Origin: Prorocentrum cordatum
Lineage: Eukaryota; Sar; Dinophyceae; Prorocentrales; Prorocentraceae
Length of the DNA: 64,000 nucleotides
Assembly: GCA_963575745.1 (NCBI GenBank)
Contig: CAUYUJ010021037.1
Span: 432,001 to 496,000, forward strand
Direction of reading: 5' to 3'
The position numbers and the translations under genes were made by a program. Under the pieces are notes generated by a model, which made no database searches, was not told the origin of the DNA, and saw only the letters and a program-made list of their open reading frames with translations. Shown in pieces: positions 1 through 64,000 of the stretch; position 1 is the first letter of the stretch; the number at the start of each line of letters is the position of its first letter.

Positions 1-810
1 CACGCAATAATGTTCTGAGAACACGTCGTGCAAACCACGGATGGTTCTTAGAATCGTCTTTGGTCGGCCTACAGGCAAGCCAGGACGCCCAACCGCTGCT
101 TGATCCTGCGCGCACCCACAGAGCTGGCCCCAGACAGAGGTTATGGACCCCTGCCCACAGGGGGACACAAACAAATCGACACAAATCCCAGGATGTCCGA
201 TGCTCGCAAATACTCCCTGGATTCCTCTGCCCACCCTCCAGTCTCCGTATGTCCTCATAGTTTCGCTGAAATCAGAGCTTCTTTGTGCCCGTGTCGATTT
301 CTCCCACCTCGCGCTCGGCCTCCCACCTCGTGACCCCCCCGGACGCCTCGACGAACCTTCCCCCGGAGACCGGCTCCTCAGCCAAGTGCCATCGCTTGAC
401 GGCCCCGTGGGCCCGGCGAGGCCCAGGGGACGCAGAAGCCTGCCCGAGGACCGCCCGTCGTGATGCTGGCTCAAAATCCAGGGAGGGGGGGGGGTCACAT
501 CGCTGGCTCGGCGGCACGCTCAGGCCGCCGCCCCAAAGACCTGCTGGTTACAGGTGGTGCACCTAGGCAGCGGTGTGTTGAGCCAGGAGGAGAAGGAGGA
601 GGAGGAGGAGGAGGAGGAGGAGGAGGAGAATGGGGGAGGAGGAGGCGCGTGGAGGAGGAGCGGAGAGAAAACTGCCACAGCGAGCTGCAACACGGACGGC
701 GGATGGCATCTGCACCGCGCCCGCGTGCCCCCCCCCCCCCCCCCATCAGTCAGGATCTGCACCCAGAGGGGGCACCGCCAACCGCTGCCCTGCTGGGGCA
801 ACTTTGACTA
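1..810. other. Non-coding DNA with short GGA and poly-C tracts
   Basis: No open frame here has protein-like composition, and I recognise no gene. The stretch holds a GGA-rich microsatellite at about 587-660 and a run of about 17 C at 729-746. Overlapping short frames on both strands are what GC-rich DNA with simple repeats produces by chance. Confidence 0.6.
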
Positions 811-1101
811 CTGGGATGGGCGCGAGGGTTGCTGAGAGGACAGGGTGCTTATCAGTGGATGCCAAGGTGGGTTATACCTGGCTAAAACTAGCTTCTCAGT
901 GGGTTGTTAATGCCCCAAGTGGGTTGGGGGGGATGACGATCCAGGCTAAGTGGGCTCCGCCCCCTTGGCGGAGTTGTCTCATCCCCCTAAGCCACTTGTG
1001 GCATGCTGAACCCACTTATCAGCTAGGTTCGGCAAATCTAACCCTCTTGGCATCCAATGATCACCCCCCTGTCCCCTTAGCAACACCCGCGCCGATCCCA
1101 G
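811..1101. mobile_element. TIR element family A, copy 1 (MITE-like, TA target site)
   Basis: A 291-bp non-coding element with long terminal inverted repeats. The left end reads CTGGGATGGGCGCGAGGGTT, and the right end is its near reverse complement (GCCGATCCCAG preceded by CAACACCCGC). It is bracketed by TA (809-810 and 1102-1103), as expected for Tc1/mariner- or PIF-type target duplications. The interior is also largely self-complementary (AGTGGGTTATACC-type arms). Related copies lie at 4371-4667, 5416-5562 and 15129-15368. No transposase is encoded. Confidence 0.7.
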
Positions 1102-1255
1102 TACTTACCAGACCACCCCAACCCGACCCGAGGACCTAACTTTCAGGCTGGGGGGTAAGGGTTCCGAATGCATGTGTTTGTCAACGTTCCCCGACGACCC
1201 CCCCCCCCCCGCTGGGAAAGGAGGGCACATTTGAGCCTTCGGGTTGGGCTGGGGT

Positions 1256-1786
1256 GCCCCGGGGCCTGGCGAGGGCCCCCGCCAGGCCGAAACACCTCGG
1301 GAAAAGCCTCCCGTCGCGATTTTCTCTAGCTCTCCAGCGTGTTGATGCGTGGGCCGCCGAGGCCCAGACCGGACAACTTCTCCCAGTCTTGAACAATTCT
1401 TCTTGACGGTCCCCGGGCCTGGCGACAGACCTCCCGACGAGATTCTCAGGCTGCCGACGATGGGCTATTCTTCATGAGCGGCCCCAGGAGTGCCCGACCC
1501 CATCCCGAGGGACAGATTGTCGGCCCAAGCCGTCTTTGTGAGCTCTCTCACGGCCTGGAGTCCCGGGGCCCCAGCGAGAGGGCGCCTGGAGGCGGAGCAC
1601 GGCCCCCAAACCGGCCACTCCAAGGTTTTTGCGGAGCCTCGGATCTCTGGGATAGGTCAGGTCTCCAACGCCAGACCCCCGACGTCGTGATGTTTCACAA
1701 CGTCGGCCCCCGGAGGTCTGGATCCCTTCCCTGGGACCGGTTTTTCATCCTGAATTAGTTTTTGACAGGCCCGAGGCCCGGCGAAA
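1256..1786. repeat. 531-bp dispersed repeat, copy 1
   Basis: This block recurs almost unchanged at 4880-5410 (constant offset 3624, only a handful of substitutions). The similarity breaks sharply at both ends. It contains an internal family-D dispersed repeat (about 1674-1786) and, in reverse orientation, the GGCGGTTTGGGGG family (1575-1656). Short open frames inside it are equally open in both copies, but they have no recognisable protein character. Confidence 0.85.
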
Positions 1787-2024
1787 GACCCTGGAGGCCG
1801 AAATAACGAATAACCTCTCGCCGTGTTTTTTCACAGCGCGAGGGGTCTGGGTCTCCAAGAGGATATCCGATCCGAGGGGTCGACCGTTCCAGAACCCCTG
1901 CGAAGCGCATCCCTGCCCTGTAGACCTCAAGAGAAGTGTATATCGGCATTTGCCGCCCGGATATCCTACCACCAAACCAACGAGGCCCAGGATCTAGCAT
2001 GGTACATCCATCGGGCCGGAGGAT
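1787..2024. other. Unique spacer, no gene seen
   Basis: GC-rich sequence between the 531-bp repeat and the GAT array. I recognise no gene, RNA or repeat in it. Confidence 0.4.
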
Positions 2025-2324
2025 ATCGTCATGAAGATGATGATGACGATGATGCTGCTGATACTGATGATGATCGTGAGGCTGATGCTGATAATGCTGA
2101 TAATGATGCTGATAATGGTGATGATGATGTTGATGATGATAATGATGATGGTGATGGTGATGGTGACACTGGTGGTGCTGATGATGATGATGATGATGAT
2201 GATGATGACCACCGTGATGATGATGATGGTGATGATGATGATGATGACGATGATGGTGATGATGGTGATGGTGGTGATGATGATGCTGGTGTTGATGCTG
2301 GTGATGATGATGCTGATGATGATA

Positions 2325-2357
<33 letters not shown>

Positions 2358-2633
2358 TTGCTGATGATGCTGAAGATGCAGATGATGCTGATGATGATGA
2401 TGGTGGTGATGATGATGATGATAATGATGATAATGATGATGATGACGATGATGGTGATGATGGTGATGGTGGTGATGATGATGCTGGTGTTGATGCTGGT
2501 GATGATGATGCTGATGATGATAATGATGATGATGATGATGATGTTGCTGATGATGCTGAAGACGCAGATGATGCTGATGATGATGATGGTGATGATGATG
2601 ATGATGATGATGATAATGATGATAATGATGATA

Positions 2634-2678
<45 letters not shown>

Positions 2679-2680
2679 TG
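2025..2680. repeat. GAT trinucleotide array with 198-bp higher-order repeat
   Basis: About 650 bp of imperfect GAT/GAC/GCT triplets. An internal segment around GATGCTGGTGTTGATGCTGG appears at 2282 and again at 2480, so a 198-bp (66-triplet) block has been duplicated. One frame translates as an Asp-rich stretch, another as Met-rich, and the third is full of TGA stops. This is a microsatellite rather than an acidic protein gene. Confidence 0.85.
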
Positions 2681-2830
2681 TGCACCGTTATTGCTGAAGC
2701 TGCGATGTTTCGTGACGCGGGTATGCTTTGCCCCCAAGGGACTCTGCCAACCCAGGAGTGGCCTCGAGTGCTAGTTGCTTTGGGCCAAGATGCTTACGCA
2801 GGATGTCTTGTCGGGGCTCGAGGCCGAGAC

Positions 2831-2965
2831 CCCCGACGTCATGATTTTTCAAAAGTCGACCCCCAGACCTCTCGACCCACTTCCTGGGACCGGGCTTTCG
2901 CCCCAAGCCGTCTTTCCTGACGGCCCCGAGGTCCGGCCATGCCCACCATAGGCCGAAAGACTATG
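2831..2965 (+). repeat. Dispersed repeat family D
   Basis: Shares the order of motifs CAAAANGTCGACCCCCAGA, then CCTGGGACCGG, then GCCGT, then a GACGGCCCCGAGG-like block with 1674-1800, 5298-5410, 15661-15785 and 63263-63440. It is a non-coding interspersed repeat of at least 120 bp. No TIR or coding capacity was seen. Confidence 0.6.
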
Positions 2966-3004
2966 ACAAACCTCCGTCGTGACTTTTGTCGAGGCGCTGG
3001 TGGG

Positions 3005-3115
3005 GAGACCAATCGGTATCGATACCGCTACTCCCCGGACCTCTCCCGAGGTGCGTTCTGGCTGAAGAATGTCGAGGCGAGCCCGGGGGTGGCGACGAGG
3101 GCCTCCCAGGATGCC
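3005..3115 (+). repeat. Dispersed repeat family E, copy 1
   Basis: Contains a GGTATCGATACCG palindrome followed by CTACTCCCCGGACCTCTCCC, then a TTCTGNNNAAGAATGTCGAGGCGA block and GGCGACGAGGGCCTCC. The same order is present at 6623-6710, 6727-6825 and, partly, 16289-16360. Confidence 0.6.
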
Positions 3116-3880
3116 TAAAAATGGAAGCGAGGAAAGGCTAGCAGAATGGGTACTTCTCCCTCGTCCGACTAGCTAACTGCGGGAAAGCGGGTCCCGAGGG
3201 AAACAGGTCCTGGACCATGGGGCCCCTGCCCCCCCAGGACGGCCTCCTCATGCGGAGGCGTGCTCTCACAGCCCTGGGGCCAGTGGAGGACCCCGAGAGC
3301 CCGAGAACGGCGGTAAACCTCAGGACCTTTTCCCCTCGTGGAGGGGGAGACAACGGAGACAATGACCAAGACTGAACGCAGAAACGTCGTGCCGATCCTG
3401 GTCACTGTCGATCTCGGTAAGCGTCCATTCGTGGCTCGTCCCCGCAAATGGGCGACGGCCGACATGGACCATGACCAAGATCGGCATCAACAGAAGCCCG
3501 CGACATCTTGGTCATGGTCCCCGTGTTACTTCCCTCGACCTCATGACCCGCTTCCCTCCCTGGCGATCCGAGCCGGATCTCTGGGAGCGGTGGCGGTCGG
3601 CGCCCCAGGCAGCGGCGCCGGCGACCGCTGCCGCACCACCGCGGCCGAGGGCGGCGACGACCGCACGGAGCCGAGCCTGCGGCGCGCAGCGGACCCCCCT
3701 ACGCCACGAAAATACGTACACAGGCACTCTCCGCCCAACTTTGCACGTACCCTTCAGGGAGGGCGTCGGTGTAAAAGTCGTTGGCTCTCAGGGGTGACTT
3801 CTACACCGCCACCCGCCCCTGAGGCCCACGAACAAGACATTCGAATGTGTCTGCGTATATATGTTGGTGGCGGACCCACA
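3116..3880. other. Non-coding spacer, no gene seen
   Basis: GC-rich sequence with overlapping short frames on both strands. None has a recognisable domain. The block near 3655-3690 (CGCACGGAGCCGAGCCTGCG) recurs near 5638-5660, so part of it is dispersed repeat. Confidence 0.45.
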
Positions 3881-3882
3881 CA

Positions 3883-3966
3883 CAAACAAACAAGCAAACA
3901 AACAAACAAACAAACAAACAAACAAACAAACAAACAAACACACAAACAAACAAACAAACAAACAAA
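3883..3966. repeat. CAAA tetranucleotide microsatellite
   Basis: About 20 units of CAAA, with single interruptions (CAAG, CACA). Confidence 0.9.
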
Positions 3967-4022
3967 AGCGCGGCAGCGGCCTATGGAGGCCGCCGCCAGG
4001 CTGCCCTGCGGGGTAGCGATCG

Positions 4023-4085
4023 CCCCAGAGATCCCAGGCTCCGAACAGAACTGGAGCGGGCGGTTTGGGGGGCTGTTTTCGGCCT
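4023..4085 (+). repeat. Dispersed repeat, GGCGGTTTGGGGG family
   Basis: The order CAGAGATCC, GCTCCGAACA, then GGGCGGTTTGGGGGGCTG and TTTTCGGCCTC matches 60699-60760 on the plus strand. It also matches 1575-1656 and 5199-5280 in reverse orientation. Confidence 0.55.
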
Positions 4086-4091
4086 CTTGGG

Positions 4092-4249
4092 TTAGGTCGG
4101 GCATGTCCTCCTACAGGGGAATTTTGGACGAAAAATAAAACATGCCCCAAACATGTTCAAGCAAATGCAAAAAAATACTAGAAAAATCGTCCCCAGATGT
4201 GTGGATCATTTCTGGATATACCTCCTGTGGAGGCACAGGCCCGACTTCA
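4092..4249. mobile_element. TIR element family B, copy 1 (MITE-like, 8-bp target duplication)
   Basis: A 158-bp AT-richer element. The left end is TTAGGTCGGGCATGTCC and the right end is an imperfect reverse complement (ACAGGCCCGACTTCA). Flanks are CTCTTGGG (4084-4091) and CTCTTACG (4250-4257), 6 of 8 identical, consistent with a decayed 8-bp target duplication. Two other copies are at 19636-19789 and 31144-31275. There is no coding capacity. Confidence 0.75.
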
Positions 4250-4370
4250 CTCTTACGGGGCCCCCTCCAGGCCTCGGGGCCGTCCACGAAGACGGCTCGG
4301 GGCGAAACACCAGGAGGTGGCCCAGACTGCCGGGGCCCACGCCTCGAACAGAGGGGAGCAGCCGGACATA

Positions 4371-4667
4371 CTGATGAGATGGGCGCGGGATTTGCTAAGG
4401 GGCTCGGGGGGTTATCAGTGGACGCCAAAGGGGTTACACCTGGCCTAACCTAGCTCACAAGTGGGTTACAGATGCCCAAAATGGCTTAGGGGGATTAGAC
4501 AACTCCGCTAAGTGGGCGGAGCACTCTTAGCCTGGATCGCTATCCCCACGAAGCCACTTGGGGCATTAGCAACCCAATAATGAGCTAGGTTAGGCCAGAT
4601 ATAAACCACCTCTGCATCCACTGATAACCCCCTATTATCCCCGTAGCGACACCCGCGCCCATCCCAG
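4371..4667. mobile_element. TIR element family A, copy 2
   Basis: A 297-bp relative of the element at 811-1101, flanked by TA (4369-4370 and 4668-4669). Its right terminus, CACCCGCGCCCATCCCAG, is the inverted counterpart of the left GATGGGCGCGGG. Internal arms around CTAACCTAGCTCA and GAGCTAGGTTAGG are also inverted, so almost the whole element could fold back. Confidence 0.75.
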
Positions 4668-4669
4668 TA

Positions 4670-4879
4670 CTACGACGACGTGTACCCCGCGGAGGCGTGC
4701 GTCCGTCCTGAACATGTAATATAAAGTATCACCATATTGTAATAGATCGCTTCCCGAGCGGCATGGCCAGAAGCGCCCACCACGGAGCTTCTACTCGCCC
4801 CTTGGGGGAGCGGCGCACACACAGTACTACTATGCTGGGGTGACGCCGACGTGTGTCGCTCCGAATCCGTGTGTTGACG
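4670..4879. other. Spacer, no gene seen
   Basis: Short GC-rich spacer between the family-A element and the second 531-bp repeat. Nothing recognised. Confidence 0.4.
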
Positions 4880-5410
4880 GCCCCGGGGCCTGGCGAGGGC
4901 CCCCGCCAGGCCGAAACACCTCGAGAAAAGCCTCCCGTCGCGACTTTCTCTAGCTCTCCAACGTGTTGATGCGTGGGCCGCCGAGGCCCAGACCGGACAA
5001 CTTCTCCCAGTCTTGAACAATTCTTCTTGACGGTCCCCGGGCCTGGCGACAGACCTCCCGACGAGATTCTCAGGCAGCCGACGATGGGCTATTCTTCATG
5101 AGCGGCCCCAGGAGTGCCCGACCCCTTCCCGAGGGGCAGATTGTCGGCCCAAGCCGTCTTTGTGAGCTCTCTCACGGCCTGGAGTCCCGGGGCCCCAGCG
5201 AGAGGGCGCCTGGAGGCGGAGCACGGCCCCCAAACCGGCCACTCCAAGGTTTTTGCGGAGCCTCGGATCTCTGGGATAGGTCAGGTCTCCAACGCCAGAC
5301 CCCCGACGTCGTGATGTTTCACAACGTCGGCCCCCGGAGGTCTGGATCCCTTCCCTGGGACCGGTTTTTCATCCTGAATTAGTTTTTGACAGGCCCGAGG
5401 CCCGGCGAAA
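4880..5410. repeat. 531-bp dispersed repeat, copy 2
   Basis: Nearly identical to 1256-1786. Five bases after its end begins a truncated family-A element (5416-5562), which is not present next to copy 1. The two copies therefore sit in different contexts. Confidence 0.85.
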
Positions 5411-5415
5411 ACCCC

Positions 5416-5562
5416 GAGCACTCTCAGCCTGGATCGCTATCCCCACGAAGCCACTTGGGGCATCAGCAACCCACTCATGAGCTAGGTTAGGACAGATATA
5501 ACCCACCTCGGCATCTACAGACAACCCCCCTATCCCCGTAGCAACCCCCGCGCCCATCCCAG
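5416..5562. mobile_element. TIR element family A, truncated copy 3
   Basis: Matches the right half of the 4371-4667 element, from GAGCACTCTNAGCCTGGATC to the terminal CGCGCCCATCCCAG. The left half is missing, and the junction lies just after the 531-bp repeat. Confidence 0.7.
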
Positions 5563-6617
5563 TGGGCAGGAGGGAGAAGGGGGAAAGAGGGTGACAAGGC
5601 TCCTTAGGAGGAGGCTGCTTCTTAGAAGGCGCCGCCCGCACGGAGCCGAACCTGCGGCGCGCAGGCCCGGCCCCCGAAGAAGCCGCGGCGGCCTGGAGGC
5701 CGCCGCCTGGCTGCCCAGCGATGAGGGGCAATGATGAAGACAAAGCAGGGCGAGGATGAAATCGGGTCAGGATAAATCGAGAATCTATGAGATTCGGCGG
5801 GTCTGCAGGATGTCTCGGGCGGCCTTCTCAGAGCTTTCTGGAACGCTCTGGAGATGGGGGCGGACGTTGCTAGAAGTGCCCCTGGACCAGGGTGCCCCCA
5901 GCTATTCGCTCCATTCTGGAGCCCCTGGGGCCCCCTGGGCCTCGTGAGGGAACCCCTGGGCCTTGGAAATAACGGGGGCGCCTTGGGCCAATGGCACTCC
6001 CAGCAACACCCGACACGGGGGGGGCCAGCTCCGGAGAGGAAACATCGAGCTGGAGTCGGCGATGCCTCGCCGATGAATCAGCGAGCAGTCCCCGACAGCA
6101 GATCCGCACGTTCCTGAGTGGGGCGGGCGCTGTCAGGCCCCCGTCGGCGATGAGGGGGCCGTTGCTGGCGGCGCGCAGGGGGGAGGGGGGGAAGGCCTCT
6201 CAGACGGGGGCTGCTTCTCAGAAGGCGCTGGCCTTCCATCTATGGGGAAGGCCAAGCGCCTCCTAAGCGGCAGGGGTGCGTCTAAGCTTCGCTGCCCCGA
6301 TACGCAACACCCTTAACACACAGCGTGGTGACAAGGAGCGCAACACGCAGACTGAAAACAGACGTTTGGCGCGACACGCTCGCCAAAACGTGGACCAGCA
6401 CGTGCCGAGCCAATACGCACCGTGCTAGCACGCACGCCCTGAACACGGCATACGGAGCAGCTGAGCTTCCGAGAAGCCTTCCCCCCTCACTCCCAATGAT
6501 CCCCCCTCCGCGAGTGGCTGAGCTCGGGGGTCGATGCACCCATCCCCCCCTGGAGACCGCCGCCCCGCTGCCCTGCGAGGGCTCCCTCGAACGGGCGGCG
6601 CGTCCAGCGGCGCTGCC
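5563..6617. other. Non-coding spacer with dispersed repeat fragments
   Basis: No gene is recognised. The segment 6343-6425 (CACGCAGACTG then GCGCGA(C/T)ACGCTCGCCAAA) recurs at 63169-63250. The rest is GC-rich with chance frames on both strands. Confidence 0.45.
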
Positions 6618-6622
6618 GTGCA

Positions 6623-6825
6623 GGTACCGATACCGATACTCCCTGGACCTCTACTGGGGAGCGTTCTGACCAAGAATTCGAGGCGAATCCAACGGTGGCG
6701 ACGAGGGCCTGGTGGGGAGACCACTAGGTACCGATACCGCTACTCCCCGGACCTCTCCCAGGGTGCTTTCTGACGAAAATGTCGAGGCGAACCCAGCGGC
6801 GGCGACGAGTGCCTCCGAGGAGGCC
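6623..6825 (+). repeat. Dispersed repeat family E, two tandem copies
   Basis: Two units start with GGTACCGATACCG at 6623 and 6727 (104 bp apart). Each is followed by a CTACTCCCCGGACCTCTCCC-like block and a GAGGCGAANCCAACGGTGGC-like block. See 3005-3115 for the solitary copy. Confidence 0.65.
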
Positions 6826-6873
6826 CCAACAACGGTAAAACGGGGGAAGGGTAAAGATATGAGTGCAGTGGGG

Positions 6874-7052
6874 GCCCGACCACAAGAAACCTTCCACAAG
6901 AAACCCAACTCTGAGACCCCAGGACGTCCATGGATTTCTGGCGTGGAAACGTCGCGCCCTCCATCGCAAAACCATCGAAACCCAAGAAACCCAAGAAACC
7001 CAGGGCACCCTGGAGGCAAACAGGGCGATTCGTGGCATGGGTCTCCACTGCA
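6874..7052 (+). repeat. Dispersed repeat family F, copy 1
   Basis: Shares GGGCCCGACCACAAGAAACC, a CCCAGGACGT block, CATCGCAAAACCATCGAA and GGCACCCTGGAGGCAA, in the same order, with 18527-18693. The last part alone occurs at 13378-13437. This repeat sits just outside LINE-1 on its 3' side, and the partial copy sits just outside the other end. Confidence 0.65.
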
Positions 7053-7115
7053 CCTCTTCCTCATCAGAGCATTCCCCGCCTGCACGGTTTCCTCCGGGCC
7101 CGTAGGCGACCCGAG

Positions 7116-7150
7116 GAGGAGGAGGAAAAGGAGGAGGAGGAGGAGGAGGC
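7116..7150. repeat. GGA microsatellite at the 3' end of LINE-1
   Basis: About ten GGA units. Read on the LINE-1 sense (minus) strand this is a TCC run starting about 30 bp after the last LINE-1 stop codon. Confidence 0.8.
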
Positions 7151-7179
7151 CGAGCGTCCCCAGGAAGATCCGTTCGCAA

Positions 7180-8463
7180 TCATAGACGAGCCCCCGCACT
7201 GTGTGGAAGATCAGCTGCAAGACGTGCAGCATGGGCGAAATCCGCCGCCTCGGAATCTGGAGGCACCCATCCTCCAAGTCCTCTCCGCTTATTGTAGAGG
7301 AGGCGGTGGAGGTGATAAAAGATCGTGACTAACCGAATCCGCTGGAGTGAGCAGGGGCAGAGTGCCAGTAGTTGGAGCATCGACGACGGCACCGGAGCGC
7401 CAATGGCCAGAGCCACCCGGGTAAGGAATCCAGGGCACCTCGCGTAGTGAGCGAGAGAATCTGGGGCATCACAGCCCATGATGCACCGGGGGTCGGGGTT
7501 GCGAAGTCGGGTGTCGCACACCCACCCGCCTGTCCAGGCGCGAATGGCCGCCATCCTCCACGAGGGGGGGGAAGCGCTGAGCGTCTCACGAACCCCCGCC
7601 CAGTCCACGTGCTGCAGCATTTCCTCCCCCAGATTAAACCAGCGGCCGAGCCGCTCCTTGATGACGCGGAGGAGGGCGCCATCAGAGGGGTACAACACAG
7701 GGGTGATACCGCGCTGGAGGGTCCTCTGGGTCTTGATGCGCGGGTGCGGGGGGCCCGTCGCGAGCGCCGCCGTTCTCTCGCTCCTGAGGCACTCCAGCCC
7801 GCTGCGGGCCGCCGGACCCTCCCGAGGGCCCAGGAGAGGAGAGGCCTCCGCCGCCAGCCGGAGCGACCATGCAAAGGCGGGCTCATTCCAGAAAATCAGC
7901 CATGGACATCTCCCCCCATCGCGCGTGACAAAATGAATTACTGCCATGCGCTCCTCGGCCTCCGCGAGAAGGCGCATGCACATCTGCGGCCACACGCTGA
8001 CAGTCTCCCGAGCAGCACGCATCCGCGCCGCCAGCGCCATCGCTCGGATCGGAGGGATGGGAGGGCCTCCGAAATCCTGCAGATCCATCCAAGCGGACAG
8101 GGGGAGCCACGAGCCAGGGGCACGGAGGATGCGGGTGAGGACGTGTGGCTCGTCCGCGACCTCATGACGCGGGAGTGGAAGAAACTGGCACTTGTATGAG
8201 AGTGTGCTGACCGCTCGCTCTGTATACAAACGGACAGAAGAGCTCGAGTCGGCGGCCGAACGAGCGATCGCGGCCGTCCGACTGCGCCACTCCTTGAGAG
8301 GCCGAGCCCAGTGGACACCCTCCTGGACCCCAGGCCCCAGCTCGAAACCCAGGTACGTCAGGTGGGGGACAATCTGGAAGTCCGCCCACTCCGCGCACGC
8401 TGCCTGGAGCAGCTGGGAGGCCCGTGCCGCCACTTGCGGAGAGAAGCGATCCCACAGAGGCAC
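7180..8463 (-). pseudogene. LINE-1 RT thumb, connection region and CCHC tail
   Basis: A 427-codon open frame that begins in mid-protein (GTG codon, no ATG), directly beyond the minisatellite. It starts with the PLWDRFS and LTYLGFELGPG segments that follow RT motif D in LINE proteins, so it is the continuation of the RT at 11399-10750. Near the end lies CIMGCDAPDSLAHYARC, a C-x3-C-x7-H-x3-C zinc motif typical of LINE C-termini. It stops about 30 bp before a TCC run, with no RNase H. It is translatable in principle but cut off from the catalytic palm, so it is called a pseudogene fragment. Confidence 0.8.
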
Positions 8464-8523
8464 ATTACGCTACCGAGGAACCCCCGATACTTAATTTAAA
8501 TCTTATGTCAACGCCTGCTACGC

Positions 8524-10700
8524 TGTCACGCTCTCCGACCCTGGCACGCATAGACGCCGCGGTGAGAGACCACCCCCTGCGCACCCCCCCTGGTGTCGAG
8601 AAAGTGCCACGCCTGCCACGCTCTCCGACCCTGGCACGCATAGACGCCGCGGTGAGAGACCACCCCCTGCGCACCCTCTCTGGTGTCGAGAAAGTGCCAC
8701 GCCTGCCACGCTCTCCGACCCTGGCACGCATAGACGCCGCGGTGAGAGACCACCCCCTGCGCACCCCCCCTGGTGTCGAGAAAGTGCCACGCCTGCCACG
8801 CTCTCCGACCCTGGCACGCATAGACGCCGCGGTGAGAGACCACCCCCTGCGCACCCTCTCTGGTGTCGAGAAAGTGCCACGCCTGCCACGCTCTCCGACC
8901 CTGGCACGCATAGGGGCCGCGGTGAGAGACCACCCCCTACGCACCCCCCTCTGCTGTCGAGAAAGTGCCACGCCTGCCACGCTCTCCGACCCTGGCACGC
9001 ATAGACGCCGCGGTGAGAGACCACCCCTGCGCACCCTCTCTGGTGTCGAGAAAATGCCGCGCCCGCCACGCTCTCCGACCCTGGCACGCGTAAACGCCGC
9101 GGTGAGAGACCACCCCCTGCGCACCCCCCCTGGTGTCATGAACGTGCCACGCCTGCCACGCTCTCCGACCCTAGCACGCATAGACGCCGCGGTGAGAGAC
9201 CACCCCTTGCGCACCCCCTCTGGTGTCGAGAAAGTGTCACGCCTGCCACGCCCTCCGACCCTGGCACGCATAAGGGCCGCTGTGAGAGACCACCCCCGTG
9301 CGCACCCCCTCTGGTGTCGAGAAAGTGCCACGCCTGTCACGCTCTCCGACCCTGGCACGCATAGACGCCGCGGTGAGAAACCACCCCTTGCGCACCCCCC
9401 TGAGTGCCGAGAAAGTGCCACGCTGCCACGCTCTCCGACCCTGGCACGCATAGACGCCGCGGTGAGAGACCACCCCCTGCGCACCCTCTCTGGTGTCGAG
9501 AAAGTGCCACGCCTGCCACGCTCTCCGACCCTGGCACGCATAGACGCCGCGGTGAGAGACCACCCCCTGCGCACCCCTCTGGTGTCGAGAAAGTGCCACG
9601 CCTGCCACGCTCTCCGACCCTGGCACGCCGCCGCGGTGAGAGACCACCCCTGCGCACCCCCTCTGTGTCGAGAAAGTGCCACGCCTGCCACGCTCTCCGA
9701 CCCTGGCACGCATAGACGCCGCGGTGAGAGACCACCCCCTGCGCACCCCCCCTGGTGTCGAGAAAGTGCCACGCTTGCCACGCTCCCGACCCTGGCACGC
9801 ATAGACGCCGCGGTGAGAGACCACCCCTGCGCACCCTCTCTGGTGTCGAGAAAGTGCCACGCCTGCCACGCTCTCCGACCCTGGCACGCATAGACGCCGC
9901 GGTGAGAGACCACCCCTGCGCACCCTCTCTGGTGTCGAGAAAGTGCCACGCCTGCCACGCTCTCCGACCCTGGCACGCATAGACGCCGCGGTGAGAGACC
10001 ACCCCTGCGCACCCTCTCTGGTGTCGAGAAAGTGCCACGCCTGCCACGCTCTCCGACCCTGGCACGCATAGACGCCGCGGTGAGAGACCACCCCTGCGCA
10101 CCCTCTCTGGTGTCGAGAAAGTGCCACGCCTGCCACGCTCTCCGACCTTGGCACGCATAGACGCCGCGGTGAGAGACCACCCCTTGCGCACCCCCTTCTG
10201 GTGTCGAGAAAGTGCCACGCCTGCCACGCTCTCCGACCCTGGCACGCTTAGACGCCGCGGTGAGACACCACCCCCGTGCGCACCCCCTTCTGCTGTCGAG
10301 AAAGTGCCACGTCTGCCACGCTCTCCGACCCTGGCACGCATAGACGCCGCGGTGAGAGACCACCCCGTGCGCACCCCCCCTGGTGTCGAGAACGTGCCAC
10401 GCATGCCACGCTCTCCGACCCTGGCACGCATAGACGCCGCGGTGAGCGACCACCCCCTGCGCACCCTCTCTGGTGTCGAGAAAGTGCCACTCCTGCCACG
10501 CTCTCCGACCCTGGCACGCATAGACGCCGCGGTGAGAGACCACCCCCTGCGCACCCCCTCTGGTGTCGAGAAAGTGCCACGCCTGCCACGCTCTCCGACC
10601 CATGGCACGCATAGACGCCGCGGTGAGAGACCACCCCTGCGCACCCTCTCTGGTGTCGAGAAAATGCCGCGCCCGCCACGCTCTCCGACCCTGCTGTGAG
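8524..10700. repeat. Minisatellite of about 24 units of 90 bp inside the LINE-1 RT
   Basis: Tandem units start with CTCTCCGACCCTGGCACGCA at 8531, 8621, 8711, 8801 and 8891, exactly 90 bp apart at first, with 1-3 bp slips further on. The early units alternate between a GCACCCCCCCTGG and a GCACCCTCTCTGG variant, giving a 180-bp higher-order unit. Because 90 is a multiple of three, long open frames run through it on both strands (about 489 codons plus, 808 codons minus); these are repeat shadows. It lies between RT motif D (LRLKPIKC, ending near 10770) and the PLWDRFS segment. Confidence 0.9.
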
Positions 10701-10749
10701 GAGGAGGGGAGGTGTGAGGTGAGACGCGGGTGCGACGCGGCAGGGAAGA

Positions 10750-11399
10750 AAACCAGAACCCCACGAAGCATGTGGGGAACAAAAACATTTGATAGGCTTG
10801 AGACGGAGATTCGCAACCGCACGCACGAGTCGCAGCACCCTCGCAAGCACCGCGCGGGTGGGGGATCCCCAGACAACTGACCCCAAATCATCAGCGCACC
10901 ACCGGCCGATCCCCCGATCGCGCTGCTCGAGGTGAATTTCCAAGTCCCGCGCGGGGGGGTGGGAGCAAAGAGCGTATAAACTACCGCTGAGGGGGTCCCC
11001 CTGCATGATACCGCTCCAGACCTGATACAATGGCAGACGAGCGGCGTCGGAACTCAACATCACTGCCTGCGAATATGTACCGGCTACCGCGTCCGCTAAC
11101 CCCGCGGGGGTCTGCCACGATCCCAGAACGGCTTGAATCCACGAGCGAGCGACAGAAGGAAAAGCCTCCGCAAAATCAAACGCGAGAATCATGGGGGTCG
11201 AGCGGTCCTGGTGACAGCCCTCGGGGTCGAAAGGGTGCATGCTAGCAATGCGAGCCCATGCATCCAACTCAACTAGATTATTGACACAACTCCTTTTTCG
11301 AATGAACCCCCTCTGCGAACCCGCGACTGCGAGGGCAACGGCACGAGATAATTTGCCGTTGATGGCCGAAGAGATCGCCTTCGGGCCTGTCGACTTCAA
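10750..11399 (-). pseudogene. LINE-1 reverse transcriptase palm (motifs A-D)
   Basis: Catalyses RNA-templated DNA synthesis in target-primed reverse transcription. Motifs in order on the minus strand: SQRGFIRKRSCVNN (finger), AFDFAEAFPSV (motif A, first catalytic Asp), GIMQGDPLSGSLYAL (motif B), RWCADDLGS (motif C with the Asp pair) and LRLKPIKC (motif D). All catalytic Asp residues are present. The frame then runs into AGCATGTGGGGAACAAAAAC (plus-strand sense) and the minisatellite, so the thumb is separated by 2.2 kb. The upstream RT part is in another frame (11646-11450). Confidence 0.85.
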
Positions 11400-11646
11400 A
11401 GCCAGCGGCCGCGTGCACGCCTGAGCGCGTCAAGCCCGGGCCCGGCTGGGTGTCATCCTCAGGGTCCGTGCCCTTCGGGAGGAAGACGCTCACCGCGTGG
11501 TTGAAATTCGAGCGCATCGGGAGCCCCGATCGGAGCCACCCGCAGGCCTCGAGCAACACTTCCGGGCCGCGGCTCACAGCGCTCCACGCGCAGGCCGGGA
11601 GACCGTCTGGCCCCGGGGCCGCGGGGCGCGCCCTCTGCAGCACCAC
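11278..11646 (-). pseudogene. LINE-1 RT N-terminal (finger) segment, frame-shifted
   Basis: The first part of this frame carries ARPAAPGPDGLPACAW and VFLPKGTDPEDD, the APGPDG and LPK segments that open LINE RT domains. It is in the same frame as the linker upstream, separated from it by a TGA at 11680-11682. It loses the RT frame near 11440, where the RT continues one frame over (KSTGPKAISSAINGKL). At least one indel is needed between the two. Confidence 0.7.
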
Positions 11647-11679
11647 CTTGATGTCCGAGAGGCTCGGCGGCGGGATCTT

Positions 11680-12267
11680 TCAACAATCCACGCGTGGTGG
11701 GGCGTGCCGCCGGAGGTAGCGGTCTTGCAGAGCAGCTCGCCGCTCCTCGGCCGCCGGCGGCAGCGGCGGAGGGGAAAATACCGACCTCCAGTGCCCGGCC
11801 AGGGCGGCTCGCTGCGCCGCAGCCGACGTTGCCACGCCATTGTCGGTCACCACGGCGGCGAGGAACCTCCTCGCACCGGTCGGCGCCCAAAGCTGCGCCC
11901 GTCTCCTCAGTGCCTTGGCTTGGCGCTGCAACCGTCGTTTCCAGTGCTCCTCCAACTCGGCGTCGGCGGCCTCCCTGGCACTGCGTCTCCTGCACGCCAT
12001 GTCTCGCCGCTGGGCGCAATTGAAACGCCGCTGGAATTCAGGAGAGTCCAGGATGTCCACCCTGCCCCTCACTTCGTCCACTGCTATGAGCTCGCGTGCC
12101 CAAGCATGCCGGCGAAGAATAAGAGCGGCCAGCTTCGCGTTCTGCCGCCAGCGTGCGCGAGCCAGCTGCCGCCATATCATCGCGGCGGAGGCCTTGCATC
12201 CGCTGTTGGTCAAGAGCTGCTCCTGCTGCACCAGCAGGGCGGCCGTCTGCAGGATGCGCACGTACAT
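11680..12267 (-). pseudogene. LINE-1 linker between endonuclease and RT
   Basis: A 195-codon frame rich in Ala, Arg and Gln with helical character (EFQRRFNCAQRRD, DAELEEHWKRRLQRQAK), as expected for the EEP-RT linker. It ends at an in-frame TGA (11680-11682), after which the same frame continues into the RT finger segment. Its position between the EEP and RT domains supports the call; there is no distinct motif of its own. Confidence 0.6.
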
Positions 12268-12289
12268 GGCGTACAGGTCTGGGGCCGGG

Positions 12290-13142
12290 AGGTGGTCCAG
12301 CGACGCCTGCTCGAAGTACGCTGGTCGCTGACGTCAGCCATTGCGTGGTCGCTGACGTCAGCCAGGTGGAGCTCTCGAGGCTCGCCCCTCACGTCCGCTG
12401 ACTGCCACTGCTGGCAAAGTGCCCAGGCTGGGATGCTGACGCAAATCTTATCGATGGCCGAGCTCGTCTTCAAGCCCTCATGCCAGTGAGTGGGGCGCCC
12501 GGCGCCCAGCAGCACCGTGCCCCGGAGCGCCTGCTCCCATTGGCGCTGCTGGGGGTGACGCGCCATCTGCGCTCCATGGTCCACAATCGGGAGGAAGGTG
12601 TCCGGCTCAGACGTGTCGCCAAAGTTGAAGTCCCCTGCCATTGCTACCGCCCGAGTGGTCGGATCCTCCTTGCTCCAGCTTATGTCTTCCTGGAGGCGCC
12701 TGGCGACAAGCTGCCGTGTCCTGGCGTCCAGGTCGACGTTGTGAATGTTCCAGTGTCTCAGGCTCTTCTGGCCCGGGGCTGCACTGGTAGCCGTAATACG
12801 CAAAACTCTGCCTTTCACCAGCTTCTCAGGCGGCTCATAGTGCACGCTGCGGCCACTCGCAGTCTGCGGAAAGACAGTGGCAACCCCGGCAGCACGCACC
12901 GCACGATCCTCAGGAACCGATGCGAAGCAAACAAAATCGCGGCCGAGACGATGAAGGAGGACATCCATGCACGCTTGATCAGCATGGGTCTCCTGCAAGG
13001 CCAGCACCATCGGCCCCCGCCAGTGGTGCATCAAGTAATCAAGCTTCTTCTTGGCCGTAGGCGGATCATGATGGGCCAGCGCCCGGGCGTTCCACGTCGC
13101 GAAGAGCACCTCCCGGCCGTCCCCACCCCAGCCCCTGGCCAA
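12290..13142 (-). pseudogene. LINE-1 APE/EEP endonuclease domain
   Basis: An endonuclease-exonuclease-phosphatase fold that nicks target DNA to prime reverse transcription. Motifs on the minus strand: FATWNARAL (Asn), LALQETHAD (Glu), AMAGDFNFG (Asp and Asn), SSAIDKICVS (Asp) and VSDHAMADVSD (the SDH motif). All key residues are present, so this domain looks intact although the element is broken downstream. There is no in-frame ATG at its start (it opens with TTG). The segment around SDH contains a 24-bp tandem duplication (12322-12340 and 12346-12364), and the frame to the linker changes just after it. Confidence 0.85.
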
Positions 13143-13160
13143 TGTGCTAAAGGCTCCACT

Positions 13161-13175
13161 CTTGAGCCACGGTGG
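13161..13175 (-). other. Possible degenerate spliced-leader relict upstream of LINE-1 EEP
   Basis: On the minus strand this reads CCACCGTGGCTCAAG, which matches 12 of 15 bases of the truncated leader form CCATTTTGGCTCAAG. It is positioned just upstream of the EEP frame. The match is short and the sequence also reads as protein (STVAQEWSL then stop), so chance is possible. Confidence 0.25.
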
Positions 13176-13255
13176 AGAAGAGCGGGTCCGTGTACCTCTC
13201 CAGATCCTGCTTGTTGAAGCCGAGGGCCCGGAGGGAGGTGAGGTTCCAGCTGATG

Positions 13256-13376
13256 GAGGAGGAGGAGGAGGAGGAGGGGGAGGAGGAGGAGGAGGAGGAG
13301 GAGGAGGAGAAGGAGGAGAAGGGGGAGGAAGAGGAGGAGGAGAAGGAGGAGAAGGAGGAGGAGGAGGAGGAGGAGG
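13256..13376. repeat. GGA microsatellite at the 5' side of LINE-1
   Basis: About 40 GGA/GAA/GGG triplets. In the LINE-1 sense direction this is a TCC array directly upstream of the ORF1 remnant (SWNLTSLRALGFNKQD). Confidence 0.9.
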
Positions 13377-13377
13377 A

Positions 13378-13437
13378 CCCAGGGCACCCTGGAGGCAAGC
13401 AAAGTGCTTCTTCGCGTGGGCCTCCGCTGCATGGTTC
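13378..13437 (+). repeat. Dispersed repeat family F, partial copy
   Basis: Begins exactly at the end of the GGA array with CCCAGGGCACCCTGGAGGCA and continues with the TTCTTNGCNTGGGCCTCC block. It matches the 3' part of 6874-7052 and 18527-18693. Confidence 0.6.
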
Positions 13438-13780
13438 TTTCAATCCGGGCGTGTGCCCCGGACTCTTGGCCCGGGAGCGCCCAAGAATGGATCCAGCACG
13501 CAAGACTGCCCCCATGGGAGGGGTCGGGAGCTCTGCACGGGGCCGCGGACGGAAGAAGTCATGTCGGGGGATGTCTGGGCAGGGGAGAGAAAGGCCTGCC
13601 AGACCACCCCGACCCAAACCCGAAAACCCTAAGTTCGGGGTGGCGGGGGGTCCCATCTGTGCTCGCAGTGCTTCCCGACGCCCCCCCACGCACTGGAAAA
13701 TGAGGGAAGCGCGGGGCCTTTGGGTTGAGCCAGGGTCGTTTGGTGGCTGGTGAGGGTCGGGACTTGTGGGGACCGCGTAG
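13438..13780. other. Spacer, no gene seen
   Basis: GC-rich sequence with chance frames on both strands. Nothing recognised. Confidence 0.4.
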
Positions 13781-14009
13781 AGGCCTCCTAAATGGGGTCG
13801 GAACAGATGGGGTTGGAGAATCGCGCCGCATCGGCGATGCATCGGCGATGCATCAGGGATGCACCGGCGACGCATCGTCGACGTCGGCGATGCATCGGCG
13901 ACGTCGACGTGAAGCAAATCGGGCTAAAGGTCGAGCCTCAGCGGCGATGCATCGGCGATGCGGCGCGATCGTCCAACCCCATCTACTCCGACCCCACCTA
14001 GGAGGCCTA
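13781..14009. mobile_element. TIR element family C, copy 1
   Basis: About 229 bp. The left arm AGGCCTCCTA, then ATGGGGTCGGAACAGATGGGG and TCGCGCCGCATCGGCGATGC, is the inverted counterpart of the right arm ending GTCCAACCCCATCTACTCCG and TAGGAGGCCT. The centre is filled with GATGCATCG and CGACGTCG palindromes. It is related to 15832-16051. It is non-coding. Confidence 0.7.
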
Positions 14010-14012
14010 GAG

Positions 14013-14156
14013 CAGGGCTGGACCTAAACGATGCTGTTCGGTGTGATCTTCGTTTTGTTCATCGTGTTGCTCTACCTGTTCTCCTGTACCTCCCTGCCAA
14101 AACGAATAACAAAACACAGCCGAAGTCCAGCAAAACGACGTTCAGGTCCAGCCCTG
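14013..14156. mobile_element. hAT-like MITE with 8-bp target duplication
   Basis: A 144-bp element with terminal inverted repeats CAGGGCTGGACCTAAACG (left) and the inverted CGTTCAGGTCCAGCCCTG (right). The CAGGG start is typical of hAT termini. Flanks GCCTAGAG (14005-14012) and GCCTGGAG (14157-14164) match at 7 of 8 bases, the duplication length expected for hAT. It sits immediately beside the family-C element, so one probably inserted at the edge of the other. It has no coding capacity. Confidence 0.8.
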
Positions 14157-14164
14157 GCCTGGAG

Positions 14165-15128
14165 CATTGGCAAATCGGACCTAGTATGGGGCAGCGGCAG
14201 AGGCAACGTCGGGGGCAGCAGCAGCGGCGACAGCGGCAGGTAGCGGCAGGCAGCGGCAGGCAGCGGCAGGCAGCGGCAGGCGGCAGCTGCGTCGGCAGCG
14301 CCGCGGCCCTCACAGCAATCACCGCTCCAGGAGCCCGGGGTCAAAAAACACCCGGGACACCTGGCGCCTCGACACAATCGGGATGGCGGCTTCTCACAGC
14401 CTTCGGCCTACAGGCCTCGGGGCCGTCCACTGAACGGCTCGGGGTGAAAAACCGGCCCGAGGAAAGATGTCGAGAGGTCGGGGGCCCGTGTCTCGAAAAA
14501 GTCGAGACGCTGGGTGCCTGGGAATATGTTCTGGGTGTGGACATCTGTTCCTCCCGCCGCCTTCCGCCGACCCTCCGCCAGCAGCGGAGCCGCCCACAAG
14601 TTGCGTCCACCAGCCTCCGTGGGCCGCCGCAGACCCCCGAGGAACAGGCTCTTCTCCCCTTAGCGGTGCTCCTGAGATGAAGGAGACCAACTATCGTGTT
14701 GGGAGGAAGGGGCTGGGAGGATGAAGGAGATGAGCAACAGCATCCAGATGCAAGGAACGATGCCTTCGGCCGCCCTCGGGCACTGAGCGCCTAAATTCTC
14801 CCAACCCCATCCTCCCAGCACGACAACTGTCTCCCCCTGAGGTGGGAGACGCCCTTCCCCGCGGAACTAGATCTGCACCCCGGCTCGCTGTTTTCACGGT
14901 GAAGGTGGCCGGGCGAGGGGCCCCCGAGGCCGGAAAATCAGCCAGCAAGAGCCTGCCGCCGCTACGTTTCCACGCTGCCGACCGACCACCTAACCTGCCC
15001 AGGACTCGCGCTTGATGCCCCATAGGGCCCCGGGCCCGACGACAGGCCAGTGGCCGACATTGAGGGGAGGTCCTCGAATCGGCCAGGGGCCGACTTCAGA
15101 TATTCGTTCGCAACGAAAGCTGGTGGGG
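14165..15128. other. Non-coding spacer with a short GGCAGC tandem tract
   Basis: A 10-bp tandem tract of GGCAGGCAGC type occupies about 14225-14290. At 14405-14460 lies the dispersed block GGCCTCGGGGCCGTCCACTG, also seen near 4270 and 19310. No gene recognised. Confidence 0.45.
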
Positions 15129-15368
15129 CTGGGATGGGCGCCAGAGTGCTAAGGGGGTAGGGGGAATATAAGTGGATGCGGCCTGGCATTGCTAGTGGGT
15201 TACAAAAGCCCCATGTGGCTATGGGGGGATAGAAAACTCCGCCAAGTGGGATGAGCCCACTTAGCCCAGATCGCCACGCCATTCGGGGCAGTTCTACCCC
15301 ATTAGTAAGCTACAATAAGGTTGGCCAGATATCATTCACCCTGGCATCCTCTGATAAACCCCTACAGT
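15129..15368. mobile_element. TIR element family A, diverged copy 4
   Basis: Begins CTGGGATGGGCGCCAGAGTG and retains the ATAAGTGGATGC, AGTGGGTTACAAAAGCCCCA and inverted GCATCCTCTGATAA blocks of family A. The right terminus is lost near 15368. A further fragment of the right half lies at 15588-15660. Confidence 0.6.
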
Positions 15369-15587
15369 TGGGCATTTTTGCTTATGTAGCGTGTCGCGGC
15401 GGGGGGCCTTTCGAGCAGATAGCGGAAACGGTGTCGGTCTGCTTCGTCGGGCTGGGAAAACTCGGGACGTTGACGCTAGGAAACCAGGAAGCGGATAGCG
15501 TGTCGCTCCGGAACGTAATGGACCAGAACCGTCGGAGCGACACGCTATCCAGAAGTTCACGACCGTAAGCCACATGGAGGCTTGTGG

Positions 15588-15660
15588 CCCACTGACAAGC
15601 TGGGCTAGGCTAGGTATTACCCACCACGGCATCCAGTGATGACCCCCCATGCCCTTCCCA
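15588..15660. mobile_element. TIR element family A, right-end fragment
   Basis: CACTGACAAGCTGGGCTAGG, then TATTACCCACCACGGCATCC and a terminal CCCTTCCCAG match the right half of family A in order. Confidence 0.5.
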
Positions 15661-15785
15661 GACCCCCCCACGTCATGATTTCTCAAAACGTCGACCCTAG
15701 AGGTCTCGACCCATTCCCCAGGACTGGTGATTCATCCCGAGCCGTTTTTTGACGACCCCGAGGCACAGCAAGGGCCCAACTCCGT
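15661..15785 (+). repeat. Dispersed repeat family D
   Basis: Has the CGTCATGATTTCTCAAAACG, GAGGTCTCGACCC and TTTTTTGACGACCCCGAGG blocks in the family order (compare 2831-2965 and 63263-63440). Confidence 0.6.
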
Positions 15786-15831
15786 CCTGATTCGTTCGCG
15801 ACGCGAGAATGTGTGGGAAGATTGGGGGGTA

Positions 15832-16051
15832 GAGATCTCCCAGATGATGCCCGAGTAGATCAGATGGGGTCGGACGATCGCGCCGCATCGCCGATGCATC
15901 GACGTCGCATGCATCCGTAACGTCGGCGGTGCATCGGCGACGCTGGCGTTGAGAAAATCAAGCTCCACATCGAGCCGCATCACCTATGCATCGCCGATGC
16001 GGCGCCATCCTCCCACCCCATCTACTCGGACCCCATCTGAGAGCCCTAGAC
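15832..16051. mobile_element. TIR element family C, copy 2
   Basis: About 220 bp. The left arm CAGATGGGGTCGGACGATCG, then CGCCGCATCGCCGATGCATC, pairs with the right arm ATGCATCGCCGATGCGGCGC, then CACCCCATCTACTCGGACCC. It has the same layout as 13781-14009, but the arms have diverged. Confidence 0.65.
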
Positions 16052-16570
16052 TACAGCCCAACATATGATCAAGAAAACCTTTTATACCTTAAGGAATATG
16101 AGCCAGCTTCCTTGAAGTTCCTGCCAACAGACCTGGGCTATGTTTTGTTGTGAACGCTGTTGGGGCGAACGTGCCCAAAAAACGGGGTCAGCTTTCCCGC
16201 AAGCTGGTCAAGAAATGCTGGCCCAGCTTTTCCCGAGGAGGCGTCTTCATCAGATGCTCCTGTGTACCTTAGCAACCCTCGCGCCCGTCCTCCTCGGACC
16301 TCTCCCGGGGTGCGTGTTCTGACTCGAATTCCGAGGCGAAGCCATCGGTGGAAAGGAGACCCTCCCAAAGGCCCAAAAGGCCGAACATGGGGCAAAAGCA
16401 GCGGCATTGGTAGTTCTGTCTGGGAGGCCCAGCTCCGGCGAAATGTCCCTTTGGCGTGGCAGCCCCGGGAACAAGCCGGGACCTGCAGCGCACGCCACGG
16501 CCGCGGCGCCGCCGTCGCCGCCGGAGGGCACGGGCACGACCCCGGCAGCTCCTCGGCCCTTCCGAAAGGA
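16052..16570. other. Spacer with partial family-E repeat
   Basis: A fragment of family E lies at 16289-16360 (GGACCTCTCCCGGGGTGCGT, then CCGAGGCGAAGCCATCGGTGG). The remainder has no recognisable gene. Confidence 0.45.
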
Positions 16571-16865
16571 GCCCATCCAGCGCGCCGAATGGACTCCATC
16601 GAGCGCGCGGCGTGGGAGGTGCCAACAAACCGACCAAGAAAAAAAAATAGAGTCCATCGGGCGCCGAATGGATGTCCGAGATTAGAGCCCATCTGGCGAC
16701 AAAGGAGTCCGTCCGGCGTAAAACAGAGTCCATCCGGCGAACCGATAGAGTGCATCCGGCGGCGTTAGAGTCCATCCGGCGCCAAGTTAGAGTCCATCCA
16801 GCGGCATTAGAGCCCATCCAGCTGGCAAGATGACGATCATGGCATCCGAGTCCATTCGGCGGATA
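16571..16865. repeat. Phased array 1 of the GAG(T/C)CCATCCGGCG motif
   Basis: About ten copies of a 14-bp motif. The central ones start at 16685, 16705, 16726, 16748, 16768, 16790 and 16810, so spacings are 20-22 bp with 6-8 bp of variable sequence between. The first copies are palindromic pairs (motif followed by the inverted CGCCGAATGGACTC). A second array is at 17954-18275. The repeats are too short and the spacers far too short for CRISPR. Function unknown. Confidence 0.8.
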
Positions 16866-16883
16866 GCCCCGTTGTGCGCGCTG

Positions 16884-17135
16884 CTTGCACATCCCCTCGA
16901 CCCCTCGACCCCGCGCCCCCATGCCCCCGCGACCCCATGCCACCCACGACCTTTCACCCCGCAATCCCACGACCCTATCCCGCGACCACAAGTCCTCACG
17001 ACCCCGCGACCCCACCGCCCACCACATCACCGCCATGTCACCCCGCCGCCCCACGAACCCGCGACCTCACGCCACTGCCCCGAGACCCCGCTGCTCCGCA
17101 ACCCCGCAGCCCCACCGCCCCGCCACGCCACCGCC
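16884..17135. repeat. CGACCCC-rich degenerate repeat
   Basis: Irregular repeats of CGACCCC, CGCGACCCC and CCACCGCCC over about 250 bp. No coding signal. Confidence 0.6.
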
Positions 17136-17695
17136 TCAGCGGATCCTCAGGATCCTTTTCCCTCGGGAAATCCTTGGGATCATTGAGGATCCCTAGCGGA
17201 TCCAAGGGGGGCCCCACGGATCTTTCGGGATCCTTAGCGGAACCCTGAGGGAACCTTGGGGATCCGTGGGGATGTTTCGCTGCTCCCCAAGGAAAGCCTT
17301 AGGATCCTTTGGGATCTTTAGCGCACCTTCCAGGAACACCGTAAAGATCTAGGGGTCCTCAGCGGTCGGGAACCCTGGGGATCCTTGGGGATTCTCAGCG
17401 GATCCTTAAGGAAGCCTGGGACCCCCTTAGCGGATCCCCCCAAGGATGTTTCGGGCTTCTGAATGGCACCCCCGAGAAACCCTAAGGACCCTTGGGGATC
17501 CCTCGCGGAATCCGACAGAGAAACACTAGGAATCCTTGCGGATCCTGGGCGGATTCCTTAGGAAACCTTCGGGGTCGTTGGGGAACCTTGAAAGGACCCC
17601 CAGGGAAAGAATCCTTGGCGCGAGGGATGGGGGTTATCCCCAGGGAATCCCTGGGAATCCTTGGGAATCCTTCGCGGATCCTTAGGGAAAGTCGC
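17136..17695. repeat. GGATCC-centred degenerate repeat
   Basis: Irregular repeats of GGATCCTTNGGGATCC and GCGGATCC-type words over about 550 bp, with GGAACCTTGGGG variants. The palindrome GGATCC recurs many times. No gene recognised. Confidence 0.65.
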
Positions 17696-17953
17696 AAATT
17701 CATCCCACGTTTGTTTGGGACCCCCCACCGAGCACCCACATGACTACATTGCATACCAATGGCATGCCAAAACAACAACGAGGAAACACACGTGACAGTC
17801 CATGCGCGCTGGGAGATTCGAAGGAATGCGCGGGAACGCTAAGCGCTAGGTGCGCCCGAGAGGCGCCAGCATGAGGATGCGTTTTTTTGAGCGAGGGCAT
17901 TCCACAGATGAGAAGTGCTTTGTTTTTTTCAAAAACTCACTTCGGTTTTCAAA
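17696..17953. other. Spacer between repeat arrays, no gene seen
   Basis: Lower-GC stretch without a recognisable gene or repeat. Confidence 0.4.
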
Positions 17954-18275
17954 GAGTCCATTCGGCGAGGCCTTTTCACAGAGCCGATCCGGCGGAATTA
18001 GAGCCCATCCAGCGGGATAGAGCCCATCCGGCTGGAAGAAAGCCCATCCGGCTGACATTAGAGCCCATCCAGCGCGCCGAATGGTCTCTTTTGAAAAAAT
18101 CCATTCGGCGAGAGAACAGAGCCCATCCGGCAAAGGGAGTCCATCCGGCAAAAAGAGAGTCCATCCGGCGACGCGACCTACTATTTGCAATGCTAGCTCA
18201 CGCAAATCAGAGCCCATCAGGCGCTTGCGCGGGGATTCGTCGAATGCAATTCCAGTCGGCGCCGAACGGACTCTT
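17954..18275. repeat. Phased array 2 of the GAG(T/C)CCATCCGGCG motif
   Basis: Motif starts at 17954, 17981, 18001, 18020, 18040, 18061, 18119, 18137, 18157 and about 18208. Most spacings are 18-21 bp. A palindromic pair occurs at 18061-18089 (motif followed by CGCCGAATGGTCTC). An inverted copy, CGCCGAACGGACTC, closes the array near 18275. Same motif as 16571-16865. Confidence 0.8.
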
Positions 18276-18358
18276 TTCGCACACATGTTTTGCTCTAGGT
18301 GACAAGCATAGAAGAAGAAAACACGGCATAACACAAAAACTCTAGCCGCTCTGCGCGG

Positions 18359-18475
18359 ATTTCTTAGATCTGCGCTGGTCCCCCCTCCCGGGCGCACGGA
18401 GCGCGCCAGAGGCGGCGCCGGAAGCACCGCAAGAGGCCCCCAGCGCGGATCCAGGAAATCCGCGCGGAGCGCCAA
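18359..18475 (+). repeat. Dispersed repeat family G
   Basis: TTTCTTAGATCTGCGCTGG, then a GCGCCAGAGGCGGCGCCGGA block and GGATCCAGGAAATCCGCGCG match the reverse complement of about 55725-55840 in the same order. Confidence 0.55.
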
Positions 18476-18526
18476 AAGTTTATGTTGATTATGTTGTTTC
18501 CTCTTGGGAAGCACGGGCCGATCATA

Positions 18527-18693
18527 GTACGGGCCCGACCACAAGAAACCCAAGCCTGAGATCCCAGGACGTTCATTATTTTTTGGTGTGGGGACGTCAC
18601 GCTTTGCATCGCAAAACCATCGAACCCCCAAGAAACCCAGTGCACCCTGGAGGCAAGCAGGCTGTTTCTTGGCATGGGCCTCCACTGCATGAA
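18527..18693 (+). repeat. Dispersed repeat family F, copy 2
   Basis: Same ordered blocks as 6874-7052, including GGGCCCGACCACAAGAAACC and GCACCCTGGAGGCAAGCAGG. Here it is not next to a LINE. Confidence 0.65.
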
Positions 18694-18699
18694 ACGGCA

Positions 18700-19635
18700 G
18701 GGCGCTCCAGGCAACAAACAAAATGACACGGGTCACGGGAAGCACGGGAGGCGCGGGGCGGCGGGAGGGGCCGGAGGGGACGCTGGGAGAAAGTTATGTG
18801 GTAATTCGTGGGAGCCTCCAATGTTATGTTACCCCATCGTACTTCAGGACCACATCCCAGAAATAATTTCGAGCACCCAGAAAAGTATCGAAACAGTGTC
18901 GAACGAGTATCGCCTCCCAGGGCCCGACGCGTGAAAACCCTCCAGTGTCGGTACTTTCTTGGTGCTCAAACATCTTTCTGGTGGTCATGGCCAAAAGTAG
19001 GTTGGAACATCATAACTCCAATGCCATCTTGCTGGCTCGTGGCAATCGACGCTAATCGTTGCCAATCGACGCTAATCGACGTTCGCGGACGCGGGATCGA
19101 CGCCAATCGACGCTCATCGGCGCTTCCTCATCGACTGCCAGACGCTGGCGCACGCTAACGCATGCACGCCAAAACAGAATTGTGGGGGACATATAAAGCT
19201 TCAATGATTTGCCACCGACGGGAAGGAACCCCGAGAGTCCAACGCATTAAGAACAAAAAACGGAGCGGGCGGAGGTCATAGCGTACGCCCCTTCGGGGCC
19301 CTTCCTGGGCCTCGGGGCCGTCAGCAAGAAACTCGGGAGTAAAAGCTGGTAGGAAACTGCTCCAAAGGGCCAACTCTTTAAAGGATGGTGTGGGTGACTT
19401 AGGCCATCTCCCACCGAGGCAGGCCGCGAGCTGCTCGGGGGACGAGGGCACCGGCCACGCGGCATCTGGAGTGCTGCTGCAGAGCCCGTCGGCCAGAGCG
19501 TCAACTCATGGATTAATACCATGATGAGACCTCACTTTTTTTTCGGCCACAGCTCTCCACAACAGGCGTCAAGATGTCTGCCGCGAGGCGTGGAGGCGCC
19601 CCGTGATAGCTCAGACGGTTCTCGTGCCGCTGGCG
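18700..19635. other. Spacer with a short AATCGACGCT repeat
   Basis: Between 19040 and 19130 the word AATCGACGCTAATCG recurs in degenerate form. Near 19310 lies the GCCTCGGGGCCGTCAGC dispersed block. No gene recognised. Confidence 0.45.
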
Positions 19636-19789
19636 TTAGGTCGGGCATGTCCCCCTACAGGGGGATCTTGGACGAACAGTAAACATATTCAAAACGTATT
19701 CAAAAAAACAAAATAGCTCAAATCATCCCCAGACTATTTGTTTTACTATGTTTGAATATTCCTCCTGTAGAGGGACAAGCTCGACTTAA
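19636..19789. mobile_element. TIR element family B, copy 2, with perfect 8-bp target duplication
   Basis: A 154-bp element beginning TTAGGTCGGGCATGTCCCCC and ending AGGGACAAGCTCGACTTAA. It is flanked on both sides by CGCTGGCG (19628-19635 and 19790-19797), a perfect 8-bp duplication that fixes the element boundaries. The centre is AT-rich and non-coding. Confidence 0.85.
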
Positions 19790-19797
19790 CGCTGGCG

Positions 19798-20460
19798 ATG
19801 CGATGCGATGCGATCCGACGACAAACCGATAGGAGACTGGTCGAGAGGTCGACGGCACGCGTCCCAAAACAAAAAAAAAATCGAGACGCCGGATATGTCT
19901 GGGAAGCTGCTCACGTCAGGTTCGTGTCGTGCCGACTTCGGCGTTGGTTTCTGGACACCGCGGTGGTCGCTCGTTCTTGAACGATCGGCGGTTTCCGAGA
20001 CGTCCAAGTCGTCCCACATCGTCGAACGATTCTGGGTCGCCCGCGGCGTTCAACGTTGAACACTGCTGGCGGGGCCGCCGCCAGTCTGCACGAGACGAAC
20101 CCACCGCGCGGGACGCCAGCAAAGCCCTGGGTGCTGCACAGACGGCCCCCTCCCGGGCAGTCCGAGCTGGCCAGCTGGCCAGCAGCAGGCCCCCCGAATA
20201 TCCCCAGCTGACCTCACCAGCACCCCCGAGCAGCCAGGGGCGGCCCCAGCGCCCCAAGAGGCGCGGAGCGCCCCAGGGGCGCCACTCTCCCCTAGTCGCG
20301 AAAATGACCCCGGCGACGTACCCAACCCTTGCGCAGTGCGGGGCGTGAGTACATCAGGATTGCTACAACGGGGGCGATGACGCATGGACGCATGTGATTT
20401 CGCGAGCAGCAACCGGAAGGCTCGCAGGCCCCCGATAAAGATCTGAGGGCTACGTAATAA
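19798..20460. other. Spacer, no gene seen
   Basis: Chance frames on both strands, with no recognisable domain. A GCGATGCGATGCGATCC triplet-like run opens it. Confidence 0.4.
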
Positions 20461-20990
20461 CAAATCACCCCCGTTGGCTGTGCCATGCGCCCGTTGCATC
20501 CAACGTGTCCCACAGCAGCTCTTGAGAGCCCCCGCGGGATACGTGCAGGCGCAACGTTATGGCCATCGCCCAGCATATGGTCTGTTTCACAAATCACACC
20601 GGTTGGCTGTGCCATGCGCCCGTTGCGCCTAACGTATCCCGCAGCAGCTCTCCAGAGCCCCCCCAGGGACGGCGAGGTCCCGCTCAGATCCCCGCGGCGC
20701 CTCACTCCGCTGGATCCACCAGTAGCCCTCGCAAGTGGCGACAGCATCGCAGATCGCAGCCCTCCAGGGACGGCGAGGTCCCGCTCAGATCCCCGCGGTG
20801 CCTCACTCCGCAGGACCCACCAGCAGCCCTCGCAAAAGGCGACAGCATCGCAGATCGCAGCCCCCCAGGGACGGCGAGGTCCCGCTCAGATCCCCACGGT
20901 GCCTCACTCCGCAGGACCCACCAGCAGCCCTCGAAAGTGGCGACAGTGTCGCAGATCGCAGCTCCCCAGGGATGGCCAGGTTCGCGCAAG
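20461..20990. repeat. Two short tandem arrays (129-bp and about 101-bp units)
   Basis: The block GTTGGCTGTGCCATGCGCCC, followed by CAGCAGCTCT and AGAGCCCCC, occurs at 20461-20533 and again 129 bp later. It is followed by about 3.2 units of about 101 bp starting with CAGGGACGGCGAGGTCCCGC at 20664, 20766 and 20866, with a fourth, diverged start near 20967. The units carry CTCACTCCGCNGGATCCACC. Long frames through them are repeat shadows. Confidence 0.8.
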
Positions 20991-21416
20991 GCAAGAGGAG
21001 ACAAGACGGAAGCGGGAGACGGGAGGCGGGAGGAGGAGGAGAAGGACTGGAGACCGCAGTGCTCTATTCAAAACGAATACCCAACCAAGGAGGGTTGGGA
21101 AAAAATCACCACGGGCCGTGCTTTGCAACTTTTCGGCGTCCAGGGGCCCTCGCAGGGGGCACCAGGACCGTCAGAAAACGACTCGGGATGAAACGCTGGT
21201 CCCAGGGAAGGTGGTCTGGACCTCTGGTGATCGACTCATTGATATCGCCTCTCGCGGGTCCGCGCGGTCCTGGGTCGGGGGGTCCAGCGCCGATTCAGGA
21301 TATCCTGGTTACTGGGAAACCGTGGAATCTGGGCCCACGTGGCCTCCCCGCGCCTACCCCGCGCGCTCCGCGGTGCAACACCAGGGGGTACAGTAGGGGC
21401 TCCAAGGTCGAGCTCG
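20991..21416. other. Spacer, includes a block shared with 42062-42125
   Basis: TTCAAAACGAATACCCAACC, then AGGGTTGGGAAAAAA (about 21065-21108), resembles 42080-42125 (TTCAAAACGAGGACCCAACA, then ATGGTTAGGAAAAAA). In both places it follows a tandem array. No gene recognised. Confidence 0.45.
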
Positions 21417-21613
21417 ACCTCCTCCTCCTCCTCCTCCTCCTCCTTCTCCTCCCCTCCTCCTCCTCCTCCTCCTCCTCCTCCTCCTCCTCCTCCTCTTTCT
21501 CTTCCTCCCCTCCTCCTCGCTCCTCTTCCTCTCCTCCTCCTCCTCCTCCTCCTCCTCCTCCTCCCCTCCTCCTCCTCCTCCTCCTCTCCTCCTCGTCCTC
21601 CTCGTCCTCCTCG

Positions 21614-21649
<36 letters not shown>

Positions 21650-21660
21650 CCACCACCACC

Positions 21661-21736
<76 letters not shown>

Positions 21737-21779
21737 TCAGCATCAGAATCAGCATCATCAGCATCAGCATCAGCATCAG

Positions 21780-21826
<47 letters not shown>
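21417..21826. repeat. CTC and CAT trinucleotide arrays at the 5' side of LINE-2
   Basis: About 190 bp of CTC triplets, then about 220 bp of CAT with CAC and CAG interruptions. The CAT run passes directly into the spliced-leader relict. Frames reading poly-Ser, poly-His, poly-Leu or (minus strand) poly-Asp here are repeat shadows. Confidence 0.9.
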
Positions 21827-21829
<3 letters not shown>

Positions 21830-21848
21830 GTAGCCATTTTGGCTCAAG
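21827..21848 (+). other. Dinoflagellate spliced-leader relict (full length) at the 5' end of LINE-2
   Basis: Matches 21 of 22 positions of the conserved dinoflagellate spliced leader (DCCG, then TAGCCATTTTGGCTCAAG); only the third base differs (A for C). In cells this leader is trans-spliced to the 5' end of nuclear mRNAs. Here it is in genomic DNA at the exact 5' boundary between the CAT array and the LINE, with no GT splice donor after it. It is therefore a reverse-transcribed leader and not an SL RNA gene. Confidence 0.92.
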
Positions 21849-21863
21849 CCGTTTTGGCTCAAG
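21849..21863 (+). other. Second, truncated spliced-leader relict
   Basis: Reads CCGTTTTGGCTCAAG directly after the full leader. It equals the last 15 bases of the leader (CCATTTTGGCTCAAG) with one change. This is the product expected when the AG within the older leader (after CCGT) served as acceptor for a new round of trans-splicing. Confidence 0.9.
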
Positions 21864-22051
21864 GTGGCGCGATCAGGGCAGATGTCTGGTCTCATGAGGC
21901 TGGCTCTAGCCGTCGCGTCCATTCTTGGGTCAGATTCCCAATCTTCCAAGCTTTCAGTGAGGCCTTTGGGGCCACAGCTCTTTCCATATTACATCACCGA
22001 CACCCGGCCCCAGTCGCCCGATTGGGAGCCCAGCCGCGGCGGGCTCGACCA

Positions 22052-23257
22052 ATGGCAGGACGTGGAGGTGGTGCTCGTGGTGCCGCGCGCGGTGGCGGCG
22101 GCAGAGCCAGTAGCAGCCGTGGACAGCGGGGCGGCCAAGCTCCAGGCGCGGGCGGCAGCGGTGCAGCGCCCAGGGTCTGGGATTGCCCTCAGTGCGGAGC
22201 CAAGAAGAATTGGGGCTCTCGGCACGTCTGCAGGAGTTGCGGCTACGACTGGTGGGAAAGCGGTTCTGGTACGAGTTCTTGGTGGAGTGGCATGTCACAA
22301 CTGGACGCCAGAGAACGCCACGAGCTCAACCAGTTGCGGAGGAAGGTCAAAAAGTTGGAGACCAGCAGCCAAGCAGGACCAGGAGTCGATGGCGGTGGCG
22401 CTGGGGCGGCAGGCGTCGGGTCGCAGCCTGACGACAAGTCAGAACGTGTCCGCCGATTGGGCAAGCTACGAAGTGAGATCAAGAAGATCGAGGGCGTGGA
22501 CGGCGCGGAGGCCATTCTCGAATCCAAACGGCAGGAGGCGCAGCAGTTGGAGAACGAGCTGGCAGCAACCAAGCCCACATCAGTCCAGCTCAGTGAGTTG
22601 GAGCGCAAGCAGAAGAACCAGGAGGCCACCACGGCGGCCTTGGCGAGCAGGATCTCGGCGGCGGACAAGCAGCTCGCTGAACTACAGGCCCACAAGCTCG
22701 AGCTGGAGGGCAAACATGCGCAGAGTCAGGCCGGCGAGAAGGAGCTCCAGGCGCTCATCGACAACCTCCTGGCGCAACAGCTCCGCGAGCGTGAAGCACA
22801 GCAGCGGGAAGAAGGGCCGCGAGGGACGGCTGCCCCAGCGTCCCCAGGCGCCCAACTCAGCGAGGGTGAGCGAGCCACCGCTTTCCTCGCCGCTCTTAAT
22901 CAGTGCTCAGGCATGCTCGCCCCTGGCTTCGCTGAGCAATGGGACGGCCAAGTCGCAGAGTTGCGGCGTCTGGCACAGCGCGTTGCCACAGCAGGTGCCG
23001 CGGCGGAGCGCGACGGGAGCGGCGACGAGCAGGAGATCGACGAGAAGGACGTCGACGTCATCCTGGACCCCCTGGAGGAAGAGGCCACCGAGGAGGGGGC
23101 AGCAGAGGCCGTGGCGGGCGAGGTGGGCAACGGCGAGGCAGCAGGCGACGCTGCAGCCAAGGCCGCCGCAGCCGCCGCCATGCGCAAGCTTCGTGCCCAG
23201 AAGCTCCTCCAAGGCCTCCGCTCCGCGGGGATCCGCAGAAGGGGGAAGCGGGGGTAG
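22052..23257 (+). CDS. LINE-2 ORF1: zinc-finger and coiled-coil protein
   Basis: 401 residues. It probably acts as the RNA-binding chaperone of the retrotransposon particle. An Arg/Gly-rich N-terminus (1-40) is followed by VWDCPQCGAKKNWGSRHVC and CRSC, a C45-x2-C48-x11-C60-x2-C63 zinc finger resembling the RanBP2 type (Trp before the first Cys, Asn in the loop). From about residue 85 there are heptad-like segments (HELNQLRRKVKKLE; LAELQAHKLELEGKHAQSQA) that predict a coiled coil, then an acidic stretch and a basic C-terminus (GLRSAGIRRRGKRG). The ATG at 22052 is the first in this frame after the leader. ORF2 begins in the +1 frame right after the stop. LINE-3 has a matching ORF1 finger with identical Cys spacing. 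Confidence 0.8.
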   Translation: MAGRGGGARGAARGGGGRASSSRGQRGGQAPGAGGSGAAPRVWDCPQCGAKKNWGSRHVCRSCGYDWWESGSGTSSWWSGMSQLDARERHELNQLRRKVKKLETSSQAGPGVDGGGAGAAGVGSQPDDKSERVRRLGKLRSEIKKIEGVDGAEAILESKRQEAQQLENELAATKPTSVQLSELERKQKNQEATTAALASRISAADKQLAELQAHKLELEGKHAQSQAGEKELQALIDNLLAQQLREREAQQREEGPRGTAAPASPGAQLSEGERATAFLAALNQCSGMLAPGFAEQWDGQVAELRRLAQRVATAGAAAERDGSGDEQEIDEKDVDVILDPLEEEATEEGAAEAVAGEVGNGEAAGDAAAKAAAAAAMRKLRAQKLLQGLRSAGIRRRGKRG

Positions 23258-26200
23258 CCGCCCTCACTTCACCATCGTGAGCCTCAACGGCAGCGGATGG
23301 GGCCCTTTCACCACTATCCTCGGCGAGCAGCAGGACCCACAACAGCAGGCGGTGGCGGAGGCGCACCTCGGCGACGCACTGTGCATCCAGGAGCACCACC
23401 TCAACGGCTACCGCGCCGTGGAGCAGGAGCAGTGGTGTCGACAGGTTGGCTGGAGCGCCGTGCTGACCCCAGGGGTGAGCTCGGTCGGCGCAAGCCTCCA
23501 GCGCGCCGTCAGCAGCGGCACTGGCGTGGCCGTGCGCACCTCGCGTGGCATGTGCGGGCCAGGCGCTGGCGGCAGCAAGGACAGCTGCCACGCGGCCGAG
23601 GGCCGCGCGACCATCGTGCACATCAACGGCGTCGTGCCTGGAGGCTTCCTGCTGGGCTCGGTCTACCTGGACAACGACGACGTGGGCGAGCACAGCCAGA
23701 GCGTCTTGCAGCAGGTTGGAGCCACGCTGAAGTGCACTGGCAAGCCCTGGGTCCTGGCGGGGGACTGGAACGTCGAGCCTGACAGGTTCCACCTCCGCGC
23801 GGGGCACTGGCTGCGCAAGCTGGGCGGCCACGTCGTCGACACGGGCAAGGGTACCTGCCAGCACTCCCCCGTCAAGGAGCCATCTGAGCTCGATTGGTTC
23901 ATCGTCAGCGTAGATATGCTGGACCTCGTCAGCGGGTGCGAGCGCCTCAATATGACGGAGCAGGGCTACGCCAACCCGTGCAGGCCCCACATCGGGGTCA
24001 AGCTCTACTTGGCTTGTCAGGGCGACCTTGGCCAGTCATTCCGCGTCAAGGGCCCCACAGCCTTTCCCAAGCACAGGCCATATGGGCCTATGCCAGCCAA
24101 GGAGTGGAACCACGACGAGTTGCGGGACGCTATCGGAGTGGGGGAGGACATGCAGGCCATGACTGAGGTCTACCGCGCCCTGTGTGAGGGAGTGGAGAAC
24201 GAGCTCGTCTGGATCTACCAGATCCCGCCCGACGACGCCAGTTTGCACCGTGGCCGCGGGGGCCCGCCGAGCTTCAGCTTCGGCACGCAGGCCAGGGCGC
24301 GCCCCATCAAGGGGCCCAAGGCCAGCTACAAGGGCAAGAAGCTCATGCATCTGAGCGACTATTTCACGCAGCTCCTTCAGCTCGTCGGCGGAGGCTCGGA
24401 TGCCGTTTCTTCGGCAGGGCTCATCCAGTGCCAACTGGGCAACGACGAGCGGGCGGCGGAGCGGATGGAGGCCAGGGCAATCAAGCGCTACAAGCGGGTG
24501 CTCGGGCGCCGTGCCCGCGGGTGGGTCTCCAACCCCAGCAACCCCGACCACTACGCGGACGAGAACGAGTGGTTGGAAAATTGCGTGCCCTACATCTTTC
24601 GCATGCTGGGGCTGCCGACGCACATTGCGACGGGCCTGGCCCAGAACTTTGGGCGTCGCCTGCAGACGGCCAGGGAAGTATGCGAGTCTGCCTGGCGTCG
24701 CGGCGGCACAGGCAGGCAGGAGCTGGTGCGCATTCTTCAGCAGCTCGGCCTTCTCGACCACGACTGCTGGGAGGAGGAGCTGCGCAGGACGGTGGGCAGC
24801 TACCACGAGTCCAGGCGCTGGCCGGAAGAGCGGGGTGACAACAGCAGGCCCCTCCCAGGCGCGCCCATCGTCCACGGCTATACCGAGACGGAGAATGGCA
24901 TAGGCGACGTCGCTCCCCTACCACCAGTGCTTCGCAGGCTAGCCACCTGCCCAGTGGACGCGGGGGGGTGGAGTGCCATCGAGGTGGGCGAGGCAGGCGT
25001 CAGGCGCACACTGGCGCGACTGGCCAACGGCTGGCTGCCGCGCCTGCACGCCCCCAACGCGCAGCAGGACAAGGTAGAGTGGATGGACCTCTGCACGCAC
25101 TACGCCTACGGGCGCCTCAGCCAGTACGAGGGTGGCAATGGCGACGAGGGTGAGCAGGTCGGCGTCACAGAGGGCCAGTCTGACGGGGCGGGGATGGGAG
25201 CCGCATTTGCGGACGGGGACAGCGCGATCCCACCCCAGCCCCAAGTTAACTCCTTTGCGAGCCTCGCAGCGGCAGCGGAAGCCAGCAGTGCGAGGGCCAC
25301 TGGAGAGGGCGCCAGCGATGCGTCGGCGTCGGGGGCGGGAAGGGGAGCCGCATCAGCGGAGGGTATCAGCGTGATCCCACCCCCGCCCCCTCGCGCCAGC
25401 TCGGCTCGGCCGTTTGGCGAGCGAGCGGCAGCCCGCTGGGCTCGGGCAGTCGACACGTGCGGGGACAGCTGGCAGGCCTCCGAGGGCGTGCGCAACAAGT
25501 ACGCGCGCAAGGTCCGCGAGTTGGAGGACAGCGACCCCGACGCCTGGGCCATCGCTGACGACGAGCACTACTGCTACCTGCAGGGCGTCAAGCAGTTCAT
25601 GCGGTACCACGGCGGCAGGCGCGGGGGCAGCGACTGCAGCTCCGACGGCGACGTCAGCAGCAACGGCGACGGAGCAGCGCAAGCGAGCAGCAGGGCGCCC
25701 AAGCCCCCGTCCACGGTGGGCCTTCCCCTCGGCGCCCAGTGGGCAGCACGCGTGGCCCTGGCCGCCGAGTGCCCCAGCCTGCTCCCCTTGGCCGACTGGG
25801 CCGCTGAGGCCAGGGCCGAGGCGGAGGCCGATGGAGCAGCCTTCGCCGTCATTCGTGGCCAGGGCTTCAAGGAGTGGATCCGTCACTCCATGGCTGAAGG
25901 CGCAGGCGGGCTCCACGCCTATCGGCGCGGGCCCAGGGCATGGGCCCCTGACAACGAGTACAACGGAGCCCCAGCTCATGCCCCAGACCGAGTGAAGGTT
26001 GCGGCGAAGCAATGGTCAACAGAGGTCTGGCGGGTCAGGCGAGACCGCGATAGGTTTCGGCCGCAGCTCCCACGCTCTGGCGGCGAGGCCCTCCCCAGGC
26101 CCTCAGCCGATGAGCTGCGCATGGCCGCCAGGACCTTCAGGCACGGCACTGGCGTCGGCAGCGACCGCCTCAACCCGCGGAAGGCCGCGGACCTCAGCGA

Positions 26201-26433
26201 CGAGCTTCTGGAGGCAGTCGTTGACTTCGGGATGAAGTGTGAGGAGATCGGCGGCTGGCCCGACGTCATCACGGACTCGCTCGTGGTCATGCTTCCGAAG
26301 CCCCAGGGCGGGTTTCGGCCCATTGGGCTGCTGGGCTGGCTCCCACGCCTTTGGAGCCGAGTCCGTCAGCCCGTGGCGCGGCGCTGGGACTCGCAGATTG
26401 ACCCTGGCGTCGCAGGCGCCTTCTGGGGGGGGG
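23258..26433 (+). CDS. LINE-2 ORF2, first part: EEP endonuclease and RT N-terminal region
   Basis: EEP motifs: IVSLNGSGWG (Asn), CIQEHHLNG (Glu), VLAGDWNVEPD (Asp/Asn), SELDWFIVS (Asp) and CRPHIGVKL (His; the preceding Ser-Asp of SDH is replaced). A long linker of variable composition runs to about 25960. The RT domain opens with HGTGVGSDRLNPRKA and VVMLPKPQGGFRPIGLLG, ending at RRWDSQIDPGVAGAFWGG. The frame is lost at the G9 run 26425-26433, where the RT continues in the next frame. There is no ATG at the domain start. The same frame is open all the way back to 21864 (ATG at 21882), through ORF1, so translation may start upstream or by frameshift from ORF1. Confidence 0.82.
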
Positions 26434-29409
26434 CGCGGCCGCGCGGCCGAAGAGGCCGTCTGGTGGCAGGCCCTGCGCGCAGAAACCGCACACGCACGTG
26501 GAGAAGGAGCAGCAGCGGCACTCATCGACCTATGGAAGGCCTACGAGCTCGTGGACTTGGCCATAATCCAGGGCCGTGGCGTCCTGGCTGGCTACCCTCG
26601 GGGCCTGCTGGGTATGGCCCTCACCCTGTACGCGGGGGAGCGCCGCTTCATGCTTGACGGTAGCGTGTCCGAGCCCTACCTGCTGGATGCGGGACTCATC
26701 GCGGGGTGCTCGCATGCGGGTCGGCTCCTCAAGTGCGGCCTGCTGGTGCTCGCGGACGAGCATGCGCGGCTGTGGCGGGCGCTCGAGCCCAGAGTCACCC
26801 TCGCCATCATGTTCGACGACTGCTGCGTCGGCCGCCACGGACCGATGGCACAGGTCGCAGCCTACGTGGCCCAGGCGACGAAGGCGGTCATCTCACAGCT
26901 GGAGGCCCTAGGCTGCAAGGTCTCAGCAGCAAAGAGCGAGCTGCTGGCCAGCTCGCCAGAGCTGGCATCACTGGTCGCCAAGCTAATGGGAGGCATCGCC
27001 TTTCCCATCGCCGACTCGGTCAAGAACCTGGGGGTCGACTACTGCCTCGACGGCCAGGCGTTCGTGGTCCTCGAGAAGCGGCATACGAAGGCGGCATCCC
27101 AGTTGCAGAGGTTGCACGCCATCCGCTCGCAGGAGACCCCAGCAGCAGCTCGAGTGGCGAACACTGGTCTGCGGCCGGCTACTCGCTATGGGCTGAGTGT
27201 GGTGGGTTGGCCGACGTCGCGGCTCAACAAGTGGAGGAGCCAGGTCAACGCCGTCCACCATGGGCACGGCCCAAGCAAAAGCCTCAGCCTCAGTTTCCTC
27301 CTCAGCAAGCGTCTGCACTGCGACCCGCTGCGCGACCACGTGGCGCTGCCCATTGTCGCATGGGCCAAGGCGGTGCAGTTCAACTCGGACAGCAGGGACC
27401 TGAGGGCCCTGGGCAGCGCTTTCGCAGGGGCTAGGACGTTGCTGGCCAGAGGCGGGCCTCAGGCGTTGGCTGGACGCGGGCCAGCTGCTGCGTGCGTGTT
27501 AGCCTGCCACCGCCTGGGGTGGACCGCCACACTGCCAGGGCTGCTCACCAACGACAAGCAGCAGCCGCTGGACCTACGGACCCTGGGGGCCTCCACGCTC
27601 GCCAAGCACATCGCCGATGGCCACGAGAGGGCGCTGTGGCGAGCAGCGAGCAAGCACCCAGGACTGGAGCACCTGCGCGATGGAGGCGCCCTGTCCAGCA
27701 TCAGGCGCACACTGGCACGCAAGCGCATGAGCAAGCAGAAGGCCAAGCAGATGAGCTCGGCCAAGAACGCGCTGGTCGGATGCCTCTGGCCCGTGGCGCG
27801 GCGGTTCTTTAAGGAACGCCCATTGGCCTCCTCTCCTTGGTGCCCCAGGGGGTGCCCTGCGCACGGCACAGTGCGGCACCTGGCGTGGCAGTGCCCAGCC
27901 ACCGAGGTCAGCCGCGGCGAGTGGATCTCCAACGAGGAGGCGGACGAGCGGTGCCCCCCTGGCGACATCCCCTTTCGCACCATCGTCGGTATGGCCAGCA
28001 TCGAGGGAGACGAGGACCCGCTCTGGTCCCGCGCTCTTGCACCCGAGCACCGAAGGACCCTGCCACCGCCCACCGACGCCAGGGAGGCGCGGAAGGAGGG
28101 TCATGCCGACTTGGTGGGGCAGCCGCTCTCGGGCGACCTCTTCACGGACGGGAGCGTTCTGGACCCCAGCCTCGTCTCGGCGCGCGGCGGCTGGGCGGTC
28201 GTCGTCATGGGACCCGACAGCGAGGCAGTCAGCCTCTTCGGCCCGCTCCCCTGGCCGTATCCCCAAGAATCAGGGGCAGCGGAGCTGGTGGCGGCCATCG
28301 AGGGCATCCAGAGCTGCTTACCACCTGTGCGGATCTCCACTGACTGCAAGCTGCTCGTGGACGGCTTCGCGGCGGGCAAGGCGCGGTGCCTGCAGCGGCA
28401 GCGGCCTTACCGCGAGCTTTGGGTGCGGTTCTGGGCGGCCCTCGACGACGTGGGGGTCGGCAGCGCCACCATCCACAAGGTGAAAGCGCACGCCACGCTG
28501 GCGGACGTGCAGGCGGAGCGCGTCACGGCCTGGCAGCGGCGGGGCAATCACTGCGCCGATGCCCGCGCCGTGCAGGGCGCGCAGATGCATCCCAGCGACG
28601 ACGACGTGCGAGATAGGAGCCGCAGGCAGGATCGCCTCGTCAAGAAGGTCTTCTGCTGGCTGGGTTCGGCGATGCAGGACGGCGACGCCGAGCTCACGGC
28701 AGCGGACGGGCACGGGGGCCCAGGCTTGGAAGCAGTTCGGTGCGATTGGCGCGGCTGCAAGATGCGATGGCGAGCTCGCTGCAGTTTCCCCGACTGCCCG
28801 CAGCGCACGTGCGGGCGGCACGGGACGTGGCTGGACGTCGACGGCGACACGGTCTGGGCCTGCCAGCAGTGCGCGGGCAGGGGCGACGCGCTCGCGGGCT
28901 CCTGGGCCTCAGGGGCCGAGAGCAGTGGCGGATCGGTCGCTGCAGCCGCGGCGCTCATCACGGCGGGCGCGGCGCTGCTGTCCCACAGTCAGGCCAGCGA
29001 GGCACCAGCACAGGTGGAAAGAGACGAGGCGAGTGCAGGGCGAGTCGGCAGCGGCGCGCCTGGCGGCGGCCAGCGGGGTAGCCCACCGACGTCGGGGGGC
29101 CCTTCTGGGGCCGGTGGCGGGACCCCGCCGCTGCCGCCGCCGCAGCTCCCGCCGTGGTGGGGATTCGACGCCCACGGCTCCCACGACCTGTGGCGGGCTG
29201 GTAACCACCTCTTCTGCGTGAAGTGCGGCTACTGGACGCAGAGCCGCAGGATGGCGGGCTTGGCAGCGGAGTGCCCGAAGGCCCCCAAGAACGATAGGCA
29301 GAAGGCGGTGCTCAGCAGGCTGAAGCGCGGCCTGCAGCCCGCTGGGACGGGCGGCATCGGTGACCCTGAGCTGCTGCGGCGCATGCGCAGGCGCGTCGAT
29401 GGTGGCTAG
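26434..29409 (+). CDS. LINE-2 ORF2, second part: RT palm, CCHC, RNase H, zinc fingers
   Basis: Continues the RT after the G9 run: GRAAEEAVWWQALRAETA, LIDLWKAYELVD (motif A), LIAGCSHAGRLLKC (motif B), AIMFDDCCVG (motif C Asp pair) and VKNLGVDY (after motif D). CPRGCPAHGTVRHLAWQC is the C-x3-C-x7-H-x4-C motif. RNase H follows with FTDGSVLDPS (Asp), SGAAELVAAIEG (Glu), ISTDCKLLVDGF (Asp), HKVKAHATLADVQ (His) and RGNHCADARAV (Asp), so the catalytic set is complete. A Cys-rich segment (CDWRGCKMRWRARC; CPQRTC; CQQC) and a final FCVKCGYWTQSRRMAG-type finger end the protein. It degrades the RNA strand and copies the element. The domains look functional apart from the frame break. Confidence 0.88.
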   Translation, partial: RGRAAEEAVWWQALRAETAHARGEGAAAALIDLWKAYELVDLAIIQGRGVLAGYPRGLLGMALTLYAGERRFMLDGSVSEPYLLDAGLIAGCSHAGRLLKCGLLVLADEHARLWRALEPRVTLAIMFDDCCVGRHGPMAQVAAYVAQATKAVISQLEALGCKVSAAKSELLASSPELASLVAKLMGGIAFPIADSVKNLGVDYCLDGQAFVVLEKRHTKAASQLQRLHAIRSQETPAAARVANTGLRPATRYGLSVVGWPTSRLNKWRSQVNAVHHGHGPSKSLSLSFLLSKRLHCDPLRDHVALPIVAWAKAVQFNSDSRDLRALGSAFAGARTLLARGGPQALAGRGPAAACVLACHRLGWTATLPGLLTNDKQQPLDLRTLGASTLAKHIADGHERALWRAASKHPGLEHLRDGGALSSIRRTLARKRMSKQKAKQMSSAKNALVGCLWPVARRFFKERPLASSPWCPRGCPAHGTVRHLAWQCPATEVSRGEWISNEEADERCPPGDIPFRTIVGMASIEGDEDPLWSRALAPEHRRTLPPPTDAREARKEGHADLVGQPLSGDLFTDGSVLDPSLVSARGGWAVVVMGPDSEAVSLFGPLPWPYPQESGAAELVAAIEGIQSCLPPVRISTDCKLLVDGFAAGKARCLQRQRPYRELWVRFWAALDDVGVGSATIHKVKAHATLADVQAERVTAWQRRGNHCADARAVQGAQMHPSDDDVRDRSRRQDRLVKKVFCWLGSAMQDGDAELTAADGHGGPGLEAVRCDWRGCKMRWRARCSFPDCPQRTCGRHGTWLDVDGDTVWACQQCAGRGDALAGSWASGAESSGGSVAAAAALITAGAALLSHSQASEAPAQVERDEASAGRVGSGAPGGGQRGSPPTSGGPSGAGGGTPPLPPPQLPPWWGFDAHGSHDLWRAGNHLFCVKCGYWTQSRRMAGLAAECPKAPKNDRQKAVLSRLKRGLQPAGTGGIGDPELLRRMRRRVDGG

Positions 29410-30416
29410 GCTTTTTCTTGCCACGCTTGCCGCCTCGCTCTGTCTGCCATCACGCGAACAGACGTGTGGTTTGCACACGGCTGTTCGGGCTGCCTCTGCA
29501 AGGCAACCAACCCTACTTTGGTGCCTCAGGTCGCGTGAGGGTGTTGCCTTGCGGGGGGAGTCGCTGCTGCGAGGCGCGTTCCGCGCCGCTCTCCAGCAGC
29601 GCCGCCCGTCCCAGTGCTGAGGCGGAACCAAGTGCGTAGGGGTTTCCACACGCACGGGATCGGGCTCGGCTGCCAGCGGCAACGTAGCAGGTCGGCATCT
29701 GGCCAGGACCCGCTGCGGTGTTGGTGGCGAGGTGCAGCCGCTTGCACGGTGCTTAGTCGGGCGCGCTTGTGCCTTGCATGCTCGCCCTGCGGAAGCTGAA
29801 CCAGGTGCGTAGGTTCGCCCACGCACGGGATCGGGCTCTGCTGCCAGCGGCAACGTTACGTCCCTTGGACGCGGCGATGCTGCAGGCTAGGCAGCTTTGC
29901 TCGGCGCTCGTGTCCCGCTCTTGAGCTAGCTCGTGCCGTTGCACGGCTCTCGCTCGAGCGGAAGTTGGACCAGGTGCGTAGGTTTCCACGCACTGGAGCG
30001 CTCCGTTTAATGTAGTGGCTGGCGCGCTTGCCGCGACGGCCAGCGCTTCTTGCGCCCCAGCGTGCTCTGCTCTGTGCCGCCAGTCGGAGGCTGGACCGTG
30101 GTGGTAGGTTCGCACACCGCCATGGTTGCCTCCGAAGGCCACCGCATTGCAAACCTTCCCTGTCTGGCCTGGTGCCAGCGGGAGGTTTGCGGTGCTGTGG
30201 CACCTCGAGCCAGCATGCTGAGTTGCCGTGAATGCTCGATGCCCTGCCTTCCGCTTGCCTCGGCCGAGGCGGATGGCGTGGCCTCTAGTCTTCAGGCGAG
30301 GCTGCGAGTGTGCCTTGGGCACGGGTCAGGCCTTGCGTCCGCAGCGCCAGAGGGAAAGGCCATGGCTTCGGGAGGCTGTATCGAGCGGGGAGCTCCAGAC
30401 CTTCTTGGATGCGTGG
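29410..30416 (+). other. LINE-2 3' region with about 170-bp tandem repeat
   Basis: After the ORF2 stop, the block CCAGGTGCGTAGGTTTCCAC, then CGCACGGGATCGGGCTC and GCTGCCAGCGGCAACGT, occurs at about 29623-29687, 29798-29856 and, partly, 29967-30000. The period is about 170 bp. No open frame of protein character. The region ends where the CAT array starts, so the 3' end of the element is adjacent to CAT triplets. Confidence 0.7.
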
Positions 30417-30723
<307 letters not shown>

Positions 30724-30725
<2 letters not shown>

Positions 30726-31143
30726 TTCCTGGATCTTCCTCCAACTCCTCGTCCTACTCCTCCTGCTCCTCCTGCCCCACTTCCTCTGAAGTCAGGAGCA
30801 GTTCGGACTCGTACGGGGCCCGCTGCTCCTGAGGACCTTCCGTAGCCGTTCCTCTGGCGCTCCTCTCGCTCACCCACGCGCTCTTGGGGCCAAGACGGGT
30901 CCCAGATGTCCGACGTCGCAATTTGTTCACAGCGTGGACTCCCAGACCTCAGATCCGACGCTGACAAAAAATGGCCACATCGCGAGAAAATCGCGGCCAG
31001 AGCCCTCGACCCCGACTTTCTGCGGCATTTTTCGAGCCCGATCGAAATCTGTGATGGTCCTCGGGCCCGTGACCAGGCGAAGAAACACCCGGCGTGAGGC
31101 AAGGGCAAGGGATGGATCTCAGGGGAGACTTGGGCTTGCAGTG
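30724..31143. other. Spacer, no gene seen
   Basis: No recognisable gene or repeat. Confidence 0.4.
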
Positions 31144-31275
31144 TTAGGTCGGGCATGTCCTCCTGTAGGCGGATTTTGCACAACAACTAATCAGAAAGAA
31201 GTAGAAAAATTGTTCCCAGACTATTTGAATACTATGTTTGAGCATTCCTCCTGTGGAGGGACACGCCCGACTTAA
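31144..31275. mobile_element. TIR element family B, copy 3
   Basis: A 132-bp element beginning TTAGGTCGGGCATGTCCTCC and ending GGAGGGACACGCCCGACTTAA. Flanks TTGCAGTG and TCCCAGTA agree at 5 of 8 positions, consistent with an old duplication. It shares internal blocks (CAGACTATTTG; ACTATGTTTGA) with 19636-19789. Confidence 0.75.
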
Positions 31276-31734
31276 TCCCAGTAACCAGATCTTCATCCCG
31301 AGGTCGTCTGAATTCTGACGGCCCCCGGGCCTGGCGACGGCCATCGGAAGCCGAAAACGCGAAAATCTGGCGACGTGACCTTCTCACGGCAAGGGGAGGC
31401 GGGAGGCAGGAGCAGCCACTGTCGAATCGCGGGAACGAATCGGCTCGGGATGTGCACAGACTCGGGCTGCATCGGCACGGAGACAGAATCGAATCGAACC
31501 CGCCGCGAAAGGATCCACGACAGCCCACGCAGACGTCGGGCCCAGGAGCACCGGTATGAATCGGATCGGACCAGCAGGAATCGACATCGGTCCGAATCGA
31601 ACTGATCCATCGGGTCGATCAAATCGACGTAGAATCGAGTTCGACATCAAATCGGAACGATCGGATCGAGATGGGCCCTCGGAGCTGGGAAGGGAGAGGG
31701 AGAAAGGGAAGGGGGAGGGAGAGGGGCAGGAGCA
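31276..31734. repeat. GAATCG-rich degenerate repeat
   Basis: GAATCG, AATCGA and GATCGG words recur over 31420-31680. No gene recognised. Confidence 0.5.
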
Positions 31735-32625
31735 GGAGGGTGGAGGAGGGAGGAGGAGAAAGAGGAGGAGGAGGAGGAGGAGGAGGAGGAGGAGGAGGAG
31801 GAGGAGTAGGAGTAGGGAGGAGGGGGAAGGAGGCGGAGGAGGGGAGGAAGAGGAGGAGGAGGAAGAGGAGTAGGAGGAGGAGGAGGACGGGGCCGAGGAG
31901 GGCAGGAAGAGGGAGGAGGGAGGGAGGGAAAAGGGAGGGGCGAGAGAGGGAGAAGGCAAGGATGAGGAATGGAGAAGGCGAGGAGGGGGAACATGAGAGA
32001 GGACGAGGGAGGAGTGGGAGGAGAGAAGGGGGGGAAGAAAAGAAGGAGGAGGCGAGAAGGAGGAGGATGCGAGGAGGAGGAGGAGGTGGAGGAGAAGGAG
32101 GAGGAAGAATAGAGGAAGGGGAGGAGCGAGGAGGGAGGGAGGGAGGGAGGAGGGAAGGAGGAGGGAGGATGCAAGAAGGAGGGAAGGAGGAGACGAGGAG
32201 GAGAGGGAGGAGGACGGGGGGAGGGAGGAGGGAGGAGGAAGAGGAGAGGGAGGAGGAGGAGGGGAGGAGAGGAGGAGAGGAGGAGAGGAGGAAGGAGGAG
32301 AGGAGGAGAAGAAGGAGGAGGAGGAGGAGAGGAGGAGGAGGAGGAGGAGGAGGAGGAGGAGAGGAGGAGGAGGCGGAGAAGAAGGAAGCGGAGGAAACGA
32401 GGAAAAGGAGGAGGAGGATGAGAAGGGGGAGGAAGAGGAAGATGAGGAGGTGGCGGCGAGGAGGAGGAACAGAGAGGGTGGGAGGTGGGAGTCAGGAGGA
32501 GGGAGGGAGGAGGAAGGATGGAGGAGGGAGGGAGGAAGGGATGAGGTGAGGAGGACGGCGGGAGGAGACGAGGAGGAGGGGAGGAGGGAGGAGGGGGAGG
32601 AGGGGGAGGGGAGGAGGACAAGCTA
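31735..32625. repeat. GGA purine tract
   Basis: Nearly 900 bp of GGA, GGGA and GAGGA words with almost no pyrimidines on the plus strand. Frames through it (Glu/Arg/Gly-rich plus, Pro/Ser/Leu-rich minus) are repeat shadows. Confidence 0.9.
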
Positions 32626-32685
32626 GGTGCGCTCGCGTCATATCTAACCTCCTACCCCTCCCTCCCATCCCCTACCATGGTGTAG

Positions 32686-32953
32686 TCTCTCTCTCTCTCT
32701 CTCTCTCTCTCCCACCCGAGAGCTTTATTATCTTCCACATCCTGCTCTTCCTCTCCATCCTGTATGTGTGCTTGCATGCTGCCGCACGTCGGTCTCCTCC
32801 GCTGCCGTTCGTTCTCATGCATCTTCGATGCGAGTTGGACCCAAAGTGTGCTCACAGTCCAGCCCATGACACTGCCCTCCGTTGGAGGGTTCGAGCTTGC
32901 CAGCGATTTCAGTACTCAAGGCAGTGGTGGTCGCAAACAGGGACTCTCTCATA
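32686..32953 (+). repeat. Upstream direct repeat (pLTR-like) of the Penelope-like element
   Basis: Starts in a CT run, then CACCCGAGAGCTTTATTATC through GGTCGCAAACAGGGACTC. It recurs at 38544-38811 at a constant offset of 5858 bp with about six substitutions in 240 aligned bases. Terminal direct repeats of this type (pLTRs) are common around Penelope-like elements. No LTR-retrotransposon signals were seen: no TG...CA ends, primer-binding site or polypurine tract. Confidence 0.8.
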
Positions 32954-33102
32954 GCTTGGTTCGACACGGCCTACTCAAGGCAACGGGGAGCCAAGGATCG
33001 CGCGCTTCATAGTGTACGCTACGTGTGTGGGTCCGACGCGTGTATCAAGCAGGTTTTTCTTCTTCTTCGCCTTCTTCTTCTAGTACGTGCCCCTCTTCAT
33101 CC

Positions 33103-33372
33103 ATGCCTCATTCAGTCCTCGACATCTTGGGTGATAATACACTATTCAGGGTCATTCGTGAGTTCTTAGCCCTTCGGGCAGATTGGTTGCGATGTTTGGT
33201 ACAGTTGAGTTCGACGACGTACTCTACCCTCGGGCCGTGGCTATGGCACCTCGAGGATCAGTGGCGCCAAGTCAACCAGGAGGTGAGGATCCGTGCGGTT
33301 CAGACCAGCTGGTGGAGCGATCACGCACCATCGGAATCGAGTCAGACTCGGAGTCAGCGACGTCCTACGTGA
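33103..33372 (+). CDS. Small unrecognised ORF in the Penelope-like element leader
   Basis: 89 codons from ATG at 33103. It starts MPHSVLDILGDNTLFRVIRE and contains a Trp-rich stretch (LGPWLWHLEDQWRQV). The frame is open further upstream into a Ser-rich run. It lies between the direct repeat and the main ORF, in a different frame from it. I recognise no family; it could be an upstream ORF, an accessory protein, or chance. Confidence 0.35.
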   Translation: MPHSVLDILGDNTLFRVIREFLALRADWLRCLVQLSSTTYSTLGPWLWHLEDQWRQVNQEVRIRAVQTSWWSDHAPSESSQTRSQRRPT

Positions 33373-33422
33373 GCTGGATAGACCAGAGATACATGATGGG
33401 AGAGGACATGGAGCTCGACTGA
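33192..33422 (+). CDS. Second small overlapping ORF in the leader
   Basis: 76 codons from ATG at 33192, overlapping the previous frame. It begins MFGTVEFDDVLYPRAVAMAP and has an acidic end (SDSESATSYVSWIDQ; MGEDMELD). It is in the same frame as the large ORF but separated from it by several stops. Function unknown, possibly chance. Confidence 0.3.
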   Translation: MFGTVEFDDVLYPRAVAMAPRGSVAPSQPGGEDPCGSDQLVERSRTIGIESDSESATSYVSWIDQRYMMGEDMELD

Positions 33423-33755
33423 CCAGCGCACCAGAGCTGACATCCGTAGATCCGACCTCGGGAAGTTCTGAAGGTTCGAGATTTCTCATGCCGTACCCTT
33501 CCGCCCATCCAGGGGTTTGCCAATTCACTGTCCAGTTCCTCCAGTGCACCTTGAAAAAAAGATTCAGGCTTGACTCAGGGTGAGGTTGGCGCACACATAC
33601 GAGAGTGGGTTTGGCAACGTAGGGGACATCGTCATATATGTGCTATCATTACATCCGTCATCGCGCTCTTCTCCTCCTTCGTTGGGCAAAGGCTCAAACA
33701 GTATCGTGTTTTCCAGGGTCCACCACTATGGAGTACCCTCAGTGCCCTATTGTTA

Positions 33756-36700
33756 ATGTCGGGCTTGGTTCGCCTGCGGCTCGCTCTACCTGAGTACCGA
33801 CCACGGAAATGGGCACGACGGCTTCTTGAAGTGCTCCCGCCCGAGTGGCACCGTGGAATTTATGACTGGAATGCACCGATTGTAATCGCGGCCTTTAACA
33901 GCATGTTGGGTTTAGATACTGGCCCCCATAGGGCCGTGGTGTATGCACTAGGATCCCATTCGGCACTCTACCTTGGCAAAGCCATCCTGAGGGCAGCCCC
34001 CATGTCTGGAGTCTTGGGCAGGGTGGTGGAGCATTTCAGGTCCTTCCTCCAGCCCCGCGTGCGCCCAGGCAATAGACCACGATACCGTGCTCTACGACGC
34101 AGTGGAAGCTCGATTTACTTCATCCCATTTTTGTGGCTACCGACTGAGTCGGCCAGCTTTCACTTCGAGGCTCTCGCGATTCGTCGGCATCGGCCGTCCG
34201 CGAACATGGCAGACGGGCAGGAGTCTGAGCAGGTAAGTATTCGGAAAGGTCAGGGTGTGCTGCAGCTCCCGCCTCGAAAGAAGAAACCTCGTTCTCGGCC
34301 TCCGCCATGGCGCCGTGCCCCTACCCGCAGGTATCCACCACCAGCGTGGACGACGGCGACACCAGCATTCGCAGACCCTACTGTGGTGACATCGACAGGC
34401 CCGTTGGCACAGTTTCCAGGCACGCTATCAGAACCTGCACCTTACTCCACGTTGTATGACCTGCAACTTCGGGAACATCACTTTTACACAGGAGAATTTG
34501 GCCCTTTGTGGATATACGAGTGGTGTCGACTAGGCCTCCTACTGGCCTTCTTAGCTGCGAAGTGGCGACCTCTTCCTCTCTGCACGTTCATGACACGTGC
34601 GGAGCAGGGAGATATTCTATTTCGTGCTGCGGAGATGGCGCCACTCTTTCTTGAGAACTTCTCGAGGTTACGCATGGCACGTTTCCATGTCGATATCCAG
34701 CTCCTTCGGTTACAGCTTCCAGCAGCAAAGCGTCCAATACTAAAACTACCTCATGAGTTTCGGGACCATCGGTTGAGGCAGGCCGTCAAGGGAGCCATCA
34801 ATGCGATGTCCAACCACATGAGCTTTGAACCCGCACGTAGATGGCATCGACATCCTACCCGTGTCCTATCTCGTGCCCGTAGAATTTGGAAAGACAAGGT
34901 GTGCGCCAGTAAGTTCTGTGCAGAGTATGTTTCTGGATCTTTACCACCGCCAGTTGAGGCAGGTGGGTTTATCACAGGCCCCCTCCACCTCCGACAACTC
35001 TCAGGACCGTGGCGCTTACCTGTCTGGGCAACTCCTCGGGTGTCATTGAAAGCTGCACGGGCTGCTCTGACTGAATGGACGGCTTCAGCGAGACTGGCCC
35101 CCAAGATTGCACGTCGAGGTTTGGATTATCTGAACGAGAAATTTTCAACATCTTCGAAATCGGACCTAACGTCAGCATTTTCAGATCCACCCGCTAGGTG
35201 GCAAGCTTTCGAGGCTGATATGCAGAATTCTGTGGAGATGGCAACTGGTGAGATTATTATTGCTGACGATAAGCTACCTGACAAGACGTGGGTTGCCGAC
35301 GGCCCAGATGTAATCAGGTGGCTTCATCAGACTGCGGCACTTGATGGTGATTGGGCGCTCCGCCTCGACCTCACACACCAGGACGCGGCCACTTGGCTGT
35401 GGACGAGGGCCCATGCTGGTCTACCTGCCTGGCTACGGTCCCAGACGATGCTGCCGCCCGTGACGAAGGCCACATGCCCACCGTATGTCTTTCCGGCGGT
35501 GAAGAGTAAATGCTTCGACGCCGACGGGACAAAGAAATGCACCAATGCTGGGCACAGCTGCATGAGGCGCATCGTGAACTCAGCGGAGGCGCCAGGCACT
35601 GCAGGTTATAAATGCGTTGGTCGTGCTGCTCGCCATCTTCTCCGTGCATCAGGTACGTCGTGCGAGGTCTTCAGCATGAATGACGCAGCGGCCGAGCTGC
35701 GGCAGATATCTGAGGAGTTAGACCCACCGTCGACGGACACGTGCTTGTGCTGTGGAGCCCTCATGACGTGCATATCGGTCGTGGTGGTGGACGCCGACCA
35801 GGCCTACGAGCAGTGCAGTGCGCAGTTCGTGGGCCGAGCATGGAAGGAAGTCTCTCGTGAAATTGTTAAGCAGCTGGGCACGGACTCAGCCTTAGTTCGA
35901 CGAGGCCGTCAATGTATCACCAAGACGTTTCGTGGTGGCACGCCACCGCAGTATTTCCGAGTTTCTGTGCATGACATTGCAAAGACGATGCTGGCATACT
36001 GCTGGCTCTCGCTAGTCACCATTGGAGGCATTGTATATGAACCCAGAGGCTTACCAATTGGTGGCGCTCTATCGGGCGTTGCATTATCCATATTTATGGC
36101 GTGGTTCGAGATGCAGGCTCAAACACATCCTGAACGATATGCACCATCTGGCTTTACCATTTCATCATCATCGGGGTCGATAGAAATACGTCAAAGAAGA
36201 TATGTCGACGACATCATAGGCATCAGCAAAGTATATTGTAGGTTATGCGTGTTCAAGTACTTGACAGAGGTTTATCACGTAAAACTATCTCCAGCATGTG
36301 TTTTGGGAGATCGTGAAAGTCCGTGTATTTGGTTAGATATGGAAGTTTGGCCTCATGGGAACACCCTCTGGATTGCCCCCAAGAACGACAACAGGATCTG
36401 GCTCCACAAGACCTCCGAGGGCCCCCGTCCGAAGACGAACATCCTCCCGTGGCCAGGCCAGCCCCCGAGGGGCTTCAACATGATCGTGGCGCTTTTCTCG
36501 GGACGTCAGATTCGGGCCCAGTTTCTGGAGTTGTCGGTTCCCGTCACGGTATCCTGGATCCTGGAGCTGGCCCTGGAGCTTTATCTCGTGGGCTACCCCT
36601 CGGCGGTGATATGTGCCGCGACCCATGCCTGTCCGTGGTCCGTTGCCATACAGAAGGCTCGAGTGATCCTTCGTCGTTGGCGTTCTTCATACGAGACGGA

Positions 36701-37562
36701 CACCACCATGGGTGGAGAAGGACGCCGTCCGTCTTGGAGCTACCGTGGAGGCGAGCGAGATGAGAGGTGGCGTTCCTACGACGGGTGGTACGACTCGCAA
36801 GGGAAACGTGATGATCGCGACAAGGATCGGGGCCGCGATCGTGATCGTCGGGACTACCGTGACGGCCGGGGGGACAGCCGTGAGCGTCGTCACAGTCCAG
36901 GACGCGGAGGAGACCGTGGAGGCCGTGGAGACCGTGAGCGTGGAGGCTCGTCTCGTGATGACCGCGACCGTGGGCGTGATGGAGGTGAACACCACTCGGA
37001 CCGTTCTCGAGATCAACGCCAGAGATCCCGCTCAAAAGATACGGCCTCTGCCCCCGACATCATCAAGATGAGGGAAAACTTGGCCAAGGCAGATCCAGAA
37101 TACCAGGCTTTCGTGAAGGACAAGAAGGACAGGGCAGAGGAACTTCGCTTGCGTAAGCAGGGAGAGTACCTGGCCCTGGCGATGAAGAGTTCATTCGGAG
37201 ACAAGATGGCGAAACTCTTGGAGGGCGACAAAGATCAGAAGGCTACACAGTCCGCTTCGAGGCCCGACATTCGTGACACGTCGCCGACGCCAATTGCAGA
37301 GGCCCCCTCGTCGGATGCCTACATGCGCCGTGCTGAGCAAGGGTGGTTGCAGTCCCTACTGGGCAAGAAGAAGACGTTGCCCAAGCGTGTGACGTGGGGT
37401 GAAGCAGCCAGCATCCTCGAGAAGGCGATGTCCAGCGACAAGGGCATCACGGGCAACGTGAACAAGTGCATCCAGGCGCATTGTCCCAGGAAGCAGGTGC
37501 CCAAGCAGAAGTCTAAGGCGGCGGCGATGGTCTTGAATATCGTGAACGGTAGCGCCCTCTGA
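33756..37562 (+). CDS. GIY-YIG-like nuclease / Penelope-type reverse transcriptase
   Basis: About 1268 residues from the first in-frame ATG (33756). The frame is open from 33555, adding a hydrophobic stretch if a TTG were used. Residues 50-155: GIY-YIG-like fold with VVYALG (Tyr 63), ALYLGKAI (71-75), GVLGRVVEHF (Arg), FEALAIRRHRPSAN (Glu 138, Asn 151). Residues 570-640: Cys-rich segment with PPYVFPAVKSKC, comparable to the Penelope LPKxHK element. RT: VVVDADQAYEQ (Asp 679), GLPIGGALS (765-773), RRYVDDIIGIS (816-819) and CIWLDMEV (Asp 861). Residues 980-1100: Arg/Asp/Ser-rich (GRDRDRRDYRDGRG). A helical, Lys-rich end follows. It copies element RNA primed at a nick made by its own nuclease. 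The frame is undamaged. Calls are by motif only. Confidence 0.8.
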   Translation: MSGLVRLRLALPEYRPRKWARRLLEVLPPEWHRGIYDWNAPIVIAAFNSMLGLDTGPHRAVVYALGSHSALYLGKAILRAAPMSGVLGRVVEHFRSFLQPRVRPGNRPRYRALRRSGSSIYFIPFLWLPTESASFHFEALAIRRHRPSANMADGQESEQVSIRKGQGVLQLPPRKKKPRSRPPPWRRAPTRRYPPPAWTTATPAFADPTVVTSTGPLAQFPGTLSEPAPYSTLYDLQLREHHFYTGEFGPLWIYEWCRLGLLLAFLAAKWRPLPLCTFMTRAEQGDILFRAAEMAPLFLENFSRLRMARFHVDIQLLRLQLPAAKRPILKLPHEFRDHRLRQAVKGAINAMSNHMSFEPARRWHRHPTRVLSRARRIWKDKVCASKFCAEYVSGSLPPPVEAGGFITGPLHLRQLSGPWRLPVWATPRVSLKAARAALTEWTASARLAPKIARRGLDYLNEKFSTSSKSDLTSAFSDPPARWQAFEADMQNSVEMATGEIIIADDKLPDKTWVADGPDVIRWLHQTAALDGDWALRLDLTHQDAATWLWTRAHAGLPAWLRSQTMLPPVTKATCPPYVFPAVKSKCFDADGTKKCTNAGHSCMRRIVNSAEAPGTAGYKCVGRAARHLLRASGTSCEVFSMNDAAAELRQISEELDPPSTDTCLCCGALMTCISVVVVDADQAYEQCSAQFVGRAWKEVSREIVKQLGTDSALVRRGRQCITKTFRGGTPPQYFRVSVHDIAKTMLAYCWLSLVTIGGIVYEPRGLPIGGALSGVALSIFMAWFEMQAQTHPERYAPSGFTISSSSGSIEIRQRRYVDDIIGISKVYCRLCVFKYLTEVYHVKLSPACVLGDRESPCIWLDMEVWPHGNTLWIAPKNDNRIWLHKTSEGPRPKTNILPWPGQPPRGFNMIVALFSGRQIRAQFLELSVPVTVSWILELALELYLVGYPSAVICAATHACPWSVAIQKARVILRRWRSSYETDTTMGGEGRRPSWSYRGGERDERWRSYDGWYDSQGKRDDRDKDRGRDRDRRDYRDGRGDSRERRHSPGRGGDRGGRGDRERGGSSRDDRDRGRDGGEHHSDRSRDQRQRSRSKDTASAPDIIKMRENLAKADPEYQAFVKDKKDRAEELRLRKQGEYLALAMKSSFGDKMAKLLEGDKDQKATQSASRPDIRDTSPTPIAEAPSSDAYMRRAEQGWLQSLLGKKKTLPKRVTWGEAASILEKAMSSDKGITGNVNKCIQAHCPRKQVPKQKSKAAAMVLNIVNGSAL

Positions 37563-37610
37563 ACCGACACCGACTCGGAGTCATCATCAGAGAGTGAAGC
37601 TGAGACGATC

Positions 37611-38069
37611 ATGAAAACTACTTCTACCTCTAAGAGTTCGACCTCTATGGCATCGTCATCTATGGAGATGGTTTCGTTTCAGTTCTGTGTGATTGGCTAT
37701 GCAGCTGGCCTAATATCAGCACTCTTGCTGTGGCTAGTCTTTCCTGTGGATGAGTGGGGCCTCATGAAGGTGATGAAAGCCTACGTGACGCTCAATTGGA
37801 CCCACACCAGAGAGACGTGGTTTCTTCAGGAGATTTCAAATTCTATGCAGCTCCCCTTCACCTTCGCCAATGGGGAGGAGCAGGCTGTGGTGAAGACGAT
37901 GATCACAGGCATGGTAGGCGCGGCCATCCCCGTCGTCGCTGGTCGTCTCACTGGCCTCCCCGTCCCCATGTGCACCCCGAGTGGCAGAGTCCCTAAGCCG
38001 AGTAGAAGGAGGATTCCAATTAGTGATGCCTCTGGTAACCTCCAGATTTATCGTGAGGCCCAGGGCTGA
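37611..38069 (+). CDS. In-frame extension beyond the UGA: two-membrane-segment protein
   Basis: 152 codons from ATG 37611, in exactly the same frame as the RT ORF and separated from it by one TGA (37560-37562) and 16 open codons coding an acidic Ser-rich linker (DTDSESSSESEAET). It has two hydrophobic segments, VSFQFCVIGYAAGLISALLL and MITGMVGAAIPVVAG, and a basic C-terminus. Either the main protein once continued to 38069 (about 1437 residues from ATG 33756) and this UGA is a nonsense change, or UGA is read through, or it is a separate small protein. I recognise no family. Confidence 0.5.
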   Translation: MKTTSTSKSSTSMASSSMEMVSFQFCVIGYAAGLISALLLWLVFPVDEWGLMKVMKAYVTLNWTHTRETWFLQEISNSMQLPFTFANGEEQAVVKTMITGMVGAAIPVVAGRLTGLPVPMCTPSGRVPKPSRRRIPISDASGNLQIYREAQG

Positions 38070-38543
38070 GTTTTTGGTCTCCCTCTTACCCTACCTGCTC
38101 CCTTACCTAACCCATCATCCTGCCCTCCCTCACTCCTCCCGCTCCCACCAGAATGTGTGCGACCCTGTAACGGCTAGGGTGTGAGTGGCCTGTGCTGGAA
38201 GGCTGACCAGGCGTGCTCACCACATCCCGTGTCCCTGCCCTATGCTCCCGTGCCTGGGTTGTTTCCACACGTCTCCCTATCTCTCCTTAGTGCCAGCAGC
38301 CGTCACCAGGGCCCCCGAACTAGGCCGCCCTTGCTCCCGTGGGTGCAACACCGCCTAGCAGTGTCGCGGGGAGCGTTTTGGGCCCTCTCTCTCTCTCTCT
38401 CTCTTTCCCCTCCTCCCAAGCCTCCCTAAACTTCCCCCCTCTTCCCCCGAGAGAGTGTGTGCCATCCCAACGGGGATGATCCATCTACCAGCGCTCCGAG
38501 GCGAAGGACCGCGGCCCCGCCCTACGGCCGCGCGTTGGGCTTC
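38070..38543 (+). other. Penelope-like element 3' untranslated region
   Basis: Pyrimidine-rich sequence with a CT run at 38384-38405, leading into the CT run that opens the downstream direct repeat. I looked for hammerhead ribozyme cores (CTGATGA with GAAA), which occur in some Penelope-like elements, and found none convincing. Confidence 0.5.
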
Positions 38544-38800
38544 TCTCTCTCTCTCTCTCTCTCTCTCTCCCACCCGAGAGCTTTATTATCTTCCACATCC
38601 TGCTCTTCCTCTCCATCCTGTATGTGTGCTTGCATGCTGCCACACGTCGGTCTCCTCCGCTGCCGCTCGTTCTCAGGCATCTTCGATGCGAGTTGGACCC
38701 AAAATGTGCTCACAGTCCAGCCCGTGACACTGCCCTCCGTTGGAGGGTTCGAGCTTGCCAGAGATTTCAGTACTCAAGGCAGTGGTGGTCGCAAACAGGG

Positions 38801-38811
<11 letters not shown>
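38544..38811 (+). repeat. Downstream direct repeat (pLTR-like) of the Penelope-like element
   Basis: Second copy of 32686-32953, about 97% identical, followed at once by another CT run (38803-38860). The high identity argues for a recent insertion. Confidence 0.8.
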
Positions 38812-38834
<23 letters not shown>

Positions 38835-38930
38835 ATCTCTCTCCCTCTCTCTCTCTCTCTTTACAAAAGCGGATGTCGCAACATGGCATAGCATTACATG
38901 GCGTAGCATGGTGTTAACTCGTGGCATGAC

Positions 38931-39612
38931 ATAGCACGACGTGGCGACGCCCCAAGGTGTGGGGGGGGGACTTCTGCCGCCCAAAACATCAACGACTCGG
39001 CACCGAATGTGTAATCACTTCCGATGTTTTTTGTTCGGGAGGCCATTTTCTAGATGTTGGGTCCTGTTTGGAAGGGCCGAAAATCATGCCGTGGCATGGC
39101 GCAGGAAATAATGACGCCAGCGTTGCAGTGGAAGCACGATCTGGGACGAGCGGAAGCGCGGAAATGAGGCCAGCGCCGCAGCGGGAGCACGATTCGGAAC
39201 GAGCGGAAGCCCGGAAATGAGGCCAGCGCTTCAGCGAAAGCAGCACTTTTGCTATCAAAAAATGGAAACGCGGAAATGAGGACGCGTAGCCTGACATAGC
39301 ATGGCTTGGCGACGACCCAAAGTGTGGATGGGTGGGGCTTCTGCGGCCCAAAACATCAAAGAATCGACACTGAATGTGGAATCACTTATGATGGCTTCTT
39401 CGGGAGGGTATTTTCTAGATTTTAGGTCCTATTTGGAAGGGCCGAAAATCATGCCGTGGCATGGCACAGGAAATAATGACGCCAGCGCTGCAGCAGGAGC
39501 ACGATTCGGAACGAGCGGAAGCGCGGAAATGAGGCCAGCGCCGCAGCGGGAGCACGATTCGGAATGAGCGGTAGCGCGAAAATGAGGCCAGCGCTTCAGC
39601 GAGAGCAACATT
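38931..39612. repeat. 361-bp tandem duplication
   Basis: The block from GACGTGGCGACGCCCCAAGG (38939) to the GAGCACGATTCGGAACGAGC region is repeated about 361 bp later (39300 onwards). It includes GGAAGGGCCGAAAATCATGC in both copies. Within each unit there are shorter 50-bp tandem blocks around GGAAATGAGGCCAGCGC. Confidence 0.75.
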
Positions 39613-39689
39613 TTGAAACAAAAAATTAGCCTGGCGAAGGACCCAACCATATGCAGTTGTGAATACCGCAATTGTGAATACCATCTTTG

Positions 39690-39906
39690 CCCGCGCTCCC
39701 TATGTGGCCACAGCTTCCCGCCGGAACCCGACATGCTCAGGAACACGTTCGTGGTCGTCTTCGCGGGCGCCGACGACGACACGGACGGCGTCCCTCTGAC
39801 CGAGGAGCAAAAGCGGAACAGGGCTTTGAGAGCCATGAGGGAGGAGGTGGCGTTGCACGTCGACACGGCGGAGTACGACGCCCAGGCGCGGTTGTTGAAG
39901 CAACAC
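39690..39906 (+). CDS. Unrecognised coding-like segment before a minisatellite
   Basis: The frame includes FVVVFAGADDDTDG, VPLTEEQKRNRALRAMREEV and ALHVDTAEYDAQARLLKQ. Its amino-acid mix is much more protein-like than its surroundings, and it is free of simple repeats. It runs straight into the 88-bp array, whose first unit contains GTGAGG, a possible splice donor. It could be an exon of a host gene whose intron holds the array, or a fragment. No family recognised. Confidence 0.3.
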
Positions 39907-42005
39907 ATATATGGGGCCACGATCCTCGTGAGGGGTGTGCCGCACTGGCCCAGGACCGCCATGCGAACCTTGCCACTGGCGCCTTCGCTGGAGCTCCTAT
40001 GGGGCCACGATCCTCGTGAGGATTGTGCCGAAATGCCCCGAGGCCGCCATGCGAACCCTGCCGCTGGAGCCTTCGGTGGAGCTCCTATGGGGCCACGATC
40101 CTCGTGAGGGGTGTGCCGACATGGCCCGAGGACGCCATGCGAACCCTGCAACTGGGGCCTGCGGTGGAGCTCCTTTTATGAGGCCACGATCCTCGTGAGG
40201 GGTGTCCCGAAAAGGCCAGAGGCCGCCGTGCGAACCCTGCCACTGGCGCCGTCGGTGGAGCTCCCTATGGGGCCACGATCCTCGTGAGCCGAAATGGCCA
40301 GAGGCCGCCGTGCGAACCCTGCCACTGGCGCCTTCGGCGGAGCTCCCTATGGGGCCACGATCCTCGTGACCGAAGTGCCCCGAGGCCGCCATGCGAACGC
40401 TGCCACTGGGGGTCTTCGGTGGAGCTCCCTATAGGGCCACGATCCTCGTGAGAGGTGTGCCGAAATGGCCCGAGGCCGCCATCTGTCACCTTGGAGCTAT
40501 CCCTGCCGACATTGCGAATCCTTCGGTGGAGCTCCCTATGGGGCCACGATCCTCGTGAGGGGTGTGCCGAAATGGCCCGAGGCCGCCATGCGAACCCTGC
40601 CACTGGGGCCAGTCGGTGGAGCTCCCTATGGGGCCACGATCCTCGTGAGGGGTGTGCCGACATGGCCCGAGGCCGCCATGCGAACCCTGCCACTGGGGGC
40701 CTTCGGTGGAGCTCCCTATGGGGCCACGATCCTCGTGAGGGGTGTGCCGAAATGGCCCGAGGCCGCCATGCGAACCCTGCCACTGGGGCCTTCGGTGGAG
40801 CTCCCTATGGGGCCACGATCCTCGTGAGGGGTGTGCCGAAATGGCCCGAGGCCGCCATGCGAACCCTGCCACTGGGCCTTCGGTGGAGCTCCCTATGGGG
40901 CCACGATCCTCGTGAGGGGTGTGCCGAAATGGCCCGGGGCCGCCATGCGAACCCTGCCACTGGGGCCTTCGGTGGAGCTCCCTATGGGGCCACGATCCTC
41001 GTGAGGGGTGTGCCGAAATGGCCCGAGGCCGCCATGCGAACCCTGCCACTGGGGGCAGTCGGTGGAGCTCCCTATGGGGCCACGATCCTCGTGAGGGGTG
41101 TGCCGAATGGCCCGAGGCCGCCATGCGAACCCTGCCACTAGGGCCTTCGGTGGAGCTCCCTATGGGGCCACGATCCTCGTGAGGGGTGTGCCGAAATGGC
41201 CCGAGGCCGCCATGCGAACCCTGCCACTGGCGCCTTCGGTGGAGCTCCCTATGGGGCCACGATCCTCGTGAGGGGTGTGCCGAAATGGCCCGAGGCCGCC
41301 ATGCGAACCCTGCCACTGGCGCCTTCGGTGGAGCTCCCTATGGGGCCACGATCCTCGTGAGGGGTGTGCCGAAATGGCCCGAGGCCGCCATGCGAACCCT
41401 GCCACGGAGCCTTCGGTGGAGCTCCCTATGGGGCCACGACTAGGGCCTTCGGTGGAGCTCCCTATGGGGCCACGATCCTCGGAGGGGTGTGCCGACCTCC
41501 GAGGCCGCCATGCGAACCCTGCCACTGGCGCCTTCGGTGGAGCTCCCTTTATAGGGCCACGATCCTCGTGAGGGGTGTGCCGAAATGGCCCGAGGCCGCC
41601 ATGCGAACCCTGCCACTGGCGCCTTCGGTGGAGCTCCCGGGGCCACGATCCTCGTGAGGGGTGTGCCGAAATGGCCCGAGGCCGCCATGCGAACCCTGCC
41701 ACTGGCGCCTTCGGTGGAGCTCCCTTATGGGTCTACGATCGTCGTGAGGGGTGTGCCGAAATGGCCCGAGGCCGCCATGCGAACCCTGCCACTGGCGCCT
41801 TCGGTGGAGCTCCCTATGGGGCCACGATCCTCGTGAGGGGTGTGCCGAAATGGCCCGAGGCCGCCATGCGAACCCTGCCACTGGCGCCTTCGGTGGAGCT
41901 CCCTATGGGGCCACGATCCTCGTGAGGGGTGTGCCGAAATGGCCCGAGGCCGCCATGCGAACCCTGCCACTGGGGCCTTCGGTGGAGCTCCCTATGGGGC
42001 TACGA
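39907..42005. repeat. Minisatellite of about 24 units of 88-89 bp
   Basis: Each unit contains GGGGCCACGATCCTCGTGAG, then GGGTGTGCCGAAATGGCCCG, AGGCCGCCATGCGAACCCTG and CCTTCGGTGGAGCTCC. The units are least alike at the left end (39930-40500) and nearly identical in the middle. Frames on both strands through it are repeat shadows. Confidence 0.9.
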
Positions 42006-42244
42006 AACGCTGTGCTGGGTGGGTGAAACGCAAGGAGGAGGGGGAGGAGGAGAGGAGGAGAGGAGACGCGGGCCACCGTCTCTTCAAAACGAGGACCCAA
42101 CACCACAGGATGGTTAGGAAAAAAGCTAAAACAACAACTCCCGGGAATCCTGTGCAAAAAACCATACGCGGATGGGGGCCGGACATTCCCAGGACGCCAC
42201 CAGGGGAGAGAGGAGAGTAGTATTCATACTGTGTAATTGAAGAG
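42006..42244. other. Spacer after the 88-bp array
   Basis: Contains the TTCAAAACGAGGACCCAACA block shared with 21065-21108. No gene recognised. Confidence 0.4.
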
Positions 42245-42470
42245 AACGGGGAGGCGAGGAGAAGGAGGAGGAGGAGGAGGGACAGAGGAGGGCGGGAGGA
42301 TGGAGGAGGGAGCGAGGAGGAGGGAGGGCGGACGGAGGGAGGAGGCGAGGAGGAGGGAGGGAGGCGAGGAGGAGGAGAAGCAGCAGGAGGGAGGAGGGGG
42401 GAGGAGGAGGAAGGGAGGGGAGGCAAAGGAGGAGGAGGAGAGGAAGAGGAGGAGGAGAAAGGGAACAGAG
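42245..42470. repeat. GGA purine tract
   Basis: About 220 bp of GGA-type words on the plus strand. Confidence 0.9.
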
Positions 42471-42625
42471 GAACGCCGCCGGGAGGGGCAGCGGCTCCCC
42501 ACGCGGCCGCAGCGCGCGACTGGGCCGCCAGCGCCGACTGGATGGAGCCGGCCAGGTCGGGCTCTAGCAACGCCCAGGCCTGGCTGGCTGCAGCTTTCTA
42601 GGGGCGCCGCTTACCCAGTGTCGCC
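42471..42625. other. Unique island between purine and pyrimidine tracts
   Basis: A 150-bp non-repetitive island; one plus frame reads HAAAARDWAASADWMEPARS before a stop. Its right edge (TTACCCAGTGTCGCCGCG) resembles 42990-43010 (TTGCCCAGTGGCGCTGCG). Both precede CTC arrays. Confidence 0.4.
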
Positions 42626-43175
42626 GCGCTCCACCTCCTCCTCCTCCTCCTCCTCCCTCCTCCTCCCTCCTCCTCTCCCTCCTCCTCCTCCTCCTCCTCC
42701 CTCCTCCTCCTCCTCCTCCTCCTCCTCCTCCTTCCTCCTCCTCCTCCCTCCTCCTCCTCCTCCTCCTTTTCCTCCTCCTGCTCGTTCTCCTTCTTTTCCT
42801 CTTTTCTCCTCCTCCTCCTCCTCCCGCTCCTCCTCTCCTCCTCCTCCTCCTCCTCCTCCTCCTCTCCTCTTCCTCCTCTCCGTCCTCCTCGTCCTCCTCC
42901 TCCTCCTCCTCATCCTCCTTGGGCCGTCTTGGGGCCTCTTCGGCGCTCTTGGGGCTGACTTGGGCTGAAAATTGCCGAAACTTGGGCCACCACTTGCCCA
43001 GTGGCGCTGCGTTCCTCCTCATGTTCCTCCTCTTCCTCCTCTTCCTCCTCCTCCTCGTCCTTCTTCCTCCTCCTCCTTGTCCTACTTATCCTCCTCTTCC
43101 TCTTTCTCTTCCACCTCCTCCTCCTCCTGTTCCTCCTCCTCCTCCTGCTCCTCCTCCTCCTCATCATCATACTTC
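42626..43175. repeat. CTC pyrimidine arrays at the 5' side of LINE-3
   Basis: Two CTC arrays (42630-42920 and 43010-43165), the second ending CATCATCAT. They are separated by a short TTGGGGC-type block (42918-42985) related to 51531-52260. Confidence 0.9.
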
Positions 43176-43197
43176 TCCGTCGCCATTTAGGCTCAAG
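43176..43197 (+). other. Spliced-leader relict at the 5' end of LINE-3
   Basis: TCCGTCGCCATTTAGGCTCA followed by AG matches 20 of 22 positions of the dinoflagellate leader. It lies exactly between the CTC/CAT array and the LINE-3 leader sequence, as at LINE-2. Confidence 0.88.
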
Positions 43198-43352
43198 GCT
43201 ATGTTTTCGCGGGCTGGGCCCGCATTGGCACAACTGGATACCACTATCCCGCGGCAGCTTTCAATCTCGTGTTGTGAGCTCCTGCTGGAGCGACCCCACC
43301 TGACACACACGCACACACACACACATACCAGGCAGAGGGACAGACTTGCTAC

Positions 43353-44700
43353 GTGGCTCGGCACCCCATGGCACCTGCGCGCCAAGATGGATACGTCATG
43401 TGCCACGCCTGCTCCTACAAGTGGAACTGGAAAGGCAAGGGGTCCTGCTCCTGGTGTGGAAAGGCCCTCTCGCCCTGGTCAGGCCGCCCGCCACCTCCAC
43501 TCGGGGCTTGGGAGGCCCGCCTTGCGGCCGCCGCCGCTGCCGAAGCCTCCGCGCCCCCGCCAGCTGAAGACTGGGAGCTCTGGTCATCCTGGCCCAAGTC
43601 GAGGCGGCCCCGCAACAGCAAGGGCAAGGGCAAAGGCAAGCAAGAGGTCTGGTGGACAGAAAAAACAAAGGCCAGGACTGCGGATCAGGCGTTACTTGAG
43701 CTTCAGAAGCTGTCCCCGCACATCGACAAGGCAGCCGTCGAGGCATCGAGCGGCAGATATCGCCCACCCCCCCCGCAGCCGCCGCAGAAGCCCGAGGGCC
43801 CCAACCAGAAGTACAGCCGCCTGCGGGCTGCGGAGCGAAGGGCTCGCAACAACCTGGAGCGCCTCCTCGACAACGAGGAGAGGAGAGGAAGCGGCCATCG
43901 GCGGACGCGGCCTACGAGCTGGCGGAGGCGCAGGCCCAGGCCCAGGAGGCGCTCGACGCTCCCCAGCTGGCACGCAAAGCGGGTCACTCGAAGGCCCCAG
44001 CGGCGGCTGCCGACAGCTCCATCTTCAACCGCACCAGCCTCCTCGAGAACGAGACCATCCGCATTGAAGCAGGCAAGGCCTTCGACCTTCAAGGTCTGGA
44101 GGTCGACGACAAGGACCGTGAAGCCTGGGACCAGCTGCAGAAGCGGTTGGCGGCGGAGCTCAGGACCAAGGTCATGGACCTCGTCGGCGTCACCGCCACC
44201 AACATCACCCACATGCGCAGCGAGGCCAACGCCCTTCGAGCTCGATTCGCCGCCGAGCGCCAGCGCGTCGATGCAGAGGGCCACGCCAGGCCCGCCACCG
44301 AAGCAGCAGACGCAGCATGCAAGCCAGCCCAGGCACCCGCCACCGTGACAGCCCCCCCCTGGCTCTGCCTCTGGTGGCGCTGCGGCCCCTGCGCCTACTG
44401 CCCCGCGGGCCACTGCGGCTGCCGCCGCGGCCGCTGCGACACCTGGCTGCGCTGCTGATATACCTGCCCTTGCTCGTCACAGAGACCCAGGACAGGGGAC
44501 AAGGCTCAGAAGCTCCTCTCCGTCCACGGGCGGTGACGGGGACGTGGGGGGGATTCGGCACCGCCACCTACAAGTACACGCGGCCACCGATTGAGACGGG
44601 GCGGCCACCGCCGGACTCCCACGGCGACCAGGAGCGCCACCCGGCCATCACGCACAGCATGGACGCCGACCTGGACCCGTTCGACGACCTGGACGCCTAG
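43353..44700 (+). pseudogene. LINE-3 ORF1: zinc-finger protein, frame-shifted
   Basis: Begins MARHPMAPARQDGYVMCHAC and carries the finger CHACSYKWNWKGKGSCSWC, the same C-x2-C-x11-C-x2-C spacing as LINE-2 ORF1. The frame shifts near 43880 (to SADAAYELAEAQAQAQEALD, then RTKVMDLVGVTATNITHMRS) and again in a C-rich run near 44350. It ends with an acidic tail (DADLDPFDDLDA) at 44700. It would be the RNA-binding partner of ORF2. At least two indels are needed to restore it, so it is a pseudogene. Confidence 0.7.
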
Positions 44701-44858
44701 TACGACGACATCCGAACAACTGGAATCAATTGCAGTTCCGCTCCGCCCGAGACGCTGTCCTCCGTAGGGGGCGATGAGACGGCTCACCGAGCCCTCGACG
44801 CACCTGCGTTGTTGGAACCAGGGGAGGGGGGGGGGGGCTTGGAAGCAGGCCCGCCCTG

Positions 44859-46020
44859 ATGCCACTCCGCCCGAGACGCTGTCCTCGGAAAGGGGGTGAT
44901 GAGACAGCCAACACCGTCGCCCACTCTGACAGGTTGGGCCCATGCGAGGCGCGGCCTGCATACAAGGGCGGTGGAAGCACGCCAGGTGCAGGCGGCATGG
45001 CCGACGCGAGTTCTGGCAGAGTCTGCGATGAGGCATCCGGCGGCGGCTCCATGCCAGCACGCTCAGGACCAGTATCTGGGGGCCCAGCTCTCGCTGAGCC
45101 AGCCGCCCAACCACCCAAGGATGGGAACCCGCCAGAAGACAGGAATGGTTGTCTGTGCGCCAGCCACCCCCAGGAGGGCCACCGGTCGGGCAACACGGCC
45201 AAGGTGTCCACGGACGTGATCGCAGTTCCCCCTGAAACTGGCGCTAGACCACCCCAGCGGGCCTCGGGCCTCTGCTACTCGAACATCGCCGAGTGGGGGC
45301 CGCAGGCGGCCAGATGGGTCGCCTCCAAAGGCAAACGCTACCAAATGCTGGCTCTTGTCGAGACGCACGCGGGCGCCTGCAAGGCCCACGAGACGGCCCC
45401 CACCTAGAGCAAGGACGACTGGCGAGTCTCCAAGTGCGACGCTCTCCCCACCATGCGCTCGGCCACGGGTGCCACAGGAGGAGAACTCATCCCCGCCCGC
45501 AAGCACGTCGCCTGCTCCACCTTCGACGGCCTGAGACACCAGGCTCAACAGATCTACGAGCAGGACCCCTGCTGCGGGCTCGCACCCACGATTTGGCACC
45601 ACAAGACGGGCAACATCGTGGCCCTGGCCTTCTACGTCGAGCCCCATGACACGATCGCTGGCCCCGTCCTGGAACGCCTCGCGGCCCTCGCTGCGTGATC
45701 CTCGGATAGTCGCGGGCGACTGGGACAAGAGCCCAGCCCTTCTGACCGCCTCGGGCTATCTGGAGGAGCGGGGGGCACCATCGTCACCCCGCCAGTCACG
45801 GAGACCTGCGACAAGGGCAAGGGCTCCCTCACCGACTACGTGGTCACCAAGAGCGGCTTCGAGGACTTCATCACGGTGCGCCCAGTGCACGGTGTACATT
45901 GGGGCACGCACTGCGGGCTAGAGATTGAGACAGGCGACGCGAACCCATGGTGGTACACATCACTTCGGCTACCCCGCCCGATGCCACGACCGCCTCGCCA
46001 CACCAAGCAGCCCGACCACA
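44859..46020 (+). pseudogene. LINE-3 ORF2 EEP endonuclease, broken
   Basis: EEP motifs spread over several frames: LCYSNIAEWGPQAARW (Asn), MLALVETHAG (Glu), an in-frame TAG at 45405-45407, then CCGLAPTIWHHKTGNIVALA in the same frame. Next come IVAGDWDKSPALL (Asn changed to Asp), SLTDYVVTKSGFED (Asp) and HWGTHCGLEIE (His) in shifted frames. Frame changes occur near 45700 and 45800. It would have nicked target DNA; here it is inactive because of the stops and shifts. Confidence 0.7.
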
Positions 46021-46356
46021 ACAGTAAATCCAGCCAACGACGACAATTGCGCCTTCAGCGACGGCGCCATGCGCTACAAGAGGAACTTAGAGACGCGTTC
46101 GACGATATCAACGAGACCCCTGAACCCCACGTCGGCACATCTACCCAAGGACTGCCCACTTCCCGACCCAAGCGTAGCTTATCTCGTCCCGCTGGATCTC
46201 TGGCAGGCTCAATGGGGCACTACCGCGACCTCGACAGCTGCCGCGAGCCCTTCTGCTTCTGCATCCAAAGCCTGAGCCGCCGCGATCCGACCCGCGAAGG
46301 CGTGGCCCCGCACGCCCCCGCGCGACCGCGCCCCGCAAGGAAAGGGGCCCTGCCGA

Positions 46357-46995
46357 GTGGGTTGCCGCGGGGACTCACTGGAGGACGCGCCCCGCCGCCG
46401 CAGTGCCCGCACATCGCAGACCACCAGCGCATCTCAAAGGAAGATGACTTGGAGTTTGCCGCCGCGCGTGCTACACCTGGAAAGGCAGTCGCAGGCTGAC
46501 GCAGTCAAGAAGGCCAACGCCGTTTGGGCCAACTGCTACGAACGCGCCCTCCTCGTCCACCATGGCATCTCTGATCAGGAACACCAGCTCTACGCCGGCA
46601 GGAGCGATCCAGTTTCCATTGCGCGGCGACGTGCAATACCCACGCCTGGCCGCACTCACATCAAGAACGAGGCTGCCGAGTGGTGGGCCATCACGCGTAC
46701 CCGCGCACACAAGGGCCTCGCCAACGTCAAGCAGAAGAAGCACCGCATCCTCATGGACGAAGTCGCCAGGCTCATCCAGGACAGGACTCCTGCGGTCAAC
46801 GGCCAGCGTGATCTCGTACTATCCAACGTAAGCGATGAAGATGTCATGGCCTGGACACGACGGGTCGCCAACTTCCAGCAGCTGGACGAAGACGAGACCT
46901 TCGAGCAACCGCGGTCGCTTGGGCAGGACGCGCAGCTGCTAGGGCCGCCCAGGACAAATGGCGCACCAAGCCTGGACTACTGCACAGACAAGTAA
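46357..46995 (+). pseudogene. LINE-3 ORF2 linker region
   Basis: The frame from about 46470 has protein character (AVWANCYERALLVHHGISDQ; EAAEWWAITRTRAHKG; HRILMDEVARLIQDRTPAV). It corresponds to the EEP-RT linker. The first part of the frame is not clearly coding. It ends in a TAA at 46993-46995, before the RT. Confidence 0.55.
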
Positions 46996-47129
46996 AGCCG
47001 CAGCTAGCCGACAAGCTCGAGGTCATCGACTCAGGCCGCGCCATCTCCGACCCTACCGATGTCATGCAGCACAAGACATACTACTGGAAGGCAGTCTGGT
47101 CTACCTAGGAGACGATCCAAGACGCACCT

Positions 47130-48421
47130 CGCGCGCTACAACGAGCACGGGAGAGGGCCGTGGAAGGGGTCCTGGCCCCCATAGAGCTCCAGCACCTCAT
47201 TCGCGTCTTGCGCAGCATGCCGCCCAACAAGGCGATGGGCGTGGACAGATGGGCCCCAGAGATCTTCTTCGCTTACCGGAGGAGGCCCTCGAGCAGTACG
47301 TCCGATTGCTCTACCTCATCGAGACGCAGGCCCTTTGGCCTCCGCAGGCGCACCTCACAATAGCGGCCATGGCTCCCAGGAAGCTCGGCGGTGATCGTGT
47401 CCTAGGCGTCCTGCCCAACATAGCTCGCACCTGGAGCCGCCGCTTGAGGGCGGGGCCATGCGATTGCTGGAAAGATGGGCTCCGCAATTTTTGGCGCGCG
47501 GCCATGGAGGGCCCCCCGGCTCTTGCTGCTGCGCTGCACAGAGTCTTCCTCGATGAGTCCGCCTGTAGCATGAATTGCAGAGTGGATGCGCTGTTCCTGG
47601 ACTTGGGGAAGTTCTACGACCACGCACAGCCCGGCAAGCATATCGCGGTTGGCCTCGACGAGGGCTTCCCCGCTATCGTGCTCTTGATGGGGCCCCAACT
47701 TTTCATGCCCCCCCGTGCCCTTCGCTCGCGCAGCTGGGTGGGCGACCCGATCCAGGCTCGGCAAGGGATTGCGGCTGGCTCGCCGAGGGGCGCCACTCTG
47801 GCCAGGCTCTTCCTGCCCCCGATACTCACTCATGCACGACGCCGAGCTGAGGCGGCCACCGCGTGGACCTTCGTCGACGACGCCGTGGCGAGGGCCGAGG
47901 GCACCGCCAAGACAATGCACCGAGCCATCCTGCAAGCTGGAGTTGCCCTCAATCAGGCCTTTGACAACGCCAAGTTGCCCGTCTCGTCCAAGAGCGCCCT
48001 TCTCGCCAACAACACCAAGGTTCGTACTTCCCGGGCGGGCAGGCATCGCAGGGCTGGACTGCCGCTTTCCACAGTCACGGAGGCCGCCGACCTCGGCATC
48101 GACACCAGCGCGGGCACGCGTCGAGCGCAGGCAGCTGGTCGCTGCCTAAGCACTCTGCTCGGGGCCAGCTTCGATGGCGCAGATCCAGGAGCCCAATCCC
48201 GGCTGCAACTACTTCGCGACTGGCTTCATTTCTGGCAGGATAACCCTCACCTTCACCTGCGCACACGACGTGCGCGGGCTCTCCCCAAGCCGAAGTTGGC
48301 CAGGGTCGGCCCGCGGATCTGGTCACGCGTCGCTGGACCCACTGGAGCTGCCATCGCCGCGCTGCTCGAGGCTGGATGGGAACCCCACCAAGCGGACCTC
48401 TCGCAAAGAGTGCGTGGATAA
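47130..48421 (+). pseudogene. LINE-3 ORF2 reverse transcriptase
   Basis: RT start MPPNKAMGVDRWAPEIF lies in one frame near 47217. The rest is in the next frame: VLGVLPNIARTWSRRLR, ALFLDLGKFYDHAQPGK (motif A), GIAAGSPRGATLARL (motif B), TAWTFVDDAVARAEG (motif C Asp pair), LPVSSKSALLANN and AADLGIDTSAG. The catalytic Asp residues are present. A frame change near 47280 and a stop at 48419-48421 break it. It is the same type of RT as LINE-2. Confidence 0.78.
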
Positions 48422-48715
48422 TATCTCGGGCAGCGCACGCTACCCACGGATGGAAGCGAGCTTGCCGACCTCGACGTGCAGACCATCCTCGACGATCTCG
48501 CAGAGGACTTGCAGGAAAGGCTCTGGCAGGACGCGGTTCGACATCTACACGGAGAGGGTCTCGAGCGGGGTGCTGACCTGCACGCCGTCCGAGCAGAGCA
48601 GCGTCGATTCCTGGCCAAATGAAAAATATCACCTTGGGCCCTCAATCTCTGCGTCGTCTCGGGAGGCCAATGGCCCAAGCACCGTCTCCAAGAGGCATGT
48701 TACGAGCTGAACACT

Positions 48716-49423
48716 GTGTGCGACCGATGTAGCTCTGGGCGAATTGAGGACTTGGTCAGCCGCGTCTGGCTTTGCGAGGCCAGCACATGTCCCGAAGTTG
48801 CGCGGTCTGCCCATCTGGCCCCGCGTGCGCTGGCCCGCCACGAGCATGACCCTGCCCTCTGGCTGAGAGGAGCCCCTCCCTTGTCCTCCACCTCCTCTTC
48901 CTTCGAGCCTTCGGGGGCGGGTGGGGAAATCGTCACCATTGGAGCCGACCCGGACAGTCTCTGGGAAGGCCACCACGGCACAGCCTCGGGACGCCTCTTC
49001 CTCTTCGGCGATGGCTCTGGAAGAGCCTTCTCGGACGATCCCAGAAGGAGGGGGTGTGGCTGGTCCGTCTTTTCGGCGCTGCCAGACGGTCCCGGCTCCT
49101 GGAAAGAGGGTCAAGGTCTATTCGGCCCCCCCGAGGGCCGTCGGCAGACAGTGCCGCGCTCGGAGCCCACGGCAGCCGCCATCGCTATCGAGCGCAACGT
49201 CGGACCCCTCACTTCTGTTACATATCACAAACCGTTGGTGAATGGCTGGCAGCAAGGCTGGGCCACACGAGCCCCTGCACCCTGGACTCGTAAGCTGAAG
49301 AACCCCGACGTTTGGGCTAGGATCCGCAGGGACTTGGAAGCTAAACCAGGTCGCAAAGTTGAGATCGATCGGGCCCTGTCCCATCTCGACGAGACTCCTG
49401 ATTTAATCACTAACCCGTTTTAA
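48716..49423 (+). pseudogene. LINE-3 ORF2 RNase H region, first part
   Basis: RNase H motifs: LFGDGSGRAFSDD (Asp), VPRSEPTAAAIAIE (Glu), VTYHKPLVNGW (the usual Asp of this motif is missing) and DRALSHLDETPDL (His). It ends at a TAA (49421-49423). In the same frame, directly after the stop, comes AGSALADARASQGAAF, the final AD motif of RNase H. The TAA is therefore a nonsense change within the domain. Confidence 0.7.
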
Positions 49424-50240
49424 GTTGCTGGCAGTGCACTGGCGGACGCCAGAGCCTCACAAGGAGCAGCTTTTTGGGACTCTCGCCGTGCTTGCCCTGC
49501 CCCCGACACCGACTCCATGGATGCCACTGCTGCCCTCGTTCGAGCCAAGTGTCGTGCTGTTATGCGTTCCCTCGGTCACGGCAAATCTCAGAGAGGGGAG
49601 CGCCACTCCACGGCCAGAGTCCCAGCCCCCTCGGCCCGCGCGTTGGCGCTCTCCCAATCTTCCCACACATTCGAGCGATGCCACCCAGAAGTGGCGTTGC
49701 GAAGTCTGTGCCCTCCTGGTTGATGATTGCAGAATCGAGGAGGTGGTCAGGACGACCTGCCCTGGGCCCCCTCCTGTCCCTGCACTCGAGACTAGAATGT
49801 TCGGGGGCGCGGTTGTGGTAGAAGCTGGCACCCGTGAGTTCCGATGCCTGGTGGCCCACGCGTCCCACCGTCTCCTGGAGATCCCGTGTGGGGCCCACGG
49901 CACTCTCCAGTTTCGCAGCCGCGCGGTGACCCCACCCCCAAGGGCCGTGAGGCCCTCGGTCGAATCCTGCGTGGCCTGCACCCCTCCCATAAGGGCCCAC
50001 CCAAAGTGGTTCCCGAAGCGGAGCACAGGAGCTCCGCCCAGAGGGCCCGTGAGAGGGCCCGAGGCGAGGGTAGGACGGAGGAGAGCGGCGGAGAGAGGCT
50101 GGAGCGCGGGGGTGAGGGGGAGGCCGCTCGCGCGCGCTGCGAGCGGCGCACGAGCGCGCGCGCGCGGCCGCGGCGTCCTCAATAACTGCGAGGACGGCCG
50201 CCCCCCCCCCCCGCGCCCCGCCCCCCCGCCGTCGGCGTAA
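49424..50240 (+). pseudogene. LINE-3 ORF2 C-terminal end and 3' region
   Basis: After the RNase H AD motif the frame drifts. In a neighbouring frame WRCEVCALLVDDCRIEEVV is followed by CPG, a Cys motif comparable to the C-terminal fingers of LINE-2. From about 49950 the sequence becomes GC-rich and low in complexity (CGCGCGCG and C runs near 50150-50230). The exact 3' end is not visible. Confidence 0.45.
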
Positions 50241-50299
50241 GCCCCTTCCCATTGTCCTTTCCCTTTTTCGGACGTACCGTGCCCATGGCACCCTCAACT

Positions 50300-51530
50300 C
50301 CCATCCTCATCATCCTCCCCCTCGCTCCTCCTCGCTCCTCCTCGCTCCTCCTCGCTCCTCCTCGTTGCCTCCTCGTTCCTCCTCCTCCTCCTCGTCCTCC
50401 TCCTCCTTCGTATGATCCGGGGTAGTCTTCTTAGTCTTATGCGTACGATTCGGAATTTCTACTGTTGCTACAACTCTTATTCTTAGAATCACAATATTGG
50501 CTCATAGTCTTCGTATTACTGCTCGCAGTGTTAGTTGAATTATTCGTGGTCGCCTTCGAGCTCAAATCCTTCGTCTACTTAGGTGTACTAGTAGTAGTGA
50601 TACCAGTATCATTAACACTGCTGTTCATTTTCGTATTCTTCTTGATATGAAGAGTGTGCCCATTCGTAGTAGTCCTCCTAATTACCCTCCTCCTCCACAT
50701 CATCACCATCATGATCATCATCAGCAGCATCAGCATCAGCATCAGCATCACAATCAACATCAGCATCACCATCAGCATCATCATCATCAGCATCATCAGC
50801 ATCATCAGCATCAGCATCCTCATCAGCATCACCATCATCATCATTAACATCATCATCACCATCAGCAACATCATCATGAGCATCCGCTTCCACCTCCGCC
50901 TACGCCTCCCCTCCTCCTCCTCCTCCTCCTCCTCCTCCTCCTCCTCGCTCCTCCTCGCTCCTCCTCGCTCCTCCTCGCTCCTCCCCTCCTTCTCCTCCTC
51001 CTCCTCCTCCTCCTCCTCCTCTTCCTCCTCCTCTCCTCCTCCTCCTCCTCCTCCTCCTCCCTCATCGCTCTCCTTTCCTCCTTCTCCTCCTCCACCTCCC
51101 GCTCCTCCTCGTTCCTCCTCGCTCCTCCTCGCTCCTCCTCGCTCCTCCTCCTCCTCCTCCTCCTCCTCCTCCTCCTCCTTCTCCTCCTTCCTCCTCCTCC
51201 TCCTCCTCCTCACTCTCGCTCTCCTCCTCGCTCCTCCTCCTCCTCTCCTCCTCGCTCCTCTCCTCCTCCTCCTCCTTCTCCACTCCTCCTCCCCTCTTCC
51301 TCCTCCTCCTCCACCTTCTCCTCGCTCCTTCTCGGTCCTCTCGTCCTCCTCCCTCCACTCCTCCTCCTCCCTCCTCCTCCCGTTCCTCACCTCCCTCCTT
51401 CTCTACTCTCCTCCTCCTCCTCTCCTCCTCTCCCTCTCCTCCTCCTCTCCTTTCCTCCTTCCTCCTCCTCCTGTTCTCCTCCTCCCTCCTCTCCCCCTCC
51501 CCTCCTCCTCCTCCTCCTCTCCTCCTCCTC
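50300..51530. repeat. CTC and CAT arrays at the 3' side of LINE-3
   Basis: CTC words at 50310-50405, CAT/CAG at 50693-50875, then more than 600 bp of CTC to 51530. The AT-richer island 50410-50690 interrupts them and is annotated separately. Frames through the arrays are repeat shadows. Confidence 0.9.
50465..50650 (+). CDS. Short, very hydrophobic ORF in an AT-rich island
   Basis: 61 codons (TTG or later start) with long hydrophobic runs: YWLIVFVLLLAVLVELFVV and VYLGVLVVVIPVSLTLLFIF. It would form two or three membrane helices. The island is much more AT-rich than its surroundings and may be a degraded triplet repeat (GTA/CTT words), in which case hydrophobicity is a by-product. No family recognised. 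Confidence 0.25.
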   Translation: MLQLLFLESQYWLIVFVLLLAVLVELFVVAFELKSFVYLGVLVVVIPVSLTLLFIFVFFLI

Positions 51531-52260
51531 CTCGGGCCGTCCTGGGGCCTCTAAGGCGCTGTACAGCGCGGGTTTCTCTGTGAGGGCGCGAGGTCGCTGG
51601 CTAGCGTCTTGGAGCCCTGCTGGTTTGAAGGCTTGGGTACGACATACGAAAATCAAATAAAAAAGCCCTGCCTGCGGAAATCAATAAATCTGGCTTTTCC
51701 AGACCTTCCTGGGGGTCCTTTTGGGGCTCTTTGGGGCCGTCTTGGGGCTCTCCTGGGCCGTACCCTCTTGGGCCGACTTGACGTGCTTGGGCCGTCTTGC
51801 GGCTCTCTGGGGGCGATATTGGGGACCTCCTGTGGCCTCCTGTGGCCCTCTTGGGGCTGTCTTGGGAACCTTGCGGGTCCCTCTGGGGCCCGTCTCGGGC
51901 CGTCTTGGAGCTCTCTTCGGCCGTCCTGGGGCTGGAGCGCTCTTTGGGGCCTCTCAGGCAATCCTGGGACGGTCTCGGGGGCCTTTTGGGCCATCTTGGA
52001 CACCGTGAAGACCAAGGAAGCCGATTTGCTGAAAAATACACTTTCCGAAGGTATGACCTCTTTGGGGACCCCTTGAGGGCCTCTTTGAGCGCGCAAGGGC
52101 CATTGTCCAGCCCTCTTGGACCTCTCCGACGCCGTCATGGAGGTCGCTTGGGCGCTTTTGGGGCTGTCGTGGGCCGTCTTGGGGACCTCTGAAGCGCTCC
52201 TGGGGCTGACGTGGGCCGTCTCGGGCCGAAACTGGCCGAAAGTTGAGCCATTCGATCTGC
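51531..52260 (+). repeat. TTGGGGC-type degenerate tandem repeat
   Basis: About 700 bp built from words such as CTTGGGGCTCT, GGGCCGTCTTGGGG and CCTCTTGGGG. It ends GGGGCTGACGTGGGCCGTCT, then GCCGAAACTGGCCGAAAG. A short copy lies at 42918-42985 (GGGGCTGACTTGGGCTG, then GCCGAAACTTGGGCC). No gene. Confidence 0.65.
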
Positions 52261-52557
52261 GCCCGTTTTGCCGACCCCCCCACCCACCCACCCTTTGTTT
52301 TGGTTTCTTCGAAACCTCTCAGAGGCCTCTCAGAGGCGTCTTAGAGGCCACTTAGGGGCTTCTTAGAGGCCTCTTGGAAGCCTCTAAAAGGCCTGAACGA
52401 TGCCACTCTGCGACGAGTAAAGATTCCTTACGTTTTAGAAAAGGTAATCGAGAAATAAACCAGTTTGACGGGGGAAAAACTCCATTCCACCGGTGTAATT
52501 ACCCGGCGTTTATAAATTTATAATTCGACCCCGCACGCCCTCTCTTGTTACCTCCCG
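52261..52557. other. Spacer with AGAGGCCTCT repeats
   Basis: The palindrome-like word CCTCTCAGAGGC recurs at 52312-52385. The rest is AT-richer and unrecognised. Confidence 0.45.
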
Positions 52558-52785
52558 ACTAACGGATCGCGACGCTACGCGCGCTTTCCGTCATTTGGGT
52601 CCGCATTGGTCCAGCACCTCACGCTCCCCCGTGCTATTTCCCCTGACTAACGGGTCGCGATGCTACGCGCGCTCTTTGTCATCTGGGGTGGCCAAGGCAA
52701 AACCTCTTTACACTCCCACGCGCAATTCCTCCCAACTAACGGATCGCGACGCTTCGCGCGCTGTCCGTCATCCGCCGCCCCCTGT
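52545..52785. repeat. Three units of an 88-bp tandem repeat
   Basis: ACTAACGGATCGCGACGCTA, followed by CGCGCGCTNTCCGTCAT, at 52558, 52646 and 52735. Confidence 0.8.
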
Positions 52786-53570
52786 GTTTATCATACGGGT
52801 GCTTGTTTTGCACAATGGTTTACTGGTTTGAACCGTTTTTCAAGTGTCCAGTGGCCTTCGGCGTGACTCGTCGGCCACCTGGAAAAAAAAACAGCATGCC
52901 CTCATGATCGGAAAATATGATTCCAGGGCTTTCAAGACCGCATCCAAGTGAGTCCGAAGACGCCTCCAAGCTCCAAGGCGTCCAAGATGCCCCCAAAGAG
53001 AGCCCAACATGGCTCCAAGATGCCTTCAAGACGACTCAAAATGGACATAAGGCGGTCCAAGATGGCCTCAACAAGACTCACGAGGCTCCTATGCCTCCCC
53101 CAGGGGGCTCCAGGAGGCCCTCTAGGGGAGCCCGAAGAAGCCAAATTCATGAATTACTGATTGTTTTGTGGAGGATGTACTTTTCTCGAAATGTCTGGCT
53201 TCTGAACGCCGAAGGCGGCCCGAGATGCCTCCAAGGTGACTCCCAGGACGGCCCAAGAAGCCCCCGAGAGGGATGTTTGAGTCGGGCAGGTTGGCCCCAC
53301 GACGGCCCAAGAGGCCTCCAGGACGGCCCGAAGAGGGCCACAAGAGGGTCCAGGAGACCTCCAAGACGGCCCTGGAGCTCCCCAAGATGGCGCATGAACG
53401 CCCAGAGAGGCCCCCAAGACGGCATCCGAAGACCAAGAGGCCCTCAAGAGGCCGCAAGGGGTCCCCATCGAGCTCCAGGAGGGAGGCACCCAAGAGAGGC
53501 TCCTCAGAGGCCCCGTGAGGCCTTCAGGGAGCCCCCAGGAGGCCCCAAGAAGTCCCCGCCAGGCCCCTTC
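52786..53570 (-). repeat. CCCCAAGA-type degenerate repeat, inverted relative to 51531-52260
   Basis: Words such as CCAAGATGGC, GGCCCAAGAGGCC and CTCCAAGACGGCCC are the reverse-complement style of the upstream TTGGGG region. Open frames here (up to about 258 codons) are Arg/Pro-rich shadows. No gene recognised. Confidence 0.5.
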
Positions 53571-53603
53571 TTCTTCATCCTCCTTTCCTCAGCCTCCTCC
53601 TTC

Positions 53604-54094
53604 TCATTCCTCTTCTCCTTCTCTCCTTACTCCTTCCCCGATATACTCCCACAAGGGTTTCCCCGACGGCTGGGGGAGCACATAGTCCAGTAGCTTGGCA
53701 AGACTTCGGCCCAACGTTTGGCCACATAGGATTTTCCAAACCAAAAAAAAACGGGGCGGCAGTGGTTCGCCGTAGGCGTTTTCCATATACGCAAACATGA
53801 AAACAATCGCCGGGGCCTTCCAACAAATGTGCAAACCGACGCCGTACACTCTGAGTGCGGCCGACTTTGGCAATTCCTCTGGGCACGACCAACATCTAAC
53901 CTGATAGATGTGTGATAGGCGCAACATACTGAGAGATCTGGCATGAGGCCGCCGTAATGCTGCCCTGTCAAGACGTGCTCACAGGTGAGCATGTACATCT
54001 CTTCCTGCGCAGCACTGGACCGCCTGGGGAAGGCAGATGCGCCAAACCAGACCGAACACACGCTGTTAGCAAGCTCGGGGATAAGAAACAACAA
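53604..54094 (-). CDS. Unrecognised protein-like frames
   Basis: Two overlapping minus-strand frames. One reads GLHICWKAPAIVFMFAYMEN, then PRFFLVWKILCGQTLG and LAKLLDYVLPQPSGKP, with a normal amino-acid mix and no simple repeats. The other, upstream, reads MYMLTCEHVLTGQHYGG and MPDLSVCCAYHTSI. They may be two exons, or a decayed gene with a frame change near 53930. No family recognised. Confidence 0.3.
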
Positions 54095-54168
54095 TCAGTG
54101 ACGCGTGCGCCAAACTTCAGCCAGGAAGGCTGCAACTGATTCTGGCGGCAACGCGTGCAGCAACACTG

Positions 54169-54365
54169 ATGGCGAGCGTGCCGGAAGCGGTGGCGGCGCA
54201 GGTGGGCAGAAAGGCGGAGGGGCGCGCAGCTGGGTCGGCGAATGCGGATGGTCGGATGGTGATGGCGCTACTGGCACTGGTTGCGCTCCTGCCAGTGCTG
54301 ATGATGGCGATGGCTATGCTCGTGCCAGGCTTGGTGCACGGTTCCCTCAGGACCGTAGACCACCC
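54169..54365 (+). CDS. Possible small membrane-segment exon before a GGA array
   Basis: From ATG 54169 the frame gives an Ala/Gly-rich start, then MVMALLALVALLPVLMMAMA (one membrane helix or signal), then HGSLRTVDHPG, before the GGA array turns it into poly-Arg. It could be a real exon cut by a repeat or chance. No family recognised. Confidence 0.22.
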
Positions 54366-54708
54366 AGGGTGGAGGAGAAGGAGGAGGAGGAGGATGTGGA
54401 GGAGGGGGAGGGGGAGGAGGAGGAGGAGGAGGAAGAGGAGGAGGAGGAGGAGGAGGAGGAGGAGGAGGAAGGAGGACGAGGAGGAGAAGGAGGAGGAGAA
54501 GGAGGAGGAGGAGGGAGGAGGGGAGGAGGATGAGGAGGAGGAGGAGGAGGAGGAGGAGGAGAGGAGGATGAGGAGGAGGAGGAGGGGGAGGAGGAGGAGG
54601 AGGAGGAGGAGGGAGGAGGGAGGAGGAGGAGGAGGAGGAGGAGGAGGGAGGAGGAGGAGGACGAGGAGGAGGAGGAGGAGGAGGAGGAGGAGGAGGAGGG
54701 GTCGCCTA
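54366..54708. repeat. GGA purine tract
   Basis: About 340 bp of GGA, GAGGA and GGGA words. Confidence 0.9.
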
Positions 54709-55396
54709 AGCCCTTCGGAGAAACCCTCCAAGGCTTGGCAGTGCACTAATGACAAGAGTAAGCCGCGTCAGGACACACAGTGCGATGCGCGCCCCCCGTA
54801 CGTGACGAGGTGGCATACTCGACTTGCCGAGGCGTATGCTCAAAGCATATATGGCAGCCGATCCTCGGGACTCTACGCCTCACGCGGCGGGCGACGCCTA
54901 CGGCGAACAAACACAAAGAACCGCCATCTGGGCATCCGTGCTCCATGTATCGACCTGACGTCGACCTGCTGCCGACAGGAAGCGGAGGAAGGGAATGTAT
55001 GAAACCACGCGCCGACCTAACGACGGCCTGCTGCCGACGGAGGGAGGACACAAAAAAAAGAGGCTGGAGGTGAGGGGAGCTGGAGGGGGCGGGGGGGCAG
55101 GGAGGGGAGAAGAGGAGAGGAGGAGGGGGGAAGGAGGGATGTGGAGGGAGAGCGGGAGGGAGAGGCTTGAGTGGAGTGAGCACCACGGCGATGTCACACC
55201 ACCCAGGAGCGCGCGCCCAGACCTCGTGGAGCAACGAGGCGACGAGGCACGGCAAGCGCGAGCACCCGGAAGGCGAAGAGCTCCGCCGAAACAGCCACCG
55301 CCACCGAGCGCCGCCAGCCATGGACGAGCGCGCGTGTGAAAATCACCGCCTCACCTGGCGGGGGAGCGGGGGAGCGCCCCCCATTCTGGAAAAGAA
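54709..55396. other. Spacer with a short purine run
   Basis: Purine-rich stretch at 55075-55170. CCTGCTGCCGACNGGA appears twice (near 54968 and 55028). No gene recognised. Confidence 0.4.
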
Positions 55397-55590
55397 ACCT
55401 CGGCTACACGCAAGAGTGACCCTGGGTAAGAGTGACCTTTGGTGCGCGGCTTTTTTAGGGCCGCGGGGGGGGGGCCAAACACAAGCGCGCAAGGCGCTAC
55501 TACCGCATCGCGTTCGGCGATAGGGGGACCCCATTGGGCCCGCACCAGAGGTTACTCCGGCGAAGGGTGACTCTAACGTGTAGTCGAAAA
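55397..55590. mobile_element. TIR element family H
   Basis: The left arm, CCTCGGCTACACGCAAGAGT, then GACCCTGGGTAAGAGTGACC and TTTGGTGC, is inverted in the right arm (GCACCAGAGGTTACTCCGGC, then GAAGGGTGACTCTAACGTGT and AGTCGA). The TIRs are about 50 bp. Single arms occur at 60381-60422 (plus orientation of the left arm) and 62348-62401 (right arm). Confidence 0.6.
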
Positions 55591-55724
55591 CCTGCCATCG
55601 CACGGACGCCCATTGCCGGTGCGTTTTTCGGGGTCGTGTGCTTGCTGTTTCTTCGCAAGATGCTCCGAGATGCTTCTCGAAGGCCCTCGCCGAGCGACGC
55701 CAAAGAAAAACAGCACCACCATGA

Positions 55725-55840
55725 AATGTCGGAGGCCCGCGCAGATTTCCTGCCTCAGCGCTGGATCCCCCCCTCTGCGGCGCCTCCGGCGCCAGCCCCG
55801 GCGCGCGTCGGGGGAGGGGAGGGCCCAGCGCCGATCTAAG
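55725..55840 (-). repeat. Dispersed repeat family G
   Basis: Reverse-orientation relative of 18359-18475 (AGATTTCCTGCCTCAGCGCT, then GGATCC and GCGCCGATCTAAGAAG on the plus strand). Confidence 0.55.
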
Positions 55841-56264
55841 AAGTCCAGCGCGGGATTCCGAACGTTTCTGGTCGTGCAACCTTTTCTGCTCCGAGGACAC
55901 AATTGTCTGCCGGCACGAGTGCTGCCATCCGCGGCCCAAAAGGTCCCGACAGGCGACACCTGGAGGCCTGAGACGAGCAAAAGGCCCGGATTGCAAAACA
56001 GATCGTCGGAGATCTGGATCCGAGGAATGGCCACCTAGATCACCCCGTACTCCTGCCGCTCCTCATTGGCGGCGCGCACCAGAGCGTGGCGCGAGAGAGG
56101 GTGGCATGCCAAGAAGGAAGGGTGCTTCTGAGAAGGGGGGGCCTCTTTAGAAAGGCCAGCGGGAGGCTTCTAAGAAGGCTTCTGCGAAGTCGGGATGACT
56201 TCAAAGAAGCTACCTGCATTCTCGGAAGGCCCCCTGCCTCTTTGGAGAGTCGCCCCCCTCGCCA
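55841..56264. other. Spacer, no gene seen
   Basis: Chance frames only. Confidence 0.4.
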
Positions 56265-57085
56265 CCCCCCTTCCTCCTCCCCCTCCCCCTCCCCCTCCTC
56301 CTGTTCCCCTCCTCCTCCTCCTCCACCTCCTCCTCCTCCTCCGCCTCCTCTTCCTCCTCCCCCTCCTCCTCCTCCTCCTCCTCCTCCTCCTCGATCTCCT
56401 CACCACGCTCCTCCTCCGTCTCCTCCTCCTCCTCTTCTGCCCTACTTCTCTCCTCCTCATCCTTCTTTCCTCTTCTCCTCCTTCTACCTCCTCCCTCCTT
56501 CCTCCTCCTCCTCCCTCCTCCTCCTCCTCATCCTCCTCCTCTGTTAGGACTCCCAACTCCAACTCCTCCTCCGTCCCTCCTCCTCCTCCTCCTCTCCCTC
56601 CTCTCTCCTCCTCCTCCTCCTCCCTCCTCCGCTCCTCCTCCCTCCTCCTCCTCCTCCTCCCCCACCTCCTCCTCCTCCTCCTCAACCTCCTCCTCCTCCT
56701 CCCCCTCCTCCTATCCTCCTCTGTCCTCATCCGTCTTCCTCCGTCCCTTCCAGCCTCCTCCGTCCTACTCCTCTACCTCCTCTCCTCCTCCTCCTCCTCC
56801 TCCTCCTCCTCCTCCTCCTCTTCCTCCTTCTCCTCCTCCTCCTCCTCCTCCTCCTCTATCCTCCTCTGTCCTCATCTGTCCTCCTCCGTCCTCCTCCGTC
56901 CTCCTCCTCTACCTCCTCCTCCTCATCATCTTCCTCCTCTACCTCCTCCTCCTCCTCCCTCTCCCTCCATCCTCTCCTCCATCAACCTCCATGGTCTCCT
57001 CCTGATCCTCCTCTTCCCCCTCCTCCTCCTCCTTCATCTCCTCCTCCACCTCCTCCTCCTCCTCCACTCCTTCTCCTCAGGGCGG
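56265..57085. repeat. CTC pyrimidine tract
   Basis: More than 800 bp of CTC, TCCTC and CCTCC words with short interruptions. Pro/Ser/Leu-rich frames are shadows. Confidence 0.92.
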
Positions 57086-57139
57086 TCCAGGCGTTTCGAC
57101 TGAGACTTCCTCACTGTGTATGACCCTAAAGCTTAAAAA

Positions 57140-57585
57140 GTGAAAACAGCTTCACCGATGGAGGGCGGGTCGGGTTCAAAATGTGGCTCTCGCCTAGCGC
57201 CGCGTACATTCGTTAAAACAATTGCAAGCGTTTCACGGATTGATGGCGGGTGGTTTTCAAAATGTGACTCTCGCCGTATCGCCGCGCACATTCGCTCTTA
57301 CACTTGCAAGGGTTTCACAATGTCGCTCTTACATTTGCAAGGACGGGTCGTTTTCAAAATGTCGAACTCGCCTTAGCGCCGCGCACACTCGTTCCAACAA
57401 GTTGCAAGAGTTTCACGGATTGAGGGCGGCTCCTTTAAAACTGTGTTTCTCGCCTTAGCGCCGCGCGCATTCGTTTAACACATGCAAGCGTTTCGCGGAT
57501 TGAAGGCGGGTCGTTTTCAAAATGTCGCCCTCGCCTTAGCGCCGCGCAAATCCGTTTAGCAAAATTGCAAAAGGCTTACGGAGTC
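57140..57585. repeat. About five units of a roughly 80-bp tandem repeat
   Basis: Each unit has TTTTCAAAATGTNGCNCTCG, then CCTTAGCGCCGCGCNCATTC and a TTGCAAGNGTTTCACGGATT block. TTCAAAATGT-type starts lie at about 57174, 57256, 57353, 57433 and 57511. Confidence 0.75.
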
Positions 57586-57900
57586 CCATGATCAGTTCAC
57601 CCGAATTGCTTCAAAGGGTTCCGGATTATGCAGGTGCAGCAGTTATGTTGGTTCGAGGTGTTGAAATCCCCAACAAGGCTTTCTGGCATGATTCCAGATC
57701 GTCAAGACGCAGCAGTCAGGTTGACACGTGGCATTGAAATCCCGAGAACAATGTGTTGGCATGCTTCAGGGTCTTCAAACGGCTGTCTTCCAACGAGGCA
57801 GTTCCCGAAATTGAAATGAACCGTTGTATGGAGACTATGAAGAGTGAAGTTTACGGAAGGGTTATTTCAAACATCGTTGATGACTCTTGGGTTTACACTG
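57586..57900. repeat. 73-bp tandem duplication and unique sequence
   Basis: GCAGCAGTTATGTTGG, then TTGAAATCCCCAACAAGGCT and TGGCATGATTCC, recurs 73 bp later as GCAGCAGTCAGGTTG, then TTGAAATCCCGAGAACAATG and TGGCATGCTTC. The rest is unrecognised. Confidence 0.6.
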
Positions 57901-58216
57901 GTCCTCCTCCTGCTCATCCGTCTCCTCCTCCTTCTCCTCCTCCTCCTCCACTCCTCCTCCTCCTCCTCCTCTTCCTCCTCCTCCTCATCATCACCCCCTC
58001 TTCTTATTCGTGTTCCTCCTCCTCCTCCTCATCATCATCAGCATCACCATCAGCATCAGCATTATCATCATCATCAGCATAATCAGCATCACCAGCATCG
58101 TCATCATCAACCTCATCATCACCATCATCACCAGCATCAGTTCACCATCACGTCATCATCATCACCATATCGTCAATCTCATCATCCTCATCACCATCGT
58201 CGTCATCATCACTACA

Positions 58217-58270
<54 letters not shown>

Positions 58271-59335
58271 AGCATCAGCATCATCAGCATCGTCAGCATC
58301 GTCATCGTCAGCAGCAGCAGCGTCAGCATTGGCATCATACTTATCATCATCACCACCACCATCATGATCATCAACCTGGTAAGCATCATCATCATAATCA
58401 TCATAATCATCATCAGCAGCATCATCGTCGTCATCATCAGCAGCATCAGCATCAGCATCAGCATCAGCATCAGCATCAGCATCACCATCATCACCATCAT
58501 CATCATCATTATTACCATCATCATCAGCATCGTCAACATCATCATCGTCCCTCCTCCTTCGTCCTCCTCCTCCTCCTCGTCCTCCCCTCCTCTTCCTCCC
58601 TCCTCCCTTCTCCACCTCCTCTGTTTCTTCTTCCTCCTCCCCCAGCTCCTCCTCCTCCTCCTCCTCCTTCTCTTCCTCCTCCTCCACCTTCTCCTCCTCC
58701 TCCTCCGCCTCCTCCTCCTCCTCCTCTCCTTCGCCCTCCTCCTCCTCCTCCTCCTCCTCCTCCTCCTCCTCCTCCTCCTCCCCTCCTCCTCCCTCTCCTC
58801 TCCTCTCCTCTCTCTCCTCCTCCTCCCTCCTCCCTCCTCCTCCTCCCTCCCTCCCTCCCTCCCTCCTCCTCCCTCCCTCCCTCCTCCTCCTCCTCCTCCT
58901 CCCTCCCCCTCCTCCCTCCTCCCTCCTCCCTCCTCCCTCCTCCCTCCTCCCTCCTCCCTCCTCCTCCCTCCCTCCCTCCTCCCTCTCCCTCCTCCCCTCC
59001 CTCCCCCTCTCGCTCCTCGCTCATTCTGCTCCCTCCTCCTCCTCCTCCTCCTCCTCCTCCTCCTCCCTCCTTCCTCCTCTCCTCCCTCTCCCTCCCTCTC
59101 CTCCCTCCTCCTCCCTCCTCCCTCCTCCTCCACCTCCTCCCTCCACCTCCTCCTCCTCCTCCCTCCTCCTCCTCCTCCTCATCATCATCCTCCTCCTCCT
59201 CCTCCTCATCATCCTCATCCTCATCCTCATCTCTCCCTCCTCTCCCTCCTCTCCCTCTTCTCCCTCCTCTCCCTCCTCTCCCTCCTCCTTCTCCCTCCTC
59301 TCCCTCCTCCCTCCTCCCTCCTCCCTCCACATTCG
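57900..59335. repeat. CTC-CAT-CTC compound array
   Basis: CTC words to about 58015, CAT/CAG words to about 58550, then CTC words to 59330. The CAT part reads as His-, Ile- or Ser-rich frames on plus and Asp-rich on minus; all are shadows. Confidence 0.92.
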
Positions 59336-59500
59336 TTCTCCTCTGTGTTCCTCTCCCCTGGTGCGCGCCGCCGATCCTTGCCAGCGCCCCGCAGCCGGTC
59401 CCCCTGCGACCACAGCCACAGCCCCACGCAGGCGGCGGTGACCGCAGAGGCCTGCGGGGAGTAGCACGCGAGCAGGGCCACGACCTCGGAGGCCGTGGGA
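59336..59500 (-). other. Unique island between opposed pyrimidine and purine tracts
   Basis: 165 bp of ordinary sequence. The minus frame reads ASEVVALLACYSPQASAVTA, then GLWLWSQGDRLRGAGKDRRR, and is fairly protein-like. It could be a short exon or a spacer. It sits at the symmetry point where the pyrimidine-rich strand switches to purine-rich. Confidence 0.35.
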
Positions 59501-60335
59501 GGAGGGGGAGAAAGGATGAGAAGAAGGAGGAGGAGGAGGAGGAGGAGGAGGACGAGGAGGAGGGAAAGGACTAGGAGGAGGAGACGGAGGAGGAGGAGGA
59601 GGAGGGGAGGAGGAGGAGCAGGAGGAAGAGGAGAAGGAGGAAAAGGATTAGGAGGAGGGGGAAGCAAAGGAGAAGAAGAGTGGAGGAGGAGGAGGAGGAG
59701 GAGGAGGAGGGGGATGAGGAGAAGGAGACGAAGGAGGAGGGAGGAGGAGGAGGAGGAGGAGGAGGAGGGAGGGAGGAGGGGAGGAGGAGGAGGAGGGAGG
59801 AGAGGAGGAGGAGGAGGAGGAGGAGGAGGAGAGGAAGGGGAAGGAGGAGGAGGAGGAGGAGGAGAGGAGGGGAGGAGGAGGGGGGGGGAAGGGGGAGGCG
59901 GTGGGGGGAGGGGGGAGGAGGGAGGGAGGAGGGAGGAGGGGGGGGAGGAGGAAGGAGGGAGGGAGGAGGAGGAGGAGAGGAGGAGGAGGAGGAGGAGGAG
60001 GAGGAGGAGGAGGAGGAGGAGGAGGAGGGAGGGAGGAGGGGGAAGAAAGGGAGGGAGGGAGGGAGGGAGGGAGGGAGGGAGGGAGGGAGGGAGGGAGGGG
60101 AGGGAGGGATGGAGGGAGGGAGGGGGGGAGGAGAGGAGGAGGAGGAGGAGGAGGAGGAGGAGGAGGAGGAGGAGGAGGAGGAGGAGGAGGAGGGGGAGGG
60201 GGAGCGGGAGGGGGAGGAAGGGGAGGCGGAAAAGGGAGACGAGGTGGAAGGAAGGAAGGACGGAAGGAGGGAGGATGAGGCAGGAGGACGAAGGAAACAG
60301 AGGAAGAACAGCGAGGAGTAGGAGAAGGAGGGGGA
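59501..60335. repeat. GGA/GGGA purine tract
   Basis: About 830 bp of GGA words, with a GGGA run at about 60048-60100. Confidence 0.92.
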
Positions 60336-60960
60336 GGACGCGGCGCGATCCGGAGCCCGATTTGTTCCACACCGACGCGCGCCGAGAGTGGCCCTGGACA
60401 GGAGTGGCTTCTGGTGCGCCGCTTCAGCCGTGGGCGCGAAACCTTATCCGTTTCCACGCCCTCGCGGGCCGGGCCCCCGGGGCGCTTGTTCGCGGGGGTC
60501 CCGCGCGTGACGTATCTACCCGTGCGACCGCGAGTCCGCGGGCCCGCGCCCCCGAGTCCAGGCCGCGAGGGTGTGGATATGGACACGCTCGCCGCTCGAG
60601 GTTCCGACTCTGGGCGCAGGGAGGGCGGGCGGCCTGCCCCGGCGCGCAAGCCGCTCGCAAGCCGCAGTGCATATCGCATGCGCAGATCGGGGGGCCCTGC
60701 ACAGAGATCCGACGCTCCAAACAAAATGGGGCGGGCGGTTTGGGGGTTGTTTTCGGCCTCCGGGGGCCCTCGCCGTGCCTCGGGCTCGTCAGAACACAAC
60801 TCAGGGCGAAAACCCGACCCCAAGGAAGTGGTCCAGACCGCTGGGGGCCACGCGTCGACAAAATTATCCCAGCAAAGCAAGCTAACAGCGGTATGTAGGA
60901 GCATATCTGGAAACATTCCCCTTCAGATTCACATGAGAATCCTGTTGTAGAATTATGCTG
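60336..60960. other. Spacer with dispersed repeat fragments
   Basis: Contains a single arm of family H (60381-60422: GAGAGTGGCCCTGGACAGGA, then GTGGCTTCTGGTGCGCCGC) and the GGGCGGTTTGGGGG family (60699-60760). No gene recognised. Confidence 0.5.
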
Positions 60961-60984
60961 TTCTCGCAGTCGTAGTCGCATTCG

Positions 60985-61810
60985 CGATGGCAGTCGCAGT
61001 GGCAACGGCAGTCGCAGTCACAGCCTCAGCCTCAGCCTGCCTCAGCCTCAGCCTCAGCCTGCCTCAGCCTCAGCCTGCCTCAGCCTCAGCCTCAGCCTGC
61101 TTCAGCCTCAGCTCAGTCTGCCTTCAGCCTCGGCCTCAGCCTCAGCCTGCCTCAGCCTCAGCCTGCATCAGCCTCAGCCTCAGCCTCAGCCTGCCTCAGC
61201 ATCAGCCTCAGCCTCAGCCTCAGCCTGCCTCAGCCTCAGCCTCAGCCTGCTTCAGCCTCAGCCTCAGTCTGCCTTCAGCCTCGGCCTCAGCCTCAGCCTG
61301 CCTCAGCCTCAGCCTGCATCAGCCTCAGCCTCAGCCTCAGCCTGCCTCAGCATCAGCCTGCCTCAGCCTCAGCCTCAGCCTGCCTCAGCCTCAGCCTCAG
61401 CCTGCTTCAGCCTCAGTCTGCCTTCAGCCTCGGCCTCAGCCTCAGGCTGCCTCAGCCTCAGCCTGCATGAGCCTCGGCCTCAGCCTCAGCCTGCCTCAGC
61501 ATCAGCCTGCCTCAGCCTCAGCCTCAGCCTGCCTCAGCCTCAGCCTCAGCCTCAGCCTGCTTCAGCCTCAGCCTCAGTCTGCCTTCAGCCTCGGCCTCAG
61601 CCTCAGCCTGCCTCAGCCTCAGCCTGCATCAGCCTCAGCCTCAGCCTCAGCCTGCCTCAGCATCAGCCTGCCTCAGCCTCAGCCTCAGCCTGCCTCAGCC
61701 TCAGCCTCAGCCTGCTTCAGCCTCAGCCTCAGTCTGCCTTCAGCCTCGGCCTCAGCCTCAGCCTGCCTCAGCCTCAGCCTGCCTCAGCCTCAGCATCAGC
61801 CTGCCTCAGG
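60985..61810. repeat. CAGCCT minisatellite with about 155-bp higher-order units
   Basis: Built from CAGCCT and CTGCCTCAGC words. The marker GCCTTCAGCCTCGGCCTCAG starts near 61120, 61271, 61420, 61581 and 61736, so the higher-order unit is 149-161 bp and present about five times. An upstream run of GTCGCA words is at 60968-61015. A 306-codon frame is a repeat shadow. Confidence 0.88.
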
Positions 61811-62015
61811 ATTCAAAATGTGGCCCGGGAATGGAGTTTTGGGAACTCGAAGAACACGAAGTGGTCTACAGTTGGCTCCGGGCATTCAAAATCATGCCCA
61901 GGAATGAAGTTCTGGGAACTCGAAGACCACGAAGTGGCCTACAGTTGGCTCCGGGCGTTCAAAATGTGGCCCGGGAATGGAGTTCTGGGAGCGCCAAGAG
62001 CGATTTTGCGAGGAT
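61811..62015. repeat. Three units of a 73-bp tandem repeat
   Basis: (A/G)TTCAAAATGTGGCCCGGGA-type starts at 61811, 61884 and 61957, each followed by GAGTTNTGGGAACTCGAAGA and CTACAGTTGGCTCCGGGC. Confidence 0.85.
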
Positions 62016-63262
62016 GTCTCAGGCGATTTGGGTGGCAGCGGCAGAGCGCCGGCAGATCGCCGGATCCAGCCCAGACCCCCCTGGGGAGTCATGATGCTCT
62101 CTTTTGACCCTACTAGAAACCTATCAGTCTTCGCTGTTAGGTAAAAATGGAGCAGCCCGATGTCTGGGTACAGTCAATCTACTGCCATGAGGAACGCTAA
62201 GTAAGGCATGAAGCCCCTTTTCGGGGCCACACAAGCGCTTGCGTGCGTGGACGCGAAGCGCTGGTGCAACAGCCATGGAAGAACCTCAGGAACACCGAGC
62301 CCCTTCCGAATCCAAGCCGTTCCTTTTTGCAGCGTTTTGGCTGTAGTGGGCCCGCACAAGGTCACTCTGGCGAAGGGTCACTCTCACGCGTAGCCGAGTT
62401 CAGTCGGCCTGGCGCGGAGAGAATCTGTCACAGGGTCAGTCCGAGGCCAGGGATTATCCGCAGTCCGAGGCCAGGGATTATCCGCAATCTCCCAGGACCT
62501 CAGGAGGTAGTGGAGGTGTATCGATTCGGGCCCCCGGGGGCCCAAGCGTATCTGCATCCCCTGGGGTCCTAGGCCCTATAGGCGATCGGTTCCCGGGTAG
62601 AGTGGATCTGGCCCCAGAGCTGTGTTCCCGGCCAGCAGCTCCAGAGCCGCGACGCCGCTCCCTGCGACGCAGGTCTGGGAGCGGACCTCTCCGCCCCAGG
62701 CTGAGCTGAGGCCTGATGCCGCTCCTGATCACTGGCATAAGGGAATCGGGTCCTGAGGGAAACGGGTCCTGAGCCCTGGGGCCGTCCCCTTGCACGACCT
62801 CTTCATCATGTGTTCTGACAGTCCTGGGGCCCGTGGAGGGCCCCAAGAGCCCGAGGACTGCGAAAAACCTCAGGACCCCTTTGCCCAGACATCCGGAGGC
62901 TCCAAGATTCGTCGGAGCGTGAGCCCTGGAGGTCTGGACCCAGCGAGGGCCCGCAGAGGCCGAAACCGTCAAAGCCCCCATGGCGAGATCGGGGCCACGA
63001 TCGGTGGCCGCGACCACCGGCCGACGCGAGGGGGATCGGAGGCGGCGCACTCGAGGGAGCGGCGCGGGCGGGGCGGCCTTCCTGGGAGCCCTCCTCCGAG
63101 GGGCTCGGAGCTGAGCTGCCCCGGTGAGCAACACGCAACACGCCGCGTGTGGATGCGGAACTCCTCACGCAGACCGGCAGCGCAGGCAGGGCGCGATACG
63201 CTCGCCAAAGCGTGGGCCGAGACGCGAAGCCAACACGCAACGCAGTGGCACGGACCCCAGAC
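62016..63262. other. Spacer with repeat fragments, no gene seen
   Basis: 62348-62401 is a single arm of family H (GCACAAGGTCACTCTGGCGA, then AGGGTCACTCTCACGCGTAG). CAGTCCGAGGCCAGGGATTATCCGC-type sequence is duplicated at about 62436-62485. 63169-63250 matches 6343-6425. No recognisable gene. Confidence 0.45.
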
Positions 63263-63440
63263 CCCATGACGCCGTGATTTGCTCACAACGTCGACCCCCA
63301 GAGCCCTGGACCCCTTCCCCGGGACCGGTTTGTCATCCTAAGTCGTTTTTTGACGGTCCTAAGTCAGCCTGGAGAGGGCCCCCAGAAGCCGAAAATGGAG
63401 AAAAAACTCCCGCCGTGATGTTTCCACAACGCCAGGGGGT
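63263..63440 (+). repeat. Dispersed repeat family D, longest copy
   Basis: GACGCCGTGATTTGCTCACA, then CGTCGACCCCCAGAG, CCGGGACCGGTTTGTCATCC and TTTTTTGACGG, followed by AGAAGCCGAAAATGGAGAAA. Confidence 0.6.
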
Positions 63441-63659
63441 CTGGGACGCTTGTCAAGCACGGTACCTGCTGCGCTTCAAGACGGGCGCATCGAGGCAGCC
63501 AAGGCTCGGAGGCCTCCAGCAAAAAGCTCCTCGGAGGCCAAGTCCCTCTGGGGAGCCCCTGGCCGTCTCGGAGGGCCAGGCCCCTCGCCCCCAGGCACCC
63601 CCGCGCCCGCGCCGAGAGAGGCATCGGCAGGCCGTGGCCGATCGGCCAGAGTGCCTGGA
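63441..63659. other. Spacer, no gene seen
   Basis: Nothing recognised. Confidence 0.4.
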
Positions 63660-63872
63660 TGACTGGGACGACGGGACGAGGAGGGCGAGGAGGAGGAGGG
63701 TGAGGAGGAGGAGGTGGAGGAGGAGGAGGAGGAGGAGGCGGAGGAGGAGGAGGAAGAGGAGAAGAAAGAGGAGGAGGAAGAGGAGGAGGAGGAGGAGGAC
63801 GAGGAGGAGAAAGAGGAGGAGAAAGAGGAGCAGGAGAAAGAGGAGCAGGAGGAGGAGGCGGAGGAGGAGATC
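63660..63872. repeat. GGA purine tract
   Basis: About 210 bp of GGA, GAA and GGC words. Confidence 0.9.
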
Positions 63873-64000
63873 ACCGCCGACGGGACCGCCCAGGTGCCGA
63901 GCGGTCCAGCGGGGTCGGCGGATCGCGGCCGGCGGGGCCGCAGCGGGGCCGACCAGCCGAACGGGGGGATGGGCGGATCGTGGCCGCCCAGCTCGCGACG
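63873..64000. other. GC-rich end of the window
   Basis: Nothing recognised. Confidence 0.4.

Follow-up and report, generated by a model that had tools for sequence, protein, structure and literature searches.

The host spliced leader as the probable 5' end of LINE-2, a microsatellite-associated LINE of the dinoflagellate Prorocentrum cordatum

As judged from the sequence of its genome copies, the 5' end of LINE-2, a LINE of Prorocentrum cordatum, is quite probably the 22-nt spliced leader of the host, likely because a trans-spliced mRNA serves as the template of reverse transcription, in which case every newly expressed copy would have its leader renewed.

One copy of LINE-2 lies on the plus strand of the analysed stretch of 64,000 nucleotides (the window), which is part of contig C20188 of a 4.13-Gb assembly with 21,875 contigs, to which all genome-wide counts refer. 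Here, a CAT/TCA array (21614..21826; the array call itself was 21614-21829) is directly followed by an outer unit at 21827..21848 (TCAGTAGCCATTTTGGCTCAAG), which agrees with the 22-nt dinoflagellate spliced leader in 21 of 22 bases (one change), and by an inner unit at 21849..21863 (CCGTTTTGGCTCAAG), which agrees with the last 15 bases of the leader in 14 of 15 (one change). The tandem is flush on both sides, with the LINE-2 body starting at 21864, and other copies carry the outer unit at the same place. This arrangement, a leader and then a 15-base leader end at the junction of a CAT array and a LINE, had been described in the initial annotation and was confirmed on re-reading. The inner unit is read as an older leader cut at the inner AG. 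The first three bases of the outer unit (TCA, 21827-21829) can equally be read as the end of the CAT array, so that in the window this unit is certain only from GTAG; the full TCCGTAG head is present in 30 of 36 LINE-2 copies (duplicates and L034 dropped).

A chance match of the leader is rejected by the shuffle controls and by the genome-wide count of its 15-mer against a reversed control. With up to three mismatches, a 21-mer matched twice in the window, whereas 100 shuffles gave no match; a 22-mer with up to five mismatches gave three plus-strand sites in the window (shuffled motifs average 0.01), two of which overlap within the tandem at 21827-21863. The leader 15-mer occurs exactly 23,175 times genome-wide, compared with 3 for the letter-reversed control.

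The LINE-2 body extends on the plus strand from the leader joint to the 3' end (21864..30417), as bounded by the best 40 5' and the best 40 3' genome matches. It contains ORF1 (22052..23257; 401 aa), with a CxxC...CxxC motif and no Pfam match, and ORF2 in two overlapping frames. The first frame (23259..26657) holds an AP-type endonuclease and the start of the reverse transcriptase (RT) region, and the second (26236..29409) holds the RT and RNase H regions. The endonuclease match (PF03372, E 6.3e-5, 23.3 bits) is just below the cut-off of 24.5, the RNase H match (PF00075, E 2.3e-7) is above its cut-off, and the window's own LINE-2 frames gave no direct Pfam match to RVT_1. Both frames align in order with P0007, a metagenomic protein which matches the endonuclease PF03372, RVT_1 and RNase H; one of the three proteins found bears the name Prorocentrum cordatum. 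Endonuclease, RT and RNase H therefore stand in one coding region as in the LINE class, the RT by way of the P0007 alignment, and the fixed 3' end with 5' truncation or inversion expected of that class is also seen (in the 3' joints and in copies L058, L078 and L026). Searches of NCBIfam and of solved structures gave no usable match.

The 5' ends of other copies were sought with the first 400 body bases as the query, and the best 40 of 204 candidates (97-100% identity) were read. In 39 of these 40 joints an undamaged leader directly adjoins the body at the identical base; the leader of L034 is interrupted by small indels. One unit is present in 31 of the 40, two units in 8 (L009, which is the window's own copy, L015, L023, L025, L027, L030, L043 and L047) and three in none, and a CAT-type array lies directly 5' of the leader in 39, the exception being L026. 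Ten further 5' ends, reached by way of 3' matches, all carry the leader at the same joint (two units in L081, a broken one in L083). Taken over both routes, there are 50 readable 5' joints, every one of which derives from the leader; one unit is present in 39, two units in 9, and the remaining 2 are broken. Same-flank duplicates (L016 = L018 = L020, L028 = L036) are counted separately in the 40 and in the 50, and since both samples consist of the best-scored candidates, old copies are under-sampled. The exact pattern across the leader/body joint occurs 68 times genome-wide (reversed control 0).

These joints bear on two conditions under which the initial annotation would have failed, i.e., an unrelated conserved 5' sequence in place of the leader in other copies, or a leader that belongs to an SL gene array. 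The former was seen in none of the 50 joints (48 intact and 2 broken), and the latter is rejected, as in the copies read and at the 68 exact joints the leader is followed by the same LINE-2 body and not by the SL RNA intron. Non-LTR enzymes can switch templates, so the leader could also have been joined during insertion, if the reverse transcriptase, having reached the end of a LINE RNA that lacks the leader, jumped onto the SL RNA. Such a jump should, however, bring along intron bases of the SL RNA, of which there are none between leader and body in the 50 joints (leader-only in 48 of 50 copies), and it leaves units cut exactly at the inner AG without explanation; we consider it extremely unlikely.

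For the 3' ends, the last 400 bases were the query, and from the best 40 of 253 candidates 30 were cut out as loci. All 30 pass straight into an ATC array, 29 of them after TGCGTGG or TGCGTGGG and L068 after TGCGT, and all 30 joints are at the same base or at most 3 bases away. In the window, the corresponding TCA/CAT array (30418..30725, plus strand) directly follows LINE-2, with no poly-A at the 3' end at 30417. Judged by coordinates, the 40 3' matches comprise 18 from copies that had been read by the 5' route, 1 from the inversion described below, 18 that were fetched and 3 that were left aside; of the 18 fetched 5' stretches, 10 carry the leader, 5 have no 5' end there and 3 read N (L079, L084, L086; uncounted). 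The leader is thus present in 29 of the 34 copies assessed by the 3' route, duplicates being counted apart. Two of the five without a 5' end are visibly truncated, lack the leader and start directly in an array (L058 in CAT, L078 in TCC). Simple repeats of the same type therefore flank LINE-2 on the 5' side in 39 of 40 copies, on the 3' side in 30 of 30 and at both truncated ends (one CAT, one TCC), as would be seen for a LINE that inserts into microsatellites, where simple repeats stand on both sides and truncated copies are included. The arrays at 21614..21826 and 30418..30725 are likely the 5' and 3' halves of the insertion target. An array that is a mere 3' tail of the element is disfavoured, because arrays are present on both sides and also at truncated 5' ends.

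The one copy with no array before its leader, L026 (G000:C13475 near 97,100), has its 5' part inverted: the leader is preceded by element bases 1901 to 1 and followed by the element from base 3592 onward, so that the leader stands at the inversion joint, inside LINE sequence and without an adjoining array. This suggests that the leader came with the RNA and not with the target, and a leader that is a piece of the insertion target is rejected by this joint without CAT. On the same contig, about 5 kb away, L056 is a LINE-2 3' end with a CAT flank, and the two together have the appearance of a head-to-head 5' inversion with the leader exactly at its joint. Twin priming in L1 produces a comparable type of inversion.

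The window holds a second leader-headed LINE, LINE-3, which, like the array on the 3' side of LINE-2, goes beyond the initial annotation. On the plus strand, a TCC-type array ending in a short CAT run (43013..43175) is followed by a leader with 20 of 22 bases matching (43176..43197), and the element extends from 43176 to about 50 kb in the window. It has an RT-similar region at 47231..48004 (tblastn with P0006 and P0007) and an RNase H-similar region at 49001..49681 (tblastn with P0007). Between LINE-3 and LINE-2 no DNA similarity was found at E 1e-3, and the protein similarity in the RT region is 31.8% over 88 residues. With the first 400 body bases of LINE-3 as the query, 41 matches were obtained, mostly distant or alike over the first 66 bases alone; 26 of LINE-3 type begin at or before query base 9 (the window's own excluded), and 20 of these were fetched, as relatives by their 5' ends. 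In all 20 the leader is at the same joint (L123 is rearranged) and the element sits behind a TCC-type array. There are two units in L119 and L124, and three in L120, the middle one lacking a base. The claim that the leader supplies the 5' terminus therefore holds in two LINE families without mutual DNA similarity. Just after the leader, LINE-3 (43198-43263) and its relatives (L117-L136) have a conserved inverted repeat, GGCGGGC-TGA-GCCCGC, which is possibly a 5' hairpin. When Rfam was searched at the gathering score, no family was found in 21600-22300 or 43100-43500; a 5' ribozyme known to Rfam thus appears to be absent near both LINE 5' ends, and these ends may carry an undescribed one.

The strongest argument for renewal of the leader comes from the distribution of the second units. 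A tree was built from 27 LINE-2 copies and 1,880 columns, with L018, L020 and L036 dropped beforehand, L034 scored as one-unit, and L019 and L021, which share flank words, both kept as one-unit copies. The six two-unit copies on this tree require 6 changes, of which at least 4 are forced by well-supported branches; a single origin was seen in 0% of 200 bootstrap trees, and two-unit copies as one clade are rejected (p-AU 1.1e-7). Being scattered and rejected as a clade, the second units must have arisen repeatedly and independently, which fits what was expected from the claim that the inner AG serves as the next acceptor. The copies in the tree differ pairwise by 0.3-3.2% (median 1.9%), and by these low values the family is young. 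DinoSL relicts are characterized by a leader at the 5' end and by repeated units shortened to 15 nt behind the inner AG, and LINE-2 has both features. Genome-wide, there are 1,813 exact 15-nt leader tandems (control 0; period 15 only), with neighbouring matches forming runs of three and four units. As AG bounds the unit on both sides, a slip of two bases is possible, and the 15-nt tandem might be a duplication by DNA slippage rather than a second splicing. Against this reading, which we regard as very unlikely, stand the number of exact tandems, the runs up to four, and the same arrangement at mature transcript 5' ends in many species, explained by splicing in the available text of PMC12014239.

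Mutation counts were made on 36 copies (duplicates L018, L020 and L036 and the broken L034 dropped). The 15-mers show 4 changes in 660 positions, each seen once, compared with 206 departures from the majority base over 12,800 positions of the 400-base body (32 copies, 4 of the 36 having been dropped for too many position-wise differences). This leans weakly to leader renewal, the weakness being due to the fact that, with 24 variants common to two or more copies in 400 body columns, less than 1 shared variant is expected in 15 columns; in the LINE-3 relatives, similarity in the leader does not clearly exceed that in the next 32 body bases. In L012, L013, L027 and L037 the genomic leader carries mutations. 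The repeated stacking is accordingly the stronger of the two arguments.

The initial annotation had the leader re-acquired at each round of copying. Repeated stacking supports re-acquisition as such, which may or may not take place in every round: the majority of one-unit copies (31 of 40) counts against renewal by splicing unless they were reset at the terminal AG, and plain copying fits them as well. It could therefore be that the leader is now encoded in the element and mostly copied as DNA, with transcription starting at or just before it and splicing adding units occasionally. Apart from the single unit in most copies, this would agree with the promoter motif which PMC6050394, in the text available, proposes for retroposed leaders, and with two variants of the 7-base head, each in two copies (TCCGTAA in L027 and L037, ATCGTAG in L011 and L022). 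However, splicing would still be required for the second units, with their at least four origins in 27 copies, transcription would have to begin exactly at the first base of the leader, and the same head would have to be accounted for on two LINE families without common DNA similarity. We consider an encoded leader unlikely.

If the leader is renewed by trans-splicing, read-through from neighbouring DNA would provide the transcript of a new copy. A fresh leader spliced to the inner AG (CCGTAG) would give a leader plus 15 nt, i.e., a stack, while splicing to the terminal AG (CTCAAG) would lead back to one leader, a reset which would hold most copies at one unit. The endonuclease would nick the purine strand of GAT or GGA arrays, and we propose that each copy would for this reason land behind a pyrimidine-rich stretch; the array upstream may then act as acceptor context, and reverse transcription reaching the first base of the RNA would produce a complete copy. 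On this reading, the leader would serve LINE-2 as an internal promoter or a 5' ribozyme serves other LINEs. More tentatively, as a picture that could well be right or wrong and that we do not yet favour, LINE-2 may represent a LINE lineage without a 5' end of its own, which inserts into pyrimidine microsatellites in sense orientation, owes its expression to read-through and has its terminus defined, capped and renewed in every round by the host leader (the inner AG stacking, the terminal AG resetting). Host trans-splicing would then be part of its life cycle, and such a lineage could supply the enzyme for leader-tagged retrogenes.

Leader sites and microsatellites are associated genome-wide. 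The full leader directly follows TCCTCC at 1,993 exact sites and CATCAT at 335 (controls 0). Of 27 leader sites on three contigs, 16 are directly preceded by a stretch resembling a trinucleotide array, the background being 10.7% for random stretches of the window and 7.3% for those taken at random from the same loci; these sites are the top of the list for the three contigs and hence non-random, omitting one LINE-2 copy (C2) and two later sites (C3), and in L098 and L105 the upstream stretch was measured from an inner unit. Ordinary retrogenes or decayed joints may account for the other 11. In L001, L107, L111, L112 and L115, sites which look unrelated, a short motif near ACCTCT..TCCGAGGC recurs no more than about 60 bases downstream of the leader and may be a 5' module that many LINE families have in common. 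Elsewhere in the window, an open frame of 1,335 aa (33555-37562) shows, on visual inspection, a YVDD-like RT motif, has no match in Pfam at E 0.01, and is a candidate for a different kind of retroelement or its remnant; long tandem arrays are found at 8516-10693 (units of about 90 bases) and 39910-42005 (about 89 bases).

Some LINEs, such as Kibi, Koshi and Waldo, are associated with microsatellites. Their copies lie in simple repeats, as do those of LINE-2, for which the repeats are CAT or TCC and the head is the host leader; RTE in Lepidoptera is microsatellite-associated too, according to the portion of PMC2887409 at hand. It is already known that in dinoflagellate retrogenes leader-bearing RNA is reverse-transcribed and that the AG of the old leader serves as acceptor for the new one, which leaves 15-nt relicts (Slamovits and Keeling 2008, via the accessible part of PMC3229502); the same part credits these authors with the idea that the leader, by having two AGs, promotes its own occurrence at the 5' ends of genes. 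In the text at hand, PMC12014239 counts 6,544 retrogenes with leader and relict in 37 of 43 species, PMC7245778 describes relic leaders in Polarella transcripts, and PMC2488372 describes dinoflagellate trans-splice acceptors as AGs with some choice among neighbours and no simple consensus. LINE-2 resembles DinoSL relicts in retrogenes, where leader-tagged RNA was reverse-transcribed and left 15-nt remnants. Unlike these, which are host genes, LINE-2 itself encodes an endonuclease and a reverse transcriptase, and each full copy has a leader 5' end and sits in CAT or TCC arrays.

Transcripts of LINEs or other transposable elements receive the host leader in flatworms and Hydra as well. As far as the consulted portions of these sources go, partial leaders were seen at flatworm LTR and LINE loci that were discarded, the authors suggesting integration of trans-spliced retrotransposon RNA (PMC12582326), and the leader was on about 30% of TE reads in Hydra (PMC12220107), whereas in LINE-2 it is at 50 of 50 joints with independent stacking. 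The L1Tc/ingi LINEs likewise live in hosts, the trypanosomatids, that transcribe polycistronically and add a leader by trans-splicing; they have an internal promoter (Pr77) giving unspliced transcripts and 5' ribozyme activity (PMC8190864, in excerpt), while LINE-2 has no Rfam ribozyme match and the leader as its 5' end. SymbioLINE-Dnmt of Symbiodinium is a dinoflagellate LINE that also has two ORFs but differs in that ORF1 is a DNA methyltransferase, and the available text of PMC5890265 on this element does not contain the term 'spliced leader'. In the open-licence PMC literature searched, we found neither a LINE family with a leader as its regular 5' end and independent stacking nor a LINE from a dinoflagellate that is tied to CAT or TCC arrays. 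Leader relicts, stacking in retrogenes and the two-AG idea are thus known already, and the regular leader 5' end of a LINE, with its tie to microsatellites, is what was not found in the literature searched.

A retrocopy without a promoter of its own is normally dead. If our explanation is true, a promoterless LINE copy escapes this death through the splicing of its host, an escape that is borrowed because any run-through transcript can be cut and capped by leader trans-splicing, and the leader head keeps a record of it, each added unit being a mark of splicing at the inner AG. The tie of the leader to microsatellites is genome-wide. The enzyme of dinoflagellate retroposition is unknown, with LTR elements being favoured (PMC6050394, available text). 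LINE-2, as a young family that apparently moves as leader-tagged RNA, would be a direct candidate for it.
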